Of a stretch of 64,000 nucleotides of DNA, positions 1 through 64,000 are shown piece by piece. The notes beneath the pieces were generated by a model, which was not told where the DNA came from, made no database searches, and worked only from the letters and a program-made list of their open reading frames with translations. Position 1 is the first letter of the stretch, and every line of letters begins with the position of its first letter. The DNA is from Symbiodinium sp. CCMP2592 (taxonomy: Eukaryota > Sar > Dinophyceae > Suessiales > Symbiodiniaceae), in contig CAJNDT010006023.1 of the NCBI GenBank assembly GCA_905221615.1, positions 294,810 through 358,809 of the forward strand. The letters run 5' to 3'. A program made the position numbers and the translations under genes.

Positions 1-1512
1 TATTGACGCACTGGCCCTTGCTACCACGGCTGAGCTCGCTGACTCAGGCAATCCTCGGATCACGCCTCTGCGCTTTCCTGCTGTCTTTGGGCCCACCCAA
101 CTGGATCCCTCATCCAGCTCGGTGATGAGGAGGTTCAGTTAGGTGCGACTGACATCGCTGAGGTTGAGCATTTGGTGACCACGGTTTGCCGCCTCAACCT
201 CTTTCGGGACGAGTACAAGCACCCCTGGGACAAGTTCTGTGAAGCCCCACTTCGGGCTCTGCTGCAACAGGTGCCGGAATTCCGAGTCTGCAAGGACAGT
301 TCCTGCGGTGGCAAGTGCCCCGGCTTCCACGCTGCCGTCGACGGTCTCTCGCCAGTGGGTCCGATTGGCCGGTGGCAAGGCGAAATCCTCAGATGCCGAA
401 CTGTTCCAAGCCTTTGTGCGGCTCCCTGCCTCGGCTTTGCCCCATGTCTTCAACACCAGCTTGGAAGGCCTTTACCTTGAGCCGCGGGCCGCGGACGGCA
501 CAGGCCCGCATACTGCATGGGCCGTGGTCTGGCTGCCAGGCTTTACTGCTGCACAGGCCCACCTTGCTTTGCGCACTACCGACCGTGCCATTGCCCTTGC
601 AAGACTGGGCAGCAAATATGGGCTTCGCACCAAAGAAGCGGACGAGCAAGCTGTCTTTGAACTTCTTCGTCCTCAGCACCAGTTCCTCAAGGTTCGTGTC
701 ACGGCCAGGTTCCGGCTTCACCCATTGCCACATGGATTTCAGCGGCATAACTTGATCAGCCTGTTGAAGCAGTGGAACTGGAATGGAAAGCCTCTTCAGC
801 CTGATCGTGGCGACTCTGTCGGTTGCGCCTGGCTTGTTGGGGCCTCCGGCGATCCACCTGCGCCCGCTTTGCCCCTCAGCTCTGGCTTTGTGCTGATCTC
901 CAAGATCAAGGACCTCGGGGTGCCACGCGGGCCCTCCAAGGAGGTCTGTGCCTCCACTCGCACTCGCTGCGCTTTGCTGCTTGATGACGATTCTGACGTC
1001 CCTGCTGACCCCTGGGCCGACGGTCAGGACCCATGGTCCACCGCACGCCCCTCGCAGCCTGCCTCCACTTCGGCATCATCTACTGAGGCAATTACGAAGA
1101 TTGCGCAGCTCGAAGCTGGTCTCAAACAGGACCTTCAGGACATTGTTCAGCGCAAGCTTGATGAGCGTGACGCTGCCGCGCCTCCACCTCGGCTCTCTGA
1201 TTCCGACAAGCGCCTGCATGTTCTTGAGACAGCTGTCACTGAAATGCGTCATCAGGGTGCCAAATTTGAAACATGGTTTCAAGGTTTCGGCACAAAGGTC
1301 GCTGATCAAGCCACCCAGCTCGAGGCCCTCAAAACCACTGTGCAGGAGCAGCAGCAGGAGCTTGGCAAGGTTCGCTCCGACCTGCAATCAACCGTGCATG
1401 CACAGCAGTCTCCACCCTGCAGGGCAACTTGACAAACCAGATGGCAGCCCAACTCGCTGGACAGATGGAGCAGATTCAGTCGCTCTTCACTGACAAAAAG
1501 CCGCGGCATTGA
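1..1512 (+). pseudogene. LINE ORF1 (Gag-like), 5' end outside window, frameshifted
   Basis: First ORF of the plus-strand non-LTR element whose ORF2 starts at 1651. The coding register moves between frames: frame 2 to about 120, frame 1 to about 350 (a Cys/His cluster with CKDSSCGGKCPGFH near 285-330), frame 2 from about 360 to 1400, then frame 1 to a UGA at 1510. The long middle part (239-1432) has a globular region, then a Ser/Ala-rich linker and a predicted coiled coil (Leu/Gln heptads at about 1080-1400). Cys/His cluster plus coiled coil is what LINE ORF1 RNA-binding proteins usually look like. At least three single-base shifts suggest decay or sequencing indels; ORF2 beside it is intact, so error or recent decay are both possible. 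Confidence 0.6.
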
Positions 1513-1515
1513 CTA
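1510..1515 (+). promoter_or_regulatory. In-frame leaky-type stop (UGA CUA) between ORF1 and ORF2
   Basis: The ORF1 tail ends at a UGA followed by CUA. The same frame is then open without interruption through 1513-1650 into ORF2. UGA followed by CUA is the best known leaky stop context in animal and viral mRNAs. Readthrough would make an ORF1-ORF2 fusion; otherwise ORF2 starts at the ATG at 1651. Whether this context is leaky in dinoflagellates is unknown to me. Confidence 0.4.
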
Positions 1516-1650
1516 TGCCGCCCCGGCCGCTGCCGTGCGTCGGGTCGCGGGCCGGTTCCTCTCTGTCGCCGATCGGCTGCTTGGCGCAATCCTTCTCGCT
1601 CTCCTCCGCTTCCTGGGCCTTGTCTCCGGCTGTGGTGGATTCTTCTCTTT

Positions 1651-4600
1651 GTGCTGCATGCCTGCAGCGCTCTCTTTGCCACTGCAGGTTGGGCTTCTGG
1701 ACTGCTTCTTTGGGTTCTGAGCTGTCCTTTGGCTGAGGCTTTGCAGCATCCGACCACCGAGGTTCATCGTTTTGGCGAGGCCGACCATCCAGGTCCGGCC
1801 GCCAACTTCTTTGTCAGTGCCAGCAATCCCTCTGGCCTTCGTTCCAAAGAGCCGCACTACTCCGATTGGGGATTTGGAGTTCATTGCTTTGCTGAGACTC
1901 AGCTCTCAGCTGTTACTCTTCCAAGCAGCCGCCGTCAATTTCAAGCCTGTGCAAAAGCCACTGGTCGGCAGGCCCGTGTTACTTCTGGTGCCCCCGCTGC
2001 TCTTCGGGCTAATAGTGATTGGGCCGGTTCCTGGTCGGGCGTTCTTCAGGTCGGGGATCTTCCCTGTCGGTCGCTCGCTGTTGACTGGCCTTCTGGACTC
2101 TACGAAACCGGCAGAGTCATGCTCACTCAGCATTTCCACCCGACCCAGCCGATCACCATTGCCACGGTTTATGGGTACCCTTCTGGGCCAACCTGGCCTG
2201 ATGCTTTGCCTCGCACTGACACTTTGCTGCGCACACTCACTCGCGAGGTTGTCCTTGGCTCCCGCGGCTTCCGGATCATCTGTGGCGACTTCAACCATGA
2301 TTGGGACAGTCTTCATGAGTGTCAACTTTGGAAATCCCATGGTTGGGTTGAAGCCCAAGACCTTGCCCTGGCTTCGTGGGGTGTCCCGCCAGCACCTACT
2401 TGCAAAAGCGCCACACGGCGGGATTTCGTATGGTTGTCGCCTGAGGCCGCCTCTTACTGTGTTCAGGTTCGGGTTACCGAGGTTTTTCAGGAGCACTCTA
2501 CTGTAATCGCCGGGTTTTCTCTTCCGTGCCACGCCGTTGCTGAGACTACCTGGCCGCTCCCCGCTGAGCTACCGTGGGCTGATATCAATGCAGATGCCTG
2601 GCACCTGCTTGCGGGACATCAGCCTGTTCCTCTCTGCCCTGATTCCACTCGATGGTTTGCTTCCTTCTCCCGTGCCGTTGAGCACAGCCTTGATGGGTAT
2701 GTCAACACCTTCCCCGGCGGCCAGCTGCCGTCAAACTGCTTTGGAAGAGGCGCCCGTACGGCGCCGCAGCAATGGACTCCCCAGCGTCGTCCCCTTCGTG
2801 CCAGCCGGCCTGGCGAAGTTGCCCTCCGTCATGACGGCCTAGGCGCTGAGGTTCGCCGCTGGTTCCAACAACTTCGTAGACTGCAGTCTCTCATGCACTC
2901 TACTCGGGCGGCAAGTTCTGCCCCTTCGGCCCTGGACTATCGCCTTGGTCTTTGGCGTGCCATTTGTGGAGCTCGGGGCTTTCGCCATGGATTTACCAAT
3001 TGGTGGCCTCTGCGCCCTGTGCGCCTGATCGGCAGCCCCTCCCAGGTACCTCCTGGCATTCCTGATGCCCACACGGCACAGTTGCTTTACGAGGACTTCC
3101 GCAGCAACTTCCGAGCTCTTGAATCTTGGCACCTCCGCAACAGGGCCAAAGTCCTCGATGCAAAATATGATAAGTCTCTTGCCCAGCTTTATCAGGAGCT
3201 CCGCGACCCTGCACCCGACCAGGTCGACACGCTCCAAATTCGTCATGACTATGCCTATGCCATTTTGGCTCATGACCCCTCCAGTGCACAGCTTCATGTC
3301 GAAAAACCACTTGACATGCGGGGTTGTTCTACCTGGACCGTTGACGGTGCGCCCGTCACTCTCCAAACTGTTGATGCCGATTTGTGCACTCTTGCAGGTG
3401 ATATTTCTTCTGCCGGTCAGGAACTTGAACAGGTACAGACTCTCTCTTCCGTGGCCGACATTCATGCTGAATTTGTTTCTCTTTGGGCGCCTCGCTGGCA
3501 ACAACATGCCAACACGTCCACTGCTGATTGGCAGCGCTTTCTGGACTTTGCCCGGGCCTTCTTGCCTAGCCTCAGCTTCGAATTGCCTGACATCACTGTG
3601 CGAGCCTGGACTCGCACACTCCGACGCTTCCGCCCGAGAGCTGCTCGTGGACCGGACGGCTGGGCTCGCGATGACTTACTGCACCTTCCTGAGGCTCGTA
3701 CCAAGGAGCTGCTGCTATTTCTCCGCTCTCTTGAGCTTGAAGACCGCCCATGGCCGAAGCAACTTGTGACGGGCTTCGTGTGCCTCCTTTGCAAAGGTAA
3801 CGGCAGGCTTGACGCCAATGGATATCGGCCGATCTGTTTGTTCTCCATAGTTTACCGTACCTGGGCGGGCATTCGTGCGAGACAGGCCCTCGCTGCTCTT
3901 CGCAACCTGGTCCCCGAGGGATTACTCGGTTTCATCCCAGGCCATGCAGCGACGGAACTGTGGTACTCTGTTCAGCTTGAGGTCGAGCTTAGTGTCTTGG
4001 GTGGCACCCGTCTTCTCGGGCTATCCACCGATCTGGTCAAGGCCTTTAACTGTCTTCCTCGAGCGCCACTGCTTCTCTTGGCAGCGCAGCTTGGATGCCC
4101 TCGTCGCTTGCTTCGCCCGTGGAGTGCGTTTTTGGAGGCAAATGAGCGACGCTTCATGGTTCGGCAACAAGTCAGCTCGGCAGTTCTGTCTTCTTCCGGC
4201 TTCCCCGAAGGGTGCCCTTTGAGCCCCCTCGCCATGGTCTTTGCAGATTGGGCGTATCACGCCTACCTTCAGGCTTTCGCTCCCTCTGTCCGGGCTTACA
4301 GCTTCGTCGACAACTACGCCTGCACCGCATTTTCGACCACCGCCCTCCTGCAGGCTTTCAATCTGATCCGCTGCTTCACTGACTTGCTTCGGTTGCAGTT
4401 GGACAACTCTAAGACCTTCTTTTGGGCTACGGTGCCGGCTGATCGGTCTGTGCTTGCATCCTCCGGCCTGTCGGTTGTGTCTGAAGCTCGGGAGTTGGGG
4501 GGCATTCTTTCCTTTGGCAGTGCCGTCCGCAATGCCAAATTGCGGGATCGTTTTCGCTCCTTGGCATCTACCTGGCGCAAGCTGAAACGCTCTCGGGCTC

Positions 4601-6633
4601 CGGCTTCCCTTAAGCTGTTGGTTCTTCCCGCCAAATGTTGGGCCCGGGCACTGCATGGTATTTCTGGGGTCCCGGTGTCTGATGCAGAGATTCATGCTTT
4701 GCGCACGGCGGCTACAGGCGCTCTGTGCATTCGCCCCGGCGGTAGCAGTTCCATGCTTCGCTTGAGCCTTTCTGTGCCGATGACGGCCGACCCGGGTTTT
4801 TATCAATTGTGGCAATGCACACTTGATCTCCGCAAGATGGCATGCAAAATTCCGAACTTCCTTTCTCTCTGGCGTCATTTCAGCCAACTTCGTGATGGTC
4901 GCGCCCTCCACGGCCCTTTGACGAAGTTTGTCCAAGTTCTGGCCCAGATTGGCTGGGCGGTTGACCATCCGCCAATGGTGATGGACCACACTGGTCAGGT
5001 GCATCACTTTCTTGATGTGCCGGAGGCCCTGCTCCGTCGACTTCTGGAGCAGGCCTGGCTGCGTTACGTGGCCCTGCAGCATACCCACCGGCGGACCATG
5101 GCTGATCTCCACGGCGTGGACCTCCCACTGCTGCCTGCCACTCAGGCTGACCTTTGTGCACTTGACGCAGCGCGGCTTGCAGCGATCCAGTCTGGAGCTT
5201 TTTGGTGTGGTCAGCAGCAAGCTCGCTTCGACCTTAGCCAGTCTGGCATGTGTCCCCTTTGTGGCGTCCCTGACTCGGTCACGCATCGCATAAAGGAATG
5301 TCCTCGCTTTGCCACTGCCCGCTTGGGCCTTTCCTGGGTCTTGGATGGCTGGGATTCTTTGCCGCTCTGTCTTTCTCACCATTTGCTTCCGCCTCCCAAT
5401 CCTTTTACACCTGAGCTCCGACGGCTCTTGCTTGCCGCGCCGGACACCACGGGGTCTTTCTTTAGTCTCGGTTCAGGGTCTGGTTGGCAGTGTCTCTTCA
5501 CCGACGGCTCTTGCTTTGAGGCTGGTCATGCAGATTTCGCATTGGCGGCTTGGGGCCTCATTTTGGCCAACATCGGGGATGCTGTCGCATCCGGCGTGGT
5601 GCCGGGGCTCCTTCAAACAGCCCCTCGCGCTGAAATCCTGGCTATGACAGCGGCGGCCCGCTGGGCTTTGAAGACGAATCTGCCTTGCTTGGTTTGGACG
5701 GATGCGGCCAACGTTTGCGATGGGGTCAACCTGTTTCAGGCGACTGGCCAAATTCCTGGTGATGCTGATGCTGACCTTTGGCGCGTGCTCATCGGACTCC
5801 TGTGTCAGCTGAGTCGGGAGCGCTTTCTGGTACGGCACACGCCTTCCCACCTGGATGTCGCGAAGACTGAGAGTCCCATGGAGGATTGGCTGGCTTGTCA
5901 TAATAACCACGCTGATGTTCTGGCTGGGCAGGCAAACTTGAACAGATCGGAGCTTTTCCGGGTCGTCTATGACCAGGCCCTTGGCTATCATCGGGAGACG
6001 CTGCGAAAGTTACAGGCTTTGCGAGCTATCTACTTCGGTGTGGCAGCAGTGACAGCGGCTGGATCCCTGGACGTGCATGCCCCTGCGGAAAATGAGGATG
6101 AACTGCTGGTTGCCGCAAGCGGCTCAGTCCCACGGGCTCTGGATTTGGAGGATGCGCTGCCTATGACCTGGCGTGCTACTGTGGCGAACCACTGCCGGGA
6201 TCTCCCGTCGACGTTTGTGGTAACTTTATGCGACTTCATCTTTCGCCATGATGCCGCGGCAACACAGGCCTACAAGCTGACCTGGCTGGAACTCGTTTTT
6301 GTGCTTCATGTCAGTGATTGCTACCCCTACCCTGCATGCGGCTCCGATGGCAAATGGGTTGACGCCGACAGCCTTGTCTTTAAGCCGGCGCCGCACACTG
6401 TTGCGACGCGTATGGCATTAGTCCGAAGAGTGCTTCGTTTTGCTCTGCGTGGCCTTGGGCTCGAACTTCTTATGTGTCAGGGGATCGATCTTTCTGATTT
6501 GGGGATCTGCTTCAGTCTCGATGGCATCATTGTTGGGATGGATACTTCTTTGCTTCTGAAGGCACGCACGAGCCTCGGCCGCTTTGTACAGGGACGAGCG
6601 GGGACCCGGTCCACGCTTGCGCGGCCCATCTAG
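1651..6633 (+). CDS. LINE ORF2: AP-type endonuclease, reverse transcriptase, zinc finger, RNase H
   Basis: Intact 1660-codon polyprotein that would copy and insert the element by target-primed reverse transcription. N-terminal exonuclease/endonuclease/phosphatase fold: GDFNHDW near residue 212. RT domain: GPDGWARDDL (about 664), catalytic STDLVKAF (about 792, motif A Asp), FPEGCPLSP (about 851, motif B), then SFVDNY (about 884) where motif C normally reads [FY]xDD; the second Asp is Asn here (codons gtc gac aac at about 4306). A Cys/His finger CPLCGVPDSVTHRIKEC lies near 1201. Type I RNase H follows: FTDGSC (about 1283), an AEIL Glu, WTDAAN and HTPSHLD (about 1396). A tail of about 200 residues is unassigned. 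EN plus RT plus RNase H places it in the I/R1-like LINEs. The full length without stops suggests recent activity. Start is the first ATG; upstream readthrough is possible. Confidence 0.93.
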   Translation: MLHACSALFATAGWASGLLLWVLSCPLAEALQHPTTEVHRFGEADHPGPAANFFVSASNPSGLRSKEPHYSDWGFGVHCFAETQLSAVTLPSSRRQFQACAKATGRQARVTSGAPAALRANSDWAGSWSGVLQVGDLPCRSLAVDWPSGLYETGRVMLTQHFHPTQPITIATVYGYPSGPTWPDALPRTDTLLRTLTREVVLGSRGFRIICGDFNHDWDSLHECQLWKSHGWVEAQDLALASWGVPPAPTCKSATRRDFVWLSPEAASYCVQVRVTEVFQEHSTVIAGFSLPCHAVAETTWPLPAELPWADINADAWHLLAGHQPVPLCPDSTRWFASFSRAVEHSLDGYVNTFPGGQLPSNCFGRGARTAPQQWTPQRRPLRASRPGEVALRHDGLGAEVRRWFQQLRRLQSLMHSTRAASSAPSALDYRLGLWRAICGARGFRHGFTNWWPLRPVRLIGSPSQVPPGIPDAHTAQLLYEDFRSNFRALESWHLRNRAKVLDAKYDKSLAQLYQELRDPAPDQVDTLQIRHDYAYAILAHDPSSAQLHVEKPLDMRGCSTWTVDGAPVTLQTVDADLCTLAGDISSAGQELEQVQTLSSVADIHAEFVSLWAPRWQQHANTSTADWQRFLDFARAFLPSLSFELPDITVRAWTRTLRRFRPRAARGPDGWARDDLLHLPEARTKELLLFLRSLELEDRPWPKQLVTGFVCLLCKGNGRLDANGYRPICLFSIVYRTWAGIRARQALAALRNLVPEGLLGFIPGHAATELWYSVQLEVELSVLGGTRLLGLSTDLVKAFNCLPRAPLLLLAAQLGCPRRLLRPWSAFLEANERRFMVRQQVSSAVLSSSGFPEGCPLSPLAMVFADWAYHAYLQAFAPSVRAYSFVDNYACTAFSTTALLQAFNLIRCFTDLLRLQLDNSKTFFWATVPADRSVLASSGLSVVSEARELGGILSFGSAVRNAKLRDRFRSLASTWRKLKRSRAPASLKLLVLPAKCWARALHGISGVPVSDAEIHALRTAATGALCIRPGGSSSMLRLSLSVPMTADPGFYQLWQCTLDLRKMACKIPNFLSLWRHFSQLRDGRALHGPLTKFVQVLAQIGWAVDHPPMVMDHTGQVHHFLDVPEALLRRLLEQAWLRYVALQHTHRRTMADLHGVDLPLLPATQADLCALDAARLAAIQSGAFWCGQQQARFDLSQSGMCPLCGVPDSVTHRIKECPRFATARLGLSWVLDGWDSLPLCLSHHLLPPPNPFTPELRRLLLAAPDTTGSFFSLGSGSGWQCLFTDGSCFEAGHADFALAAWGLILANIGDAVASGVVPGLLQTAPRAEILAMTAAARWALKTNLPCLVWTDAANVCDGVNLFQATGQIPGDADADLWRVLIGLLCQLSRERFLVRHTPSHLDVAKTESPMEDWLACHNNHADVLAGQANLNRSELFRVVYDQALGYHRETLRKLQALRAIYFGVAAVTAAGSLDVHAPAENEDELLVAASGSVPRALDLEDALPMTWRATVANHCRDLPSTFVVTLCDFIFRHDAAATQAYKLTWLELVFVLHVSDCYPYPACGSDGKWVDADSLVFKPAPHTVATRMALVRRVLRFALRGLGLELLMCQGIDLSDLGICFSLDGIIVGMDTSLLLKARTSLGRFVQGRAGTRSTLARPI

Positions 6634-7425
6634 TTTTACTTCTGACCAGACTTGGACGCTTGCGGGCCGCACTGCTTTGCCGTGCGTCCGCTCCACAGCA
6701 TGAGTGCGCTAATAGGGGGTGCTAGGCCTGGCGGTAAATTTTGCACATGTTTACTTGGCATGGGACTGGGCCAGACGTATGGGGCTGGGCAATGTGAAAA
6801 GGTCTAGACGTGGCAGCGATGCGGATCCCCACCCGTTCGCAAAGATCCGCTATCAACGAGGGCACGTGTGGACAGGACAGCCGGCTCTGCTGGGATGCTT
6901 TAACAATTGAACGCATTCGGTGCTGCACCTGAGAAACCAAGCCCTTACCACTTCTCATATCGACCAGATCCCAAATATCGTTGTATCCCGCAAGAGCCAC
7001 CGAACCTTCAGCCACGCATTTACTAGGTGCTCCGTTCCAAAATTGAAAAATTCATCAAAATCTGGTATGGCCACACTTCTGCAGCGTGCCCGACATGCAC
7101 CTGGCCAACCTCGAATGTGTTGGTTTACCTTGAGAGCTTCGTTTCAACACGTAAACTAGAGGTGGATTTCAACGAAGCTCTCAGAACCACAAAGCTAAAT
7201 GATGGCTTTGCAAGGAAACGAAGGCACTGCAAGTGACATCGCATTCGCTGCGCCTGCCAAAATGGCATCCGGATTTGCTGAAGACATAGAAGCACGGCCG
7301 GCCTCAATCGGCGGAGAGGGGTGGGAAAGCGAGATCAGGAGCGTAGCTTCCAAGTCCGATAGATCGGAGAAAGACAGGGTGGGAAAGGAAGTACAGCATG
7401 CTGATGATGGATGCTCGCCCCCCGA
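6634..7425 (+). other. LINE 3' region and spacer
   Basis: The ORF2 stop is followed by about 100 nt of probable 3' UTR; no poly(A) or clear target-site duplication marks the element end. Beyond about 6740 I see no convincing coding or RNA gene, only short open frames with no family resemblance. The last 100 nt have a GATCGGAGA-type word also found at 9540-9690. Confidence 0.4.
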
Positions 7426-9386
7426 AATCAGAATAGAATAGCAGTTTCGGCCCAAAAGTGCTGTTCTCTTCTGACAGGAGCGGTCCCCGTCCACCCGAAA
7501 TCAGAATAGAATAGCAGTTTCGGCCCACAAGTGCTACTCTATTCGGACAGGAGCGGTCCCCGTCCCCCCCCCCCCCCGAAATCACAATAGAATAGCAGTT
7601 TCGGCCCACAAGTGCTACTCTATTCGGACAGAAGCGGTCCCCGTCCCCCCCCCCCCCGAAATCACAATAGAATAGCAGTTTCGGCCCAAAAGTGCTATTC
7701 TATTCTGACAGGAGCGGTCCCCGTCCCCCCCGAAATCAGAATAGAATAGCAGTTTCGGCCCAAAAGTGCTATTCTATTCGGGCAGGAGCGGTCCCCGTCC
7801 CCCCCCCGAAATCAGAATAGAATAGCAGTTTCGGCCCAAAAGTGCCAGTCCATTCTGACAGGAGCGGTCCCCGTCCCCCGCCCGAAATCAGAATAGAATA
7901 GCAGTTTCGGCCCAAAAGGAAATCAGAATAGAATAGCAGTTTCGGCCCAAAAGTGCTGTTCTATTCTGACAAGCTTAAGAGCGGTCCCCGTCCCCCCGAA
8001 ATCAGAATAGAATAGCAGTTTCGGCACAAAACTGCTATTTTATTCTGACAGGAGCCCCCGTCCCCCCCCCAACATCAAAATAGAATGACAGTTTCCGCCC
8101 AAAAGTGCTGTTCCCCCCCGAAATCAGAACAGAATTGCAGTTTCGGCCCACAAGTGCTACTCTATTCTAAATCAGAAAAGAGTAGCAGCTTCGGCCCAAA
8201 AGTGCTATTCTATTCGGACAGGAGCGGTCCCCGTCCGCCCCCCCCCGGAAATCAGAATAGAATCGCAGTTTCGGCCCAAAAGTGCTATTCTATTCTGACA
8301 GGAGCGGTCCCCGTCCCCTGAAACCAGAATAGAATAGCAGTTTCGGCCCAAAAGTTCTACTCTATTCGAACAGGAGCGGTCCCCGTCCCCCCCCCCCGAA
8401 ATCAGAATAGAATAGCAGTTTCGGCCCATTTTATTCGGACAGGAGCGGTCCCCGTCCTGTCAGAATAGATAGCACTTTTGGGCCGGAACTGCTATTCTAT
8501 TCTGATTTCGGGGGGACGGGGACCGCCCCTGTCAAAATCGAACAGCACTTGTGGGCAGAAACTGCTATTCTATTCTGATTTCGGGGGGGGTGGGGGACGG
8601 GGACCGCTCCTGTCAGAATAAAATAGCACTTTTGGGCCGAAACTGCTATTCTATTCTGATTTAGAATAAAGTAGCACTTGTGCCGAAACTGCTGTTCTAT
8701 TCTGATTTCGGGGGGAGCGGTCCCCGTCCCCCACGAAATCAGATTAGAATAGCAGTTTCGGCCCAAAAGTGCTATTCTATTCTGACAGGAGCGGCCCCCG
8801 TCCCGCCGAAATCAGAACAGAATAGCAGTTTCGGCCCAAAAGTGCTACTTTATTCTAAATCAGACTAGAATAGCAGTTTCGGCCCAAAAGTGCTGTTCTA
8901 TTCTGACAGGAGCGGTCCTCGTTCCCCCCCCCCGGAAATCAGAATAGAATAGCAGTTTCGGCCGAAAAGTGCCAGTCCATTCTGACAGGAGCGGGCCCTT
9001 TTCCCCCGAAATCAGAATAGAATAGCAGTTTCGGCACAAAAGTTCTACTCTATTCGGACAGGAGCGGTCCCCGTCCCACCGAAATCAGAATAGAATAGCA
9101 GTTTCGGCCCAAAAGTGCTATTCTATCTATTCTATTCGGACAGGAGCGGTCCCCGTCCCCCCGCGAAATCAGAATAGAATAGCAGTTTCTGCCCACAAGT
9201 GCTGTTCTATTTTGACAGGGGCGGTCCCCGTCCCCCCGAAATCAGAATAGAATAGCAGTTTCGGCCCACAAGTGCTACTCTATTCGGACAGGAGCGGTCC
9301 CCGTCCCCCCCCCCCCGAAATCACAATAGAATAGCAGTTTCGGCCCAAGAGTGCTATTCTATTCGGACAGGAGCGGTCCCCGTCAC
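7426..9386. repeat. Tandem array of about 28 hairpin-forming units (about 75 bp)
   Basis: A unit of about 65-80 bp is repeated about 28 times: a left arm AGAATAGAATAGCA, a loop GTTTCGGCCCAAAAG, a right arm TGCTATTCTATTCT, then a spacer GACAGGAGCGGTCCCCGT with a variable C run. The two 14-nt arms are perfect reverse complements, so each unit can form a stem-loop. Copies diverge by point changes, C-run length and occasional arm loss. About four units at 8460-8700 lie in the opposite orientation, so the array contains an internal inversion with two head-to-head switches. Open frames across it are only translations of the repeat. Confidence 0.92.
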
Positions 9387-9455
9387 TAGTGCGAGCGACA
9401 TGGATGTGCTTGGCGCCATACTTAGAATCTGGGCACTGTTCGAGAATAGGCGGCA

Positions 9456-9790
9456 GTGGTTTCGAGAAGCTGTCATGGATTGGCAGCTTGCTTCACTGAA
9501 ATTGCCCAATCACTGGGTCGAACTACCACACCTGCTCAAAGGTCGGCAGATCGCAGAGAGAGCTTGAAAGGACAAGCAGCTGATGCTGATGATGCTCGCC
9601 CTGCTGCTGACGAATTCCATCCAAACACTGGGTCGAACTGCTATGCCTGCTGTTGGTTCATGTCCGTGAGATCGGAGAGAGCGCTTGAACAGAAACCCAA
9701 CTGGATGCTGATGATGCTGGCCCATGAGATCGAAGTGAGAGCTTGAAAGGACATCTGATGATGCTCGCCCTGCGGAGGGAGAGAGGCTGC
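9456..9790. repeat. Degenerate repeats of about 110 bp
   Basis: Three diverged copies share the words CACTGGGTCGAACT, GAGATCGGAGAGAG(C)GCTTGAA and GATGCTGATGATGCTSGCCC, at about 9505-9605, 9630-9725 and 9725-9780. No coding signal or element ends are recognisable. Confidence 0.5.
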
Positions 9791-11140
9791 AGCCCAATCG
9801 TGAAGACACAGCGTCTAGGGTGCAGACACGTACCCTCAGCATGCCACAGGGATCCCACTGTAGGGATGTCTTCTGGCAGATCCGGCAGGTCCTTCACCGC
9901 GAAGGCTCAGCGGCTGTGCTCGCAAACCGCGAGGCCGACCTGCTCCGACGGATCGCGCCATGTGCTCGACATACACGGAGACTGACCTGCTACAGATGCA
10001 TGCATGAGATGCACAGAATCAACAGCAACAACAACAACAAGAGCAAGAACAAGTGAGGCCTGAGTGCCCTATACACTAATAACATGTGAGATTTTGGTAC
10101 AGCTGGAGTCACCGCAACAGCACACGTTCATTGTTTGCCCGTCCTGCTCCTGAGCATTTCGGTGTCGGCAGCAAACGCGGAGACCTGTCAGAAGAAACGG
10201 AGCGATAAAGAGAAGGACGAAACCGAAATCACAAGGCGACGCAACCAAGGAAGACTTACAAGTTGACGACGTCCCTGACTCTGAAGTGGCCCTGGTTCCA
10301 GTCAATTCCAGATGGTACACGTTGCTCTGGTCTTCGAACAGAAACTAGATTGCAGATAACTGCAGTCAATGGCCACACCTTGAAAAGGTTCCGAGATGCA
10401 GTGAATTCCGCCCGGAAAAAATAGGAACGCAGAAGCAGGGAAACAGTTTCGCGCATCGTGAACCCGTGCTGCAGTGCATCACGAATTCCCACTCTGAACT
10501 TGCGAAAAGACTTGCGAGCTTAACAAACGTTTTGACTTTGGCTGGTGAGTAATTCTGTGAACAGAGACCCTGCTCCTTGCTGTAATTGGGTCTCCACCAT
10601 TAGCCCATTCGATACCCCGAGACCTCTGCTTTTTCCGAGTGTCGTCGGAACCGTTCGGGGTACGCTATCTTCAACACAAACAGACACTGTGCGGAGAAGC
10701 CGAATCACACAGCGTCGGAATCAACAAGCTGTGGGTCATGATCATGATCAGCCACACATCAGATACTGCCTCGGACATGCACGGAACAGCAGAACTTACC
10801 TCCAGCTCCTGCTGGAACCTGGATGCCATTTAGGGCCCGGCGGTGGGAAGGAAGAAGGCGCAGCCGCTATAGGCAGCTCTGGGTACGATGAGGGCACACT
10901 CCTTGACAGATAAGCAACATCTCATGAAAAAAGAATCTTTCCGACCTCAAGGCAACAACAGCCTTGACAGACAAGGAACCTGGCCATCACCGGCAGATAA
11001 GGCTGATTATAAGCTTGGGTGTAGGTTGGCAGTGGCACCTGCTCGAACATTCTCATTCTCACATCAGCGTCAGCAACAAGCCAAGCACGCCGCAACCTGA
11101 ACCACGCCCATGGCGCCCGTGGGCTGTTGCGGCACCTGCC
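9791..11140. other. No recognisable gene
   Basis: Apart from a short AAC-rich stretch at 10020-10050, I see no conserved motif, RNA gene or convincing exon. Short ORFs on both strands look random in composition. Confidence 0.4.
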
Positions 11141-11144
11141 AAGC

Positions 11145-11640
11145 CGACTCGTTCAGGCATCCGACGTTTCTCCACGCGACGGGTCTCTGTCCTCACTGGC
11201 TTGCTGCTGCTGCAGCCAGAGTTGTTTTGTACGCTGAAGCTCAGCCTTCGAGTCGCCGACGGCTTCGATGATCTGTGCGTGGCGCATAACTGCAAGCCGA
11301 GGCCGCGGCCATCAAATATGCATTTAATTCTCGACCTTGTTCGTAAGCACCACCTGCGACTGTTCCGACCAGTCGGCATCCGTGTCCGGCCAGGTGACTG
11401 GGGATGACTGGGGTCAGCGCGCAGGGCTTCAAGCTCTGTCTCCTGCCGTCTGATCCTTTCATAGGCCATCTTAAGCTCCTCATCATGACACGGCCATGCA
11501 CGAGTTGTAACGGATATATGGCACGCTTGAAAGCAAATCTTGAGTTCGCGGCTGTCTGCAACTGTTCCAAACTCAGCCTGCACTGCTGGTCGCTACTGCT
11601 CAGGTGATGATCCGGACAAGCAAAGTATCGACAAGCCAAG
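11145..11640 (-). CDS. Last exons of a coiled-coil gene (unknown)
   Basis: Three minus-strand pieces read as charged heptad-rich protein in a row: LSLEQLQTAANS (about 11545-11590), ELKMAYERIRRQETELEALR (about 11425-11485) and RHAQIIEAVGDSKAELQRTK continuing to a stop at about 11147. The pieces are separated by short stretches with stops; the last is bounded by a GT...AG intron of about 65 nt (CGCAG/gtggtg to cttgcag/TTATG). This matches the micro-intron style of the ubiquitin-protease gene in this window. Exact exon phases could not all be reconciled, so borders are approximate. The function cannot be named. Confidence 0.45.
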
Positions 11641-12104
11641 ATCGGCACGCACCCTTCCCCAGATCGGGCACCTTCCCGCGGCCCGCGTTCAGGTGGGGAC
11701 TAGCAAAACGGCCGAAGGGGCCTGGACCGGAGGGCCAAACTGGCGCTGCCCCTTGCCTGGCTGAGACGAAATGCTGGCAGCCCAAATAGACCATACAGCC
11801 TCTCCTGGCTCTGAGCTTGGAACATGCCATGATTGGCTGCGCAGGGCATGGCGCCCCAGACATTGGCGCATGTTTGGGGTTCAACAGATACACTACGGAA
11901 AAAGAGGCCGCAGCCTGAAAAAACACATGCACGACAGCGATTGAATCAAAAGGCTGACAAATCTCACGCGAAGTGCACAAACCCGGGCCTGTGCAGCTCC
12001 TGCCCGGCGATGTCAAGCAATAGGCCAAAAAACGACAAGCGCTGTGCTAACGGCGTGTTAGCCAAAACTCCTACTAGGGTGTGCGGTGCCCTTTTTGGTC
12101 GTGA

Positions 12105-12195
12105 CGCGGAACTGCGCCCGGCCGAGCACACCGCCCCTGAACTCTGAACCGGTGCCGCTGCCGGGGCGCGCACTTCTGCGCCCACCCACTGGGCA
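12105..12195. repeat. Direct repeat of about 85 bp, copy 1 (copy 2 at 12357-12440)
   Basis: Both copies share GGAACTG, CCCGGCCGAGCACACCGCCC and CGCGCACTTCTGCGCCC with a few substitutions and small indels. They are 250 bp apart, GC-rich and non-coding as far as can be seen. Confidence 0.7.
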
Positions 12196-12271
12196 ACCGC
12201 CGGATGGGACGGGCGTCGGCCGTCTATCGTCGGCAAGTCAAAAGACCACACAGGGTGGCGCGGGTGGGAAG

Positions 12272-12355
12272 ACGAAAAAGCGATTGGGCTCGGGCCGAGA
12301 TGCTATCCGGCCGATCGCTGGCGCTTGTTCCTACTCACACACGTGTGCTACACAA
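12272..12355. repeat. Direct repeat left copy, flanking an RNase H fragment
   Basis: About 84 bp containing GGCCGAGATGCTATCCGGCC, GATCGCTGG and GCTTGTTCCTACTCACACA, repeated at 13566-13651. The two copies bracket a decayed retroelement fragment, so they may be terminal repeats of a small or deleted element. Confidence 0.7.
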
Positions 12356-12492
12356 GCGGGGAACTGCACCCGGCCGAGCACACCGCCCTGTGAACTGGTG
12401 CCGGTGCCGGAGCGCGCACTTCTGCGCCCGGCGCACCCACCTCCCACAAGCTGCCGGCACTCCTACCAAAGGGCAAGATCTCAAAGCCGCTA

Positions 12493-12955
12493 TTGAGCCT
12501 CGTGGCAGGCGAAGTCGATGTCGGTGGCCGTCTGGCCGAAGATCATCATGACGTCGTCGACGGGCGCACTCGGTGCCAGGCGAGAGTCGTCGTCCCGGGA
12601 TATGGCGTCCGAGACGTTGGCCTGGGGGACTCCGGTCAGCTGCCAACCCGCAGAAGAAGGCGGCAAGGAGCCCATTGACGGCCGGGTCCCGACCATAGCC
12701 TTTCATGAGGGCGAACTGGCCGGCGACGTTGTCGATGAAGGCCAGCCAATGCAAAGGGAGGCGGCGGGCGAAGGTGATCACCGGGAGCACCTGAGCCAGG
12801 ATCTCGAGGACGTAGTCGAACGCCCGCCGTGAAGCGAACGGCTCCAAGTGCTCGGGGCGGACCAACACCTGGCCCTCCAGGAGCAGAACTTGGGCTGCAC
12901 GAGGGACGGGCTTGTTCGGGTCGAGGTGGCCCACCTTCTTCCGAATGTTTGATGG
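12493..12955 (-). pseudogene. Decayed retroelement RNase H-like fragment
   Basis: Minus-strand frame from about 12955 reads KKVGHLDPNKPVPRAA, then LPLHWLAFIDNVAGQFALMK and GYGRDPAVNGLLAAF. A one-base shift near 12660 moves the reading to AGWQLTGVPQANVSDAISRDD and a stop near 12493. The FIDN...A...KGY word and the closing NVSDAISR match the later catalytic strands of RNase H-like domains of retroelements (Asp in FIDN, Asp in DxxSR). Upstream (12960-13530) further open minus frames look Ala/Pro-rich and are not assignable. Family beyond RNase H-like is uncertain. Confidence 0.5.
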
Positions 12956-13565
12956 CCGCTCGGCCGGTGCAGCCGAAGGCGGTCTGCGAGAAGAAGGTGA
13001 GGCGACAGCTTGGAGGCCACATCATCGTCAACATCATCCGCCGGGCGGACGGCTGGGACCCGGTCGCGCTTGGCCACAGAACGCCTACCGCCGGTGGGCG
13101 GTGAAGCACCCGTGGCAAGTTTCTGCCAGTCTTGGGTGGCACCACGCTCTGGTTCCACTTCGCCATGCTTGGCGGACCTCGGAAATTTTCGGGTACCCGA
13201 CGTCGGTGAGGCGATGCTTCGTGGGGTATAGGCGGAGGCGTCCACCATTGCCGCGACGGCCTGGACGCCCGTGTCAACCAAAGGCGAAGCATGCAGCCCC
13301 TGTGCCAGCCCAAAACCCGGCATGGGCAAGAGGAAGAAAGAGGGATGGCGCCTCGATCTCCTCCTCGTCGCCCGAATGGGCGTCAACCAATGCCGATGTA
13401 GTAGGCGCCGAGGTCGACGTAGGCCCCGGCGCGGGCGGAGGCGAAGAGCCCGCCCATTCCAGCCCAGCCGCGGCCAAGAAGTCGGCGGCAGCGGCGGCAT
13501 CGGCGACGGGGTTGCGGGTCGACGACATGACCAGAACGAGGAGAGGCGAAAGGAGCGAGGGGAAA

Positions 13566-13651
13566 ACGAAAAGGCGATCGGGCCGAGATGCTATCCGGCC
13601 GATCGCTGGAGCTTGTTCCTACTCACACACACACACACGTGTGCTACACAA
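13566..13651. repeat. Direct repeat right copy
   Basis: Partner of 12272-12355, differing mainly by a longer (CA)n run before CGTGTGCTACACAA. Confidence 0.7.
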
Positions 13652-13999
13652 CAATCCACGTTGGTGCCAACGCTTCCCTGCCGTGCGCTGCCTTCGTCGC
13701 TGGGCCCTCGATGGAAAGCACTTCCATCCTGCATCCACATCCAGCACTGACATGTGCCCTGCGCGCAACACCGACGAAGGTGCAGAACCGTCCTGACAGC
13801 GAAGAGTCTTGAGCGAATGTATCTCGTTCTCCAGCACCTGCAAGGCAGCGTTTCAGGATTCGTGCTGTTTTGTTGATGCACTGCAGCAGCAATTGGCGAT
13901 GTTTTGTAGCTTCTATAACTTGCGCAACGACCACATTTCACTCCAGGCTGAAACCCGCTCAGTGCCCAGGCAGGGAGAATGCGTACACGCAAAATGGTA

Positions 14000-14388
14000 G
14001 TCTATTTGCAAGCATTTGTCGCGCGAAGAAAGGTCGTCCAAGGAACAGTGCCGGTGGCAACCGGAATCATCGAAGGGTGAAAGAGGAGAAACGCGACGCT
14101 GACGGAGACAACACACACAACGGCAACACTATGCAACACTTGCAGAACAGTCGGGAGGGGCTGCGGCTCTTCACGTATCATGAACGCGACACACCAAAAC
14201 TCAAGAAGCCACGCTACTAGCGACATCGCGGCGCTCTGTGAGGCGGTAGCAAGCGCTGCGCATACACCGTAGAATACCATGAAGGAGTCAATCACGGCGG
14301 GAAGAACGCGCCAATTGCAGTAGATGTCGCGGCCTACAGGCATGCTGATGAATAGACAGCGTGCTGCCGAGGAGAAAGCAAGGCACAA
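14000..14388 (-). CDS. Possible multi-pass membrane protein fragment
   Basis: A minus-strand open frame of about 128 codons is unusually hydrophobic, with roughly three 18-22 residue membrane-like segments (around FMVFYGVCAALA, SLVAWLLEFWCVAFM and VLHSVAVVCVVSVSVAFLL) separated by short polar loops. It lacks a convincing ATG at its start, so it would be an internal exon. It lies downstream of the coiled-coil exons at 14.5-17 kb on the same strand. No family is recognised; chance hydrophobicity cannot be excluded. Confidence 0.3.
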
Positions 14389-14534
14389 AGGTTGAGATAA
14401 TCATCTCTTGGTGAAACATCAGCACAGCTCCGTCGGCCTACTTACACGAACCAAAACTACGGCCAAAACGTCCGTCAGGGCAGTCTCGAATGCTTGACGT
14501 CAACTTAATCGAAAGGAAAACCGAACATTCCCAA

Positions 14535-14940
14535 TCACATCTCTTCTACTGCAGCGATGTGCCTCCACCCGCTCGGACTTGATCTGCAGCTCTCTGGCCA
14601 GTAGCATGCATCTGTCCTGCTGCTCAGTGATTGACGCCTGGGCAACAGCTGCAAGGATCTAGCCACTGCCACAGAACATCGCAGTAGACGAGCCCCATGT
14701 GGCCTCCAGCTCTTCCATGCGCAAGCGGAGCCTGTGCACCTGTGACATGACAAACATGAATGTCTTTCTGTGCACGTATGTGCACTTGCGTATGTAGATG
14801 TGTTTGTGTATGTGCGCGCATGCATGTACTTACAGACATACATACATATGGCTACCATATATGTACATGTATACTCGTATACAGATAGGTAGATAGATAG
14901 ATAGATAGATAGGCAAAGATCTTGCGAGAACAAACATAGG

Positions 14941-14986
<46 letters not shown>

Positions 14987-17060
14987 GTGAGTGAGTGAGT
15001 GAGTGAGTGAGTGAGTCAGTGAGTGAGTGAGAGTGAGTGAGTGAGTGAGTGAGAGTGAGAGAAAGAAGGAGTCGGAGAGGGAGAGAGACTGAGTTGTGAC
15101 TTACAGTGACAGTGACATGCATGTCACCTACACCTTGTATGTATGTCACATATTCGTATGCATGCATCTACAATCATTCAATCATCAAACTTATTCTCTC
15201 AGGCAAGGGCTTCTCTTCGAGTCTGGCCGTCCTGTTGGATTGAAGAAATGCTGCGGAAAGCAGCAACACTGTCACCAACAAGAAGCTTTTTGTCTAAGCT
15301 TCCTGCAGCCTCAAGTCGACCTGCATTGCAGCACTGCACCAAAGAGATCACGGCCGAACCACCGAGCCGGATGAACTCGGATGAATTCGTACTTCTGCAG
15401 TTAAGTGCCTGCCGAATGGCTTCCAGGTAGTGTCGCGCTTCCAGGCGAGGCCCTCGAAACGTGGTAAAAGTGATGTTCGGCCCCGAAGATCGGAAACACC
15501 GAATTGCACATGCAGTGCGCGTAAATGCCAGACAAAACCCTTCCAAGGTAACAGATCAGCCGCGCTGGACCAGATGACTTCGTTTGCCCCACTCTCTTTG
15601 CTCTGAAGTCTGAATAGGCTCTGAGAGCCTGGAGCTAGCAAGCTGCAGCTGCGACTCCTGTCGCTGCAGAAATCTGGCTGGCAGTGCAGATGATTGTGGA
15701 TGCATACAGTATTGTCATGCTGTGCCTCACACTGTGACTGCAGATCTTCTATCTGCTGCTCTCGCATTTGCAGCAACGCGGCCTCGTGGCACGAGTGGAT
15801 GCGAATTGCCGCTCCAAGATGAACGCTACAACACAAGGCAATGCTGGCTGATTTTTTCCAGAACTGAGGCGACAACCAGGAGTTCAAGCTCCTGCACTGC
15901 AGACACATCTGCAGGCCTCGTCTGCTGCACGTCTCCTTGTGTTTCGCCGCCATCATCAATGCACACTCCTCGTCCTGACAAGAGGCCCTAAACTTCCTTC
16001 CGAGAGCCACGCGTGTGCACTGCGCCAAGAGGCCTTGGTCTGGACGGCGGTGGCCACGGCATCTTGTGGGGCAAGGTGGCCCTGACCAGATGCACCGTGC
16101 AGGACTCGGTGCACACTGAACTCCTAGCCTCCAGAGCCGCCAAACGCACCTTCCAACAGAAAAGCCAAGGGCGCCCATGCTAAGATGCAAATGACTGCAG
16201 GATTCGCTTTCGCCTTCAAATGTGCGACTTCCGCATCCTTCCGCTCCATTGCAAGGGCATGCCTCGCCATCTTTGGCAGCATTCGAGTCTGGACACAGAC
16301 GGACCAGACGGCGATGAGAAGCCAAGGTAAGGCAAAGACTGGTCCTGCTGGATGCTGAGCCTCTACCGGGAAAGCACATCCTCTCTGAAGTTTCAGGAAG
16401 TCTGATGTGCCCGGCAGCTGCTCGTACTGTAGGATATGTGCACGGCTGCCTGGCAAGGAACAGAGACGACACGAGAACGGCGTTGATGTTTTCTCTGCCT
16501 TGCACGCCCCCCCAAGAACTGACACGGTCCTGGCCTTTGTTCTCACTTGATTCAACCTCGATCGAAACACGTCATGGAGGTGTCCCAGATGTTGGGTTGA
16601 TGCTCTGCAATGGCCGACCCCTCTGGGATCATCGATCGGGCCTATGTGATGTAAGCAGCCAGCTGATGCCGTAAGGGCCAGCTCGCGCTGTTCTAACCTG
16701 TCTTTTTCTAGAGCATCCGCAGTCATGGTAGCATGCACATGCATGCAACTTCAACATGTGCATCTTGGAGCACTGCTAGACACCTAGCAAGCACTGTCGG
16801 CATCGCCTGACCCTCCATTCGACGTTGCACACCCAGACTTGACCACACCCACGAAAGCTCTGCCAGCGCTGCTCGAGCTGCCGAACCCCGGAAAATGAAG
16901 CACTGTCCACAATACAGTCGGAAGCACCCATGTGCATCCCCAGAAGTGCTGGCCACCATGGCCACTCTTTCCTGAGGTCGGCATGCGGTCTACATGGCAA
17001 AGGTGGCAGCCCGACCAAGCTCTGAGGGCACGGCAAGCTGTTAAAGACATCGGCAAGGGG
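14535..17060 (-). CDS. Multi-exon coiled-coil protein gene (unknown)
   Basis: A string of short minus-strand exons reads as charged, heptad-rich protein: TADALEKDRLEQRELALT (about 16690-16725), LPKMARHALAMERKDAEVAH (about 16220-16285), an ETQGDVQQTRPAD...LELLVVASVLEKI piece (about 15845-15955), AALLQMREQQIEDLQSQCEA (about 15725-15785), HYLEAIRQALNCRSTNSSE continuing to LVQCCNAGRLEAA (about 15315-15450), HRLRLRMEELEATWGSS (about 14680-14735) and ITEQQDRCMLLARELQIKSE (about 14545-14635). Several end at AG/GC or AG/GA junctions, such as CATTTGAAG/gcgaaa and GGCTGCAG/gaagc. This is probably one rod-like structural or scaffold protein; start, stop and some exons are unresolved. A large microsatellite sits in one intron. 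Confidence 0.5.
14886..15067. repeat. Microsatellite cluster
   Basis: (ATAG)n at 14886-14911, (GA)n at about 14943-14984, then (GTGA)n with interruptions to about 15060. It is preceded by a TACATA/CATGCA-rich stretch at 14755-14885. Lies between coiled-coil exons, probably intronic. Confidence 0.9.
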
Positions 17061-17733
17061 CAGAAGCATCACACTGCGATGCCCCTCACAGACTGCACAA
17101 GCACTACAGCAAGTTTGCTCGTGCCACAAAACCGGCACAAGGATGCTGTACCTTGTCCGGCTTCCTTTGGCCGGAGTCGAGTCATTGTGGCGTCAGCATG
17201 GCATTGCGAAAGCAGACACACCTTGCAGATTGAGCTGTTTGCCAGTAACCTGTCTGCTGGTCCGTATCTTGACGGGTCGCTGGTTGGATGCGATGCCTCA
17301 TGAAATGCTGCTACGGGAGCTAACAGGAGCCGAAGTCTGCAAAGGATTCCTCTAGTGCATCCAAAATTCTGAGGCGAGGAAGCGCAGGTGTGGTCCCTTC
17401 ACGATGTGGACAGTCTTGCTCCGGCATTTGCGAATGTTAGCGGGTCTAGAAAGGCTGCTTTCAGGCAGCTTTCGAAAACTCGAAAACTACTGGGCATGCT
17501 GCTTTTCATTATGGCAGCGCCGAAAACTTTACAGTACGACAAAATGACTTCGACTCTTGATTTGAAGGTCCACCCTCAGTGCTCGTAGTCCAACCCACTT
17601 CCGTACTTCCACGCTTCAAAGCGCCGATGCCTTCAAAGACAGCACGCTCGCTCCGAGTCAATCACACCCTGAAAGTACATGACCACTCGGATGCCGAAAG
17701 CTCTGAGATGGAATCTTCACTCTGACTGTAGCT
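17061..17733. other. Intergenic or intronic, no feature seen
   Basis: Between the coiled-coil exons and the stop codon of the FAD oxidoreductase gene I find no conserved motif or repeat. Confidence 0.35.
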
Positions 17734-19933
17734 CTAGCTGGCTAAACACATACAACTAGCGCTCGCTCTGAGTCTGCTCTTGGCACGCGGCCACTGGAAG
17801 CGCTCCGCGGCTGGCAGCGTGTCGGCGTAGGGCCGAAGCAGAGGTTCCAACTGCGAGAGGCCCGTGTAAAGGGTCAGCGAGCCCAAGTGGCTCAAAGCGG
17901 CTGCCACATTTGAGACGCCCATGCTACGCACAAAGAGAGGAATTATGGCGGGATCTCGTGACATCCACGAAGCCAATGTAGGGGCCAAGGAGCCAAGGCT
18001 GAAGACATCTTGAAGGATAGGCATCATCACCTCATCGCCGCAACGTGCTGACGCGCTCAAAATGCCTCCCATCATTCGGGTCACAAACTCCGGCTCATCT
18101 TCGGGTGGTTGGGCTATGGACCTGTACATCGTCCACTGCATAGAGAGGTTTGGTAAGTATGGATTGATTTGGCTCAGATCCGTGGCCTTCAGAAGATCAT
18201 GCGTCAAAGCCTCCGAGATGGCGCAGCTCAGTCTTGGCAAGTGTCGACACAGGGCTCCGAAGCCGCCGAAGGACAGAGGCGACTGGATGCCCGCTGCATC
18301 CCCGACTTGGAGTACCCGGTCGAAGGGCGTTGGGAGAGGAGAATCCTTGTAAGCGACGAAACTGGCACACAGGGCCCTCCTGACCTCCAGCTGCTCCAAC
18401 CGGACCTCAGCTCAAGACAGAAAAACCCTTGAAGTGTCGATGAACCTGTAACAACAAAGACTGCTTCTCCAGATGAGGGACGTCCTGATACTCTGGCAAT
18501 GCCTCGACATACTCCTCGAATACATCAGTGATCGACGGCAAGTTATCCAGGCCGGGCAGCACATATGTGAAGTAGTACGTTGTTCTGTCTGTTCCATCCT
18601 TGCCGCCGTTTGCTGATGGGAACGCTTCCCAGAAAGCCTGATGGCCAGACTTCTTCGATCCCTTCTTTGGCGTGCAGGCGTAGAGGTAGTCGCCACCTTT
18701 GTTGGCTTCCGCTGGGAACCCACTGGCCATGGTGCCAACCACCAAGCAAGCTGCATCTGGCGGTGCACCGTTACGTGCCTGCGCAACAATCGGTGACCCC
18801 GCTCCCATGGCATCCAGGACAAGCCTTGCCCTCAACTGCACTTTGCCTTCAGCCTGTTGGCTCAACTGCAGCAAGGCCCCATCATCGAAGATGTCTATGG
18901 CATCAAGCATCGTCTGCTCCATGATCACTCCCCCCGCCGCTTCAAATCGACGCCGGGCGGCATCCACGAGTACCTTTGGCGAGACTCCAGCATTGAGCGC
19001 TCCAGCATAGAACTCAACTGCATGAGTCCCCTCCATGCCAACACGCGAACTTGGCCAGCTCGACTGCAACGCTTGGTCTGCTTCCTCCCTGCTGATGATT
19101 TCCTGTCGAATCAACGGCTCAAGCTCTTGAGCATTCACGTTCCATTCTTGATCACGACCACGGACTACACCACGTTCCACGATGCAAACGGAGTACCCTT
19201 CGTTCTGCAATGCTCTAGCCACGAGAATTCCAAGTGTGCCGCCGCAAACCACAACATCAAAAGACTGCATTCCTGTCGGAGACGACTTGGTCTCTCCGCG
19301 TCGAACTACTTGTTTGGGTGGGTCCAGGTCTTCTCCCTGCGCCTTTCGTGCAGACCGCTCTTTGATTCTCTGCCACACCATGTCGGCCCGCCGAATCCCT
19401 TCTAGGGAAGCATTCCCTCCCTTGCCCGGGGCAGTTGTACTGGTTGCGGACTGGTCCGCTGACTGCAGAAACGAGAGCACTTTCGGAGGCAATGCAGTCC
19501 GCTCTGCCGTCTTCACCGCCGCAAGTCTGCAGCTTCTGCGCCATCTCCTTGGAGCCCCTGCTAAGGTGGACAGGCCGAAAGCTGTGGCCACCCAGATCGA
19601 GGACGAGGCCACGGCAGGCGAAGCTGATCTCTGGCTCAACCTTTCACGGCTTTGCACATGGAGCCCTTTGCCGCGACCAGCAGGAGCCTGGCATTGAACG
19701 GAACGAACGCAGTCTCGAAACGCGCACTGAAAAGGCCTGTAGGGAAACAGCTGATGCCCGGCAGCCCGGTGCAAGCATGCTACTGTCTGTCTAGTCCAAG
19801 ACGGATTGATGCTTGTGTGCCAGCTCGAATGTGGATGTGATGCAGTATACTGTCGTATGCAAGTTCGTCTTGCTTCGTCTGGGCAAGAACTGAAGTCTGC
19901 ATAGAGTGAGTCGAGTCTAGATGGGATCTTCAT
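17734..19933 (-). CDS. Plastid-type FAD-dependent oxidoreductase (lycopene-cyclase-like fold)
   Basis: Two minus-strand exons join at a 52-nt intron, 18362-18413 (donor GA, acceptor AG); joining gives a continuous FFVAYKDSPL. Exon 1 (ORF 18414-19933) carries a dinucleotide-binding start, FDVVVCGGTLGILVARAL with IVERG, near 19170-19265: beta-alpha-beta with a GGxxG loop, the FAD ADP site. Exon 2 has VGDAAGIQSPLSFGGFGAL near 18270-18325, the second FAD/catalytic-region signature of the plant and algal lycopene-cyclase-like oxidoreductase family. Upstream of the Rossmann strand a hydrophobic then Arg-rich stretch (VATAFGLSTLAGAPRRWRR) resembles a plastid presequence. No in-frame ATG lies close to it, so the true start may be in an upstream exon; coding character is convincing from about 19660 down. 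Substrate cannot be told from sequence; carotenoid chemistry is only a family-based guess. Confidence 0.75.
18362..18413 (-). other. 52-nt intron with GA donor
   Basis: Exon phase 2 ends at 18414; the intron starts GAGCTGAG and ends GTGCCAG. Removing it restores the frame across an otherwise frameshifted junction of a conserved protein region. Confidence 0.6.
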
Positions 19934-20119
19934 GCAGCTAATTTTCTGTGTCCGGAGCCTGGCAGAAAACGCACAGCTGTGAACATTGAGGACCGGGACA
20001 GGAAGATGCAGAGGGCTTCTGGGGTGGCAGAGGTGGGGGGGTCAGTCGGGCGGGATGAAAGCAGTGTGGACGAGGAGGTCTGCTCGTAGATGCGATTCGA
20101 ACTATATCCGAACTTCCCA

Positions 20120-21000
20120 CTGTTTTGCCATGGCGTCGTCGCTGGTCAATCCGGGCTATGCAAAGGTGGCTCAACAGCTTTGGCAGACACTCCAGAGGCA
20201 ACTGTCCACGAAGTGAGACATGCCCCCTGAATATCAATGAATGGGAACAGATCGTAGTGGTACGTAAATATCCTTCAGCTGCTCTGTGCCCACCGCTAGC
20301 ATCAAATGTAGAGGTCCCTTCGAAGTGCCTTGATCGCATTCTGCAGCCTGTACGGAGGAAGTGCACCAGCGGCGCGACGTAGTCCACCTCCACCTGCAGC
20401 CGCAACTGACGCGCTTCGAGCGAGAAAAGAAGGCTTGGCAGGACGCCCATCACCCGCAGCAACTACACCAGGAAGTGTCCAGCGTTTTCACCAGCAGCAG
20501 CTTTGTGAGCACTGGCGGCAGAAATGGCAGTGCTGTAGCGGCTCATGTAAATCTCAGGAGAAATAATTTGATCCTCTCGAACCTGGCCTGGTTTTGCATC
20601 TGAAGATCGAAAAGCAAATTGTCCAGCTGGGCGACTTCTTGGCAGAAGTGGGTTCTGATCTCATCTTGCCCAACATTGCTAAACAAGCATCGAAGCGCAT
20701 CCAGCAACTGCTCCATGTGACCCGAATCGGTTTCCCGGCGAAGCAAACCCGTCAACACTGCGATCCATCTACATCGTAAGGCTGGACCAAAGGAGTGGTG
20801 CAAGTTCGACACCTGGCGCAACGCTTCCACTTTTTCCAGCCAAACACTTGCATCGTCTCGCGTGGATTCGAGCAACTCGGGCATGGGATGCATGACAATG
20901 ACTTGTACTTCCTCGCTGCCGTGCTTCCCCGATATCCTCATAGCCCTCTCGGGAACCTGCCTCCGGCACAGGTTCAGCAAACGTCGGATGGCTGACAGGG
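20120..21000 (-). CDS. Exons of an unknown host gene
   Basis: Minus-strand pieces with protein-like composition: ISGKHGSEEVQVIVMHPMPE continuing through SVWLEKVEALRQ (about 20815-20945), then WIAVLTGLLRRETDSGHMEQ continuing through CQEVAQLDNLLFDLQ (about 20605-20770), RGQLPLECLPKLLSHLCIAR (about 20140-20215), and perhaps LPSLLFSLEARQLRLQ (about 20395-20450). Pieces are helix-rich, of ARM/HEAT-like or coiled type, flanked by AG acceptors. The first two may be one exon, as the frame between them stays open. No family is recognised. Confidence 0.45.
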
Positions 21001-21299
21001 CCTGCTCTGCCGCCTGCCGACTCCACGGCCTTTGGTTCGCCCGAGTCTGCGCCCGACACCACAGGAAACCTCAGCACCGAGCCACTGGAAGAGGTACGCT
21101 GGCTGTTGCAGACAGATCTGAAAGAGCGCGTCTTTGAAAGGCTGAGACCCCGTGTGGCGAATCTAGACGTACCAATTAAGCGCTGGCCAAAACCCCTACA
21201 AGGTTTCAGTGCGGAAACAACCCTTCCCCCAGCCCTTCCGCAAACCTTCCGCAGAGGCAACTGTGCCTTCCGCAGCAGCATGTTGAACATAGTGCCTTC

Positions 21300-21480
21300 C
21301 GCATGCTTCCGCGGCCACATCCTAAACCAGCTCCAACAAATTGTGCTTCTTCCCAGGCCCCTAAGTACATCCAGAACAACGGCACCCGCAAATCATACTT
21401 CTTCCCATGCCCCCACATGCAAAACAACGGTACCAACAAATCGTACTTCTTCCCATGCCCCCCACATCCGAACTTCTTCT
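21300..21480. repeat. Three imperfect tandem copies, about 54 bp
   Basis: The unit contains ACAACGG(T/C)ACC, AACAAATCGTACTTCTTCCC and ATGCCCCC. Copies start at about 21322, 21372 and 21424 and grow more alike towards the right. Confidence 0.7.
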
Positions 21481-21654
21481 CGTCCGCCACCCATGCGCGA
21501 GTGTGGCCTCAAAGTTGGCTTCCTGCGGACCCTTGCGCAAATGCAGCTGTTACTTCTGCGACCTTCCGCGACATGTTGTGTCTGCAAAGCTTAGTGCGTG
21601 CTTTTCGTTCGGGGCTTCTGCTCGATTGGGCATATATGATCAAGCACATGGATA

Positions 21655-21840
21655 TCAGATGAGAGACAATAGTAACGCTTCTCCAACAGCAGGTCGGCAG
21701 CGAAGCTGTCGCGAATCATCGCGCAGCACCGGGCACTGATTCCAGTTTCGGTGACTACGCGCTCGGCCAGGGTCCTCTTCGGATGCTGGAACTGGTCAAG
21801 AGTTCGTGCTGTTTGGCCCAACGAGATCACCGAGGAATCC
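21655..21840 (-). CDS. Probable single exon, unknown protein
   Basis: Minus-strand frame reading TLDQFQHPKRTLAERVVTET and then GISARCCAMIRDSFAADLLL, preceded by a CTTGACCAG acceptor-like word. Composition and length fit an exon, perhaps an upstream one of the gene at 20.1-21.0 kb on the same strand. Confidence 0.4.
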
Positions 21841-22914
21841 TGCAGCACAGCACAATGCACAATGAGATAACGACATGATCCACAAGGTGCCGGCGGCCTC
21901 TCCAACTCTGCGCTTTCCGCCAAGTGCTTCGAAAGCACCTCTCTGGCGAGGCTACACTACGGCATGCCAAAGCCAAGTAAGACTTCAGGCGTGACAAGCG
22001 TGGGCATTGTCTCCGTTTCTAGCCTGGATCTCGGGAGCAGTGCAGCTTCTGCACGTGCGAAGGTGTACGATGTCCTGAACCTGAATACGACTGCACTCAT
22101 CATGACTGCAGCATCATCAACACCGCAGGCGCCTTTACGAAGCCCCAAATGCCCCACAACTCAAACCCTTTTTATTAGCTGGGCCTTAAAGGCTGAGAGG
22201 ATGCAATACTTGATTGGCACAAACGTACGAGGCTTGCAAATCAGAAGCGAGAATGCTGCTGGCATGGGTGCAACCCCTGAGGATCACAGTGAATCATGGA
22301 TTCAGAGACCTAAATACAGGTATCTGCCCGCTTTCGCACCCTCAAAGCCAAGGTGCTCGGAGGAATTCCAGCAATGGCAAAGTCAGCACGTCAAGGCTTG
22401 AACTCAGATCGGCATGATACATGTGCGCTGCATCACCAGGCATCGAGCTCCAGGTCTTGAATGGATTCTGTCTCTTGCTTGCTTGCTTGCACAGCTTTTG
22501 GGGTGTCCCCCTGCCCTCTCGCGCTACGCTGAGGCTCGTGTCTGGAGTCGGCGTGCGACTGTTGTGAGGGCTGTCGACGTCAGCATGATCCCCGGTCGAA
22601 GGCCCCTTTCAAATGGAGCCTTGCACGCCGTCATGCCTATGGTGATTGCTGATGCCGACTTCCACTAGTTTTCGTGTGAGTCGCTGCCTTTCGGGCCTCT
22701 TTGCGAGCGGTGCCCCCGAGCCGGGTCTTTGGAAAACTGAAGTAAACAACCACCAGAAAGGCTACACAGACAAAATCGCTAGCGGTTTGGCCCCGTGCTC
22801 AGATGTATAGTACACTGCAGGTGTTGCACCGGTTTGGTGGAGGTGTTTGTAAAGGCAGCAGGTCGCCGGTGGTCGGGAAACAGTGGGCCCAGGTTGCACG
22901 AAGTACGGGGAACG
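21841..22914. other. No recognisable gene
   Basis: Between the last host exon and the retroelement block I see no conserved motif, repeat or RNA gene. Confidence 0.35.
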
Positions 22915-23079
22915 CTTCTCTCTCTCTCTCTCTCCCGGGCATGGGGGACGGTCAGGTCCCTCGGGCATCATGCCCACCCAACGTGTGGTTGGGTGCAGGG
23001 GAGTGAACAGCGAATGTAGGTCGTCCATCAAGCTAATGCCATACAGTATGCGATAAAGAAGTTAGGACGATCGTACTTC

Positions 23080-23089
23080 ACCCTCTCTC

Positions 23090-23140
<51 letters not shown>
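23080..23140. repeat. (CT)n microsatellite, possible tail of E0
   Basis: About 60 nt of nearly pure CT, (GA)n on the sense strand, followed by TTCGGC repeats. Like the CT tracts bordering E1 and E2. Confidence 0.8.
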
Positions 23141-23141
<1 letters not shown>

Positions 23142-23917
23142 CGGCTTCGGCTTCGGCTGCGAGGGAAAGGTCCGCGTTCACGGACCCGGGCCAAGGCCCC
23201 CCTCTCCCCACTTCGTTGGTGGAAGAAAGGGCTTTGGGGTCGTTGGTAGGCGATTGCTTTCAGCAGTCGGCTTGAGTGGTAGAGTGCGTCTGTCAGTCAA
23301 CCCGAACCCTTTACACTAACGCGCATCCCGGCCTCATCTCCGCGCCCTCTTAGGCAAGTCCTTAGACCCTCGACAGACGCAATCCCCCCACAGTAACCAA
23401 CGGAATGTAGTCGTCCCCCTGTAGCAAAAGCAACTAAGGACCGAGCCGAAATAAGAACATAACACACGGTTGGGTGGACGATCTACAGGTTAGCACTGGT
23501 GACTGCTGTTGAGCGATCGGATCCCCCGCCCTGGTTGGTAACAACAAGGAAAAACACAAACCGTGCAGGTAACGAAGACGGCGGGTTCACCTGCTAGGGA
23601 GGCTTTGTAGCAAGCGGTAGCAGTCGGGAAATTGGGTCCCCCCTATTAGGATCCCCCACGGCACTTAAAGACTCGAAATTGCTTACATGAGAAGGTTCGC
23701 CAGCACTTACAGGCTGGTTCCCCCCCAGGTATGAAATCCCAAATAAGCTTTCTGTTCAAAAGCTGAATTTTGCAGTGGGTGCAAAAGGGGGCGTGAGGCC
23801 CCAGGTCGGCAGTAGGTTTAATGGCTCCAGCGGCCCGTCATGAATTAGGCTTGGCTTCGCAAGCGAAGAAACTCCCCTCTCACTTCACGCTCACTGCTGG
23901 TAGTCCACGGTGTGCTC

Positions 23918-24997
23918 TCACTTTGTGTGTTCTCCGTCGCCCCCACGTGTCAGCCGGTGGCATTGCATGTGCTGCTGCACTTGTTGCACTTGCCACTGCA
24001 TATTAGGGGTCAGTCGCACACTTTTTCCCCCAGGTGTGCCTTCCGGTTCATTCGGTCTCATTGCACCCAAGCGGCTCTTGTGTGGTGGCTCTCCTTCCGG
24101 CTCACTCGGCTTGTGCCACCCTGGCACACGTGGTAGTTCGCCAGGTTCCTGGTCCCCCTCCTCGTTGGCGCTGTCCCTAGCTTCCGCGCTCATCGGTGTA
24201 GCACTCCCCCAGTCAACTTCTTCGCTTGGTTCCGGCTCTCTTCGCTGTGCTTCTTCCTGTAAGTTGGCTGTCGCTGCTCTTTGGGCTTTGTCGCCCGTCC
24301 TCCCCACCTTTCTCTCATCCGCTGGTTCCACTGCTTGCTTCTGTCGCGGTCTGGAAACGGCCTTCGATGAGCTGCTCCCCCCTTGGTTGGAGGTCGCTGT
24401 CTTCCGCTTCGCCTTGATCGAGCGGCGTATGCGGCGGGCCTTGCCCAGGAGTCTCTGGATCTCCCCCGGGAAGCGGATCATGTAGGCACGCGTCTCCTGG
24501 GCAACCTCCGGGAGGTATTTGTCGGCAATCCTTTCCAACTTGTCGGCCTGTTTGGCTGTATTGCATCTGGCTTTGTGCCTTTTGTAGAACTGGTTGTACT
24601 CATCGTTCTCCCCTCTGGTCAAGGGCTTCCCAGAGAGGGCATGGCACCATCCCCCACCTTCGTGGTTTCTGACTACGTCACGGTTCGCCCATTTGTCGAG
24701 CGGTCCGGGCAGGTAGTGCAACGCAATCCCCCCACGAGTCACGTAGGCTGTCATTTGCTCGAAGGGTACCTGCGGTCGTCTGCTGCGGTCATGGCGTTCC
24801 CCTTCTCCTTGTTGTGGCTGGCTTGCTGTGGCTCTGTCATTGGACCACACTACTGGTATATTCCCCCGTGCTTCCGATCCGAAAAACCGGCATTGGGGAT
24901 CGGAGCGCTCATGCACCTTTCGCATGCCTGGTTGACATAGTCCTCCGCCTTCTCTGCAAATTCTGCAGATTTTCTTGCCTCCCCCACGCTTTCCCAT
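23918..24997 (-). CDS. E0 ORF, Cys-rich start and basic/acidic body, unknown
   Basis: About 360 codons, first ATG at 24997; the frame is open some 45 nt further upstream. N-terminus: KKICRICREGGGLC and DPQC form a possible zinc-binding cluster. Residues about 85-190 look folded (YVTRGGIALHYLPGPLDKW and EYNQFYKRHKARCNTAKQAD). The C-terminal half is charged and low-complexity, rich in Glu, Pro and Arg. In sense RNA it follows the spliced leader by about 420 nt. It resembles no RT, integrase or capsid family I know and is not obviously related to the E2 ORFs. Frequent C5-C8 runs on the plus strand (for example 24376, 24473) give Gly/Gly or Gly/Glu codons. Confidence 0.5.
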   Translation of the reverse strand: MGKRGGGKKICRICREGGGLCQPGMRKVHERSDPQCRFFGSEARGNIPVVWSNDRATASQPQQGEGERHDRSRRPQVPFEQMTAYVTRGGIALHYLPGPLDKWANRDVVRNHEGGGWCHALSGKPLTRGENDEYNQFYKRHKARCNTAKQADKLERIADKYLPEVAQETRAYMIRFPGEIQRLLGKARRIRRSIKAKRKTATSNQGGSSSSKAVSRPRQKQAVEPADERKVGRTGDKAQRAATANLQEEAQRREPEPSEEVDWGSATPMSAEARDSANEEGDQEPGELPRVPGWHKPSEPEGEPPHKSRLGAMRPNEPEGTPGGKSVRLTPNMQWQVQQVQQHMQCHRLTRGGDGEHTK

Positions 24998-25028
24998 GAT
25001 CTTCACTAGCTTCTCGGCCTTGCCACAG

Positions 25029-25385
25029 TCACGACCTTCCGGAACTCAAAGTCCCCCGCCCAACGTAAGGGTTGGTCTCACGATGCTTGGTGGTCCTGTC
25101 CCGAATGCCGTTGGTGCAGTTCACGCCCCCCTTCGAGTCAGGCACGTACAGGAAGAGGCTCTTGCAGTCACGAGGTTGTCGGAGTGCAGGAAGTGTCACG
25201 TTCGTGCCGGTCACCTTTATGGCACGTTCCCTTGGAACTAACCTAGTTTCCTTAAGCGGTGTGGCGTCGGGTATGTGACTCAAGCACCGCTGGGGCAAGT
25301 GCGCAGGCTCCCCCAAGCTGGACAGCCTTGGGTTAACCCCGCACCTCCCCCCCCATGCAAGGAGGCGGCACACGCCTCCAAGCAA
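25029..25385 (-). CDS. Possible upstream ORF of E0
   Basis: An open frame of about 118 codons begins 11 nt downstream of the spliced-leader relic, without a strong ATG. The C-terminal half (KSLFLYVPDSKGGVNC, then NPYVGRGTL) looks protein-like, the N-terminal half less so. It might be a 5' coding piece or simply UTR. Confidence 0.25.
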   Translation of the reverse strand: MLGGVCRLLAWGGRCGVNPRLSSLGEPAHLPQRCLSHIPDATPLKETRLVPRERAIKVTGTNVTLPALRQPRDCKSLFLYVPDSKGGVNCTNGIRDRTTKHRETNPYVGRGTLSSGRS

Positions 25386-25395
25386 AGGCGCAGCA

Positions 25396-25410
25396 CTTGA
25401 GCCAAAATGG

Positions 25411-25414
<4 letters not shown>
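25396..25414 (-). other. Dinoflagellate spliced-leader relic (19 of 22 nt)
   Basis: Minus strand reads GTAGCCATTTTGGCTCAAG, identical to the 3' 19 nt of the 22-nt DinoSL; the first three positions are replaced by GA repeat. It marks the 5' end of a trans-spliced RNA that was copied back into the genome. Confidence 0.95.
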
Positions 25415-25471
<57 letters not shown>

Positions 25472-25548
25472 TCACTTCACTTCACTTCACTTCACTTCAC
25501 TGCACTTCACTTCACTGCACTTCACTTCACTGCACTTCACTTCACTTC

Positions 25549-25584
<36 letters not shown>

Positions 25585-25642
25585 TGCACTCGGACAAGGC
25601 GCCGCGGCGCCCGCGCGCAAGCGCGCACCGGTCTTGAAGGTC

Positions 25643-25692
<50 letters not shown>

Positions 25693-25700
25693 CTTGCACG
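25415..25700. repeat. (GA)n / (GTGAA)n tail of E1
   Basis: On the plus strand: (CT)n 25415-25468, (CACTT/CACTG)n 25469-25553, (CT)n 25554-25580, a GC-rich 60-nt insert, then (CT)n to about 25690. The same mixture of CACTT repeats and CT tracts ends E2 at 38563-38700. Confidence 0.85.
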
Positions 25701-26180
25701 CAGCCAGAAGCAGGTTCAGTCAACCTACCTCGCGCACGAGTGCGCACTGGACATCGAGGGTTGTGTTGACCCCCGTTGTAGGTGCGAGGCTCTGGCCTGT
25801 TCCGGCACATCCCCCCTTTACTGACCCTGTACTTTATCCAAATTGACCCCCGGCCTCGAGCCTCATCATCATCGGATCCGTGTTGGTTCCGTTTTTAGTT
25901 GGGAATTGCAGGCAACTGTACCCCCGCATAGGTTCCCTTTGTAAAAAGGAGGGGCGAGCTCCCCCGGTTACAGCTCAGGACTACGCACAACACGACAAGA
26001 CACACTGTATTGCGAAAGAGCACTGTGCAGCATGAACTGAGGCCCCGGCGAAACAACACGACTAGTTTGGTTACAGAACATGCCCCCGTGTGTCTCACGC
26101 TTTCTACGACCCTGCTGGCAGCTTCGGCACCCTCATCAAAAACAAGCCTTCGCACTCACTAGCTGTACCTATATGCTCAG

Positions 26181-27254
26181 TTACCACTCGTCAGGGTGCC
26201 GGAACCCCCCTTGGTCATCGTAGAACATCGCATGCATACGGCGTCGTCTGTGGCTGCTGGCGCTCAGTTGGTCTTCCGGTCGGTCAGCACTCTCGGCATC
26301 GAGTTCGGTGTCCCCCCGTTGTTGGCGTTGTGCTGCTAGCGCGGCCTGCAGTTCCTGTTCTTCTTGTCTTTCCATGTCCTCCATGACTGAGAGCAGTTCA
26401 GCATCCGTCGGCCCCCCTTCTTCTGGTTCCGAAGGTTGGCTGCGACCAGCATTCTCTCGGTCGTCCTCCGGGATGCTACCGCTCCACTGTGCGGCATGTA
26501 GCGGCGGCACCCATGGCACTGTCTCCTGTTGCGACCACTGCGTTGTGGTCCCCCCTGGCTGCACTTCTGAGGTAGTTGCCAGGAGCGGGATTGTTGGCTG
26601 TCCCCCTGGCGGACCAAAGAGTGGCCCCCCTTGGCTTCCTTCCTCCGTGGTTTGCGTGTCCACGGCAATGGGGTTGTCGAGGAACGCCACAACTGCTGCT
26701 ATGGCCGTCGTCACTGCTCCCCCATTGTCTGCCAGGAACGGGACGATGCCCCTGATATCCCTCAGGATCATGCGCAGTTGTTCCTGGGCGGTCCCCACTC
26801 TGCATGGTGGCGTTTCGACTCCGCCTTCGTCAAGCCCCTGAACATCGGCCGGGTGCACGAAGTTGAGGACGTCCAGCTCGTCGTGTAGGTCTTCGGCTTC
26901 TTGCAGGAGTAGGCTGAGGGTATGTCCCCAGCTTGTGGACCTCCAGTCAAACTCTCCTTGCACCGCCTCCCCCAGTGCGGCTTCCACTGCTTGCTGGGCT
27001 TGCCCGATCCCCTCGTAGCTTGAGCTGATCTGGCTTCCCCCTTGTTGTTTGGTCATCCTCTCTAGGAAGATCTTGGCTGTGTCCAGGTAGGAGGCGATAA
27101 TTTCGAGGTCCAGTCGCACCTGGTGCTGGTTGACCCCGTTGTCGTCGTCTTCCTCAGCCAGGTCTTGTATACGCATGCGGGCCACCGTGACGTAGTTCAG
27201 GTAGCGTCGTCTTTTCGGGGGTGGTCCCAAGCACGTTGGAGCTTGGCTCCCCAT
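26181..27254 (-). CDS. E1 ORF, C-terminal part of third-ORF protein
   Basis: ATG at 27254 (MGSQAPTCLG). It aligns with the end of the E2 third ORF: PPKRRRYLNYVTVAR against GRKRRRDTTEFSEVAR, IVPFLADNGG against LLPFLADNDA, and VDTQTTEEGSQGG against VDSQGNAETQE. The region is helical and acidic, with a Gln/Glu-rich tail (QEEQELQAALAAQRQQ). In E2 the two parts are one frame; here the upstream ORF stops at 27272, overlapping this frame, so a frameshift or a stop/restart separates them. Function unknown. Confidence 0.6.
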   Translation of the reverse strand: MGSQAPTCLGPPPKRRRYLNYVTVARMRIQDLAEEDDDNGVNQHQVRLDLEIIASYLDTAKIFLERMTKQQGGSQISSSYEGIGQAQQAVEAALGEAVQGEFDWRSTSWGHTLSLLLQEAEDLHDELDVLNFVHPADVQGLDEGGVETPPCRVGTAQEQLRMILRDIRGIVPFLADNGGAVTTAIAAVVAFLDNPIAVDTQTTEEGSQGGPLFGPPGGQPTIPLLATTSEVQPGGTTTQWSQQETVPWVPPLHAAQWSGSIPEDDRENAGRSQPSEPEEGGPTDAELLSVMEDMERQEEQELQAALAAQRQQRGDTELDAESADRPEDQLSASSHRRRRMHAMFYDDQGGFRHPDEW

Positions 27255-27271
27255 TGCTGCCCCCCTGGCTG

Positions 27272-28587
27272 TCACTTCTCTTTCCTGTGGTTGTCCAGGG
27301 AGTCCACAGCATCTTCCACTGTGTGTCTCACCGCCGAACTCCCCTGGAGGCCATCAAGGATGTAGAGCAGTTGTCGCAGCCACAGGCGTATCATCGCTGC
27401 TTCGGTGGTCATGCGCCCCCGGCTGGCCGCATCTGCGGGGCGCTGCACTGTGCCATGGCTGTCTACGTTCTGCCCACTACTTGCGCTACCTGTACGTTGC
27501 ATGTAGACTACATGGTCGTCTTCTTCTCTGTCGTCCTCGGCACTGTCTGGCTGGTGTCTTCCTGGAGCTGTGGCTGGTGGTGTCGAGGGTGCCGGTGTGG
27601 GCGCCGCTGCCGGTGTGCCCCCCGCTGTGCTTGGGCCTGCTTGTTGTGTTGCGGGTTGTGCCCCCCCAGTGGTTCGCTGCTGGCTCGACGGTGGTTGTGG
27701 CAGGAGGCGGATGGCCATCAGTTCCCACTGCCCTGGTGGAAAGGTGGAGTGCCTTGGCGGGGGGCTGTGCACTATGCCAGCTTGGCGCATAAAGGCCCAG
27801 TCGTAGTAGTACTGGATGGCCGCCTTGGGAACCAGGTTACCTAGTTGCCACACCTTACGTGTGGGGTCCCACTCTAACACATATCCAGTGCCCGGTCGCA
27901 GGTCTGTCCCCGCTGGATCTTGTACTTGGCCTACAGCCGTGACTTGGAGGAGCCAGCGTTGGGGGCGTCCCCCCTGGATATCCCCCCAAGGGAAGAGTGC
28001 GAATGCCGTGTTGACTCCAATGTGGCCTGGTGGGTCTGCGCTGCGCTCTTTCCTCGTCTGGCGTGCTCTCATATAGCCCTTGCCGTGCTGCTGGTCGTAG
28101 TCTGGGGCTAGGGTGGAGCCCACATTGAGCACAATGCCCGCCCACACTCCGTGCGGCAACGCTCTGAGATGGAGTTGTGTGGTGGGTGCCAGTGGCAACT
28201 CCGGGGGAAAGGTCAGCGGCATTTTGCCCCCCCCGTACGCCAGCAACATGGTGTTGAGTGTCCCCTCCCATCGCCTTTTGCTGTCCTCCGGGGTCGCGGC
28301 TGCTGTGGTAGTGCTTCCTCCTCTGCGGCTGCGTGGGTCTTGCGGTGGCTGTGTGGCCGTGCGCTTCTGGTCTGCTTGCGGCTGTCTTGGGGGGATGCTT
28401 CCCCGTGGGAGGTAGCCTCTGTTCAGGAGTTCGGCCCAGTTGGTGTTGTCCCCCGCCGTGCTCGGGCTGGGCCGTGTTGTTGCTGGCCCCAGTCTGGTTC
28501 CCTTGGGCGAAGTGGGTCCCCTTGCTAGGATTCGGGCCCATTCTTCCTCGTCATCTTCTTCGCGGAGCCCCACGTGGTGCGCCACTT
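27272..28587 (-). CDS. E1 ORF, truncated middle part of third-ORF protein
   Basis: About 438 codons open from the recombinase-element border; the apparent ATG at 28594 is created inside that element. It aligns with E2 residues of about 590-1060: VGLREEDDEEEWARIL against VNLAEEDDEAEWEAAI, FPPELPLAPTTQLHLR against MPPELPVAPGTFLHLR, and AALQYYYDWAF-like against AAQQYFADWR. Between these are Pro/Thr/Gly-rich linkers. Conservation of the folded blocks despite diverged linkers suggests that both copies were under protein-level selection. Function unknown. Confidence 0.6.
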
Positions 28588-28687
28588 CGTACACTAGCTA
28601 GCGTATCCTCCCGCCACCTCCCTCTACACCTCCGGGGAGTACGTAGCAAGCCTAGCTTAAGCTAGCTGGCTTCACGCAGTAGCACGG
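28588..28687 (-). repeat. B2 repeat (100 bp)
   Basis: Identical by eye to B1 at 28929-29028. Outer 3' end of the element (sense), starting CGTACACTAGCTAGCG on the plus strand; contains several TAGC words. Confidence 0.9.
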
Positions 28688-28702
28688 GGTGGGTTGGGTG
28701 GG

Positions 28703-28929
28703 CACTCGAAATTTGCCCCCCAATAGCTGGGGGCCTTTCAGCACAATGGCCACGGAGTAGCACTGCTTCACTGGCCATGTGCAGACACTCTAGCAAACAG
28801 ACAAGCTTCGTTCTGTTTAGCTTCAGAGGAAAACCCCTTCGACGTTTTCTAGCGAAACACCTTCGATGTTTCCCAAAGGGATACTGGCGCTAGCATACAC
28901 TGTCGTACCTCGTCCCTCGGCACGAGTGC
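28703..28929 (-). repeat. A2 repeat (227 bp)
   Basis: Near-identical to A1 at 38336-38562 (one visible difference, ACTGG against ACCGG). It abuts B1 with one shared C at 28929, which would be the circle-junction equivalent. Confidence 0.9.
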
Positions 28930-29028
28930 GTACACTAGCTAGCGTATCCTCCCGCCACCTCCCTCTACACCTCCGGGGAGTACGTAGCAAGCCTAGCTTA
29001 AGCTAGCTGGCTTCACGCAGTAGCACGG
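28929..29028 (-). repeat. B1 repeat (100 bp)
   Basis: Inner copy of B2, between the RNase H ORF and A2. Confidence 0.9.
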
Positions 29029-29131
29029 ACAACACGAACTTCTCTCTTTTTAGCGTTGTGGCGAAGTCCCGCGTTAGCCCGGAGAAGAACTCTAGCCTTT
29101 GGCTAGCTAATCTCCTTGCGCAGCCGTAGGG

Positions 29132-29780
29132 CTACCAGGGACCTAGCTTACGGGCCTTCTTAGCGAACCTCGGAGCCTTCGGCTCTCCGGTCCTTTTCCT
29201 CACTCCTAGCTCTTGGAAGTAGCTAGCCGAGTGTTCGAGGAGACGGCCCAGCACGCGCCACTCTAGCTTCTCCCCCTCCAGGTTCACCCTGAAGTCCGGG
29301 GAGAAACTAGCGAAGTTCTCGTTCGTGAGATCGTCCGCTAGCTGGTTCAGATCCCTGCGGATCCACTGTAGCTGAAGCTCACAGTTCTTAGCGGAGAGTT
29401 CCTCTGCTAGCTCCATCAACACCAAGGTCGATGGGAACTTCGTCGTCATAGCCTTCTTCAGTAGCGCTTCGTTGGACTGGTTGTCAGTGTAGCCACGGAT
29501 GGCCACCTTGGAGGTCTTCTTAGCATCCCCTTCCGGGACCCAGAGCCTCACACCAACCAGAGTAGCCAGTAGCTCCAACGCGGCTATGACCTTGTTCGGG
29601 TCTCCTTTAGCGAAGGCCCAGGGGGCCCATTCCTTCTTCACCTCTAGCGAGAACCAGGGACCGTGGCAGCCGTCCACTAGCTCGAGGAAGCCCCCAATCC
29701 AGGCACGTCCATTCTCGGCTTTAGCGTCGGTGTAGAAGGAGAGCGGTGCCGCCCCGTCCAATAGCGAGGCCGGCTTCTGG
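29132..29780 (-). CDS. RNase H domain of the recombinase element
   Basis: Continuation of the polyprotein in another frame (+1 relative to the RT frame). Catalytic pattern of retroelement RNase H: SFYTDAK (Asp), ALELLATLVG (Glu), RGYTDNQSN (Asp), and LNQLADDLTN (closing Asp). About 40 residues follow, ending LGVRKRTGEPKAPRF. It removes the RNA strand of the RNA-DNA hybrid. The frame break at about 29780-29870 (after WERPFLTPGLRPF) either inactivates this copy or needs frameshifting. Codons show the element's GCTA bias, for example gag cta, ttc gct aaa, gag cta ctg gct act. Confidence 0.85.
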
Positions 29781-29831
29781 AGACGCCCCCCGCTTCCAGG
29801 CGGTCTGCTAGCCAGCCACAGAGGACGCGAA

Positions 29832-32309
29832 TCATCGTGGGTAGCGTGAGGAGCCCCAGCTTCCCCTGAACGGCCGAAGACCAGGCGTGAGGAAGGGGCG
29901 CTCCCAGTCTAGCGCCATGGAAGCGAACCCCAGGCGCCCTAGCCCTTGTGCGAAGGGCCGAGCCTCACACTTCCCATCTCGGACTAGCTTCCGTAGCCAT
30001 TCCACTAGCCAGTCGGTTCTCTTCTGAGACAGGCCTAGCCTCCAGGTGGAGTACTCGGTTTCCATGCCTAGCCACTCCACCCGAAATCCCCCCCTCGTCT
30101 TGGCCCACTTGAAGGGGTACCCAAGACTAGCGAGGAAGAGATAGCTTAGCGGGATCCCCATGCGTCCTCTAGCCCCTCGGCCCAAGGACTCGAGGTCGTC
30201 GGCATAGAGAAGCATGTCTAGCGGGAACGATGGCCCTAGCAGGTGGTATGTGAGTCGAAGCCCACACGCCGCTATGCGGGTCCACCAGTAGCTCGCACAT
30301 GATAGCCCGAAGGTCCCCACCAGATTAACGTAAACCGTCTGGCTGTCGGGGTCCCCCGGTGTAGCTTCCTCGGTGTCGATCTGACACCCTAGGTAGCCAT
30401 GCTCTCCTTCGGCATGTTTGTAGCGTCGGTGAGCTTTAGCGATGTCGCCCACCACGGAGAAGGCCACCTCGTTAGCGTCGATGTGCTCCCGAAGTAGCTG
30501 CTTCTTCTCCCTAGCTCCTGGGGCCCGGATCTTGTCCCTGCACTTAATGCGGTGGTTGACCCGGACCCCGTGGGTAGCATCGTGGATCATCCTCTTCTTT
30601 CCACTAGCTTCGTCCTCGACGATGACAGCTAGCGCGGCGATGGCTCGATGCTCGCCATAGCGGGCTTTGAACTCGCCTAGCGTCATCTTGACCATGAGGC
30701 CCTCCGCCACGTCCTCTTCGAACTTCTCCCTAGCGAACTCACGGTACTCCTCCACCGAGGAGTAGTTCGGGACCCAGGCTAGCGCCGCCTCCCAAGGGGC
30801 GTTCTCCAAGGGCCACTTTAGCTGTTCCTCGAAGACGTGGGGAGTGCGTGGTAGCGGGTCCCTCACCCCCACCGGTAGCCCCTCCTCGGCCTGGAGGAGG
30901 AAGTCCCTGTCGGGATCGCCGGCCGCGGTCAGTAGCGCCCGGATGAGGCGGAGGTATAGCGGCTGCCCCGGGGCCACCTTTAGCAGCTCCGGGTCTCCCA
31001 GGTCATTAGCTTCCAGCCACTCTTTCCAGATCAAGCGTAGCTGCTCCTGGAGATCTTCGGAGCTAGCTAGGGCACAGCCCGTGGCCCCCCCGGCAGCCAT
31101 GCGGAAGGCTTCCTTCTCTAGCTCCGCTTCCGAACCTATCTTAGCGAGGATCACCTCCATCATTTTCTCCCGTAGCCAGTCCCAGTTGGGACCTTCGGCG
31201 TAGCTGCGGGTAGCGTGGGGCCAGCGTCCTGGGGAGCAGAAACCCCCACCATCATGGTAGCTCTTGTTGCCACCTAGCTGTTGGCAGGTCCTTGGTGGCC
31301 CTGAACCCCCTAGCACTCGCGGACCCTCCGGCTCACAGGTCGGGAAGGTCTCGGGTAGCGGGCACTCCGGCCTAGCGCCACCCCCCTCCCCCTGGGCAGC
31401 GGTAGCAGGGTGCTGGCAGGAGTCCAGAATCAGGGTAGCCAGCCACTGGCACATCAACTTCTCGGAACCTGAGGTCTTGAAGGGGCCCTTAGCGGGGCGC
31501 TTGAACATGCGGCCCAAGGTAGCAGCAGAAGGCAGCGGTCCTGTGTAGCAGCCCTTTTTGTCATAGCATGGCAGGCCTTCGTGTACGAAGTCTGGCATAG
31601 CAGAAGAGCATTTTAGCAGCAGCCGCGTCGGCTTAGCGTATGGCGTACCAAAACTAGCCTGGTGGAAGGCCACGGTCCGTAGCCCCTTTTGCAGAAGGTC
31701 GGCTAGCGGCGGCCACTGCCACATAGAAGCCGGCCGTGTCCCTTGATGCGGGCCCTTAGCGAGGGCCCCAAGGTCCTCGGGCTGCTCCATGGCAAGGAAG
31801 GTAGCTGCACCGTCGGCCACGAGGGTAGCGACCGCAAAGCTGAAATCCGCAAAAATGTTGCCCAGGATAGCGCGGTCTCGCTCTGCAGGTGTTAGCGTTT
31901 CCAGACCTCGGGGAAACTCGTAGCTGCGCACCGGGCGGGGCCCTTGAAAGTTAGCCCAAGGCGCTCTGGAGAAGCTAGCGCACGGCGGGGAGAGCACCAC
32001 CGCATCGAACTCCTTGCTAGCGATCCGGTCCAGGTAGCTTTGCCGAATCTTGGGCTGACTGAGGTCGTATTTAGCGTGCCGTAGCAGGTCGACACACTCG
32101 ACCCTCACGTCTTTGTCGAACTCTGCTGCTAGCTGGTGCAAACACTGCGCCACATCTAGCCGGCGCGAGGTACCCGAGAAGAGGTAGAGCACCCGTAGCG
32201 GCTTTGTGTGCGTAGCGGCCGGCTTCGCTGGCGTAGCAGCCAGTGGGTCTGGCGTAGCTTCCCCCCCCGGGGGGGTCACAGGCACTGAGGGCGCAGCCGC
32301 CGTAGCGGG
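29832..32309 (-). CDS. Cytosine-methyltransferase-like / reverse transcriptase polyprotein
   Basis: ORF of about 825 codons, open from the UGA at 32310. Residues about 30-230: class I methyltransferase fold resembling C5-cytosine enzymes, with LYLFSGTSRR (SAM-binding strand), LSPPCASFS (Pro-Cys catalytic-type motif) and MEQPEDL in place of the usual ENV. Then a linker and RT: VIVEDEASGKKRMIHDAT, VVGDIAKAHRRY (motif A Asp), GTFGLSCASYWW (motif B region), LLYADDLESL (YADD, motif C) and FKWAKTRGG with VEWLGM (motifs D-E). The RT type matches DIRS-like elements, which usually carry an adenine-methylase-like domain after RT; here the domain precedes RT and is of the cytosine type. Capture of cytosine methyltransferases by dinoflagellate retrotransposons has been published. 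Activity of this copy is not assured. Confidence 0.85.
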   Translation of the reverse strand, partial: PATAAAPSVPVTPPGGEATPDPLAATPAKPAATHTKPLRVLYLFSGTSRRLDVAQCLHQLAAEFDKDVRVECVDLLRHAKYDLSQPKIRQSYLDRIASKEFDAVVLSPPCASFSRAPWANFQGPRPVRSYEFPRGLETLTPAERDRAILGNIFADFSFAVATLVADGAATFLAMEQPEDLGALAKGPHQGTRPASMWQWPPLADLLQKGLRTVAFHQASFGTPYAKPTRLLLKCSSAMPDFVHEGLPCYDKKGCYTGPLPSAATLGRMFKRPAKGPFKTSGSEKLMCQWLATLILDSCQHPATAAQGEGGGARPECPLPETFPTCEPEGPRVLGGSGPPRTCQQLGGNKSYHDGGGFCSPGRWPHATRSYAEGPNWDWLREKMMEVILAKIGSEAELEKEAFRMAAGGATGCALASSEDLQEQLRLIWKEWLEANDLGDPELLKVAPGQPLYLRLIRALLTAAGDPDRDFLLQAEEGLPVGVRDPLPRTPHVFEEQLKWPLENAPWEAALAWVPNYSSVEEYREFAREKFEEDVAEGLMVKMTLGEFKARYGEHRAIAALAVIVEDEASGKKRMIHDATHGVRVNHRIKCRDKIRAPGAREKKQLLREHIDANEVAFSVVGDIAKAHRRYKHAEGEHGYLGCQIDTEEATPGDPDSQTVYVNLVGTFGLSCASYWWTRIAACGLRLTYHLLGPSFPLDMLLYADDLESLGRGARGRMGIPLSYLFLASLGYPFKWAKTRGGFRVEWLGMETEYSTWRLGLSQKRTDWLVEWLRKLVRDGKCEARPFAQGLGRLGFASMALDWERPFLTPGLRPFRGSWGSSRYPR

Positions 32310-32312
32310 TCA
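32310..32312 (-). promoter_or_regulatory. In-frame UGA between zinc-finger ORF and pol
   Basis: The zinc-finger ORF stops at UGA (context AAC UGA CCC) and the same frame continues without stop into the methyltransferase/RT ORF. The layout is that of a readthrough Gag-Pol junction; no start codon is required for pol. Confidence 0.45.
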
Positions 32313-32612
32313 GTTGGAGGGCTTATCCTCCTTAGCGGCCTCCGTTTGCTTGGTGGGGCACTTCGTAGCTGGGTGCTTGCCGAAGCATAGCGAGCAAACG
32401 TGCTCGAAATGGCACTTGTTGCCATTCTTGCATCCCTTGGCATTGTAGCGGAAGCAGATGGGCTTCCCCTGCGGGGTGCGATCGGCACCCAGGCGCTTCT
32501 TAGCTTTGCCCCCCTTGGGGGGGGCGTCTTTGCCTTTGCCCTTCCCCTTGGGGGTCTTAGCAGGCCGCTCCTCCGTCCAGGTCCAGGGCTGCGGCCGCTT
32601 AGCATGGAGGGC
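32310..32612 (-). CDS. Nucleocapsid-like CCCH finger plus zinc knuckle
   Basis: About 100 codons: a Lys/Gly-rich basic stretch (TPKGKGKGKDAPP), then ICFRYNAKGCKNGNKCHFEH (CCCH finger, C-x7-C-x5-C-x3-H) and CSLCFGKHPATKC (C-x2-C-x3-H-x4-C, one residue shorter than the canonical retroviral knuckle). Such fingers bind the element RNA in Gag. It overlaps the preceding Gag-like ORF by about 13 nt in the +1 frame, and the overlap contains CTAAGC; a +1 frameshift there would fuse them. No own ATG at the ORF start, which supports fusion by frameshift or an indel in this copy. Confidence 0.75.
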   Translation of the reverse strand, partial: ALHAKRPQPWTWTEERPAKTPKGKGKGKDAPPKGGKAKKRLGADRTPQGKPICFRYNAKGCKNGNKCHFEHVCSLCFGKHPATKCPTKQTEAAKEDKPSN

Positions 32613-33528
32613 TTAGCGGTGTAGTGAAGTGCCTCTCCTTCACGCTAGCGTCCTTGTAGGCAAGGACTAGCGCAGCGCCGAAGGAATAGCCGGCCGTGGC
32701 CATGACCTTGTACGCGTGCTTCCTGATAGCGTGCTCGTAGCTGAGCACCAAGGTCCACGGGGGCACTAGCGACCCCGAGTCGGCACTGGACCGGAGACCA
32801 TAGCAATAGTCTCCGAGAAGATAGTCTTTGTAGCGCTCGAAGAGGGCCATAGTGACATCCTGTAGCTCCTCCCGGTTGGGGTGCCTTAGCTGCATCATGA
32901 TTAGCGTGTTCTGGAGCACCGTGAGCCGCAGCCGTAGCTGCTCCGGCCCAGAAGGCATGGGGGCCCTAGCTCCCCCCTTCTTCATGGATAGCGTGCCATT
33001 GCCATTCCAGACGGGCAGTAGCGTGTCGGGGTCCCACTCGTCCCGGCTAATGACCTCGGTTAGCGGCTCGGCCCGGAACTCGCCAGATTCGAGCTCGCCT
33101 AGCTTCTTCTCAAGGTACTCTTTAGCGGGGGTTTGCTTGTCCTCCAGGTCTCCGAACTTAGCGGTGAAGGCCTGGCGCATGGCCATATAGTCCGTAGCGG
33201 GGATGGGCTTTGCCCAGTCCCGGACCTCGCTTGTAGCCTCCGCCTCCGCTTGCCGCTCGGAGCGGGAGGTAGCGGTCCTCCATGCGATGGTGACCCCCGC
33301 GGCCTGAGCGCGGCTAGCGAGCGAGGTGGACGGCTCAATTGCAAAGCTGTCCTTTAGCATCTTCTTGAGGTCCGCCTCATCTGTTGCCGAGGCTGCAAAT
33401 TTAGCGACGGTATCAATACCGTTGGAAAAGAGCTCGGATTGGATAGCATCCGAGACTTTATGTTGCACTAGCAGGAATCGAAGCTCGCTGCTTCCGAGGG
33501 CTAGCTTCTTCGCCAGAGCCTCTGCCAT
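32599..33528 (-). CDS. Gag-like protein 2 of the recombinase element
   Basis: About 309 codons, ATG at 33528 (MAEALAKKLALGSSE). Mostly helical: FLLVQHKVSDAIQSELF, then a central region with WNGNGTLSMKKGG, a helix-rich part RLRLTVLQNTLIMMQL, and the end PPWTLVLSYEHAIRKHAYKV followed by KERHFTTPL. I recall related VLSYE...KERYFTTPL proteins as abundant in dinoflagellate genomes, in keeping with a mobile-element Gag. It lies directly upstream of the zinc-knuckle ORF with which it is probably expressed as one protein. The exact structural role is inferred from position only. Confidence 0.6.
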   Translation of the reverse strand: MAEALAKKLALGSSELRFLLVQHKVSDAIQSELFSNGIDTVAKFAASATDEADLKKMLKDSFAIEPSTSLASRAQAAGVTIAWRTATSRSERQAEAEATSEVRDWAKPIPATDYMAMRQAFTAKFGDLEDKQTPAKEYLEKKLGELESGEFRAEPLTEVISRDEWDPDTLLPVWNGNGTLSMKKGGARAPMPSGPEQLRLRLTVLQNTLIMMQLRHPNREELQDVTMALFERYKDYLLGDYCYGLRSSADSGSLVPPWTLVLSYEHAIRKHAYKVMATAGYSFGAALVLAYKDASVKERHFTTPLSPPC

Positions 33529-33540
33529 GGTAGCAGGCAC

Positions 33541-33951
33541 GAGGGGCCCTACGCCACCTTAGGGAAAAACTTCAAGGGAAAAATTCCTGCTAGCACATTG
33601 GGGAAAAGCTCCTAGCGTGAGAGTGTGTCAGGGAGTGCCAGTCGATAGCTTTCGCTAAAAGGGGTCGCTGCAGCAAAGAGCGGCCCTAGCAGCCCCACCG
33701 ACCCCGGCCCCTCCGCCCCCAAAACTCTCGACACTCTCTCGCTCTAGCCTTCCCTTCTTTCTGGCTGCCGACATGTGTGTAGCATGACTGTAGCGTGCAC
33801 ACACTGGCAACTGTAGCGAGGGACGGCCTGAACTTTTGCTGCAGCTAGCGGTCGGCAGCAGAGGGCGCTGCAAGAGTAGCCGCATGCAAAGCAAAAGTAG
33901 CGGGTGCAAGTAGCGAGGCCGGGGCCTGTAGCGAGGCAGGGGCTGCCCGTC
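33541..33951 (-). other. Spacer between Gag-like ORFs
   Basis: No convincing ORF. Still carries TAGC at 33583, 33613, 33645, 33687, 33745, 33780, 33791, 33814 and onward, showing that the motif is not confined to coding sequence. Confidence 0.8.
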
Positions 33952-35592
33952 TTAGCGGCCGCCCCAGTCCTCCCCGCGGCTCCACTGCTTGCACCCATCA
34001 CAACAGTGAGTAGCGTGGTCGTCGCACTTAAACCACATCCGCCTGTTACAGGCTCTTAGCGAACAGACCTCGCAGGTCGTAGCGCACCTGAAAATACAGG
34101 CGTTAGCGTCCCAGTGGCCTAGGGAGTAGCGGCAGCGTCCAGGCTGGTACTGCGTATAGCAGCTTGGTAGCAGCATGGCCAGCAACTCGCTAGCGCGCTC
34201 CCCCTGGGGGGAGGATGGGTGTAGCGACACATAAGTGCCACGTCTTCCCTCCCTAGCGAGTAGAGGTGCTCTCCATGGTGGATAGCACTCTTCAGTAGCG
34301 TGCCATCGGCACCCTTGCCGTAGCGGGGGAGGCCCCTTGCCTTTCCCCTTCTCATGGCGCTGGTCCCAGGAACCCAGCGGCCACAGATCGCGGTCAATAG
34401 CGGACCACGAGAGCTCGAGGTACCAGTAGCCCTCCCCCTTGGGGAGACTGTTAGCGTGGGCCCCCGGGGGGGGTCTGGCTCGTCCCTTTAGCGCCACGCT
34501 CACTGGCGTGCCCTTAGCGAAGCGGACGTTAGCGGGCATGCCCCCCGCCTGCTGGATAGCGCGGTCCTGCTGGAGCTCGCGGCGTAGCAACTCCAGGTAG
34601 CGGTCGGGATCCTCGAATAGCGTGCCCCACGTGTAGTCGAACACATTGATTGTAGCGGGCGGCTGGCCCTTGCCCTCGGCCGGCTTGCCCTTAGCGCCCT
34701 TGCCTCGGCCCCGGCTCGGGCTGGTAGCGCGAGGGGGCGAGGGGCTAGCGGCCCTTGGCCCAATCTCCATGAACCTCTTAGCGGCCGACTCTGCCGGCGT
34801 AGGGTCCATGTTAGCCGGTGCCGTGGTGTCGGCGGCAGTAGCGGCCACCGGTGCCGGGTCGACACTGCTGGTAGCGGTGGCGTCTCTGGTAGCGGCCTCC
34901 TCTGCGGCCTGCAGGGAGGCTTTGCTAGCGGCCACCGCCTGCTGGTACTCCAGCTCGGCGGCCTGCTCCTCCTTAGCGAGCCGCTCCGCGGCCTCCTTCC
35001 GCTTTTGCTCTAGCGCGGCCGCTGCGACCCTCTGGTCGTGCTCGGCCTTTTTCTCTAGCGCCAGCTTAGCGGCTGCGGCCTCCGCGTCCTTGCGGGCCTT
35101 GGCCTTCGCAGCGCTAGCGGCCGCATTGGCAGCGGCGAGCTGGTCTAGCTGGGCCTTTGCTGCTGCAGCGGCGGCCTCTGTAGCTGCGAACCTCTGCGTG
35201 AGGCCCGCGGACATAGCTTCGTCCAGGCTAGCGATGTCCTCCTGGGACAGGTCGGCCCAGCTAGTAGCGGATAGAACTCGCCGCTCCATCAGGTTAGCGG
35301 GGCTCTGTTGGCGTAGCCCGGCCCCTATCCACTTCCGTGGCGGGGACTCTTTGTCTAGCGTCTCGATCGCCTCTTGGGACATAGCGATCAGCTCCTGTAG
35401 CAGAGGCTTGTCGAGGTAGCGTGGCAGGCCCTCGGCGCACTCCGACGGCCTAAACCGTAGCGCCTTCCGCAGACCGCGGAGGGTCTCCGGGAGGTAATCT
35501 CCACTAGCGGGCTGCTCTGCCGTAGCTGGGCGACCTGGTGGCCCTGCGCCCTTGGGCGTTGTAGCGCTGGCATCCTTGCCTTTTCCTCCCAT
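33952..35592 (-). CDS. Gag-like protein 1: coiled coil and Cys-rich C-terminus
   Basis: About 546 codons, ATG at 35592 (MGGKGKDASAT). Residues about 40-130 are globular (LRGLRKALRFRPSECAEGLP, SATSWADLSQEDIASLDE). About 140-240 form a long Ala/Glu/Lys coiled coil. Then a Pro/Ala/Ser-rich basic linker (PSPPRATSPSRGRGKGAKG), a folded part (TINVFDYTWGTLFEDPDRYL, GYWYLELSWSAIDRDLWPLG) and a Cys/His-rich end with CATTCEVCSLRACNRR and CDDHATHCCDGC, probably binding zinc. Coiled coil plus basic linker plus zinc end suggests an RNA-binding structural protein. The high Ala content partly follows from the GCTA/GCG bias of the element. Confidence 0.6.
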   Translation of the reverse strand: MGGKGKDASATTPKGAGPPGRPATAEQPASGDYLPETLRGLRKALRFRPSECAEGLPRYLDKPLLQELIAMSQEAIETLDKESPPRKWIGAGLRQQSPANLMERRVLSATSWADLSQEDIASLDEAMSAGLTQRFAATEAAAAAAKAQLDQLAAANAAASAAKAKARKDAEAAAAKLALEKKAEHDQRVAAAALEQKRKEAAERLAKEEQAAELEYQQAVAASKASLQAAEEAATRDATATSSVDPAPVAATAADTTAPANMDPTPAESAAKRFMEIGPRAASPSPPRATSPSRGRGKGAKGKPAEGKGQPPATINVFDYTWGTLFEDPDRYLELLRRELQQDRAIQQAGGMPANVRFAKGTPVSVALKGRARPPPGAHANSLPKGEGYWYLELSWSAIDRDLWPLGSWDQRHEKGKGKGPPPLRQGCRWHATEECYPPWRAPLLAREGRRGTYVSLHPSSPQGERASELLAMLLPSCYTQYQPGRCRYSLGHWDANACIFRCATTCEVCSLRACNRRMWFKCDDHATHCCDGCKQWSRGEDWGGR

Positions 35593-35619
35593 AGCGGCGC
35601 CCAAGGCACGGATCAGGTG

Positions 35620-36007
35620 AAACGGCTAAAGAAAATCTAGCTACCCCAGGGTAGCGAAGCCGAAGGCTACCCGTGGGAGGAGGTTTAGCACAGTCACTGG
35701 CTCCTGCGCCTAGCTCCTTTGTAGCCCTGTTGCCTTGCGGGTGCAAGGCCCGCACGTTTCGTAGCGCCTTCCTCCGCTCCTTAGCTCCTTCCTGCAAGAC
35801 GGACCTAGCGCAAGCACTGGCTCCTCACCTAGCTCCTGTGTTCCCTGGGTGGCCAGAAGAGGGGTCGCCCGGCCCCGGTTTCCTAGCGCCTGCCTTCGCT
35901 CCTTGCTCCTCCTGCAGACACTAGCGGAACACGAAAGCACAACACAAGCAACACAGCAAGTGACATGTAGCAAGAACGTGGTTCCCTCCACTCTCTTCTT
36001 TCTCCCC

Positions 36008-36071
<64 letters not shown>

Positions 36072-36224
36072 AGCACACCCCCTTCAAAAACTAGCGGCGT
36101 TTCGCAAGGGAGGGAAGAGAGAGAGAGAGAGGGAGACAGAGGGGAAAGGAAAAGAGGGTGCCGACCTAGCAGCCTTTCTAGCCTCAGTGCGAGTGCGAGT
36201 TCGGCGGCTTAGCACGCCCTGCGC
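35620..36224 (-). other. Spacer with repeated Ser/Leu words and poly(C) tract
   Basis: Two diverged copies of CACTGGCTCCT...CTAGCTCCT at about 35694-35800 and 35816-35915 form a short direct repeat. Then the C62 run and a (GAGA)n stretch at 36117-36135. TAGC words continue through the whole spacer except the homopolymer. No ORF. Confidence 0.65.
36009..36070. repeat. 62-nt uninterrupted C run (poly-G on the sense strand)
   Basis: Homopolymer of 62 C, preceded by TCTCCCCT. Length is probably approximate because such runs are error-prone in sequencing. Confidence 0.85.
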
Positions 36225-37390
36225 TCAAGGATGACTGCTAGCGGACCCCGGTGCGTGATCCTCTGGGGCCTCGTCATCTTCCGAGTTAGCGAGCGATCCT
36301 TCGCTAGCGTCTCCTTCGGAGATAGCCCCCTGGTTCGGCCAGCATAGCTTGCACACATGTGTGTACTCATGCGGCTCCGGAACCGAATCAAAAACCCTAG
36401 CGTTGCGGAAAGCACGTCGCTTCCCCATCCAGCAACCTGTAGCGCCCGCTTTGTGCAGGCGGAAAATGGCACCTGGGACCTCTACGATTACATAGCTGCC
36501 CTGGCTGCGGTCGGGAACCCTGGCCTGCTTCTTAGCGGGCCGTTCCACGACCTCTGCAGAGGCCTCGGAGCTACTCCCGGCCACTAGCGGTTCCACGGGC
36601 TCGTCCGGTCCCTCGGGAACCTCTAGCCCTTCCGCCTCGGTCGGGACTCCTAGCAGGCCCTCCATCCAGATCTTCCGCAGCCTCGCCGCCATGTGGATAG
36701 CCTGGCTGTGGGTTAGCTTGGCCCTCTCTTCCAGCCAGGGCTCGAGGTCCGCGGCGATTTCACGCTCGTCGAGCGCCTCGTAGCGGTCGTCCCCCCTAGC
36801 TGTCTTAGCGAAGAGAGCTTGGAGACGGGACACCCTACCCGCAAAGGATCTAGCGTACACGTCGGACCCCTCGGGTTTCCAACGCCCTAGCAGATCCTTG
36901 TCTTGCGGGGGGATCTCCTTTAGCGCCAAACCTGTTGGTAGCACCGAGCGCTCACTGTGCTCCGTCCAATAGCCCTGGACCTCCCGTGGGTAGCCCATGA
37001 TAGCCAGCAGCCCCGCGGTTGCCACCATAGCGTCCGCATAGGTAGCCATCTTCTTCTCCAGTTGCCCCGCCCGGCCCAGCCGCGGCATGAGGTAATCCCG
37101 GGCGTAGTTAGCGTGGGCCTTGAGGAGATCGAAGCCGGTCACCAGCCAGCTCTTAGCGACCAGAAAGGCGTGCTCGGACACCACGACCGGTAGCTCCTTG
37201 ACCCTTCTCGTAGCGCCGGAAGTCTTGGTCTTCCGGAGGATGGTGGTGAGTCGCCCCTCCACCATCACTAGCTCGGCCGGCAGGATAGCCTGAAGGTCCG
37301 ACCATCTTAGCGTGGCCCAGACCTTGACCAACTTAGCCCAGGCCCAGATCCGCCAGCCTGCGGCCCTACGGGATAGCGGGGCGCTCTCTT
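36225..37390 (-). CDS. Tyrosine recombinase, catalytic domain and C-terminal extension
   Basis: Second frame of the recombinase. Catalytic residues of the tyrosine recombinase fold can be picked out: Arg I in LRWSDLQAI (about 37300), a beta-hairpin Lys region RKTKTSGATRR, HxxR in TEHSERSVLP (about 36955), Trp in LLGRWKPEG and the nucleophile Tyr in SDVYARSF (about 36855). The enzyme would integrate the circular DNA copy at short identity. A C-terminal extension of about 190 residues ends in a Cys/His-bearing segment (GCWMGKRRAFRNARVF, EYTHVCKLCWP). The first part of the protein is in another frame, so a shift near 37380 must be crossed; APLSRRAAGWRIWAWAK is the continuous read on this side. 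Confidence 0.85.
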
Positions 37391-38285
37391 GATCAAGGGG
37401 GCCCCCTCTGCTAGCTGCTGCTCCACAATGCTGTCCTTAGCGGCCCAGACCAGGCGACCAAAGGTGGTCCTTAGCTCCACCGGGAAATCGGCCACCTTCT
37501 CCATCCAGGAGATAGCCTTGAGAATAGCTTCTGGGACCGAACGGCCGCAGGGTTCATCACTCCTAGCGAGGAGGTAATCCACCAGGTCCGCGGCGGTGCC
37601 CGGGGGCGGCCTGAGCTTAGCTGCGTGGAGCCATTGGCGCCACTGCCTGTAGTAGCTCAGGTAGCGCTTCAAAGTCGACGCCCGGGTCTTCCCCGGAAGC
37701 AACATAGCTGCCCTCGCGGGGTCCAGACTCCCGTGCAGCTTAGCGAGAACCGGGGCATGTATCTCTAGCAGCTCTTCACGGAGCTTCCTTGCCCAAACCT
37801 CTAGCAGTCGCTCCTCTCTAGCCGCACTGATCGTGCTGGGCTGTAGCGTCTTCCGATTCCGCTCCCCGGGGGGAGGTCTTAGCGGCGCAGGTGGCTGATG
37901 CACCGCGTCTTCGACCTCTTCCCTTGGAGCAGGTAGCGGTGGCATCCGGGCTCTCCAGGTGATATCGTCCTGGAAGTAGCCGTGTACCCTCTGATAGACA
38001 GTAGCTTCCTGCCGCGCTTCTTGCAGCCAACAGTAGACACCATCCCATAGCCACGGCTGGTATGGAATACCTAGCTCTCGAGCTAGCTGTTTGGCGACAT
38101 CCTCCGCGTCGTCCAGATCCACCACTGCTAGCTCCAAGACCCCAAACCCTTGGCTGGAGAACCTCGGTAGGACACGAAGCACTTAGCGGGGGCGGGGAAT
38201 CCCCAACCACAGTAGCGCAGTCGACGGCCGTAGCGGCTGCGCCATCTGGCGTGGTCGGCGCCAGGGTAGCGTCGCTGTCCGACAT
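37307..38285 (-). CDS. Tyrosine recombinase, N-terminal (core-binding) part
   Basis: ATG at 38285 opens MSDSDATLAPTTPDG in one frame; after a one-base shift near 38190 the read continues as VLELAVVDLDDAEDVAKQ, then a helical region TRASTLKRYLSYYRQWRQWL and DLVDYLLARSDEPCG, typical of the SAM-like core-binding domain in front of recombinase catalytic domains. It is first in the sense RNA, right after A1. Two indels in this gene make this copy probably inactive unless they are sequencing errors; TAGC words occur on both sides of each break. Confidence 0.75.
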
Positions 38286-38335
38286 GGCAGCGCACCCAAA
38301 GCAGGGCTAATTAGCCCTGTTCCCCTTCCTACCCC

Positions 38336-38562
38336 CACTCGAAATTTGCCCCCCAATAGCTGGGGGCCTTTCAGCACAATGGCCACGGAGTAGCACTGCT
38401 TCACCGGCCATGTGCAGACACTCTAGCAAACAGACAAGCTTCGTTCTGTTTAGCTTCAGAGGAAAACCCCTTCGACGTTTTCTAGCGAAACACCTTCGAT
38501 GTTTCCCAAAGGGATACTGGCGCTAGCATACACTGTCGTACCTCGTCCCTCGGCACGAGTGC
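38336..38562 (-). repeat. A1 repeat (227 bp)
   Basis: 5' terminal repeat of the element in sense orientation; partner of A2 at 28703-28929. Ends at GCACTCGTGCC on the sense strand against the (GA)n tail of E2. Confidence 0.9.
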
Positions 38563-38566
38563 TTTC

Positions 38567-38642
<76 letters not shown>

Positions 38643-38700
38643 CACTTCACTTCACTGCACTTCACTGCACTGCACTTCACTTCACTTCACTTCTTCAACT
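38563..38700. repeat. (GA)n / (GTGAA)n tail of E2
   Basis: Plus strand: TTTCCATT, (CT)n to about 38637, TTCCATT, then CACTT/CACTG repeats to 38692. Same composition as the tail of E1. Confidence 0.85.
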
Positions 38701-39183
38701 CGGCCAGGAGGGTCGGGCACGAACACCCTCCCCCCCGCGCGATTTCGCGCACCGGGGTTTTCGGGCGGTGAGAAAAGATAAAAACTCCAAGGGGATACAC
38801 ACTGGCTGACCTGCACAAACCCCCCTTTACACTAACCCCCAACCCGCCTCGTAGACTAGGGCGAAAGCACCCCACAGGCTGGTCACCGTGCGTCCCTGAG
38901 TGCTAGGGCTCGGGCCACTTACAGGGCCCCCTAGGAAGGCGCCGTCGTCGGCCCCCCTTTTTGGCCCCCCTTGCAGGACAAAACAGACTGTACCCTGGGG
39001 CCCCGGCGGAGAGCTCGCAAACAAGCAACAACAGGTGCACCATTGCCCCCAAATCACTATCATCGGTCCACTCTCTATCTGCTCTCCGTCGGTTCCCCCC
39101 TGGACTGTGAAGTCGCCTACGGCCGGCTCGTCCAAAAGCGGCCAGCTCGGCTTCTACCTGTTCCTGAAGCTCGTGCCCATCTG

Positions 39184-42100
39184 CTATGTCCTGGGCTGAA
39201 GGCTCCTCACTGGAAAGCTCTCAGCGTCACGCTCCGCGGAGGACGGCACGTCGATGGCAGCCATGGACCCCCGGAGGTGCCAAAAGGCCGGGGGCTTAGG
39301 CTTCTCATCGCCCCCCCCGGAAGCATCTCCAGTCGTGTTTGCGTCCAGTTGGGTGGCCCCCGTCATCGTGGCTGGCACTGCTTCAGCGGCATTGGCTTCG
39401 GGTCCCCCTGCGCTGGCCCCCATAGTGGCTGCCGCCGGCAGGGCGTCCCCTGCCGGTTCATCGGGCACCAGGTGGTGCGAAGCCGGAGGGTGTGGCGCCT
39501 CTTCGTCAACGAGCTCCCCCACATCGTCGACGGCAACATGGCCCCCCGGCAGCGGCAGCGTGACATTGAACAAGCTTGGAGGGGTCTCCGCTTCTTGTGT
39601 TTCTGCATTCCCCTGGCTATCCACCAACAGGGTGGAGCCCTCACGGCTCTGCACCCATGCCATGAGTGACGCCACCAGTCTGCGGGCCTGGTCCGCGTCA
39701 TTGTCGGCGAGGAACGGCAAGAGGCCCCCCAGCTCTTTGAGGTACTGTCGTGCTCTCCAAACATCAGGCATGCCCCCAAAGGTTTCATCGGACCCCGCTG
39801 CCATGGCTAAGACATCACTTCTGTGTGCTTCCCCCGGGACATGTCGCAGTTCCCAAGAGAGTGCGTCCCCCTCCTCAAGCAGCGACGCGACAGTCCACAG
39901 CCAGTTTGCAGTGAGCCAGTCACGGTCTCCTGCTAGCACTTTGTCCCGGGCGCTGGTCATGGCCTTCACTGCAAGGTATGCCCCCTCTCGAGCTTCTAGG
40001 GCTTGTAGCCCCCCTTGGTCGTGGATCTCGGCTTCGAGGCGGCGGATCCCCTGGCTCAACATGTCAATGCGCACAGCCATGTCCTCGGCGAGGTCGATGT
40101 CGCTGAGCGCGGTGGGAAGTCTGTCTGCAACCCCCCGGAGTAGTCGGGCCACTTCAGAAAACTCCGTAGTGTCGCGGCGCCGCTTGCGCCCCCACAGGGG
40201 GTTCCCCATGCCTCGAAGACCAAGTGGGTCAAGGGCTGCAAGCAGATCTTCAACCTGCTGTTGCAGGCTTGCGGGGGCTCCTCTGGCCACAACGGCTGCT
40301 AGTCGTCGGAGGCAGCGTCGAACCATGGCAATGGCGAGGCAGCCCTCCGGGATGGCAGGCTCGTTGCTGCTACTGGCTTGCCCCCTGTTGGTCTGCATAA
40401 GGGCTGCGTCGTCGGCGTCCGGTTCTCCCCCCTGTGGGGGGTCCTCTTCTGAGTCGTCGTCCTGGTTGCCTTGGTCTCGGCGTGGCATCAGGCGGAGGCC
40501 AAGGTGCTCCCAGTTGCTGGCGTCTGGGAACCCCGTGCTCGGCAAGCGTTCGGCCCCCCTGCCAATGGCCGACTCCCGCCGCCAATCAGCGAAATATTGC
40601 TGTGCGGCAGGGCGAACGAGCGGCTTTCGTTCCCAGGCTTTCTCCCCCTTTCGCTGCCAGAGTAGGTAGGCTTCCCCCGACGACAGCCTGATGGGGTTGA
40701 TCTGCGACCACCCCGGGGCCGTGTGCTCAACTGCAGTCACAAAGAGCAGCCACCTCGAAGGAGCCCCGCTAGGGGGACCAAGAGGGAAAAGGACCATGGC
40801 AGTTCCGGGTCCTAGGTGACTGTCCCCCGTTGCGGGGTCCCGTGCTTGCTGTCTCGCTCTGGCAAAAGGCCGGCTTTGTCCTGAAAAGTACGCTGGTCCT
40901 CGCCGATCTTGCTCGTGGAAAACGACTGCGGCCCATGCTCCCCCGTGCCCCAGGTAACGAAGGTGCAAGAAGGTGCCAGGTGCAACGGGCAGTTCTGGAG
41001 GCATGTTGCGGGGGGTTCTGCCCCCTCCGAGACTGAGCAGCCACACGTTCAAGTGCCCTTCAACTCTCTTTGCGTCCCCCACTGCTTCAGTGCTTGATCC
41101 CGCAGCTCTCCGGCGGCGTGGCTCCTCCGGCGGTTGCTGTTTGGCCCCCGCAGGTACAGCGGGTGGTCGTCGAGGTGGCTGCGGCGGTGGCTGTGTGTGT
41201 GCGTTAGTTGCTGCTGCTGCTGCCCCTTGCGGTGGGTGCGCGCTGGACGAGGCCCCCGTGTGGCTGCCTCCGGGGGCCGTGTCCCCTGTGCTGGCTGTAC
41301 CTCCTCCTCGGGGCTCCAGGTGTTTGTTGAGGAGTTGGGCAAAGCGTGCCATGTCTTCTGCGTGCTGCTGTGGGTTGTGGGCGCCGCTCCCCCCACCACC
41401 ATGTTGTCTGTTAGCCTGTGCTCTGGCTTCATGGATGGCAGCTTCCCACTCGGCCTCGTCGTCTTCTTCTGCGAGGTTAACCCACCAGCCCACTTGGCGC
41501 CAGGTTTTGCCAGTGGGTTTTCGCATGCCCTTTATTTCAAAGATTGTTTGCACTGCAGCTTTGTAGCGTTTGCCCCGCATTCTATGTTCTCCCCCCCCCT
41601 CGTGTTTGCGGCCTCCCCCAGTGCTGGTGTCCCCTCCTTGCCAGTGCCACGGCGCGTCGGTGCGTGGTGTGGGTGATGCTGTGTTGCGCCAGGCCGGGTC
41701 AGCGGCACATGCCGTGGGTTCGGCTGGGGTGGTTGGTGGCTCTGTGGGGTCGGGCAACACGGCTTCTCCCTGCGCTGCTGTGGGCGGGTCTGGGTCTGCT
41801 GGTGGCGGCTGCCATTGCTCCTCTGGCGGGCTGATGCCTTCCGCCGCTGCTGTGGTCTCCTCCTCCTCCGGCTGGCTGCGGGTGTTTGCTGCCCCCTCGG
41901 TTGGAGTGCTTGGCTGGGGGGTGCTGTCGGCGAGTGTGGCTGACGGTGGTGGCCTGGCAGCTGTTGGCTCAGGCTGGGGCGGCGGTTGCTGTGGCTGCAG
42001 GTCTCTCCGGCGCCAACGGGGTTTGCATGGAATGCAGGGTGGCACCACGCCTGCACGCTGCGGCTCCGCTTGTTGTGCTGCTGCGCATGGTTGGTTGGGG

Positions 42101-43221
42101 TCGCGGGGCTCGCTGGCTCTGTCTTCCTCGCCCTCGTCACTGACCTCAGGTGAGGCCTTGCTCGACCAGCTGCCCGGTTCACTGTGGGAGGCTGTGGGGC
42201 TACTGTCGGCTGATGTGGATGGTTCCGGGCTTGGAGGTTCTCCCCACTCTGGCTGCAGCTGTGGTGCTCTGGTGGGACGGGCGGGTGCCCTTGGTGTGCC
42301 GGGCTCCCCTCCCTGTGGCTGTAGTGGATTGCTGCTGGTTGGGCCGGCGGGTTGTTGGATCGGATGCAGTGTGTAGCCGTATTGGTTGGTGTTGCCTGGC
42401 CAGTATGCTCCTGGTGGGTATCCAGTGGCTGGGTATCCCATGGCTGTGCCCATGGCTGCAAGGGTTCGTGGGGAGAGGGCATACCCCGGTAGGCTTTGGT
42501 ATGCTATGCCCGCTGCCTGCAGAATGCTTTGGTAGTGGAGGTGCAGCGCCAGGAGCTGGTCGGCCATCTGTTGTGTGCCAGTTGGTGGTGGTAGTGGTGG
42601 GCAGTGCTGCTGCTGCTGTGGTGCTTGGGGTGGGGCCGCCGTGGAGCTGGAGCTGGCCCCCCCCGTCGTCGGGTGCTCCGGTGTGTCAGTGTTCCATGGG
42701 TCTGTGTCGGGGTCATAGGGGGCCAGGTAATACCCGTGGGCTCTGGCTGCTCGTTGGGCCGGTGTGTAGTAAGCGGTGGCTGCTGTGGCTGCAGTTGCTT
42801 GAGGGGGAAGCGGAGCCATGTGCGTGGGTCTCCCAGTGGGCTGGTGATGGGCCGGGTGGTGTTCGCCCTGTTGGGCTGCCTGCCACGGCTGGCCTGTGGT
42901 CCACGCTGCTGCTGTAGGTGTGGCTCGCTGAACTGGTTGTGCCTGCGGTGGCTGTTGCGGCGGTTGCTGTTGCGGCGGGCCGCTTCCCCCCGATCCCTGG
43001 ATGGGTGCCCCCTCTGCTGCTGTAGTTTCCAGGTGCTGCTCAGGCTGTGCTGGTCCGTCGTCTGGGCTGTCGTCGTCCTGGAGCGGCATGGGCTCGTCGG
43101 GTCCCACGGCTGCTTCCGCAGTGGGCGGGGCCGGCGGCTGTCCCAGGCGCACACAGGCCAAAACTGCCCCCCACAGCATCAGGCCGTAGGTCAGGGCTAT
43201 CATGTAGCGAATTGGGTTCAT
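39184..43221 (-). CDS. E2 third ORF: membrane-anchored low-complexity protein, unknown
   Basis: About 1345 codons from ATG 43221; an upstream in-frame start at 43269 is possible. MNPIRYMIALTYGLMLWGAV continues as a 20-residue hydrophobic segment (signal peptide or anchor). Residues to about 560 are Pro/Gln/Ala/Thr-rich low complexity. From about 560 a series of folded blocks begins: GKTWRQVGWWVNLAEEDD (about 590), RNMPPELPVAPGTFLHLRYL (about 770), AMVLFPLGPPSGAP and SRWLLFVTAVE (about 840), AAQQYFADWR (about 900), GRKRRRDTTEFSEVARLL (about 1020), then a helical end with LGGLLPFLADND (about 1185). These blocks recur in E1 in the same order, so they are a conserved protein family. LINEs normally end after RT; a large membrane-type third ORF is unusual. 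Function not recognised. Confidence 0.65.
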   Translation of the reverse strand: MNPIRYMIALTYGLMLWGAVLACVRLGQPPAPPTAEAAVGPDEPMPLQDDDSPDDGPAQPEQHLETTAAEGAPIQGSGGSGPPQQQPPQQPPQAQPVQRATPTAAAWTTGQPWQAAQQGEHHPAHHQPTGRPTHMAPLPPQATAATAATAYYTPAQRAARAHGYYLAPYDPDTDPWNTDTPEHPTTGGASSSSTAAPPQAPQQQQHCPPLPPPTGTQQMADQLLALHLHYQSILQAAGIAYQSLPGYALSPRTLAAMGTAMGYPATGYPPGAYWPGNTNQYGYTLHPIQQPAGPTSSNPLQPQGGEPGTPRAPARPTRAPQLQPEWGEPPSPEPSTSADSSPTASHSEPGSWSSKASPEVSDEGEEDRASEPRDPNQPCAAAQQAEPQRAGVVPPCIPCKPRWRRRDLQPQQPPPQPEPTAARPPPSATLADSTPQPSTPTEGAANTRSQPEEEETTAAAEGISPPEEQWQPPPADPDPPTAAQGEAVLPDPTEPPTTPAEPTACAADPAWRNTASPTPRTDAPWHWQGGDTSTGGGRKHEGGGEHRMRGKRYKAAVQTIFEIKGMRKPTGKTWRQVGWWVNLAEEDDEAEWEAAIHEARAQANRQHGGGGSGAHNPQQHAEDMARFAQLLNKHLEPRGGGTASTGDTAPGGSHTGASSSAHPPQGAAAAATNAHTQPPPQPPRRPPAVPAGAKQQPPEEPRRRRAAGSSTEAVGDAKRVEGHLNVWLLSLGGGRTPRNMPPELPVAPGTFLHLRYLGHGGAWAAVVFHEQDRRGPAYFSGQSRPFARARQQARDPATGDSHLGPGTAMVLFPLGPPSGAPSRWLLFVTAVEHTAPGWSQINPIRLSSGEAYLLWQRKGEKAWERKPLVRPAAQQYFADWRRESAIGRGAERLPSTGFPDASNWEHLGLRLMPRRDQGNQDDDSEEDPPQGGEPDADDAALMQTNRGQASSSNEPAIPEGCLAIAMVRRCLRRLAAVVARGAPASLQQQVEDLLAALDPLGLRGMGNPLWGRKRRRDTTEFSEVARLLRGVADRLPTALSDIDLAEDMAVRIDMLSQGIRRLEAEIHDQGGLQALEAREGAYLAVKAMTSARDKVLAGDRDWLTANWLWTVASLLEEGDALSWELRHVPGEAHRSDVLAMAAGSDETFGGMPDVWRARQYLKELGGLLPFLADNDADQARRLVASLMAWVQSREGSTLLVDSQGNAETQEAETPPSLFNVTLPLPGGHVAVDDVGELVDEEAPHPPASHHLVPDEPAGDALPAAATMGASAGGPEANAAEAVPATMTGATQLDANTTGDASGGGDEKPKPPAFWHLRGSMAAIDVPSSAERDAESFPVRSLQPRT

Positions 43222-43521
43222 GGCGGCAACGCGGCTGCCAGGTGCTGGCCGGCTAACTGCTGTAAGCATGCGGCGGCTGTCGGATGGGTCGTTTCACTCC
43301 ATCACGGTCCCTTCCTGTGGTTCAAGCTGTGCACATCACTGCATACACTGTGGCTGGTGTGCCCTGTCAGGTCGTCAACTGCGAAAACTGCATGTGAAAC
43401 GTGAAACTCTATGCTCTCTCTCTTCTGTCTGTTTTTTGCTCTTCGGTGGTGTCGTTGGTGGCGTGGCGTTGTGGAATGTGGAGTGCCCCCGTCGTGGGGG
43501 CATGGCTGTGCGCTGCTCCCC

Positions 43522-44703
43522 CTATGCTGTCAGCTGAGGCTTCATTTGCTGGGGGGGTCGCTCTGCCTGCCCCCTGTTGGGTGCAATGTTGTTGAGACTT
43601 CCTTGCTTGCCCGAGGCCCAGGGCACATCGTAGCGCCCCACAAAGTCGTGCAGAAGCCCGTTCCATGCTGCCCTGTCCTGTGCTGTTTGCATCCAGGCTA
43701 GACCCCCTACGGCTACGATCTGCCGTTCAGGGTCCGAGTCCGGGTTGAACCTGTGCTTGTGTCGCTGGCCCCCCCAGCTGGGCGGGATCCTTTGTTCTCG
43801 CCTCCACCACTGCAGGTTTTTCCAGCTGAGCATGGCTGCCCCTCCTTCGGTGGATCGGGCCATGTGCCCGTAGAGCCCCCATGTTTGCCCGAGCAGGAAC
43901 GTGCTCCAGCGGGGCTCCCCGGACTGGTGAAGTTGGACTCGGGCTCGCCGGAGGGTGCGGTTGTTCCAATCCACCCACGATTCCCCCGGGTGCCGGGATT
44001 CCCGCATCATGGCCCGGATGTGCCGGAGCTGCGTGCTGTTGACTGCTTTGTGCAGGGTTTCGACGATGGGCCAGGACTGGGATGCCCAAAGGGCGGCGTT
44101 CCGCACCATGGTTGTATGCAGCTTGATGCGGCCTTTGAGCGGCGTCGGCGCGCAGAGGAGCTTGCTATGCTTGTGGAAGGCCTTGCGGGCTCGCTCGTTC
44201 ATGGCCGCCGTGATGGCCGCCACTGGTTCGACGAAGGTGAGTGGTGATCCTAAGGCTGTGATAACTGCGCCAAAGGGTTGGCATGCGACCTCTTGCCCCC
44301 CTATCCGGAAGGTGCCCCCCCCTTCGGGTTCACTGTAGAGGATGGCGGTTTTGCCGGGGTGGATGGAGAGGCCGTCCTTGGCCAGCCTGACTTCGAGCTC
44401 GGTGAGGGTGCGCTGCAAATGGTCATGATCATGACTCCAGAGATAGGTGTCATCCATAAACGCCCCCCCAGATTGGGGGGGGTTGGGTCCCCCCACTGGC
44501 GGCAGGTGTCTGGCCGTGCGTGTAAGAACCTCGTCCAACGCCGTGGCAATGATGGCCGCAAATAGCACGGGACTATCAGGGGATCCTTGGCGCACACCGT
44601 TGCTTTGCGGGATGCTGGTGATGGTGTCGCCGATAGCGATCCGTAGTTCCCGGGCTTCAAGGAGGCCAAGCCATGCGCGTGCCTCCCAGGGGGAGCCCCC
44701 CAT
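43522..44703 (-). CDS. E2 reverse transcriptase, C-terminal part
   Basis: Third frame of the RT. Contains SNGVRQGSPDSPVLFAAII (motif B), GGAFMDDTYLW (FMDD, intact motif C), KTAILYSEPEGGG (motif D region), a thumb and a helical tail (WASQSWPIVETLHKAVN, LQWWRREQR). No RNase H follows; the C-terminus ends at SLNNIAPNRGQ...MKPQL. It joins the preceding part at about 44703. RT of the jockey/CR1-like FMDD type, clearly different from the plus-strand LINE at 1651. Confidence 0.85.
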   Translation of the reverse strand: MGGSPWEARAWLGLLEARELRIAIGDTITSIPQSNGVRQGSPDSPVLFAAIIATALDEVLTRTARHLPPVGGPNPPQSGGAFMDDTYLWSHDHDHLQRTLTELEVRLAKDGLSIHPGKTAILYSEPEGGGTFRIGGQEVACQPFGAVITALGSPLTFVEPVAAITAAMNERARKAFHKHSKLLCAPTPLKGRIKLHTTMVRNAALWASQSWPIVETLHKAVNSTQLRHIRAMMRESRHPGESWVDWNNRTLRRARVQLHQSGEPRWSTFLLGQTWGLYGHMARSTEGGAAMLSWKNLQWWRREQRIPPSWGGQRHKHRFNPDSDPERQIVAVGGLAWMQTAQDRAAWNGLLHDFVGRYDVPWASGKQGSLNNIAPNRGQAERPPQQMKPQLTA

Positions 44704-46487
44704 GGCTATGTCCCCGGTGGCAAGGAGTTTGCCGACTCTGGTGGCCCATGGATTCCTGCCAGACGGAATCGAACGCCTTGCGTATGTCTAGGCGGACCAA
44801 CCACACCGGAACCCCCCAGTCGCGGGCCATGCGCATGACCCGCCACATGATCACCAGCAGCTCCGTACCCTGCCGTCCTTTTCTCGCCCACTGGTAGGTG
44901 TCCCCCTCCTGCAGCTGGCGTCCCCCTCGGAGTAGGAGTAGCTGCCCAAACCATTTGAGTACGGCCGACGACAGTGTGATGGGTCGCGTGTCTCCCCACT
45001 CCTCTGGGGCTCCCACTGTCTTGGGGAGGAGCACTGTAACCCCCTCCAGGGCCTGGGGGGGGAGCGCCCCTCTGTAGAGGAAGTCGTTGAGGAGGTATTG
45101 GATGGAGCATCGCCTGCAGTGCCTCTAGTGCGACCCCGTCTGGGCCCGTGGCTTTCCCCCGGTGCCAGGTTGCTGTGGCTAGCTGGAGTTCGCCCTCCGA
45201 GAAGGGTCGCCACGGGGCGTGCTTGCATGCTCGCGTGAGGGCTCCCCGTAGAAGCTGAAGCTTGGCTGCTGTGTGGGTTCGTGGTACTTTGTGGAAAATG
45301 CTGCAGAAGTGTTGGGACAGTCGCTGCTGCCACTGAGCATCATCAAGCAGTCGATGCTCCCAGCCCTGTCGGCTGCTGTGATGGTCGAGGGATCGCTTGG
45401 CTCGCCAATCCCCCTGGCTGGCTCGGCTGACGTGGGCTTGTTGCCATGCTCGCTGCTCCTGCTTGCGTGCTCGGCTCACTGCCTTCCAAGCTGTGCGGGC
45501 TGCTTGCCCACCTTGAGGGAGGCGCTGGGCCGCCCGTCGCTGGGCTTGGAGCTGTTTGCTTTCGTGGAATTTGTCATACCCCCCGCCGGGCAGGGTGATC
45601 TCCTGAGCGGCTTGTGCCAGGTCGGTCTGGGGGTCGCCCCCTCGGGCGGGGGGCCGGGCGTCTAGGCGTGCTTGGTAGTCGCCCGTAAGGCGCCGGGGGC
45701 CCCATCTTTGCTGCTGCGGCTGGTGGGCGGTTCCCACTAAGGCCGACGCCCAGACGGCATCGTGGTCGGAGGCGGCCTGGTGTCTGCAGACGTGCACCCC
45801 CCCCTCCTCGACTGTGTGCCCCCGTTGCAGCAAGTAGTCCAGTCGTCGGGACTGCATTGCTTGATTGTAAGGGTGGAAGGTGGGCTGGTGCAGCGCCTGT
45901 GGCGGGAAGTGGGCGGCCAGGGAGGTTGCCCACATGAGGACCTCCTCCCCTTTGCTTGTGTGAGCCAAGAGGCCCCCCCGGTCCGTCTGGGTGAACGTCT
46001 CATTGGCGTCCATCCCGATCCACAGCTTGCCTTTGCTCCGTGGGGCGGCTTCCCCCCATTCGGCGAGGAGGGCAATGGCTTGCTCCACTGTTGCATGGTG
46101 TGGAAGGTGTGCTGCAATGTATCGGCATCGTTGTTGTGTTCGTGGGCACCGAATGGTAGTGCTGATGGCATGGGTGTGGATTTTGCTGTGGTGGTGTAGA
46201 CCCCTGCTGCTGTGATAAAGTATACCCTCTCCTCTCCAGGTTCCTTCTTTCTTGCCATACACAAGGACCCAGTCGTACTTCGCGGCAAAGAACAGTCCGG
46301 CATCCGTCACTACTTCTTGTAGTAAAAAGACATGAATTCCAGCAAGGACAGGATCATCATTGAAATTCCGGGTGAGCTCGAGGATTTTGTCCCCTGCGAG
46401 CCCCCCCAGGTTCCAGCTGAGGACCCCCAGCTTGGCCCCGGTTGGCCCGCCTTCGGGGGGTGGCGGCACTTTGTGAGAACTCCGCAT
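44660..46487 (-). CDS. E2 AP-type endonuclease and RT N-terminal part
   Basis: Endonuclease signature in order: VLSWNLGGLAG (Asn), VFLLQEV (Glu), WIGMDANETF (Asp/Asn) and ASDHDAVWAS (Ser-Asp-His), residues about 20-250. It then goes through an Arg/Gln-rich linker to ATWHRGKATGPDGVALE (RT entry). A frame change near 45060 moves the RT to VLLPKTVGAPEEWGDTRPIT, YQWARKGRQGTELL and LVRLDIRKAFDSVW (motif A Asp), and a further change near 44705 leads to the C-terminal part. Together the pieces give a complete endonuclease/RT. It overlaps no ORF1 sequence: ORF1 ends at 46500, 13 nt upstream. Confidence 0.85.
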
Positions 46488-46499
46488 CTGCTTAGTGAT

Positions 46500-47552
46500 T
46501 CAACGCAGCTCATCCTTCCTCGGCTGCCAGGCGTCCTTCACCTCCTGGACCCCCTTGCCCAGGACTCGAGCCATCGTGTTCAGGTTGACCCATCCGGCGC
46601 CAGCTTGCTCGGCCCCCCTGGGTGCATCCAGCGTAGCACTGCTGAGCCGCTCTTGGTCATACCAAACCGTGCCCGTGGAAAACTCGACCTCCATGCGCCC
46701 CTGGTGCGCCCCCATCTCCAGCAGCGCCCTCTTGACTTTGCCAGCCAGACGCGATTTGCGCCTGCGCTCCGGGGATTGCGAGAGCGACATCCAGAGCTTG
46801 CGGTGTCCCCCTGCGGGGTTGATCCCCAACATAACGTTGGCTCGTCTGACCTTCTGCAAGGTGGTTTGGACAATGTCACGACGTTGGTCTTCTGTTTCCC
46901 CCCACCGCTGGGGGATGGGCACAATAGCGTACCCCCTCTTGAGCCCCGGGACGAACATCTCGCTGTAATCCAGGGGGACGTCCAATTGTCGGAGTACGTC
47001 CTTGGCCTTCTGGAGGGTCTCGGACGCCGGCTGCTCGTCTGGCCACCCCCCTATGATTAGGGCTGGTCGCCTGGGGCCTTCCGTGTCGGCCGTGCTGCCC
47101 CCATTGATCGAGGATCCCTTGAGCTTGCCCTCCAAGATGGCCAGACGGTTCTCCAGGCCTTCTTGCCCCCCTTGGAAGGCTTTGATGTCCCCAGCTTGGG
47201 CCTCTTGGGTGAGCTTGATCTGCTCCAGAGCTTCTTGCTGCTTGTCGTGGTTGGTCGTCAGGATGCCGAACATCTTGTTGGTCGTGTCCATCTGCTTGGT
47301 AACCCCGGCTTCAAGGCCATCGACTCGCTTGTTGAACAAGGCTACCTCTTCACGCACCGAGGCTATGGATTGCCCCAGCTCTTCCCGACTGCGGCCAAGT
47401 TCAGCTCGCATGGCCTCTCGGATCATGTCAAGCGTCAGGGCCCCGGAATCCTCGCCTCGTTGCTTCTTGCAGGGAGAGTCGCCTTGGTCCCCCGTTCCAC
47501 TGCCCCCTGCCAGGCCGGCCGGCTGGCCTGTCTCCATAGGCGTACTTGCCAT
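46500..47552 (-). CDS. E2 ORF1: coiled coil plus RRM/CTD-like RNA-binding protein
   Basis: 350 codons, ATG at 47552 (MASTPMETGQPAG). After an acidic/basic leader (SPCKKQRGED) comes a coiled coil (residues about 45-145: MRAELGRSREELGQSIAS, VDGLEAGVTKQMDTTNKMF, LENRLAILEGKLK). A folded domain follows: RPALIIGGWPDEQPASET, FVPGLKRGYAIVPIPQR, RRANVMLGINPAGGHRKLWM, and a basic end. Coiled coil then an alpha/beta RNA-binding domain is the LINE ORF1p plan; the protein would trimerise and coat the element RNA. A further open frame (47428-47897) overlaps its start. Confidence 0.75.
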   Translation of the reverse strand: MASTPMETGQPAGLAGGSGTGDQGDSPCKKQRGEDSGALTLDMIREAMRAELGRSREELGQSIASVREEVALFNKRVDGLEAGVTKQMDTTNKMFGILTTNHDKQQEALEQIKLTQEAQAGDIKAFQGGQEGLENRLAILEGKLKGSSINGGSTADTEGPRRPALIIGGWPDEQPASETLQKAKDVLRQLDVPLDYSEMFVPGLKRGYAIVPIPQRWGETEDQRRDIVQTTLQKVRRANVMLGINPAGGHRKLWMSLSQSPERRRKSRLAGKVKRALLEMGAHQGRMEVEFSTGTVWYDQERLSSATLDAPRGAEQAGAGWVNLNTMARVLGKGVQEVKDAWQPRKDELR

Positions 47553-47897
47553 TCTTGAAAGGGTGGCCGTAGTAGCACGATCGCCCCGTAGGCCCCCGCA
47601 GTCTCCCAGCGTACCTCTGGCGGAGAAACAGGTAATCGCCCAGCGAGTCCTGTAGGATCGCCGACCCCGAAGACGCCGAGGTTTGAGGAACTCCCGAAAG
47701 AGCAGCGTGTGGCCACCGTGCAGGTTCGGACCCCCCCAGGTCGCGCACAGAAGCGGTCAAGGTCTCCCCGCGTAGTATTGCGACCGTGCCGGTGAACTTG
47801 TGATGGCTGTCTGAGCTCTGACTGTCACCGGGCTTGCTCTCCTCTCTGGTTTGCAGGCCCTCTGCTTTCTTCTGGCCCGGCCTTGAACCACTCGCGG
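47553..47897 (-). other. E2 5' leader region, possibly coding
   Basis: The region between the spliced-leader relic and ORF1 is open in one frame through about 47428 (HHKFTGTVAILRGE and GDYLFLRQRYAGRL look protein-like) but has no ATG. It may be 5' UTR or an extra ORF using another start. Confidence 0.3.
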
Positions 47898-47915
47898 CTT
47901 GAGCCAAAATGGCTA

Positions 47916-47916
<1 letters not shown>
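47898..47916 (-). other. Dinoflagellate spliced-leader relic (19 of 22 nt)
   Basis: GTAGCCATTTTGGCTCAAG on the minus strand, directly preceded in sense direction by a (GA)n tract, exactly as at 25396-25414. Marks the 5' end of E2. Confidence 0.95.

Positions 47917-47959
<43 letters not shown>
47917..47959. repeat. (CT)n at the 5' border of E2
   Basis: About 40 nt of CT repeat between the spliced-leader relic and host sequence. Confidence 0.9.
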
Positions 47960-47962
<3 letters not shown>

Positions 47963-48025
47963 CTTCCCTATCGTTCCCTGGAGCATGAACGCTAAATCCT
48001 CTGCTGAGTCTTCTGCCTCTTCCCA

Positions 48026-48466
48026 TTACCAAGCAGGACGCTGGGGGCAAAACTGGCTGAAGTCCTGCGCACACCGCTGCTCCTTCGTGATTCGCTGCAG
48101 GCTTGTGGTTGGAGGTTCACAACTTGTGGCTTGCCGCGCCCAAGAGCCAGAGATGCCAAACGGCGTCCTCGTTGCCCGACTTCCCCGCCGCAGTCGCTTG
48201 ATCTTCATGGCCTTCGCCCACATTGGAGAGATGCGTGCGTGGCTCGAAACAAACATCGAATGTTGTTCTACGTGAGGGTCAGCTCTCGGCACGGACGCTG
48301 GGACGCTGGGCTGGCCTTCCTGGCCACCGGCTGGTCTGGGATCCCAGGTCTTTGCCAGGACCCAGCCGCTATTGGAGGGCTCAACAATCTCATCGTTGAA
48401 CCGCATCGAACTCAGGATAGAGCGCAGTTTCGTTTGTTTGTCGATGATGATCCCACGCTGCTGCAC
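48026..48466 (-). CDS. Possible exon(s) next to E2, weak
   Basis: Minus-strand open frame with a basic piece (WAKAMKIKRLRRGSRATRT) and no recognisable domain. It may include real exon sequence of the host gene that E2 landed beside. Confidence 0.2.
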   Translation of the reverse strand: MQQRGIIIDKQTKLRSILSSMRFNDEIVEPSNSGWVLAKTWDPRPAGGQEGQPSVPASVPRADPHVEQHSMFVSSHARISPMWAKAMKIKRLRRGSRATRTPFGISGSWARQATSCEPPTTSLQRITKEQRCAQDFSQFCPQRPAW

Positions 48467-49009
48467 AAAATTTGCTTACAGCAACTTCTCCGAACAGCCA
48501 CTTCAAACGGAGCAAACTCGTATGGCTAAATTAGGCTGGCAGCTGTTGTTGCAGTTGCCTGAGCCGTCGCTGCTGCCTGCGTCCAGCTTTGCGCTCCCTT
48601 CGCAGTTTGGCCTGTGTTTCCATGCACCTTGCACGGCTTGGATGCTGGATGCTTACATTACGAGCATGGCGAATCGAAAAAGGGAACAGACTTGAAACGA
48701 GCCGGGGCACTCTTGCTCCAGATTCTGAACGCGATGAGTTAGCCAGGCCATCTGCTCAACGGTGCTGTGGAGCCTCCTTTCGGCTGCTTGGCGCCTGGGT
48801 GTTGTGTCTCAACCGGCTGCTCGACCCCGTGAATACGACACCTCTGCTGCAAAAAACAATGCCCTGCCTGCTTCTCTCATAGTGGATCTTGCGGAAAGAG
48901 TCTTGGAGCTCCACCTGAGGAGCGATCAAAAACAACCACGCCAGCGAAGACACACCGAAAATGTGATATTGACTGTTTACTCTTATAAATTCTCGTATTG
49001 CCAGGTTTA

Positions 49010-49345
49010 GGACTGCTGCTTTTTTAAGCGCGAAAATTCCATGAGCCGTCTGCTGATTTGTAGTACTGGTTTAGTACTGGAATTGAAATTGTCATGCGCC
49101 GGCTGGATTTTCATTGCTTTGTGGATCTGCTTTAGCACTGGAACCCAAACTTCTGGTAATGGATTAGTACTGGGGTCGACATGTGCGTAAGTCAAGAGCT
49201 CAACGTTATCGTTTCCATTTACTTTGATCGTTTTCCAAGGCAAAAGGGATGCGGTAACTCTTAAAGCATGTATGGGAGGGTTCTTATCATCCCCCACCTG
49301 CACCTCCTGGAAGTTTTGTTGCAGATTGTCCAGCCTGCATGCAAA
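49010..49345 (-). CDS. Probable exon, unknown host gene
   Basis: The frame reads RLDNLQQNFQEVQVGDDKNP, ALRVTASLLPWKTIKVNGND, LLTYAHVDPSTNPLPEVWVP and ends SRRLMEFSRLKKQQ before a stop. Composition is strongly protein-like, and more AT-rich than the neighbouring exons. A further piece upstream (SPIELSSHMQIQLRKRLHEF, about 49410-49490) may belong with it. No family recognised. Confidence 0.4.
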
Positions 49346-50117
49346 AAACCCACAGACCCCAGCGCACGCGCTTCCGCTACAAAAAAGGCCTCGGGCAATC
49401 ACCAGCCTACTTGCAAACTTAGATCCGAACTCATGTAACCGCTTCCGCAGCTGGATCTGCATGTGGCTGGAAAGCTCGATTGGAGACTTTCGGATAGTTT
49501 TGGGCGGTGCGCAAAACAATCGGTATATAAACAGATGGGCATGCCACCTCTCGTGCTCGCCTCGCATCCTGAGCTCATCGACTCCAAGCTGTTGCAACAA
49601 GCAAGAACGACGTGCCAGCGCTCAGGCGCTCCTCACCAAGCCCAGCTCCAACTGCCTCTAATGCACATAAAGTGGGTGGGAGTTGAGAGACCAAGCGACA
49701 GATCCGAGACTTCTGAAAATCCTGCTGCTGTCAGTCCGAGAGCTCAGCCTCCGCGCGTTGCCGAAGGACGGTGAGGTTCCAACCTGACAACATCCCCTCC
49801 ACGCACAACCTTTACCCTGCATATGCATGCACCGTGCAACTTTACAAGACTGCGCAGCCACCGTATAAGCAGGGCCTGGGATGTGCCGGGTGATGTGCTC
49901 TTGTCACTGTCGCCGTCACACTCCTTCTTGGGTGTTGTCAGCGGACTGATCCTCGGCTGCAAATAGACTCAAAATCCCTCCCTCTCGGGACAAACAATCG
50001 CTCCACATGCTCCACTCAGCGACTTGCTGCTGCTTCGCCCTCGGGAAGATCCCACCTGCAGGCACCACCGAAATATCAACATCCTAAAGTGCCAGATTGC
50101 ATCTAAAGGAAGCCACC

Positions 50118-50282
50118 CTACACCCAAATCCCGCAAATAAACCCAACAGCCAACGTGCCAAGAACGAATGCGCCTGGCCGACTGCCTGGATCGTGGACGC
50201 GAAATGCCAGCTCATTTCTGAAAGAGGTGGCAACGTCTGTGCTAAGTGCTATTGAGCTGCCAGTGCTATATACTGGTTTGGG
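50118..50282 (-). CDS. Probable last exon with C-terminal membrane segment
   Basis: After an AACCAG acceptor the frame reads YSTGSSIALSTDVATSFRNE, LAFRVHDPGSRPG, then a hydrophobic AFVLGTLAVGFICGIWV directly before the stop at 50118. It looks like the tail of a single-anchor membrane protein. Same strand as the other host exons. Confidence 0.45.
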   Translation of the reverse strand, partial: PKPVYSTGSSIALSTDVATSFRNELAFRVHDPGSRPGAFVLGTLAVGFICGIWV

Positions 50283-50755
50283 CCCGCAAATCCTGATCGG
50301 GCGCTCCAAGGTGCACATAGGTGTGGTGGCTTTGCAGGCTCGACATGCAGAAGCTGGTCTACGCACGTTTTGCAGCACGTAGGAGCTCTGTCAGGCTGTG
50401 CCTCTTCGAACGGCACAGCATCGCAGCATCGTTTCGCGGAACTTTTTCAGGCAACGGTCTCTCGCGTCTGTGCCACAGCTTCCCTTCTCAAAGGGGACTC
50501 TACCGCGTCTGCAGAGTTGCCTTCGCAATCATGTCATGGACCCCACTGTAGTTGCCGAGCTCGCGAGATCTAGCGACTTGGGTGCTGTTACCACTTGCTG
50601 ACAGCGCACTCTGATCGAAGGGCGTACTACAGTCATCACCCCTTCCAGGGATCAAGAAGTCCTACGGCTGACCCACATCGCAGCGCATTCCGAGAGCCGC
50701 TGTTGTTGCTCTGGAAAAACGTGGTCGCACTTATGGCGCTCAGCTCAGTTAGCCT

Positions 50756-50893
50756 GCACAATCAAGGCCTCAATGTTCTCAAGCGACAGAAAGGTGTAGA
50801 ACGCCACATATTTCGTACGACCCGAAACATCAGACTCTGACGTTTTCTCCAGGCGCATCGACGCTGTGCTCCAGGGGCCTCCGACACATGGAC
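50756..50893 (-). CDS. Probable internal exon, unknown
   Basis: Between a GTCGGAG acceptor and a GTGCAG/gctaac (GC donor) the frame reads STASMRLEKTSESDVSGRTK, then YVAFYTFLSLENIEALIVQ. The length of about 135 nt and the boundary style match the other exons. Confidence 0.45.
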
Positions 50894-51167
50894 ACTGGTA
50901 AGTCCGACTCGCAGCGAGCAGCTCAGCTCTTGCACAAACAAAGGCAACGAAGTCTGGGTGCAATTCCGGAGGTCTTCATCCTCCGCACCCGTGGCGAACC
51001 TTTTCTGCAGAAGGAAACAAATCTTCTTTCGCTACCGCGAATTACCGCTACACCTCTATCAGTCTCACCCGCAACCGCAGGCCCGCACCCTGCTGACACG
51101 TCCGGCCGCGTGTCCTGGAGGCCGGATCGGTAGCAGATTGCACAGTGGAAGTGAAGCCAGCCTCATG

Positions 51168-51266
51168 CAAACTGTGCGAAGGCGACTCTTCGCCGACTTC
51201 GTTCTTGCCTTCCCAGACAGTGCTCGCAACGAGCTGAATAAACCTCTTGCCATGAGACTGCTATGA
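51168..51266 (-). CDS. Possible exon, unknown
   Basis: Frame SLMARGLFSSLRALSGKART then KSAKSRLRTVCM, ending at CATGAG/gctggc (GC donor style). Basic; no family. Confidence 0.3.
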
Positions 51267-53344
51267 GGAAGCTGCCCGTCTCGCAATTTGCATCAACTTG
51301 GCTGGCGGTGGTGGCCGTGGTGGTGTCATCACCGCCTCGAAACTTTGCACGTCGTCAAACGCAGGCATGGGTGCATCCTTACTAGGAACATCCAGCCTCC
51401 ATATTTGCGTCTGTACAGCCTCACGGAATCTGATAGGCGGCAGTAATACGCGTGAAAGTTAACACGGGTGCATGCTAGCTCGCAACTTGAACTATCTGTC
51501 TGGAATCTAGACTCTCTAGACGCGGCAAGTTGGCGGGGATAGAGCCTCTGCTAGGAGATTGGACCACTACGACTGGTCTCCACTCGTGTTCGAACAGTCA
51601 GTGCTCTTGCTCGCTCCCCGCTTCCCGGCTTTCATGCAGCACGCGCTCTCGCTTGCCCCTCCCCTCAACCCCGATCCAGAAACACTCGGGCGCTGACTCC
51701 AGATCTCCGTGGCACTCGTCGACGAACTGCCTTGAGGTTCGCACTGCAAAGTCATTGCCTGGCACAGGAGCAGGAGCGCAACTTCTCAAGCTGGCGCAAG
51801 CGGCGGTTAGCGGCCGCGGCTGGAGCTGAGACGCTGGAGCAGTCGAGTGCCAAGGTCTCTTGGTCGGCCTGGTGGGCACAGCTCTTCGGGCACGAGGTCC
51901 TCCACAGGCAGCTCCTGCGACAAGATCGCGGTTCGACCCCGGTTGCAAAACTAGCTTCCCAGCCCAACCCTTGGAATGCATCTTTGGAAATGCTTGACAG
52001 CCCCACCGAATGCACATTCTTGGGCATGGCCCTACACGATGCTAGGCTATATGAGGCCCCCAGTGCCTGCTGATGCCAGCGCCAGCAGGGAGCTTCAGAC
52101 AAACTGTTCGCACCACAGCACCAGACTCAAGGCTTGCTACCATCTTCAATATGCTCGGAGACCGAAACGCTTCATCCTGTGGAAACGGTATCTTCTCATG
52201 ACAGCACATGACCCATAGAAACGCGCCGTGCCAAGGCGTCCTTAGAGTACATGTCAAGTTCGTCTCGGACAATGGCAGGACCACCGCCATGAACGTGCAT
52301 GAAAAGCGACCTGACTCATGAATCGAGGAATGCAAGACGTCTTCACACAACAGATGCAAACTCAGCGAGGTTGCTGTACCTACTCGCTCGAAGCCTTCAT
52401 CACTTTGCCATTACTTGAGTACTCAACCATTTTCCGCCTAACTCTGAGGAGCCAAGCTAATCAGCTGCTTTCCCCCAATCATTCAGGTCAACTTGAGTTT
52501 CGCATTCGAAGGGAACTGTGTAAGTCAACTGCCAGACGCGGGCATTCACGCCAATGTAGTCCAGCTTCAGCCTTCAAGGCAAGATGTGCAAGGAGGCTCA
52601 TGCCAGCTCACTGACATTGACTTCGGCCTCAGATTTTTCCGAAGCTTTTGCGGGTCTTCCTTGTCGAAGAGATGCGCTTGGCTTATGGGCCCAGGTGCGC
52701 ACATGTCCTGCCGACGACTGGCAGAGTCTGACATGCGAACTTGTGGAGAAGTCCGGCTTACAGCCGACATCCCAGCAGCACGTACTTCGAAACACTAGCA
52801 GACCTGGACGCTGTGAACCCGCTCGCCCCTGACATACCGCTTCCATTCGTTCACCTTGGCAGCAAGAGGAAGCAAAACGAACCTTCAAGGACAGAACAGC
52901 TCCAGCGAAGTACGCAAGTGCCGACTAGCCACCCAAAGCACGTTGACAAGATACCAGCCCTGTCCATCTCCAGTATCCTGCGTTGAACTGGACTTCGGGC
53001 TGAGGGCCTCTCAAAGTCGTCACCGCTTCGGTCCTTCGTGTCATACTTGGACACGAGGTCAAACCTTGGCGATGGGCCCCCCTCGAGCACAACAACGCAG
53101 ATCAGACATCCCCTAATCACCACCAGACTCCCTTGCAAGAAAAGTGGCTCTGCTTGCTTTCTCTGGTTGTATGCATCAAGATGCCTCTGACACCTGACAG
53201 TTGTAGTCGCGGGTGCTGCGCTACAATATTCGCCGGCCCCAACCTGCTGCAGACGTCCAGATTCGAAATCTCGGGACCACCCCCATATTTGCCTGTGCAC
53301 GCGAGCTTTTCGCCTTGATACTCTTTCCGTCTCTTGGCACCGCC

Positions 53345-53520
53345 TAGCAAGGACTGGGAGAGCTTTCTCGAGATAGGGAAGAAAGGCTCCGCGGCCATTT
53401 CAGCCTCGGGGCTGTGGCCGAAATGCCCACTTGCCTTGACCCATGCAACCCAGAACTCCGAGATTCGAACGGAGGAGTAGCCCAGCATTCCATGCGGACA
53501 CAAGTACCTTCGACATCTGA
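53345..53520 (-). CDS. Possible exon, unknown
   Basis: Frame YSSVRISEFWVAWVKASGHF then GHSPEAEMAAEPFFPISRKL, preceded by CGCTCAG and ended by GCTAG/gcggtg. All three frames are open over part of it, so the choice of frame is uncertain. Confidence 0.3.
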
Positions 53521-54893
53521 GCGTGCGCACACACACACATGACGGAAGCATCTTAAGCTTGAGAGAACGTAACGGAATATGCGGCACTGGTAGTTGTCTA
53601 TCGGACCAGGATGGCTCATCGTCGTGAGGCGAACGTACCTGTCATTGTTCATCCTATTGGGCACTTACACTCAAGATACCAATGGCTCTGCCCAACTTAT
53701 GTTCCGCAACAGCATGGCCAGGCCTTCAGAAATTCAACGTTACGTAACGTCGTCATGCCACGGCATGCTACCAATGTGGCTTCTTCTCTCTCGTAGTGGA
53801 ACCCTCCCACTCATGTCTCGACGAAAATATTACCTAGCAGCTTTTGGGGGCGGCTGACCAGTGCTTGGACACAAAGGCCATGTCCAACTCTGGAGGGGGA
53901 AACCGGTAGACATTCCGCCTGGGCACGAAGTTGAAAAACGCAGGAGCTTCTCTGATGAAATGCGAGATTCACACGCCTAAGCACGCGGCAGTGCTGGACC
54001 TTGATTCCGGATTTCATCTGTAACGGCCTCGGCAAGCAGGTACGCGACATGAGCGTCCTGACCCGCTGTCTCTCTTTGCCCGGCCTGCGGTGGTGCCACG
54101 GGCGCATGGCTCTGCAGATCCTCCCAGAAGCGAACAACGGAAAACGGCAAGGCAACGCCGCAGGCGCAGGGCGGTGGGCGCCTCGCTGGATCTGCCGGGC
54201 CTGGCTTTCTCGGCACGGTGACACACACGGCATCCGACCAATGCCCAAAACCACACGGCCTCAAAGGGAGTCTCTTTCACCGCGCCTGGAGGACTGGGAC
54301 TGCGAGATCAGGTAGCTGTTCACCTGCTCCTGCACGACATCTGCACTACCTCATGATGATGGAAACTTCTTCGGCCTGGATGCTGCGCATGTCGTGCTTG
54401 AAGGTCTGTCTGTCGCGCTTGGCTGCTTTCGACGGCACCTCGGAGAAAAAACTACAAAAGACAAGTCAGTCTGCGCCTGGACATATAGGCACCAAAGCTG
54501 GTCAGAGAATGGCGATACGAGCGTGGCTGTGCAACCATGCCATATCCGACACATGGAGTGTGTCCGCAACCCAGTTTGAAGCTGTCCATTAAAGGGTGCA
54601 CTGTGCACTATCGTGCTATTGCACCCTGCTTCCCCATGCTCAGGGTGCTTACACATAGACTCAAACGAAAGGGGTTGGCTCGACCATTCCTGTGGCACCG
54701 CTGGCCACGTAGTCCCCGAGCCGTCGCATGACTGGCCCTGCCGCCTCTCTTCATGAGGTCCGAACGCAGTGAGGCCACTCCAGCTTAGAGCACATGCCAT
54801 CTCCAAGTAGGGATGTCGCAGTACACACGAAGTCCCGTGAGCATGGAGCGCAATCGGGTCCAATCAAGGCGTGCCCTAACATGCACCAACATC

Positions 54894-57800
54894 TCAGGGC
54901 CGGACACGCTGGTAGAAGAGCACATAAGGCTCTGCTCGTTCAACCTGCTGCCGATAGAGTCGAACCAAGGTTGCTGTCTCCGAGGACTGAAATCAGAGCA
55001 CCACCTGTTCAGATGTGACGCATGTGACTTGCACATCATCGAACTCGTACCAGTCCTGCCAAGCGATCTGGGAGTGACACGGCAACGTCAGCTTCGATCC
55101 ACATGAGCACACGCCTGAGGTTTTCTCTTGTGCTGGCAGTACGAGATGTAGTGGCCACCACCCATCGAACCGATGTGCTGAATGAGACCAATGAGCCTCC
55201 AAAGGCGACGTCTGGGCGTGGGGCTGAGGTGCATCCACCAGCACAGTCCGGCCTGTACTCTATAGGCCTAAGTCCAAGCTTCTGTCATGTGTGCACTCTC
55301 AGCCTATGGATCCTTGACCTGGTTTTGAATCTCAATGGACCAAAACCGCTTGAAAGGCTTGCAAACCTCCTAATTGACTTTCTCCAGAGTCTTGAGAATC
55401 CGTCCTGCCTTTAACCTCCTCCGACACCCCGCTGCTTGCTTCCGGCAGGCAAGTCGAACCCCCGCCCCCCTGCTCACTATCGAGGCCACCTCGCGAATCG
55501 AATGACACCAGCAGCATAGCAGATCAATCGCCATGCATGACACCCACCGTCAGCTGCTCATGATACAGACCTGACCGTGCGAATCGAGCGAATCACCTGC
55601 CACATGTGCGCGGATTTACAGCACCTGGCTTGTTTGTGGCATTTGGCATTGTGGCAGATTGAGGCACCCAAAACCAGGTGTTGCCATGGCATTTGCTTGC
55701 GGACAATGGAAATCAGGGAACAACACGAACCGGTTGTCGTGGGTCGGACGCAGGGAGCATTAGTGTCGCAGATTAGCACAAGCATCTGCTGAATCTGGTG
55801 GAAGGAAGCATCGCAGACACCAGTGGATACTGGTGATTCCCTGCTCTCTCAAGGTGGTGAGGTTTTTCAGAGCTGCCCCCCCCAAAAAAAACAGTCAGGT
55901 CTCCTCGTCTGAGATTGGTACACATTAAAAGGCCTAACCCCAAGCCTAAACGGAAGGCACAACGCCCATACTCCGTTCGATCGGTCGGTCATGCCAGGTG
56001 CGGTGCACAATCGCAATGAGGTCTGCACTGGGCCGGCACTTCCTCCATGAAGGGTGCCATGTCCAGGGTCGTGGTCTGAGATTTCGGACGATGCTCTTGC
56101 TTGATTGGACCCGCACCAAGCGTCGGGCCACGGGAAAGGTGACCACGCGAGAATTCTTGGACCCGTTAAACCTGAGCGCAGTAGGGCTTCGCGTGCTGTG
56201 CCCGCCAAGGCCTCATTTTGGGCGGGCATGCTGGGCGTAGGCAACCGACCAGCCATATGCATTATCGAATCTGAAGCGCTTGAGGTGGATGCACAGAACC
56301 TCCGGCAGCTCCTGCCAGGCTTTCGCTGTTCCCAAGAACTGGGACTGGAAGCTACATGCGTCCCATCCTTGAAGACCATGCGCTTTTCGCAGTCGTGCTT
56401 TCGCTTGCATCGCTCGCAGAAGTACTGGTCCTGTAGAAGTTGAGGCATCATGCGGGCCGACACCACTTAATGCTTCATCTGATGACATCCTAGCATGTCC
56501 TTGCCGCCCAGGTATTCTGGAGCACAGTACCTCGTTTATATGCGATGAATCCGTGCTAGACCAGCTTTCTGCTTACCTAAGATGCTTTGAGTGGCCATGC
56601 CTTACTACCGAGAAGGTGCTACTTACCTGTACATGCGGCACATCTGAGCTGGTCTGTGCCATGATCGACTTCGATGGCACAAGGTACTAGCGATGGCTGC
56701 AAGATCGACCACCGTCAACCGCAGCGAACGCGAAATGTCAAGCTTTCTTGCTATGCATCCTCCATCGCAAAACGCCGGGGTGTCATAACAGCTCCAATCG
56801 CAGTACCGAGGAAATCGTGTTTCGGCACACAGGCATGGGAACAGGAACAGTCCCCTCCACAGACAGAGGCATCAGGCATAAGGGTATGCTGATTTTGTGT
56901 GGCCTGTTACTGAAACAGGCGAGGATCCAGGCCCTCTGTTTTTGCGGGGTACAACATGGGCGTGGAAATACACGACACGGGATTCAAGAAATGACACCAT
57001 CAGTGGACGCTCCATTTTGCTACCTTTGCCGTCTCGCTGATGCTTTCGGCGCTGGTTGCTCCGCTTCGAAAAACATGCTGACAGCCCCCAATAAATCAAG
57101 CTTAATTCTTGAAGCCGACTGCTCGACAAAAACCATCGCTATCCATACCTCGCTAATCTGCAGGCAGACGTTGGTTTTGTTGCTGTGCTACTCGCCGAGT
57201 CGGCTGAGCAACCATGTTGCTGCTGCTTCGTCACATCAACAAGTAGGAAACGTCAGCCAATGCTTCCCACATCCCGCGCTCTGCTATGCTCGCTACCGCA
57301 AAAACTCGAAAGCGCTTGCTCTCTCTGCCGGGTGCCAACCCAATCGGAGCGGCAGGCATGTGCATCGCAGAGATGCTGATCAAGTCCACGCTTAAGGCTT
57401 ATGAGAGGATAGGATGTAAACGGTCAGCAGATACCAAATACCAAGCTGTGGCCTCAATATAGACCCCAAACAGTAGAAGCAGGGTCGACGCTCAACCGGT
57501 CGAAGAATTGAAGCAGCTTGACCGTGACACGAGCCGCTTAAAACTGCTCCACAGCAGTGTCGAGACTTCACAGCAACTTGGAAGTTCTGAAACCTGATGT
57601 TTTGTAGAAGCGATGCATGTCAGGTACCGTTACAAAATGCCAAGCCCCTGTCGGTGTGGACTGGCGTGTATGCGCAAATGATTCATGTTCGCAGTCCTGT
57701 TCCACAAGGCTGAACCACGCTGCTGAGCTGAATCATGTGAATTCATTCGTGTTGGCACATGCGGAATCAGGACAAAATAAAGCTGCGATAGGATCTCCGG

Positions 57801-60800
57801 TAAAGACACTGTTCTGCTGGCACAACCGGTAGCTGTCATGCAGCAAGTCACTTTCAGCCAACGTCTCTCACACGCTCAAGTGCGATGGGTTGACATGGCA
57901 CCTCCGAAGGCAGTCGGTCAGGTGTACGCCTTTGTCCTCAGCTTGGGGCCGCTCCGACTACACCCAATCTGGAGCAGAAACTTCTGGGCTGCATGCGTAG
58001 AACCAGCTTTTGACCTGTTGAGCATCTCCCAAGTCAAGGCCCGTCAAGGCATGGAAATCTGACAGCGCTGCAAGCTGACCTTGCCACCAACAGAGTTCAA
58101 AACACCCGACCAGGACGAGCTTCGCAACCCGCCAGACCTGGAAACGGATACACGTGTCAGAAGTATCACATGCTACTACGCATCAAACATGGTGGGATCC
58201 CGCCAAGTGCGCTGCCCTTGTCTTTGCAGGCTGGGTGACGAGCCGACGGATGACCTCATCTCCACCGAACTGACGAGTCAACTTGTGTTTTTTGAGTTTC
58301 TGAGCATGTCGCAGCGGCGAGCCGTCACCGACGGAAGTTGCAGTTTCGTTTGCACTCGGTATTGGTACCTCTCGAGGCTACCGGTCCAGTCTCAGAATCA
58401 GCCCAAGGACAAAATCTATGCTTGCATTGTGCATGAACTGCCACAGCACAGTCCATCGTAGCTAGTTCTGGTAGGTCCAAGACCAGGTGACATCTCGCTT
58501 TTGGACACAGTGGCATAGCTGTTTACGGAAAAAGCAGGGCACAGAGATATCATAGACGGCTTCTGACGTCCTGCAGAGCAGGCACTTGCGATCCCAGCAG
58601 AAAGGTCGCAGGTTGCCAAGGCCTGGATATCTGTCTGCATTCAAGGCATCTCACCTGGCACCGAAAAAGCTGATCGCACCATCAAACGAAGCAAGCAATG
58701 GAGGCCCCTGAACGCGAAAAGCAACAGCAGCAGCATCAACAAAAACAACAACAGGGGCGGCAGCAGCAGCGGCGGCGGAAAAGCACTGGCAACCCACCAG
58801 CCGATGAGCCAAGTAGACGCTCGGTCCGGGACGCATGAGACGACCTTGCCCTGAAAAAGCTCGGAGACAATGGACTCCTGGAGCTGTCACAGGCCATAGT
58901 CTTCTGCATAGCTGAGCTGAACTGGGTCTCCGGCGAAGTGAGTTTTTGGCTCCGTGTCGGAGCCTTGGGCCCCGCCTTCGCAAGTTCTGACTGAAGCTCA
59001 TGCTGCGAGGCACTCTCGACTTGCCTCCGGACTGGCCTGCGGCAGCTTGGCCTGAAGCAGATGCACACGACAGAACGGATCCCACCAAAAAGATCCAACT
59101 TGGCCATTCGGAGTGTTGTTCCTTTCGTCACAACCGTCCCCCCGATTGGCGCTTCTGCACCGGCTGCTTGCATGCTTGGTCCGAAGCGCAAATGGCCGCG
59201 GCCGTGGAGTGCCGCGAGAGTGCCGCGAGGGCTCTGAGATCGCCGCTGGATGTAGATGGTTCATCCACATTGTCAGAGGACCTCGGGGCTCAGCGGTACA
59301 GCACTGGTACAGACGCTCTTCTCTCGACTCTGCGGGAATACAATCGAGCGTGCCCAATGGTGCAGCTAATATTAAATCTGCCTCGAGTCAGAGCCAGTGG
59401 AGGACAACCTCCAGTTCGGCTCGGAAGGCCGGACATGATCTTTGCCACTCGTTTCGGAGCACTTGCAATGCATGTGCAGAGCCTGATCTCTCCCATGTCT
59501 GTGGTACTCTCTGGCCCCTGGCAAAACCTGCGGAGCACTACAGAGCGTTGATCCAGCTCTTTGCTCTTTTCAATGTCTTGGGGCCCGGCTGGATGAGCTG
59601 CTGCGCTGCCGAGGAACCCCGCTGAAGCGAAGCGTCGCCTCCTGCAGGGCCCAGGCCCACAGCATCCCACAGCCCACAGCTCTGTCAGCGTTCGCGACCG
59701 CCACGCGGAGCCGGAGCTCCTCTCGAGGACAGGAAGTCCTCTCTCGAAGAGGAGGAGGGCGTGGGCGTTCCCGTTCCCGCTCCTCCCAAATCGGCCGACA
59801 GCGGCTGCGCCAAAAACAAGCAGCATCACTGGTCTTTGACAAAGCATTGGCTGGCCTGCATCTATCTTCGGCGCCAGCCGGCTAGGCCCAGCGTCACTTG
59901 CAGAAGTCGTGCCTTGGGGTAAACCAGGATCAGGCCTGATTTGCACTTCTTGGCGTCGCGTCTAGGGAAGGGGCCGTTCTCGGAGCCCTGGGAGCCGTAG
60001 GCTTCGTCCGGCCTTGGGCTTGCCGCTTGCCGTCAGAGAGCGCCCTTCTACTCACGAGCTTAAACCCGAAAAAACACTGCTACCAGCCACCAGATTTCAC
60101 CCTGAAAGCCCCTCGACTGGGTGCAAGACACTTCTCTTCGAAGCTCTTCATGGATGTTGTCCAGAACGCTTCGAAGGAACTCCTAAAGGCTGTGACGTTC
60201 CATGAAGAACAAGAGCGGGCACAGCAGCCATCGTGTCCTGCGAGTCTTGCTGCGAATATCCCTGGAAGGTCGGGTTCAACCTGTGCACCAGCTGGTCCCT
60301 GCAAGGGTCTGCAAGTCGAAAGCTGAGGACCCGGCTGCTGCACTGCCCGCAGCACGTCCTCAGGGGAGTGGTAAGGTGCAGACCTCGGTCAACGTCAGAG
60401 CTCGTCAGTGATCATCAACGCTCTTCCCTAATCCTTGACAAGGTCGGACTTGGTGCCTTACACGTTTTTACCTCAGATGCTGAGAGATGCATTTTCTCGT
60501 TCAGTTGCGCAGCGCGCCGGCTTGGATGTACTTTGTTGCGGCTTGGCGGCCCCAGTCCTGCTCGAACCAGTGCGCGAAGGCCATGAGCAACTTCTGGCGG
60601 CTGCTTTGAGCTCGAGGCCTTTCGGACGACACCAAGACTCCAAGCACCAAAGCGGTCGTTGGAGCATCCCAGTCCTAGAGAGCTTCCACCGGGGCTGGCA
60701 CGAGAAAGTGTGCTCGCAATGTCGGAAGTACTTCTGCATACCGTGTGTGTGCCTCGGTCTCAGCCCATCTGAAACTGTAAAGGGAAACTCAACAGCCCAA

Positions 60801-61150
60801 CAGTCAACTCGTTGGGCTGCAGGCGTTAAGCACTGCAGAGCGGCATTCATGAAGCAGGTATTGCCGAGATTCAGCAGCCTCGGGATAGGGAAAGATATGC
60901 AGCATCGCAATGCAGCAAAAGACACGAAAAACACTGCCTGTCTCTCCGTTGCAAACATCATTTTTCAACCACCGTAGCACTCCGGCCAAGTCTTCTGGTC
61001 TCCAATCTCGCAAAGCATCTAAAGTACACAGCCGAGCTGAAGGAGAGCGCCATCCCAATCTGTGTCCGGGCAAAACAGCCCTTTGGCAGATCCTCCATCG
61101 CTCTTTGGAGTACTTCGGGTCATATCCTCGAGTTTTGAAGGAGATGCTCA
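54894..61150 (-). CDS. Ubiquitin-specific protease (USP/UCH C19 family), multi-exon
   Basis: Deubiquitinase; the catalytic triad is visible. Sense order on the minus strand: possible N-terminal exon about 60990-61150 (GYDPKYSKERWRICQRA); Cys box exon from 60878 (GLLNLGNTCFMNAALQCL); 60336-60383 (SPEDVLRAVQQ); 60238-60298 (DQLVHRLNPTFQGYSQQDSQ); about 60102-60182 (EFLRSVLDNIHEELRREV); about 58820-58880 (ESIVSELFQGKVVS); about 58535-58585 (CLLCRTSEAVYDISVP, first zinc knuckle); 56377-56430 (DQYFCERCKRKHDCEKRM, second knuckle); about 56265-56338 (WQELPEVLCIHLKRFRFD); about 56132-56180 (NGSKNSRVVTFP); from 56075 (TLDMAPFMEEVPAQC); 55115-55196 (LIQHIGSMGGGHYISYC, His box); 55029-55067 (WYEFDDVQ, Asp box); 54894-54986 (ETATLVRLYRQQVERAEPYV then LFYQR, stop). 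Residues between EEL and ESIV, and the gene start, are unresolved. Likely cytosolic or nuclear; substrate unknown. Confidence 0.92.
54987..55028 (-). other. 42-nt GT-AG intron of the USP gene
   Basis: Removing it joins YEFDDVQ to SSETATLV in frame and leaves a last exon of 31 codons including the stop. Confidence 0.85.
55068..55114 (-). other. 47-nt GC-AG intron of the USP gene
   Basis: Starts GCGTGT, ends CTCCCAG; joins HKRKPQ to IAWQDWYEF in frame. Confidence 0.8.
56076..56131 (-). other. 56-nt GT-AG intron of the USP gene
   Basis: Starts GTGGCC, ends AATCTCAG; joins RVVTFP to TTTLDMAPF. Confidence 0.8.
56339..56376 (-). other. 38-nt GT-AG intron of the USP gene
   Basis: Starts GTCTTC, ends GTCCCAG; joins DCEKRM to FLGTAKAWQEL. 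Among the shortest introns here. Confidence 0.8.
60183..60237 (-). other. 55-nt GA-AG intron of the USP gene
   Basis: Starts GACACG, ends CTTTAG; joins QQDSQ to EFLRSV, restoring the conserved QQDxxEFL box of the family. The exon borders read CAG/GA and TAG/GA. Confidence 0.85.
60299..60335 (-). other. 37-nt GC-AG intron of the USP gene
   Basis: Starts GCCGGG, ends CTTGCAG; joins RAVQ to QDQLVHRL, phase 2. Confidence 0.75.
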
Positions 61151-64000
61151 ATCAGCAACCTCGCAGGCCCATGGACCTACCCTGGAGAGTCAGATCCTAG
61201 GAGACAGTCCCTGAGCCTCCAAAACTCGATTGCAGTATGTTGCTTCCAGCCTCTCAAAACCATGTCCTTACAGGCCATCTCTCACGAATCCACAGACATC
61301 ACGGGCAATGCCTGGTAGCAACATCGTTACATCTCGGCTAGCAGAGTGAAAGTTTTGCAGGCGCTGTGAAGAAGCAATGGCCATGGGCGTCTTGCTCGAG
61401 CTGCTTCGAAGCAGCTAGTTTCCCAACGTCGCAGAATGCCTACAGCGCACTGTATTCGCCTTTTGCTTCTGCACTTGGAAACTGCAGTCCCTACCTGCAG
61501 ATAAGACTTCTGAGGGCGGTAGCCAAAAAAAAAGAAGCACACCAATGCGAAAATTCCATCATGCCATGCAGAAGACTTGCGGCCAGTCCATCTTGTCTGC
61601 GTTCAAAAGCATCGGACCGATGCGAGAGTCACTTCAAGCATCCAAATGTAAAGTCCGTCTGCGTAGACAGATGCCATTGATTTGCAATGACTCTTGCATC
61701 CTTCGAAAACAGCAGCATCTTCACGAGTTTAGTAACCGATTCCAGCCTGGTCCATGAGTATCGCCTCAATCTTGTACAGTTCGGTTCTTTTGATACTTTG
61801 GCCAATCACTCGGCAGGCGGACTCACTCCGAGCCCACAACTTTACTTGGCCTGCTCAAGCACACGCAAGGCCTCGTCCACCTGCCGAGGAATACGGCACG
61901 TCGTGTCTCTGCGCTCGCTCTCGTTACCGTTTAGGCATGTCCGTAAAGAGGTAGAAGTTGGAGCGGACTTTCAAATCTATATACATACACATGCATGCAT
62001 TCATGCACGCATACATGCATACATACGTGTGTACGTACGTGTGCATGTTTGTGCATGTTCATCCATATGTAACATGAATATATCAATCAAATGTCGGATC
62101 ATATGTCGGTTTCTCAGAGATTCAAAGGCGGGGCTAGCAGATATGTTTTCGTGTACATCGCTGTTCATGTTTTCCATTGTCTTGACTTGTGGTCATTTGT
62201 CCATGTGACATTGTGCTTACGTGCGCACTCTTCGTCCGCCATCTTTCGCGAGCGCCAACATGTCCTAGCAACGGCCGAGTAGGGGTGGGCACACCCGCCG
62301 CTGTGCATGCAGAGTTGTCAGCCGCGAAACCGCAACAGTGAGATAACTGCGGAAATTGCTTTTGGCCACACCTGGATACCTATGTTGTCTGCCTACCGGC
62401 CTGCTAGTCTTGCTGCCCAGGTTAAATGCCTCTCCAGGTCTTAACCGCAACAGCAAACGTCTGTGCTGAAACGCATTGACTGCATCAGTCAAAAAACCGT
62501 GTTTGCCGTCTTGGACGGCTAAAGCTGAAATGTCCAAACTTCTTGACTTCTTGCTGCCTTCCCGACTGTGCAACTAAATGTAGTTGATGGCTTGGACCAA
62601 ATCCTACCAGAAGCAAGGGATTCGCTCCTTCGTCAGACTTATCTTCTGCTGACTAGCTTACTTTGATCGACTTGACTGGTGTAACAACTTGCACGGTTGC
62701 ACAAACTAGCCCCTGCTTATCTCTCTAATGAATCAACAAAGTATTCGAGGTGTTTCACTCCTGATCTGGCGCCAAGGTGAAGCTGGCAATGAGAAGAGAG
62801 CCAGGGAAATGGTGGGGCGACTCGTATGTATTATTGCAGTGCGCATCTTTTAAGCGCGGCGGCTTGGCATAATCATGTACAAATGGAAAACTTCCTAGTT
62901 GTATTGGCCTTGTCGGGCCGGCAAATGCCGACCAGCTTTCTGCCCTTTGTATTTGCGGATGCTGACAGCGGCAAGTTGGCGTGCACAGGCCTGAAAATGC
63001 CAGTACAGCGCAAAAACCTTTTGACGGGCGCGCCAAAACCGCAACACGCAACTGCGTGTGCAGCTGCAAAGAACGCGATGGCCCACCGTGCAGAAATGCG
63101 ACTTGTCAGAAAATGCAGTAGCTCGGCAGATGCGTGCGTCATCCAGCATTTTGTTTGAGTGCGTAATCCGGCAATATTTTTGATTCACCCCACACGAAAG
63201 TCGCCATGCTGCCAGTTGCCTTGAAACTGCTGACCAGAAGCTAGTGTCGATCGTGCAGGTAGACAACATCAGTGACAACATCTATGCACTGCGCACACGC
63301 ATTCTAAACTTGCTGGACAAATGCTGAAGTTGATGACATGATCCAACACACTATGTATGCAAGGCTGCACTGTTTTCACATGGTTGCAAAACTACCGCGT
63401 GATTTGACCCTATTCCCCCCACTTTTGTATGGTAGAAGCAGGATACAGACCAACAAAGCTGCAGCCGCGCAAGCCTTTCGAATCTGCCGAGGTCGAAAAA
63501 ATCTGGTTGTAGAAGTCCGAGCATGTCATTCAGCTCTGCGACTTACTAGGTGCCTCTAAGATTTTCAAGCGAAGGTGTTTGGAATGTGAAGTGGTTTGTT
63601 CATAAAGCAACCTGCATAATGTCTTCGTGGTGAGATTGTGAGAAAGACGAAGAAAGCAAACGCACGCCTTTAGTTTGGATTCGCAGTGACAGCACGAAGC
63701 CGTCAGTGGTTGAAGCGGAGATTGTCGCAAGGGTCATAAGGGGGCCTGGACACATGCATGCTGCATACTTTTTGACTTTGGAAGCGCTGCTCGGCTGTCC
63801 AAAGCCTAGCGAGGTCAATGAGACAGGCGAATATACGCCCGGCCAATCGTGTCCTTGACACTCTCAAACGAGCTCCCTGGACCGTAGCACCAGAAAATGC
63901 AGCGATGGATGAAGACAACAAGATGCGAGGGGAGAGCTTGACGATCTGAAGTTGTGTATGGTGGGCGCGATCCGGGCACTGAAGCTTGTCTGAGCGGAGG
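61151..64000. other. No recognisable gene; microsatellite at 61976-62060
   Basis: A CATACATGCATACGTGTG-type microsatellite lies at 61976-62060. Otherwise open frames on both strands are short and without motif. Possible upstream exons of the USP gene or a further gene cannot be excluded. Confidence 0.4.

Follow-up and report, generated by a model that had tools for sequence, protein, structure and literature searches.

The sense strand of a retrotransposon from Symbiodinium sp. CCMP2592 is marked by a coverage code under selection. A GCTA, best of all C-GCTA, stands every ~16-50 nt from one end of the element to the other, in a single orientation. The element lies in a 64,000-nt window, the whole stretch of DNA analyzed here (assembly GCA_905221615.1, contig CAJNDT010006023.1, positions 294,810-358,809 of the forward strand). 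Because of its spacing, its behavior under synonymous shuffles and permutations, the exactness of the word and the footprints in relatives, we conclude that the array is a clade-specific, selected, oriented coverage signal. It looks like a second code laid over the whole element and read by some putative reader. The parts of the element, in the 5' to 3' order of its sense strand, are as follows:

28588..38562, minus strand: retrotransposon of 9975 nt with the array of 315 sense GCTA (TAGC on the plus strand)
38336..38562, minus strand: terminal repeat A1, 227 nt, the element 5' end; 226/227 identical to A2
37307..38182, minus strand: 291-aa ORF, the first portion of a putative tyrosine recombinase region, by position only (no Pfam match)
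36225..37436, minus strand: 403-aa ORF that contains H-x-x-R ... W ... Y, putative tyrosine recombinase, recognized by eye
33952..35625, minus strand: ORF of 557 aa, alanine-rich, C-terminal part Cys/His-rich by eye; no Pfam match
32599..33558, minus strand: Gag-like ORF of 319 aa, so named by position
32313..32597, minus strand: putative CCCH zinc finger C-x7-C-x5-C-x3-H, then C-x2-C-x3-H-x4-C; profile scores below Pfam cut-offs
29832..32309, minus strand: Pol ORF of 825 aa, a methyltransferase-like part with an SPPC motif (by motif only), then reverse transcriptase (by fold)
29132..29908, minus strand: 258-aa RNase H-like ORF, in a frame other than that of Pol, which it overlaps; weak profile match
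28929..29028, minus strand: repeat B1, 100 nt, 100/100 identical to B2; one G is common to B1 and A2
28703..28929, minus strand: repeat A2, partner of A1
28588..28687, minus strand: repeat B2, partner of B1, the element 3' end

What kind of element carries the array? Two features of the DIRS order are present. One is a set of split direct repeats arranged as A-coding-B-A-B, with the coding part on the minus strand; the other is a reverse transcriptase in Pol. The whole matches the published SymbioDIRS-Dnmt3 layout, the reverse transcriptase being the only one of its domains confirmed by fold. The H-x-x-R ... W ... Y motif of the 403-aa ORF is one that we take to be that of a tyrosine recombinase; this ORF has no Pfam match and no relevant PDB sequence, and its structure prediction has a mean pLDDT of 37. 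The methyltransferase-like part of Pol, with its SPPC stretch, is modeled as alternating strands and helices over residues 38-233; it has no Pfam match and is barely covered among the fold matches listed. The RNase H-like ORF matches RVT_3 weakly (E 0.084, 13.2 bits, cut-off 21.6).

Since all ORFs of the element lie on the minus strand, the word is given here as it reads in the RNA, GCTA. It occurs 315 times in 28588-38562, 9.1-fold over composition (34.5 expected, computed on 28579-38562). The opposite orientation is not enriched: the sense strand holds 46 TAGC, 33 of those as GCTAGC. The observation of an earlier note, which described the array as TAGC on the plus strand and rare in reverse outside GCTAGC, is confirmed and is stronger than first stated. 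A recount bears out its 34 TAGC in 34001-35000 and finds 2 just outside, in 39241-40240, where it had given 2-3. It also had the pattern cover ORFs, spacers, and repeats and end with the element, and both the density by stretch (29.6-32.9 GCTA per kb in three coding stretches, 26.7-39.8 in the four non-coding stretches counted) and the sparse 2-kb flanks (4 words on the 28588 side, 2 on the 38562 side) agree. At the 5' end, 35 nt precede the first GCTA, and at the 3' end the last word starts 11 nt short of the border. Elsewhere in the window, GCTA and CTA-containing words are scarce. Among nine other stretches, taken from the window or from a distantly related locus, L001, there is no comparable spaced word apart from that in 7001-9500, where the even spacing comes from the tandem array itself.

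Could mutation, codon bias, or an assembly artifact have produced this pattern? In favor of such an origin, the rarity of GCTA and CTA-containing words in the rest of the window would make a local bias conspicuous. The gaps, however, are under-dispersed, with a mean of 31.6 nt and a CV of 0.46 versus 0.885 for random placement. As the earlier note had it, they are mostly short (275 of 314 at 10-50 nt) and rarely above 60 nt (7 of 314); the longest, 124 nt, runs across a G run. Coverage is uneven in the spacer that holds this run (35626-36224, CV 0.74), and the gap CV at the element 3' end is 0.59. The codon-shuffled controls that had been called for were run, with 500 synonymous shuffles per ORF, and the observed GCTA count was never reached in any of the six ORFs. 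Synonymous opportunities to form GCTA are taken in 17% of cases if the next GCTA lies within 8 nt and in 98-100% beyond 30 nt, as counted in stop-to-stop frames, which include short, possibly untranslated stretches and count two frame overlaps twice; 1000 permutations of synonymous choice never reproduced the observed spacing. The word is built by differing codon choices (GCT-A, G-CTA, GC-TA), and its footprint recurs in proteins from other records. Moreover, the identity of A1 with A2 at all but one position and of B1 with B2 throughout places the words before insertion. Mutation and codon bias are rejected on the shuffles, the permutations, and the repeat identity, and any such origin, an assembly artifact included, is scarcely credible.

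The array is strong enough to set codon choice and to shift residue pairs: A-[IMTNKSR] occurs 43 times versus 25.6 expected and [SRGC]-Y 13 times versus 5.3. All three codon phases occur, as had been claimed, but unevenly (119, 98, and 35, six ORF frames summed with overlaps counted twice). That the array is a dense nucleic-acid signal under selection and not a protein signal, as proposed earlier, is upheld by the spacing rule, the failed shuffles, and the footprints at new positions in relatives.

How far does the word extend among relatives? We compared 120 listed of 134 protein relatives, whose names are Symbiodinium, Durusdinium, and Polarella; they are not mutually independent, and P0103-P0105 seem to be isoforms of a single gene. 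Of the 30 at ~60% identity or more, 29 show the dipeptide footprint of GCTA, mostly also at new sites. The exception is P0059 (F 14, R 16), and four of these 30 are without excess at new sites, including P0006 (20/22), P0044 (13/14), and P0083 (13/14). The 90 at 53% identity or less have no footprint on average. No DNA of a close relative was found among the viral contigs or genome contigs scanned, which yielded one distant genome locus, L001. Over 3403 nt, this locus has 6 GCTA, and CTAC (19), the tetramer most enriched there, shows no even spacing. Across the sister groups, no footprint of another tetramer rises above the noise that comes with 256 words; the leader in one group of five members, GATA (27.4 versus 12.2), was rejected as too weak to use.

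What reads the word? One-mismatch words are not enriched (0.05-1.12 of expectation), which also argues against mutation, codon bias, or an artifact. The preceding base is preferably C and seldom G, with C before 0.64 of the 119 alanine-type sites versus 0.24 of 198 other alanine codons, and T after the word is rare in non-coding parts too. Exactness together with a preference at -1 is what one would expect of a short site whose bases are each read individually. The same preference could suggest a self-methylation mark, in which CGCTA supplies CpG targets for the element's own putative methyltransferase, and the text of PMC5890265 has related DNMT retrotransposons methylating CG de novo. Against this, the array is not 'mostly TAGCG' as first described: CGCTA makes up 149 of the 315 words, and 166 are without CpG. 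Nor is CGCTA a spaced unit, its CV of 0.761 being that of random subsets of GCTA sites (0.788 +- 0.062). CpG content does not set the element apart (0.78 of expectation, versus 0.76 outside), and the SPPC stretch is also found in footprint-negative relatives. The CpG mark put forward earlier is thus disfavored, and we regard it as most improbable.

A reader of DNA or cDNA is less improbable, though still unlikely; the word might be bound by a polar DNA-binding protein, have the T of its TA step modified, or provide priming or cutting sites during second-strand synthesis. Retrotransposon cDNA is single-stranded for a time, and about three quarters of the TA steps in the element (315/417) fall in GCTA. 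According to early work cited in PMC11071213, 5-hydroxymethyluracil in a dinoflagellate favors TA and TC contexts; yet the same source, in what it reports for Breviolum minutum, has the modification without sequence preference. TA is moreover palindromic, and the word stands in one orientation only. No helical phasing was found at 10-11 nt, so there is no sign of a word read along one face of the DNA helix; of the periods tried, 3 nt alone is prominent, which is what codons would produce.

Our best reading, which we favor tentatively, is that GCUA offers docking sites, in single-stranded RNA, to the CCCH zinc-finger Gag-like protein that the element itself encodes. CCCH fingers read ~4-base sites in single-stranded RNA. 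Each GCUA in the genomic RNA would dock one Gag-like copy through its single finger, and the ~30-nt pitch would be the distance between neighbors that a multimerizing Gag needs. With many identical sites, Gag could single out its own RNA and coat it over its full length, serving packaging, protection, and reverse transcription, and leave aside host RNA as well as RNA from sister retrotransposons. We favor docking because the word keeps to a single strand, covers the non-coding repeats and spacers as well, is set by synonymous choices that track the distance to the next word, counts only when exact and with its -1 preference, and lacks 10-nt phasing, and because the element encodes a putative CCCH finger. 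A footprint in one clade only is as expected if the recognition code changes together with its reader.

The finger fits the C-x7/8-C-x5-C-x3-H spacing of the CCCH class and lies in a frame other than that of the Gag-like ORF. Its profile scores stay below the cut-offs (16.3 versus 24.6 bits; 16.4 versus 30 bits), its best PDB sequence match is a weak one to tristetraprolin (E 0.97), and one relative, P0020, bears a precomputed PF00642. Across six sequences in total, the spacing between cysteines 2 and 3 is 5 in the element and in the three footprint-positive relatives where a finger was found, and 4 in two footprint-negative ones; the finger of P0080 is spaced 8-4-3. Four of the six ORF frames were tested for predicted site accessibility: the observed value is reached by 1/60 context shuffles in the Gag-like frame, and by 6/60, 10/60, and 34/60 in the other three, where it is not clearly raised. 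That accessibility is clearly raised in the Gag-like frame only, that the finger scores below Pfam cut-offs, and that the finger comparison spans six sequences all count against Gag docking and keep our preference for it guarded. Gag zinc fingers are still the best candidate among the three readers proposed earlier, and the 557-aa ORF is a second candidate nucleic-acid binder.

A host RNA-binding factor predicts the same sequence pattern, and this too weighs against Gag. Such a factor would read GCUA as a distributed signal for export, stability, suppression of splicing, or escape from silencing, needed at a minimum density along the entire transcript; orientation, coverage, and the absent helical phasing are compatible with any reader of single-stranded RNA. 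UA not belonging to GCUA reaches 0.28 of expectation in the element and 0.50 outside it, a scarcity that could reflect RNA stability. A host-wide signal should, however, serve other elements, and GCTA stands at 0.53 of expectation in the neighboring retroelement region, 39184-47756. Most sister DIRS-type relatives are without the footprint as well, though not all share the host. We consider a host factor a possible but lesser candidate than Gag, somewhat ahead of a reader of DNA.

Returning to Gag docking, a wider proposal, which we hold a shade more loosely, is that of a second whole-length code: an oriented four-base word, recurring at a fixed pitch, would take precedence over codon choice and skew protein composition, and the RNA would form a ruler-like scaffold for the single zinc finger of the element itself to read. 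Sister lineages would have other words or none, and the word would act as a lineage password. If the reader is instead a host factor or acts at the DNA level, the array points to a hitherto undescribed reader in dinoflagellates.

How does the array compare with known systems? Searches of the openly licensed literature returned no such constraint, a spaced four-base word over coding and non-coding parts alike. The PATC of nematode germline genes, A/T runs phased at ~10 bp, are likewise a dense distributed signal over genes and independent of the protein code; the element instead has one oriented, GC-containing word without 10-nt phasing. SymbioDIRS-Dnmt3 of Symbiodinium, as described in PMC5890265, shares the A-coding-B-A-B repeats, the methyltransferase(-like) and reverse transcriptase parts in one Pol ORF, and the separate putative recombinase ORF, whereas the main text of that paper mentions no such word array, nor k-mers, codon usage, Gag, or nucleocapsid. 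Ty1 faces the same problem of picking its own RNA among cell RNAs; PMC8396678 reports that its Gag binds diverse RNAs at low specificity, without favoring particular bases, and puts the selection of its own RNA as not fully explained. Here the question of how Gag finds its own RNA is directly testable, because the element offers a defined word, a defined preference for the base before it, and a defined spacing rule. RNA viruses, including hepatitis B virus, use dispersed RNA packaging signals in which a coat protein reads a short common motif at many genome-wide sites (as presented in PMC6281560). Those signals are described as stem-loops that vary around their motif, while the element's word is exact, far denser at ~32 per kb, and evenly spaced. 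If Gag reads GCUA as RNA, the array would be an extreme form of such dispersed packaging signals.

The retrotransposon at 28588-38562 (minus strand), which has a SymbioDIRS-Dnmt3-like layout, carries 315 GCTA words in the 9975 nt of its sense strand, where 34.5 are predicted from composition; the tally covered both strands of the region. The sense strand is taken to be the minus strand because all ORFs of the element lie on it. The first word comes after 35 nt at the 5' end of the element and the last begins 11 nt short of its 3' end; in the 2 kb on either side there are 4 and 2. Reverse-oriented words number 46, and there are 33 GCTAGC, each of which forces one of them. These counts confirm the dense one-strand array, TAGC on the plus strand, that the earlier note had described over the whole element. 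Simple (TC)n and (TTCAC)n runs at 38570-38693 adjoin its 5' end. The array is absent from the neighbouring region 39184-47756 (GCTA at 0.53 of expectation), where the ORFs are likewise on the minus strand and 43522-44787 holds an RVT_1 reverse transcriptase match (E 3.5e-12). An array of 73-76-nt repeats at 7418-9384, in which each unit is imperfectly palindromic and some copies are inverted, explains a small local rise of GCTA and TAGC and has no relation to the element. Two further ORFs lie elsewhere in the window:

1513-6633, plus strand: 1706-aa ORF matching RNase H (PF00075, E 1.3e-4, under the curated cut-off)
18407-20041, minus strand: ORF with a match to PF05834 (lycopene cyclase-like, FAD-binding; 24.1 bits where the cut-off is 23.4)

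Could codon usage account for the density? The earlier note had named codon-shuffled controls as what could overturn its claim. Synonymous codons were shuffled 500 times inside each of six ORF frames of the element, giving observed against shuffled counts of 24 and 10.6 ± 2.3, 80 and 33.3 ± 4.0, 30 and 13.6 ± 2.3, 54 and 23.3 ± 3.5, 36 and 15.1 ± 2.7, and 25 and 11.6 ± 2.3. Codon usage is ruled out as the cause, the observed count being reached by 0 of 500 shuffles in every frame. Draws constrained only by GC3 reach between a third and two fifths of what the shuffles give. Leucine CTA is almost confined to positions after G; in the Pol frame (29832-32309, minus strand, 825 aa) it is used at 35 of 46 such leucines versus 2 of 45 elsewhere, and alanine is GCT in 33 of the 39 cases where the next codon begins with A.

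Every one of the four bases counts: GCTA stands at 9.14 of expectation and its twelve one-mismatch words at 0.05-1.12. The preceding base is preferably C and seldom G (0.64 and 0.15 before 119 alanine-type sites; 198 other alanine codons are preceded by C at 0.24 and by G at 0.43), and in non-coding parts T seldom follows the word (0.05, n=56). CGCTA makes up 149 of the 315 words, and its spacing resembles that of a random subset of them; therefore CpG is not the counted unit, and the methylation mark proposed in the earlier note is disfavoured. TA steps outside GCTA fall to 0.28 of expectation in the element versus 0.50 outside it, and GTTA occurs once in 28588-38562. Perhaps decoy sites or RNA cleavage are avoided in this way.

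What does selection act on? Gaps between words average 31.6 nt with a CV of 0.46, against 0.885 ± 0.049 in 2000 random placements of equal number, and 10 gaps are shorter than 10 nt where 60 are expected. The ORFs use 249 of 337 synonymous opportunities for GCTA, and the proportion taken up rises the farther away the nearest other GCTA lies, from 0.17 (<8 nt) through 0.43, 0.57, 0.87, 0.88, 0.95 and 0.98 to 1.0 (>40 nt; Mann-Whitney p 4e-26). Reassigning 1000 times which opportunities count as used gave a CV of 0.69 ± 0.03 (minimum 0.596), a mean of 25.9 gaps above 60 nt (minimum 17; observed 7) and of 52.5 below 12 nt (minimum 40; observed 21). Since use depends on distance and the permutations fail to reproduce the spacing, selection acts on coverage: GCTA is dispensable with a neighbour near and nearly obligatory without one. 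The CV in non-coding stretches is 0.23 at the 5' end, 0.45 at 33559-33951, 0.59 at the 3' end and 0.74 at 35626-36224, which includes a long G run (67 nt at 36004-36070, C on the plus strand).

In two of its three phases GCTA dictates particular residue pairs, so protein sequences suffice to test relatives for the word. With the Pol-frame protein as query, 134 relatives were retrieved; the 120 listed were used, and pairs in forward order (A-[IMTNKSR] and [SRGC]-Y) were set against their reversals. Proteins at ≥70% identity (11) have a ratio of 1.81 and those at 59.6-69.7% (19) one of 1.60; in four lower bands it is 1.05, 1.02, 0.95 and 1.03 (5, 56, 18 and 11 proteins). At pairs new relative to the window protein it is 1.77 and 1.40 in the two top bands and 0.90-1.04 below; 26 of the 30 close relatives, versus 27 of the 90 others, have more new forward pairs than new reversed ones. 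Sites in close relatives have thus been re-created as well as inherited. A blind ranking of 256 tetramers puts GCTA top in 13 of 121 proteins, including the window protein; the next commonest leader tops 6. A distant DNA relative (L001, 32% identity to Pol) is without the array; this contig of 3.4 kb, which is listed under a Planctomycetota MAG and encodes its Pol relative at 1-2454, is probably a eukaryotic contaminant. The array is thus a selected, oriented, clade-specific coverage code, and with shuffles and permutations failing and new-site footprints in close relatives, the selected nucleic-acid signal of the earlier note gains support.

What reads the code? Only one orientation counts, and a search for 10-nt phasing along the element found none, so the words would be read in single-stranded form; a reader acting at the DNA level is possible. 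CCCH fingers recognise about four bases of single-stranded RNA, and the element has a candidate of its own:

32313-32597, minus strand: candidate CCCH zinc finger, scoring below Pfam cut-offs
32599-33558, minus strand: Gag-like frame, 319 aa, in another frame than the finger

The best PDB sequence match of the finger is tristetraprolin, at a weak E of 0.97. A second-to-third cysteine spacing of 5 is shared by the finger in the window and those of three footprint-positive relatives; in two footprint-negative relatives the value is 4. Together with the four-base mode of reading, these features make the finger the putative reader. Predicted accessibility clearly favours single-stranded CCCH reading in the Gag-like frame only, and a host factor is a possible reader too. 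The 557-aa ORF at 33952-35625 is rich in alanine, has a C-terminal part rich in Cys and His, and matches no Pfam family; it may be a second nucleic-acid binder encoded by the element.

No comparable array is described in the titles and abstract openings of the openly licensed papers matching the topics searched, and the main text of the SymbioDIRS-Dnmt3 paper (PMC5890265) contains none of the terms GCTA, tetranucleotide, k-mer, codon usage, Gag or nucleocapsid. No counterpart of the array was found there. Should Gag prove to be the reader, dispersed packaging signals would be the better category, with the array as an extreme variant.
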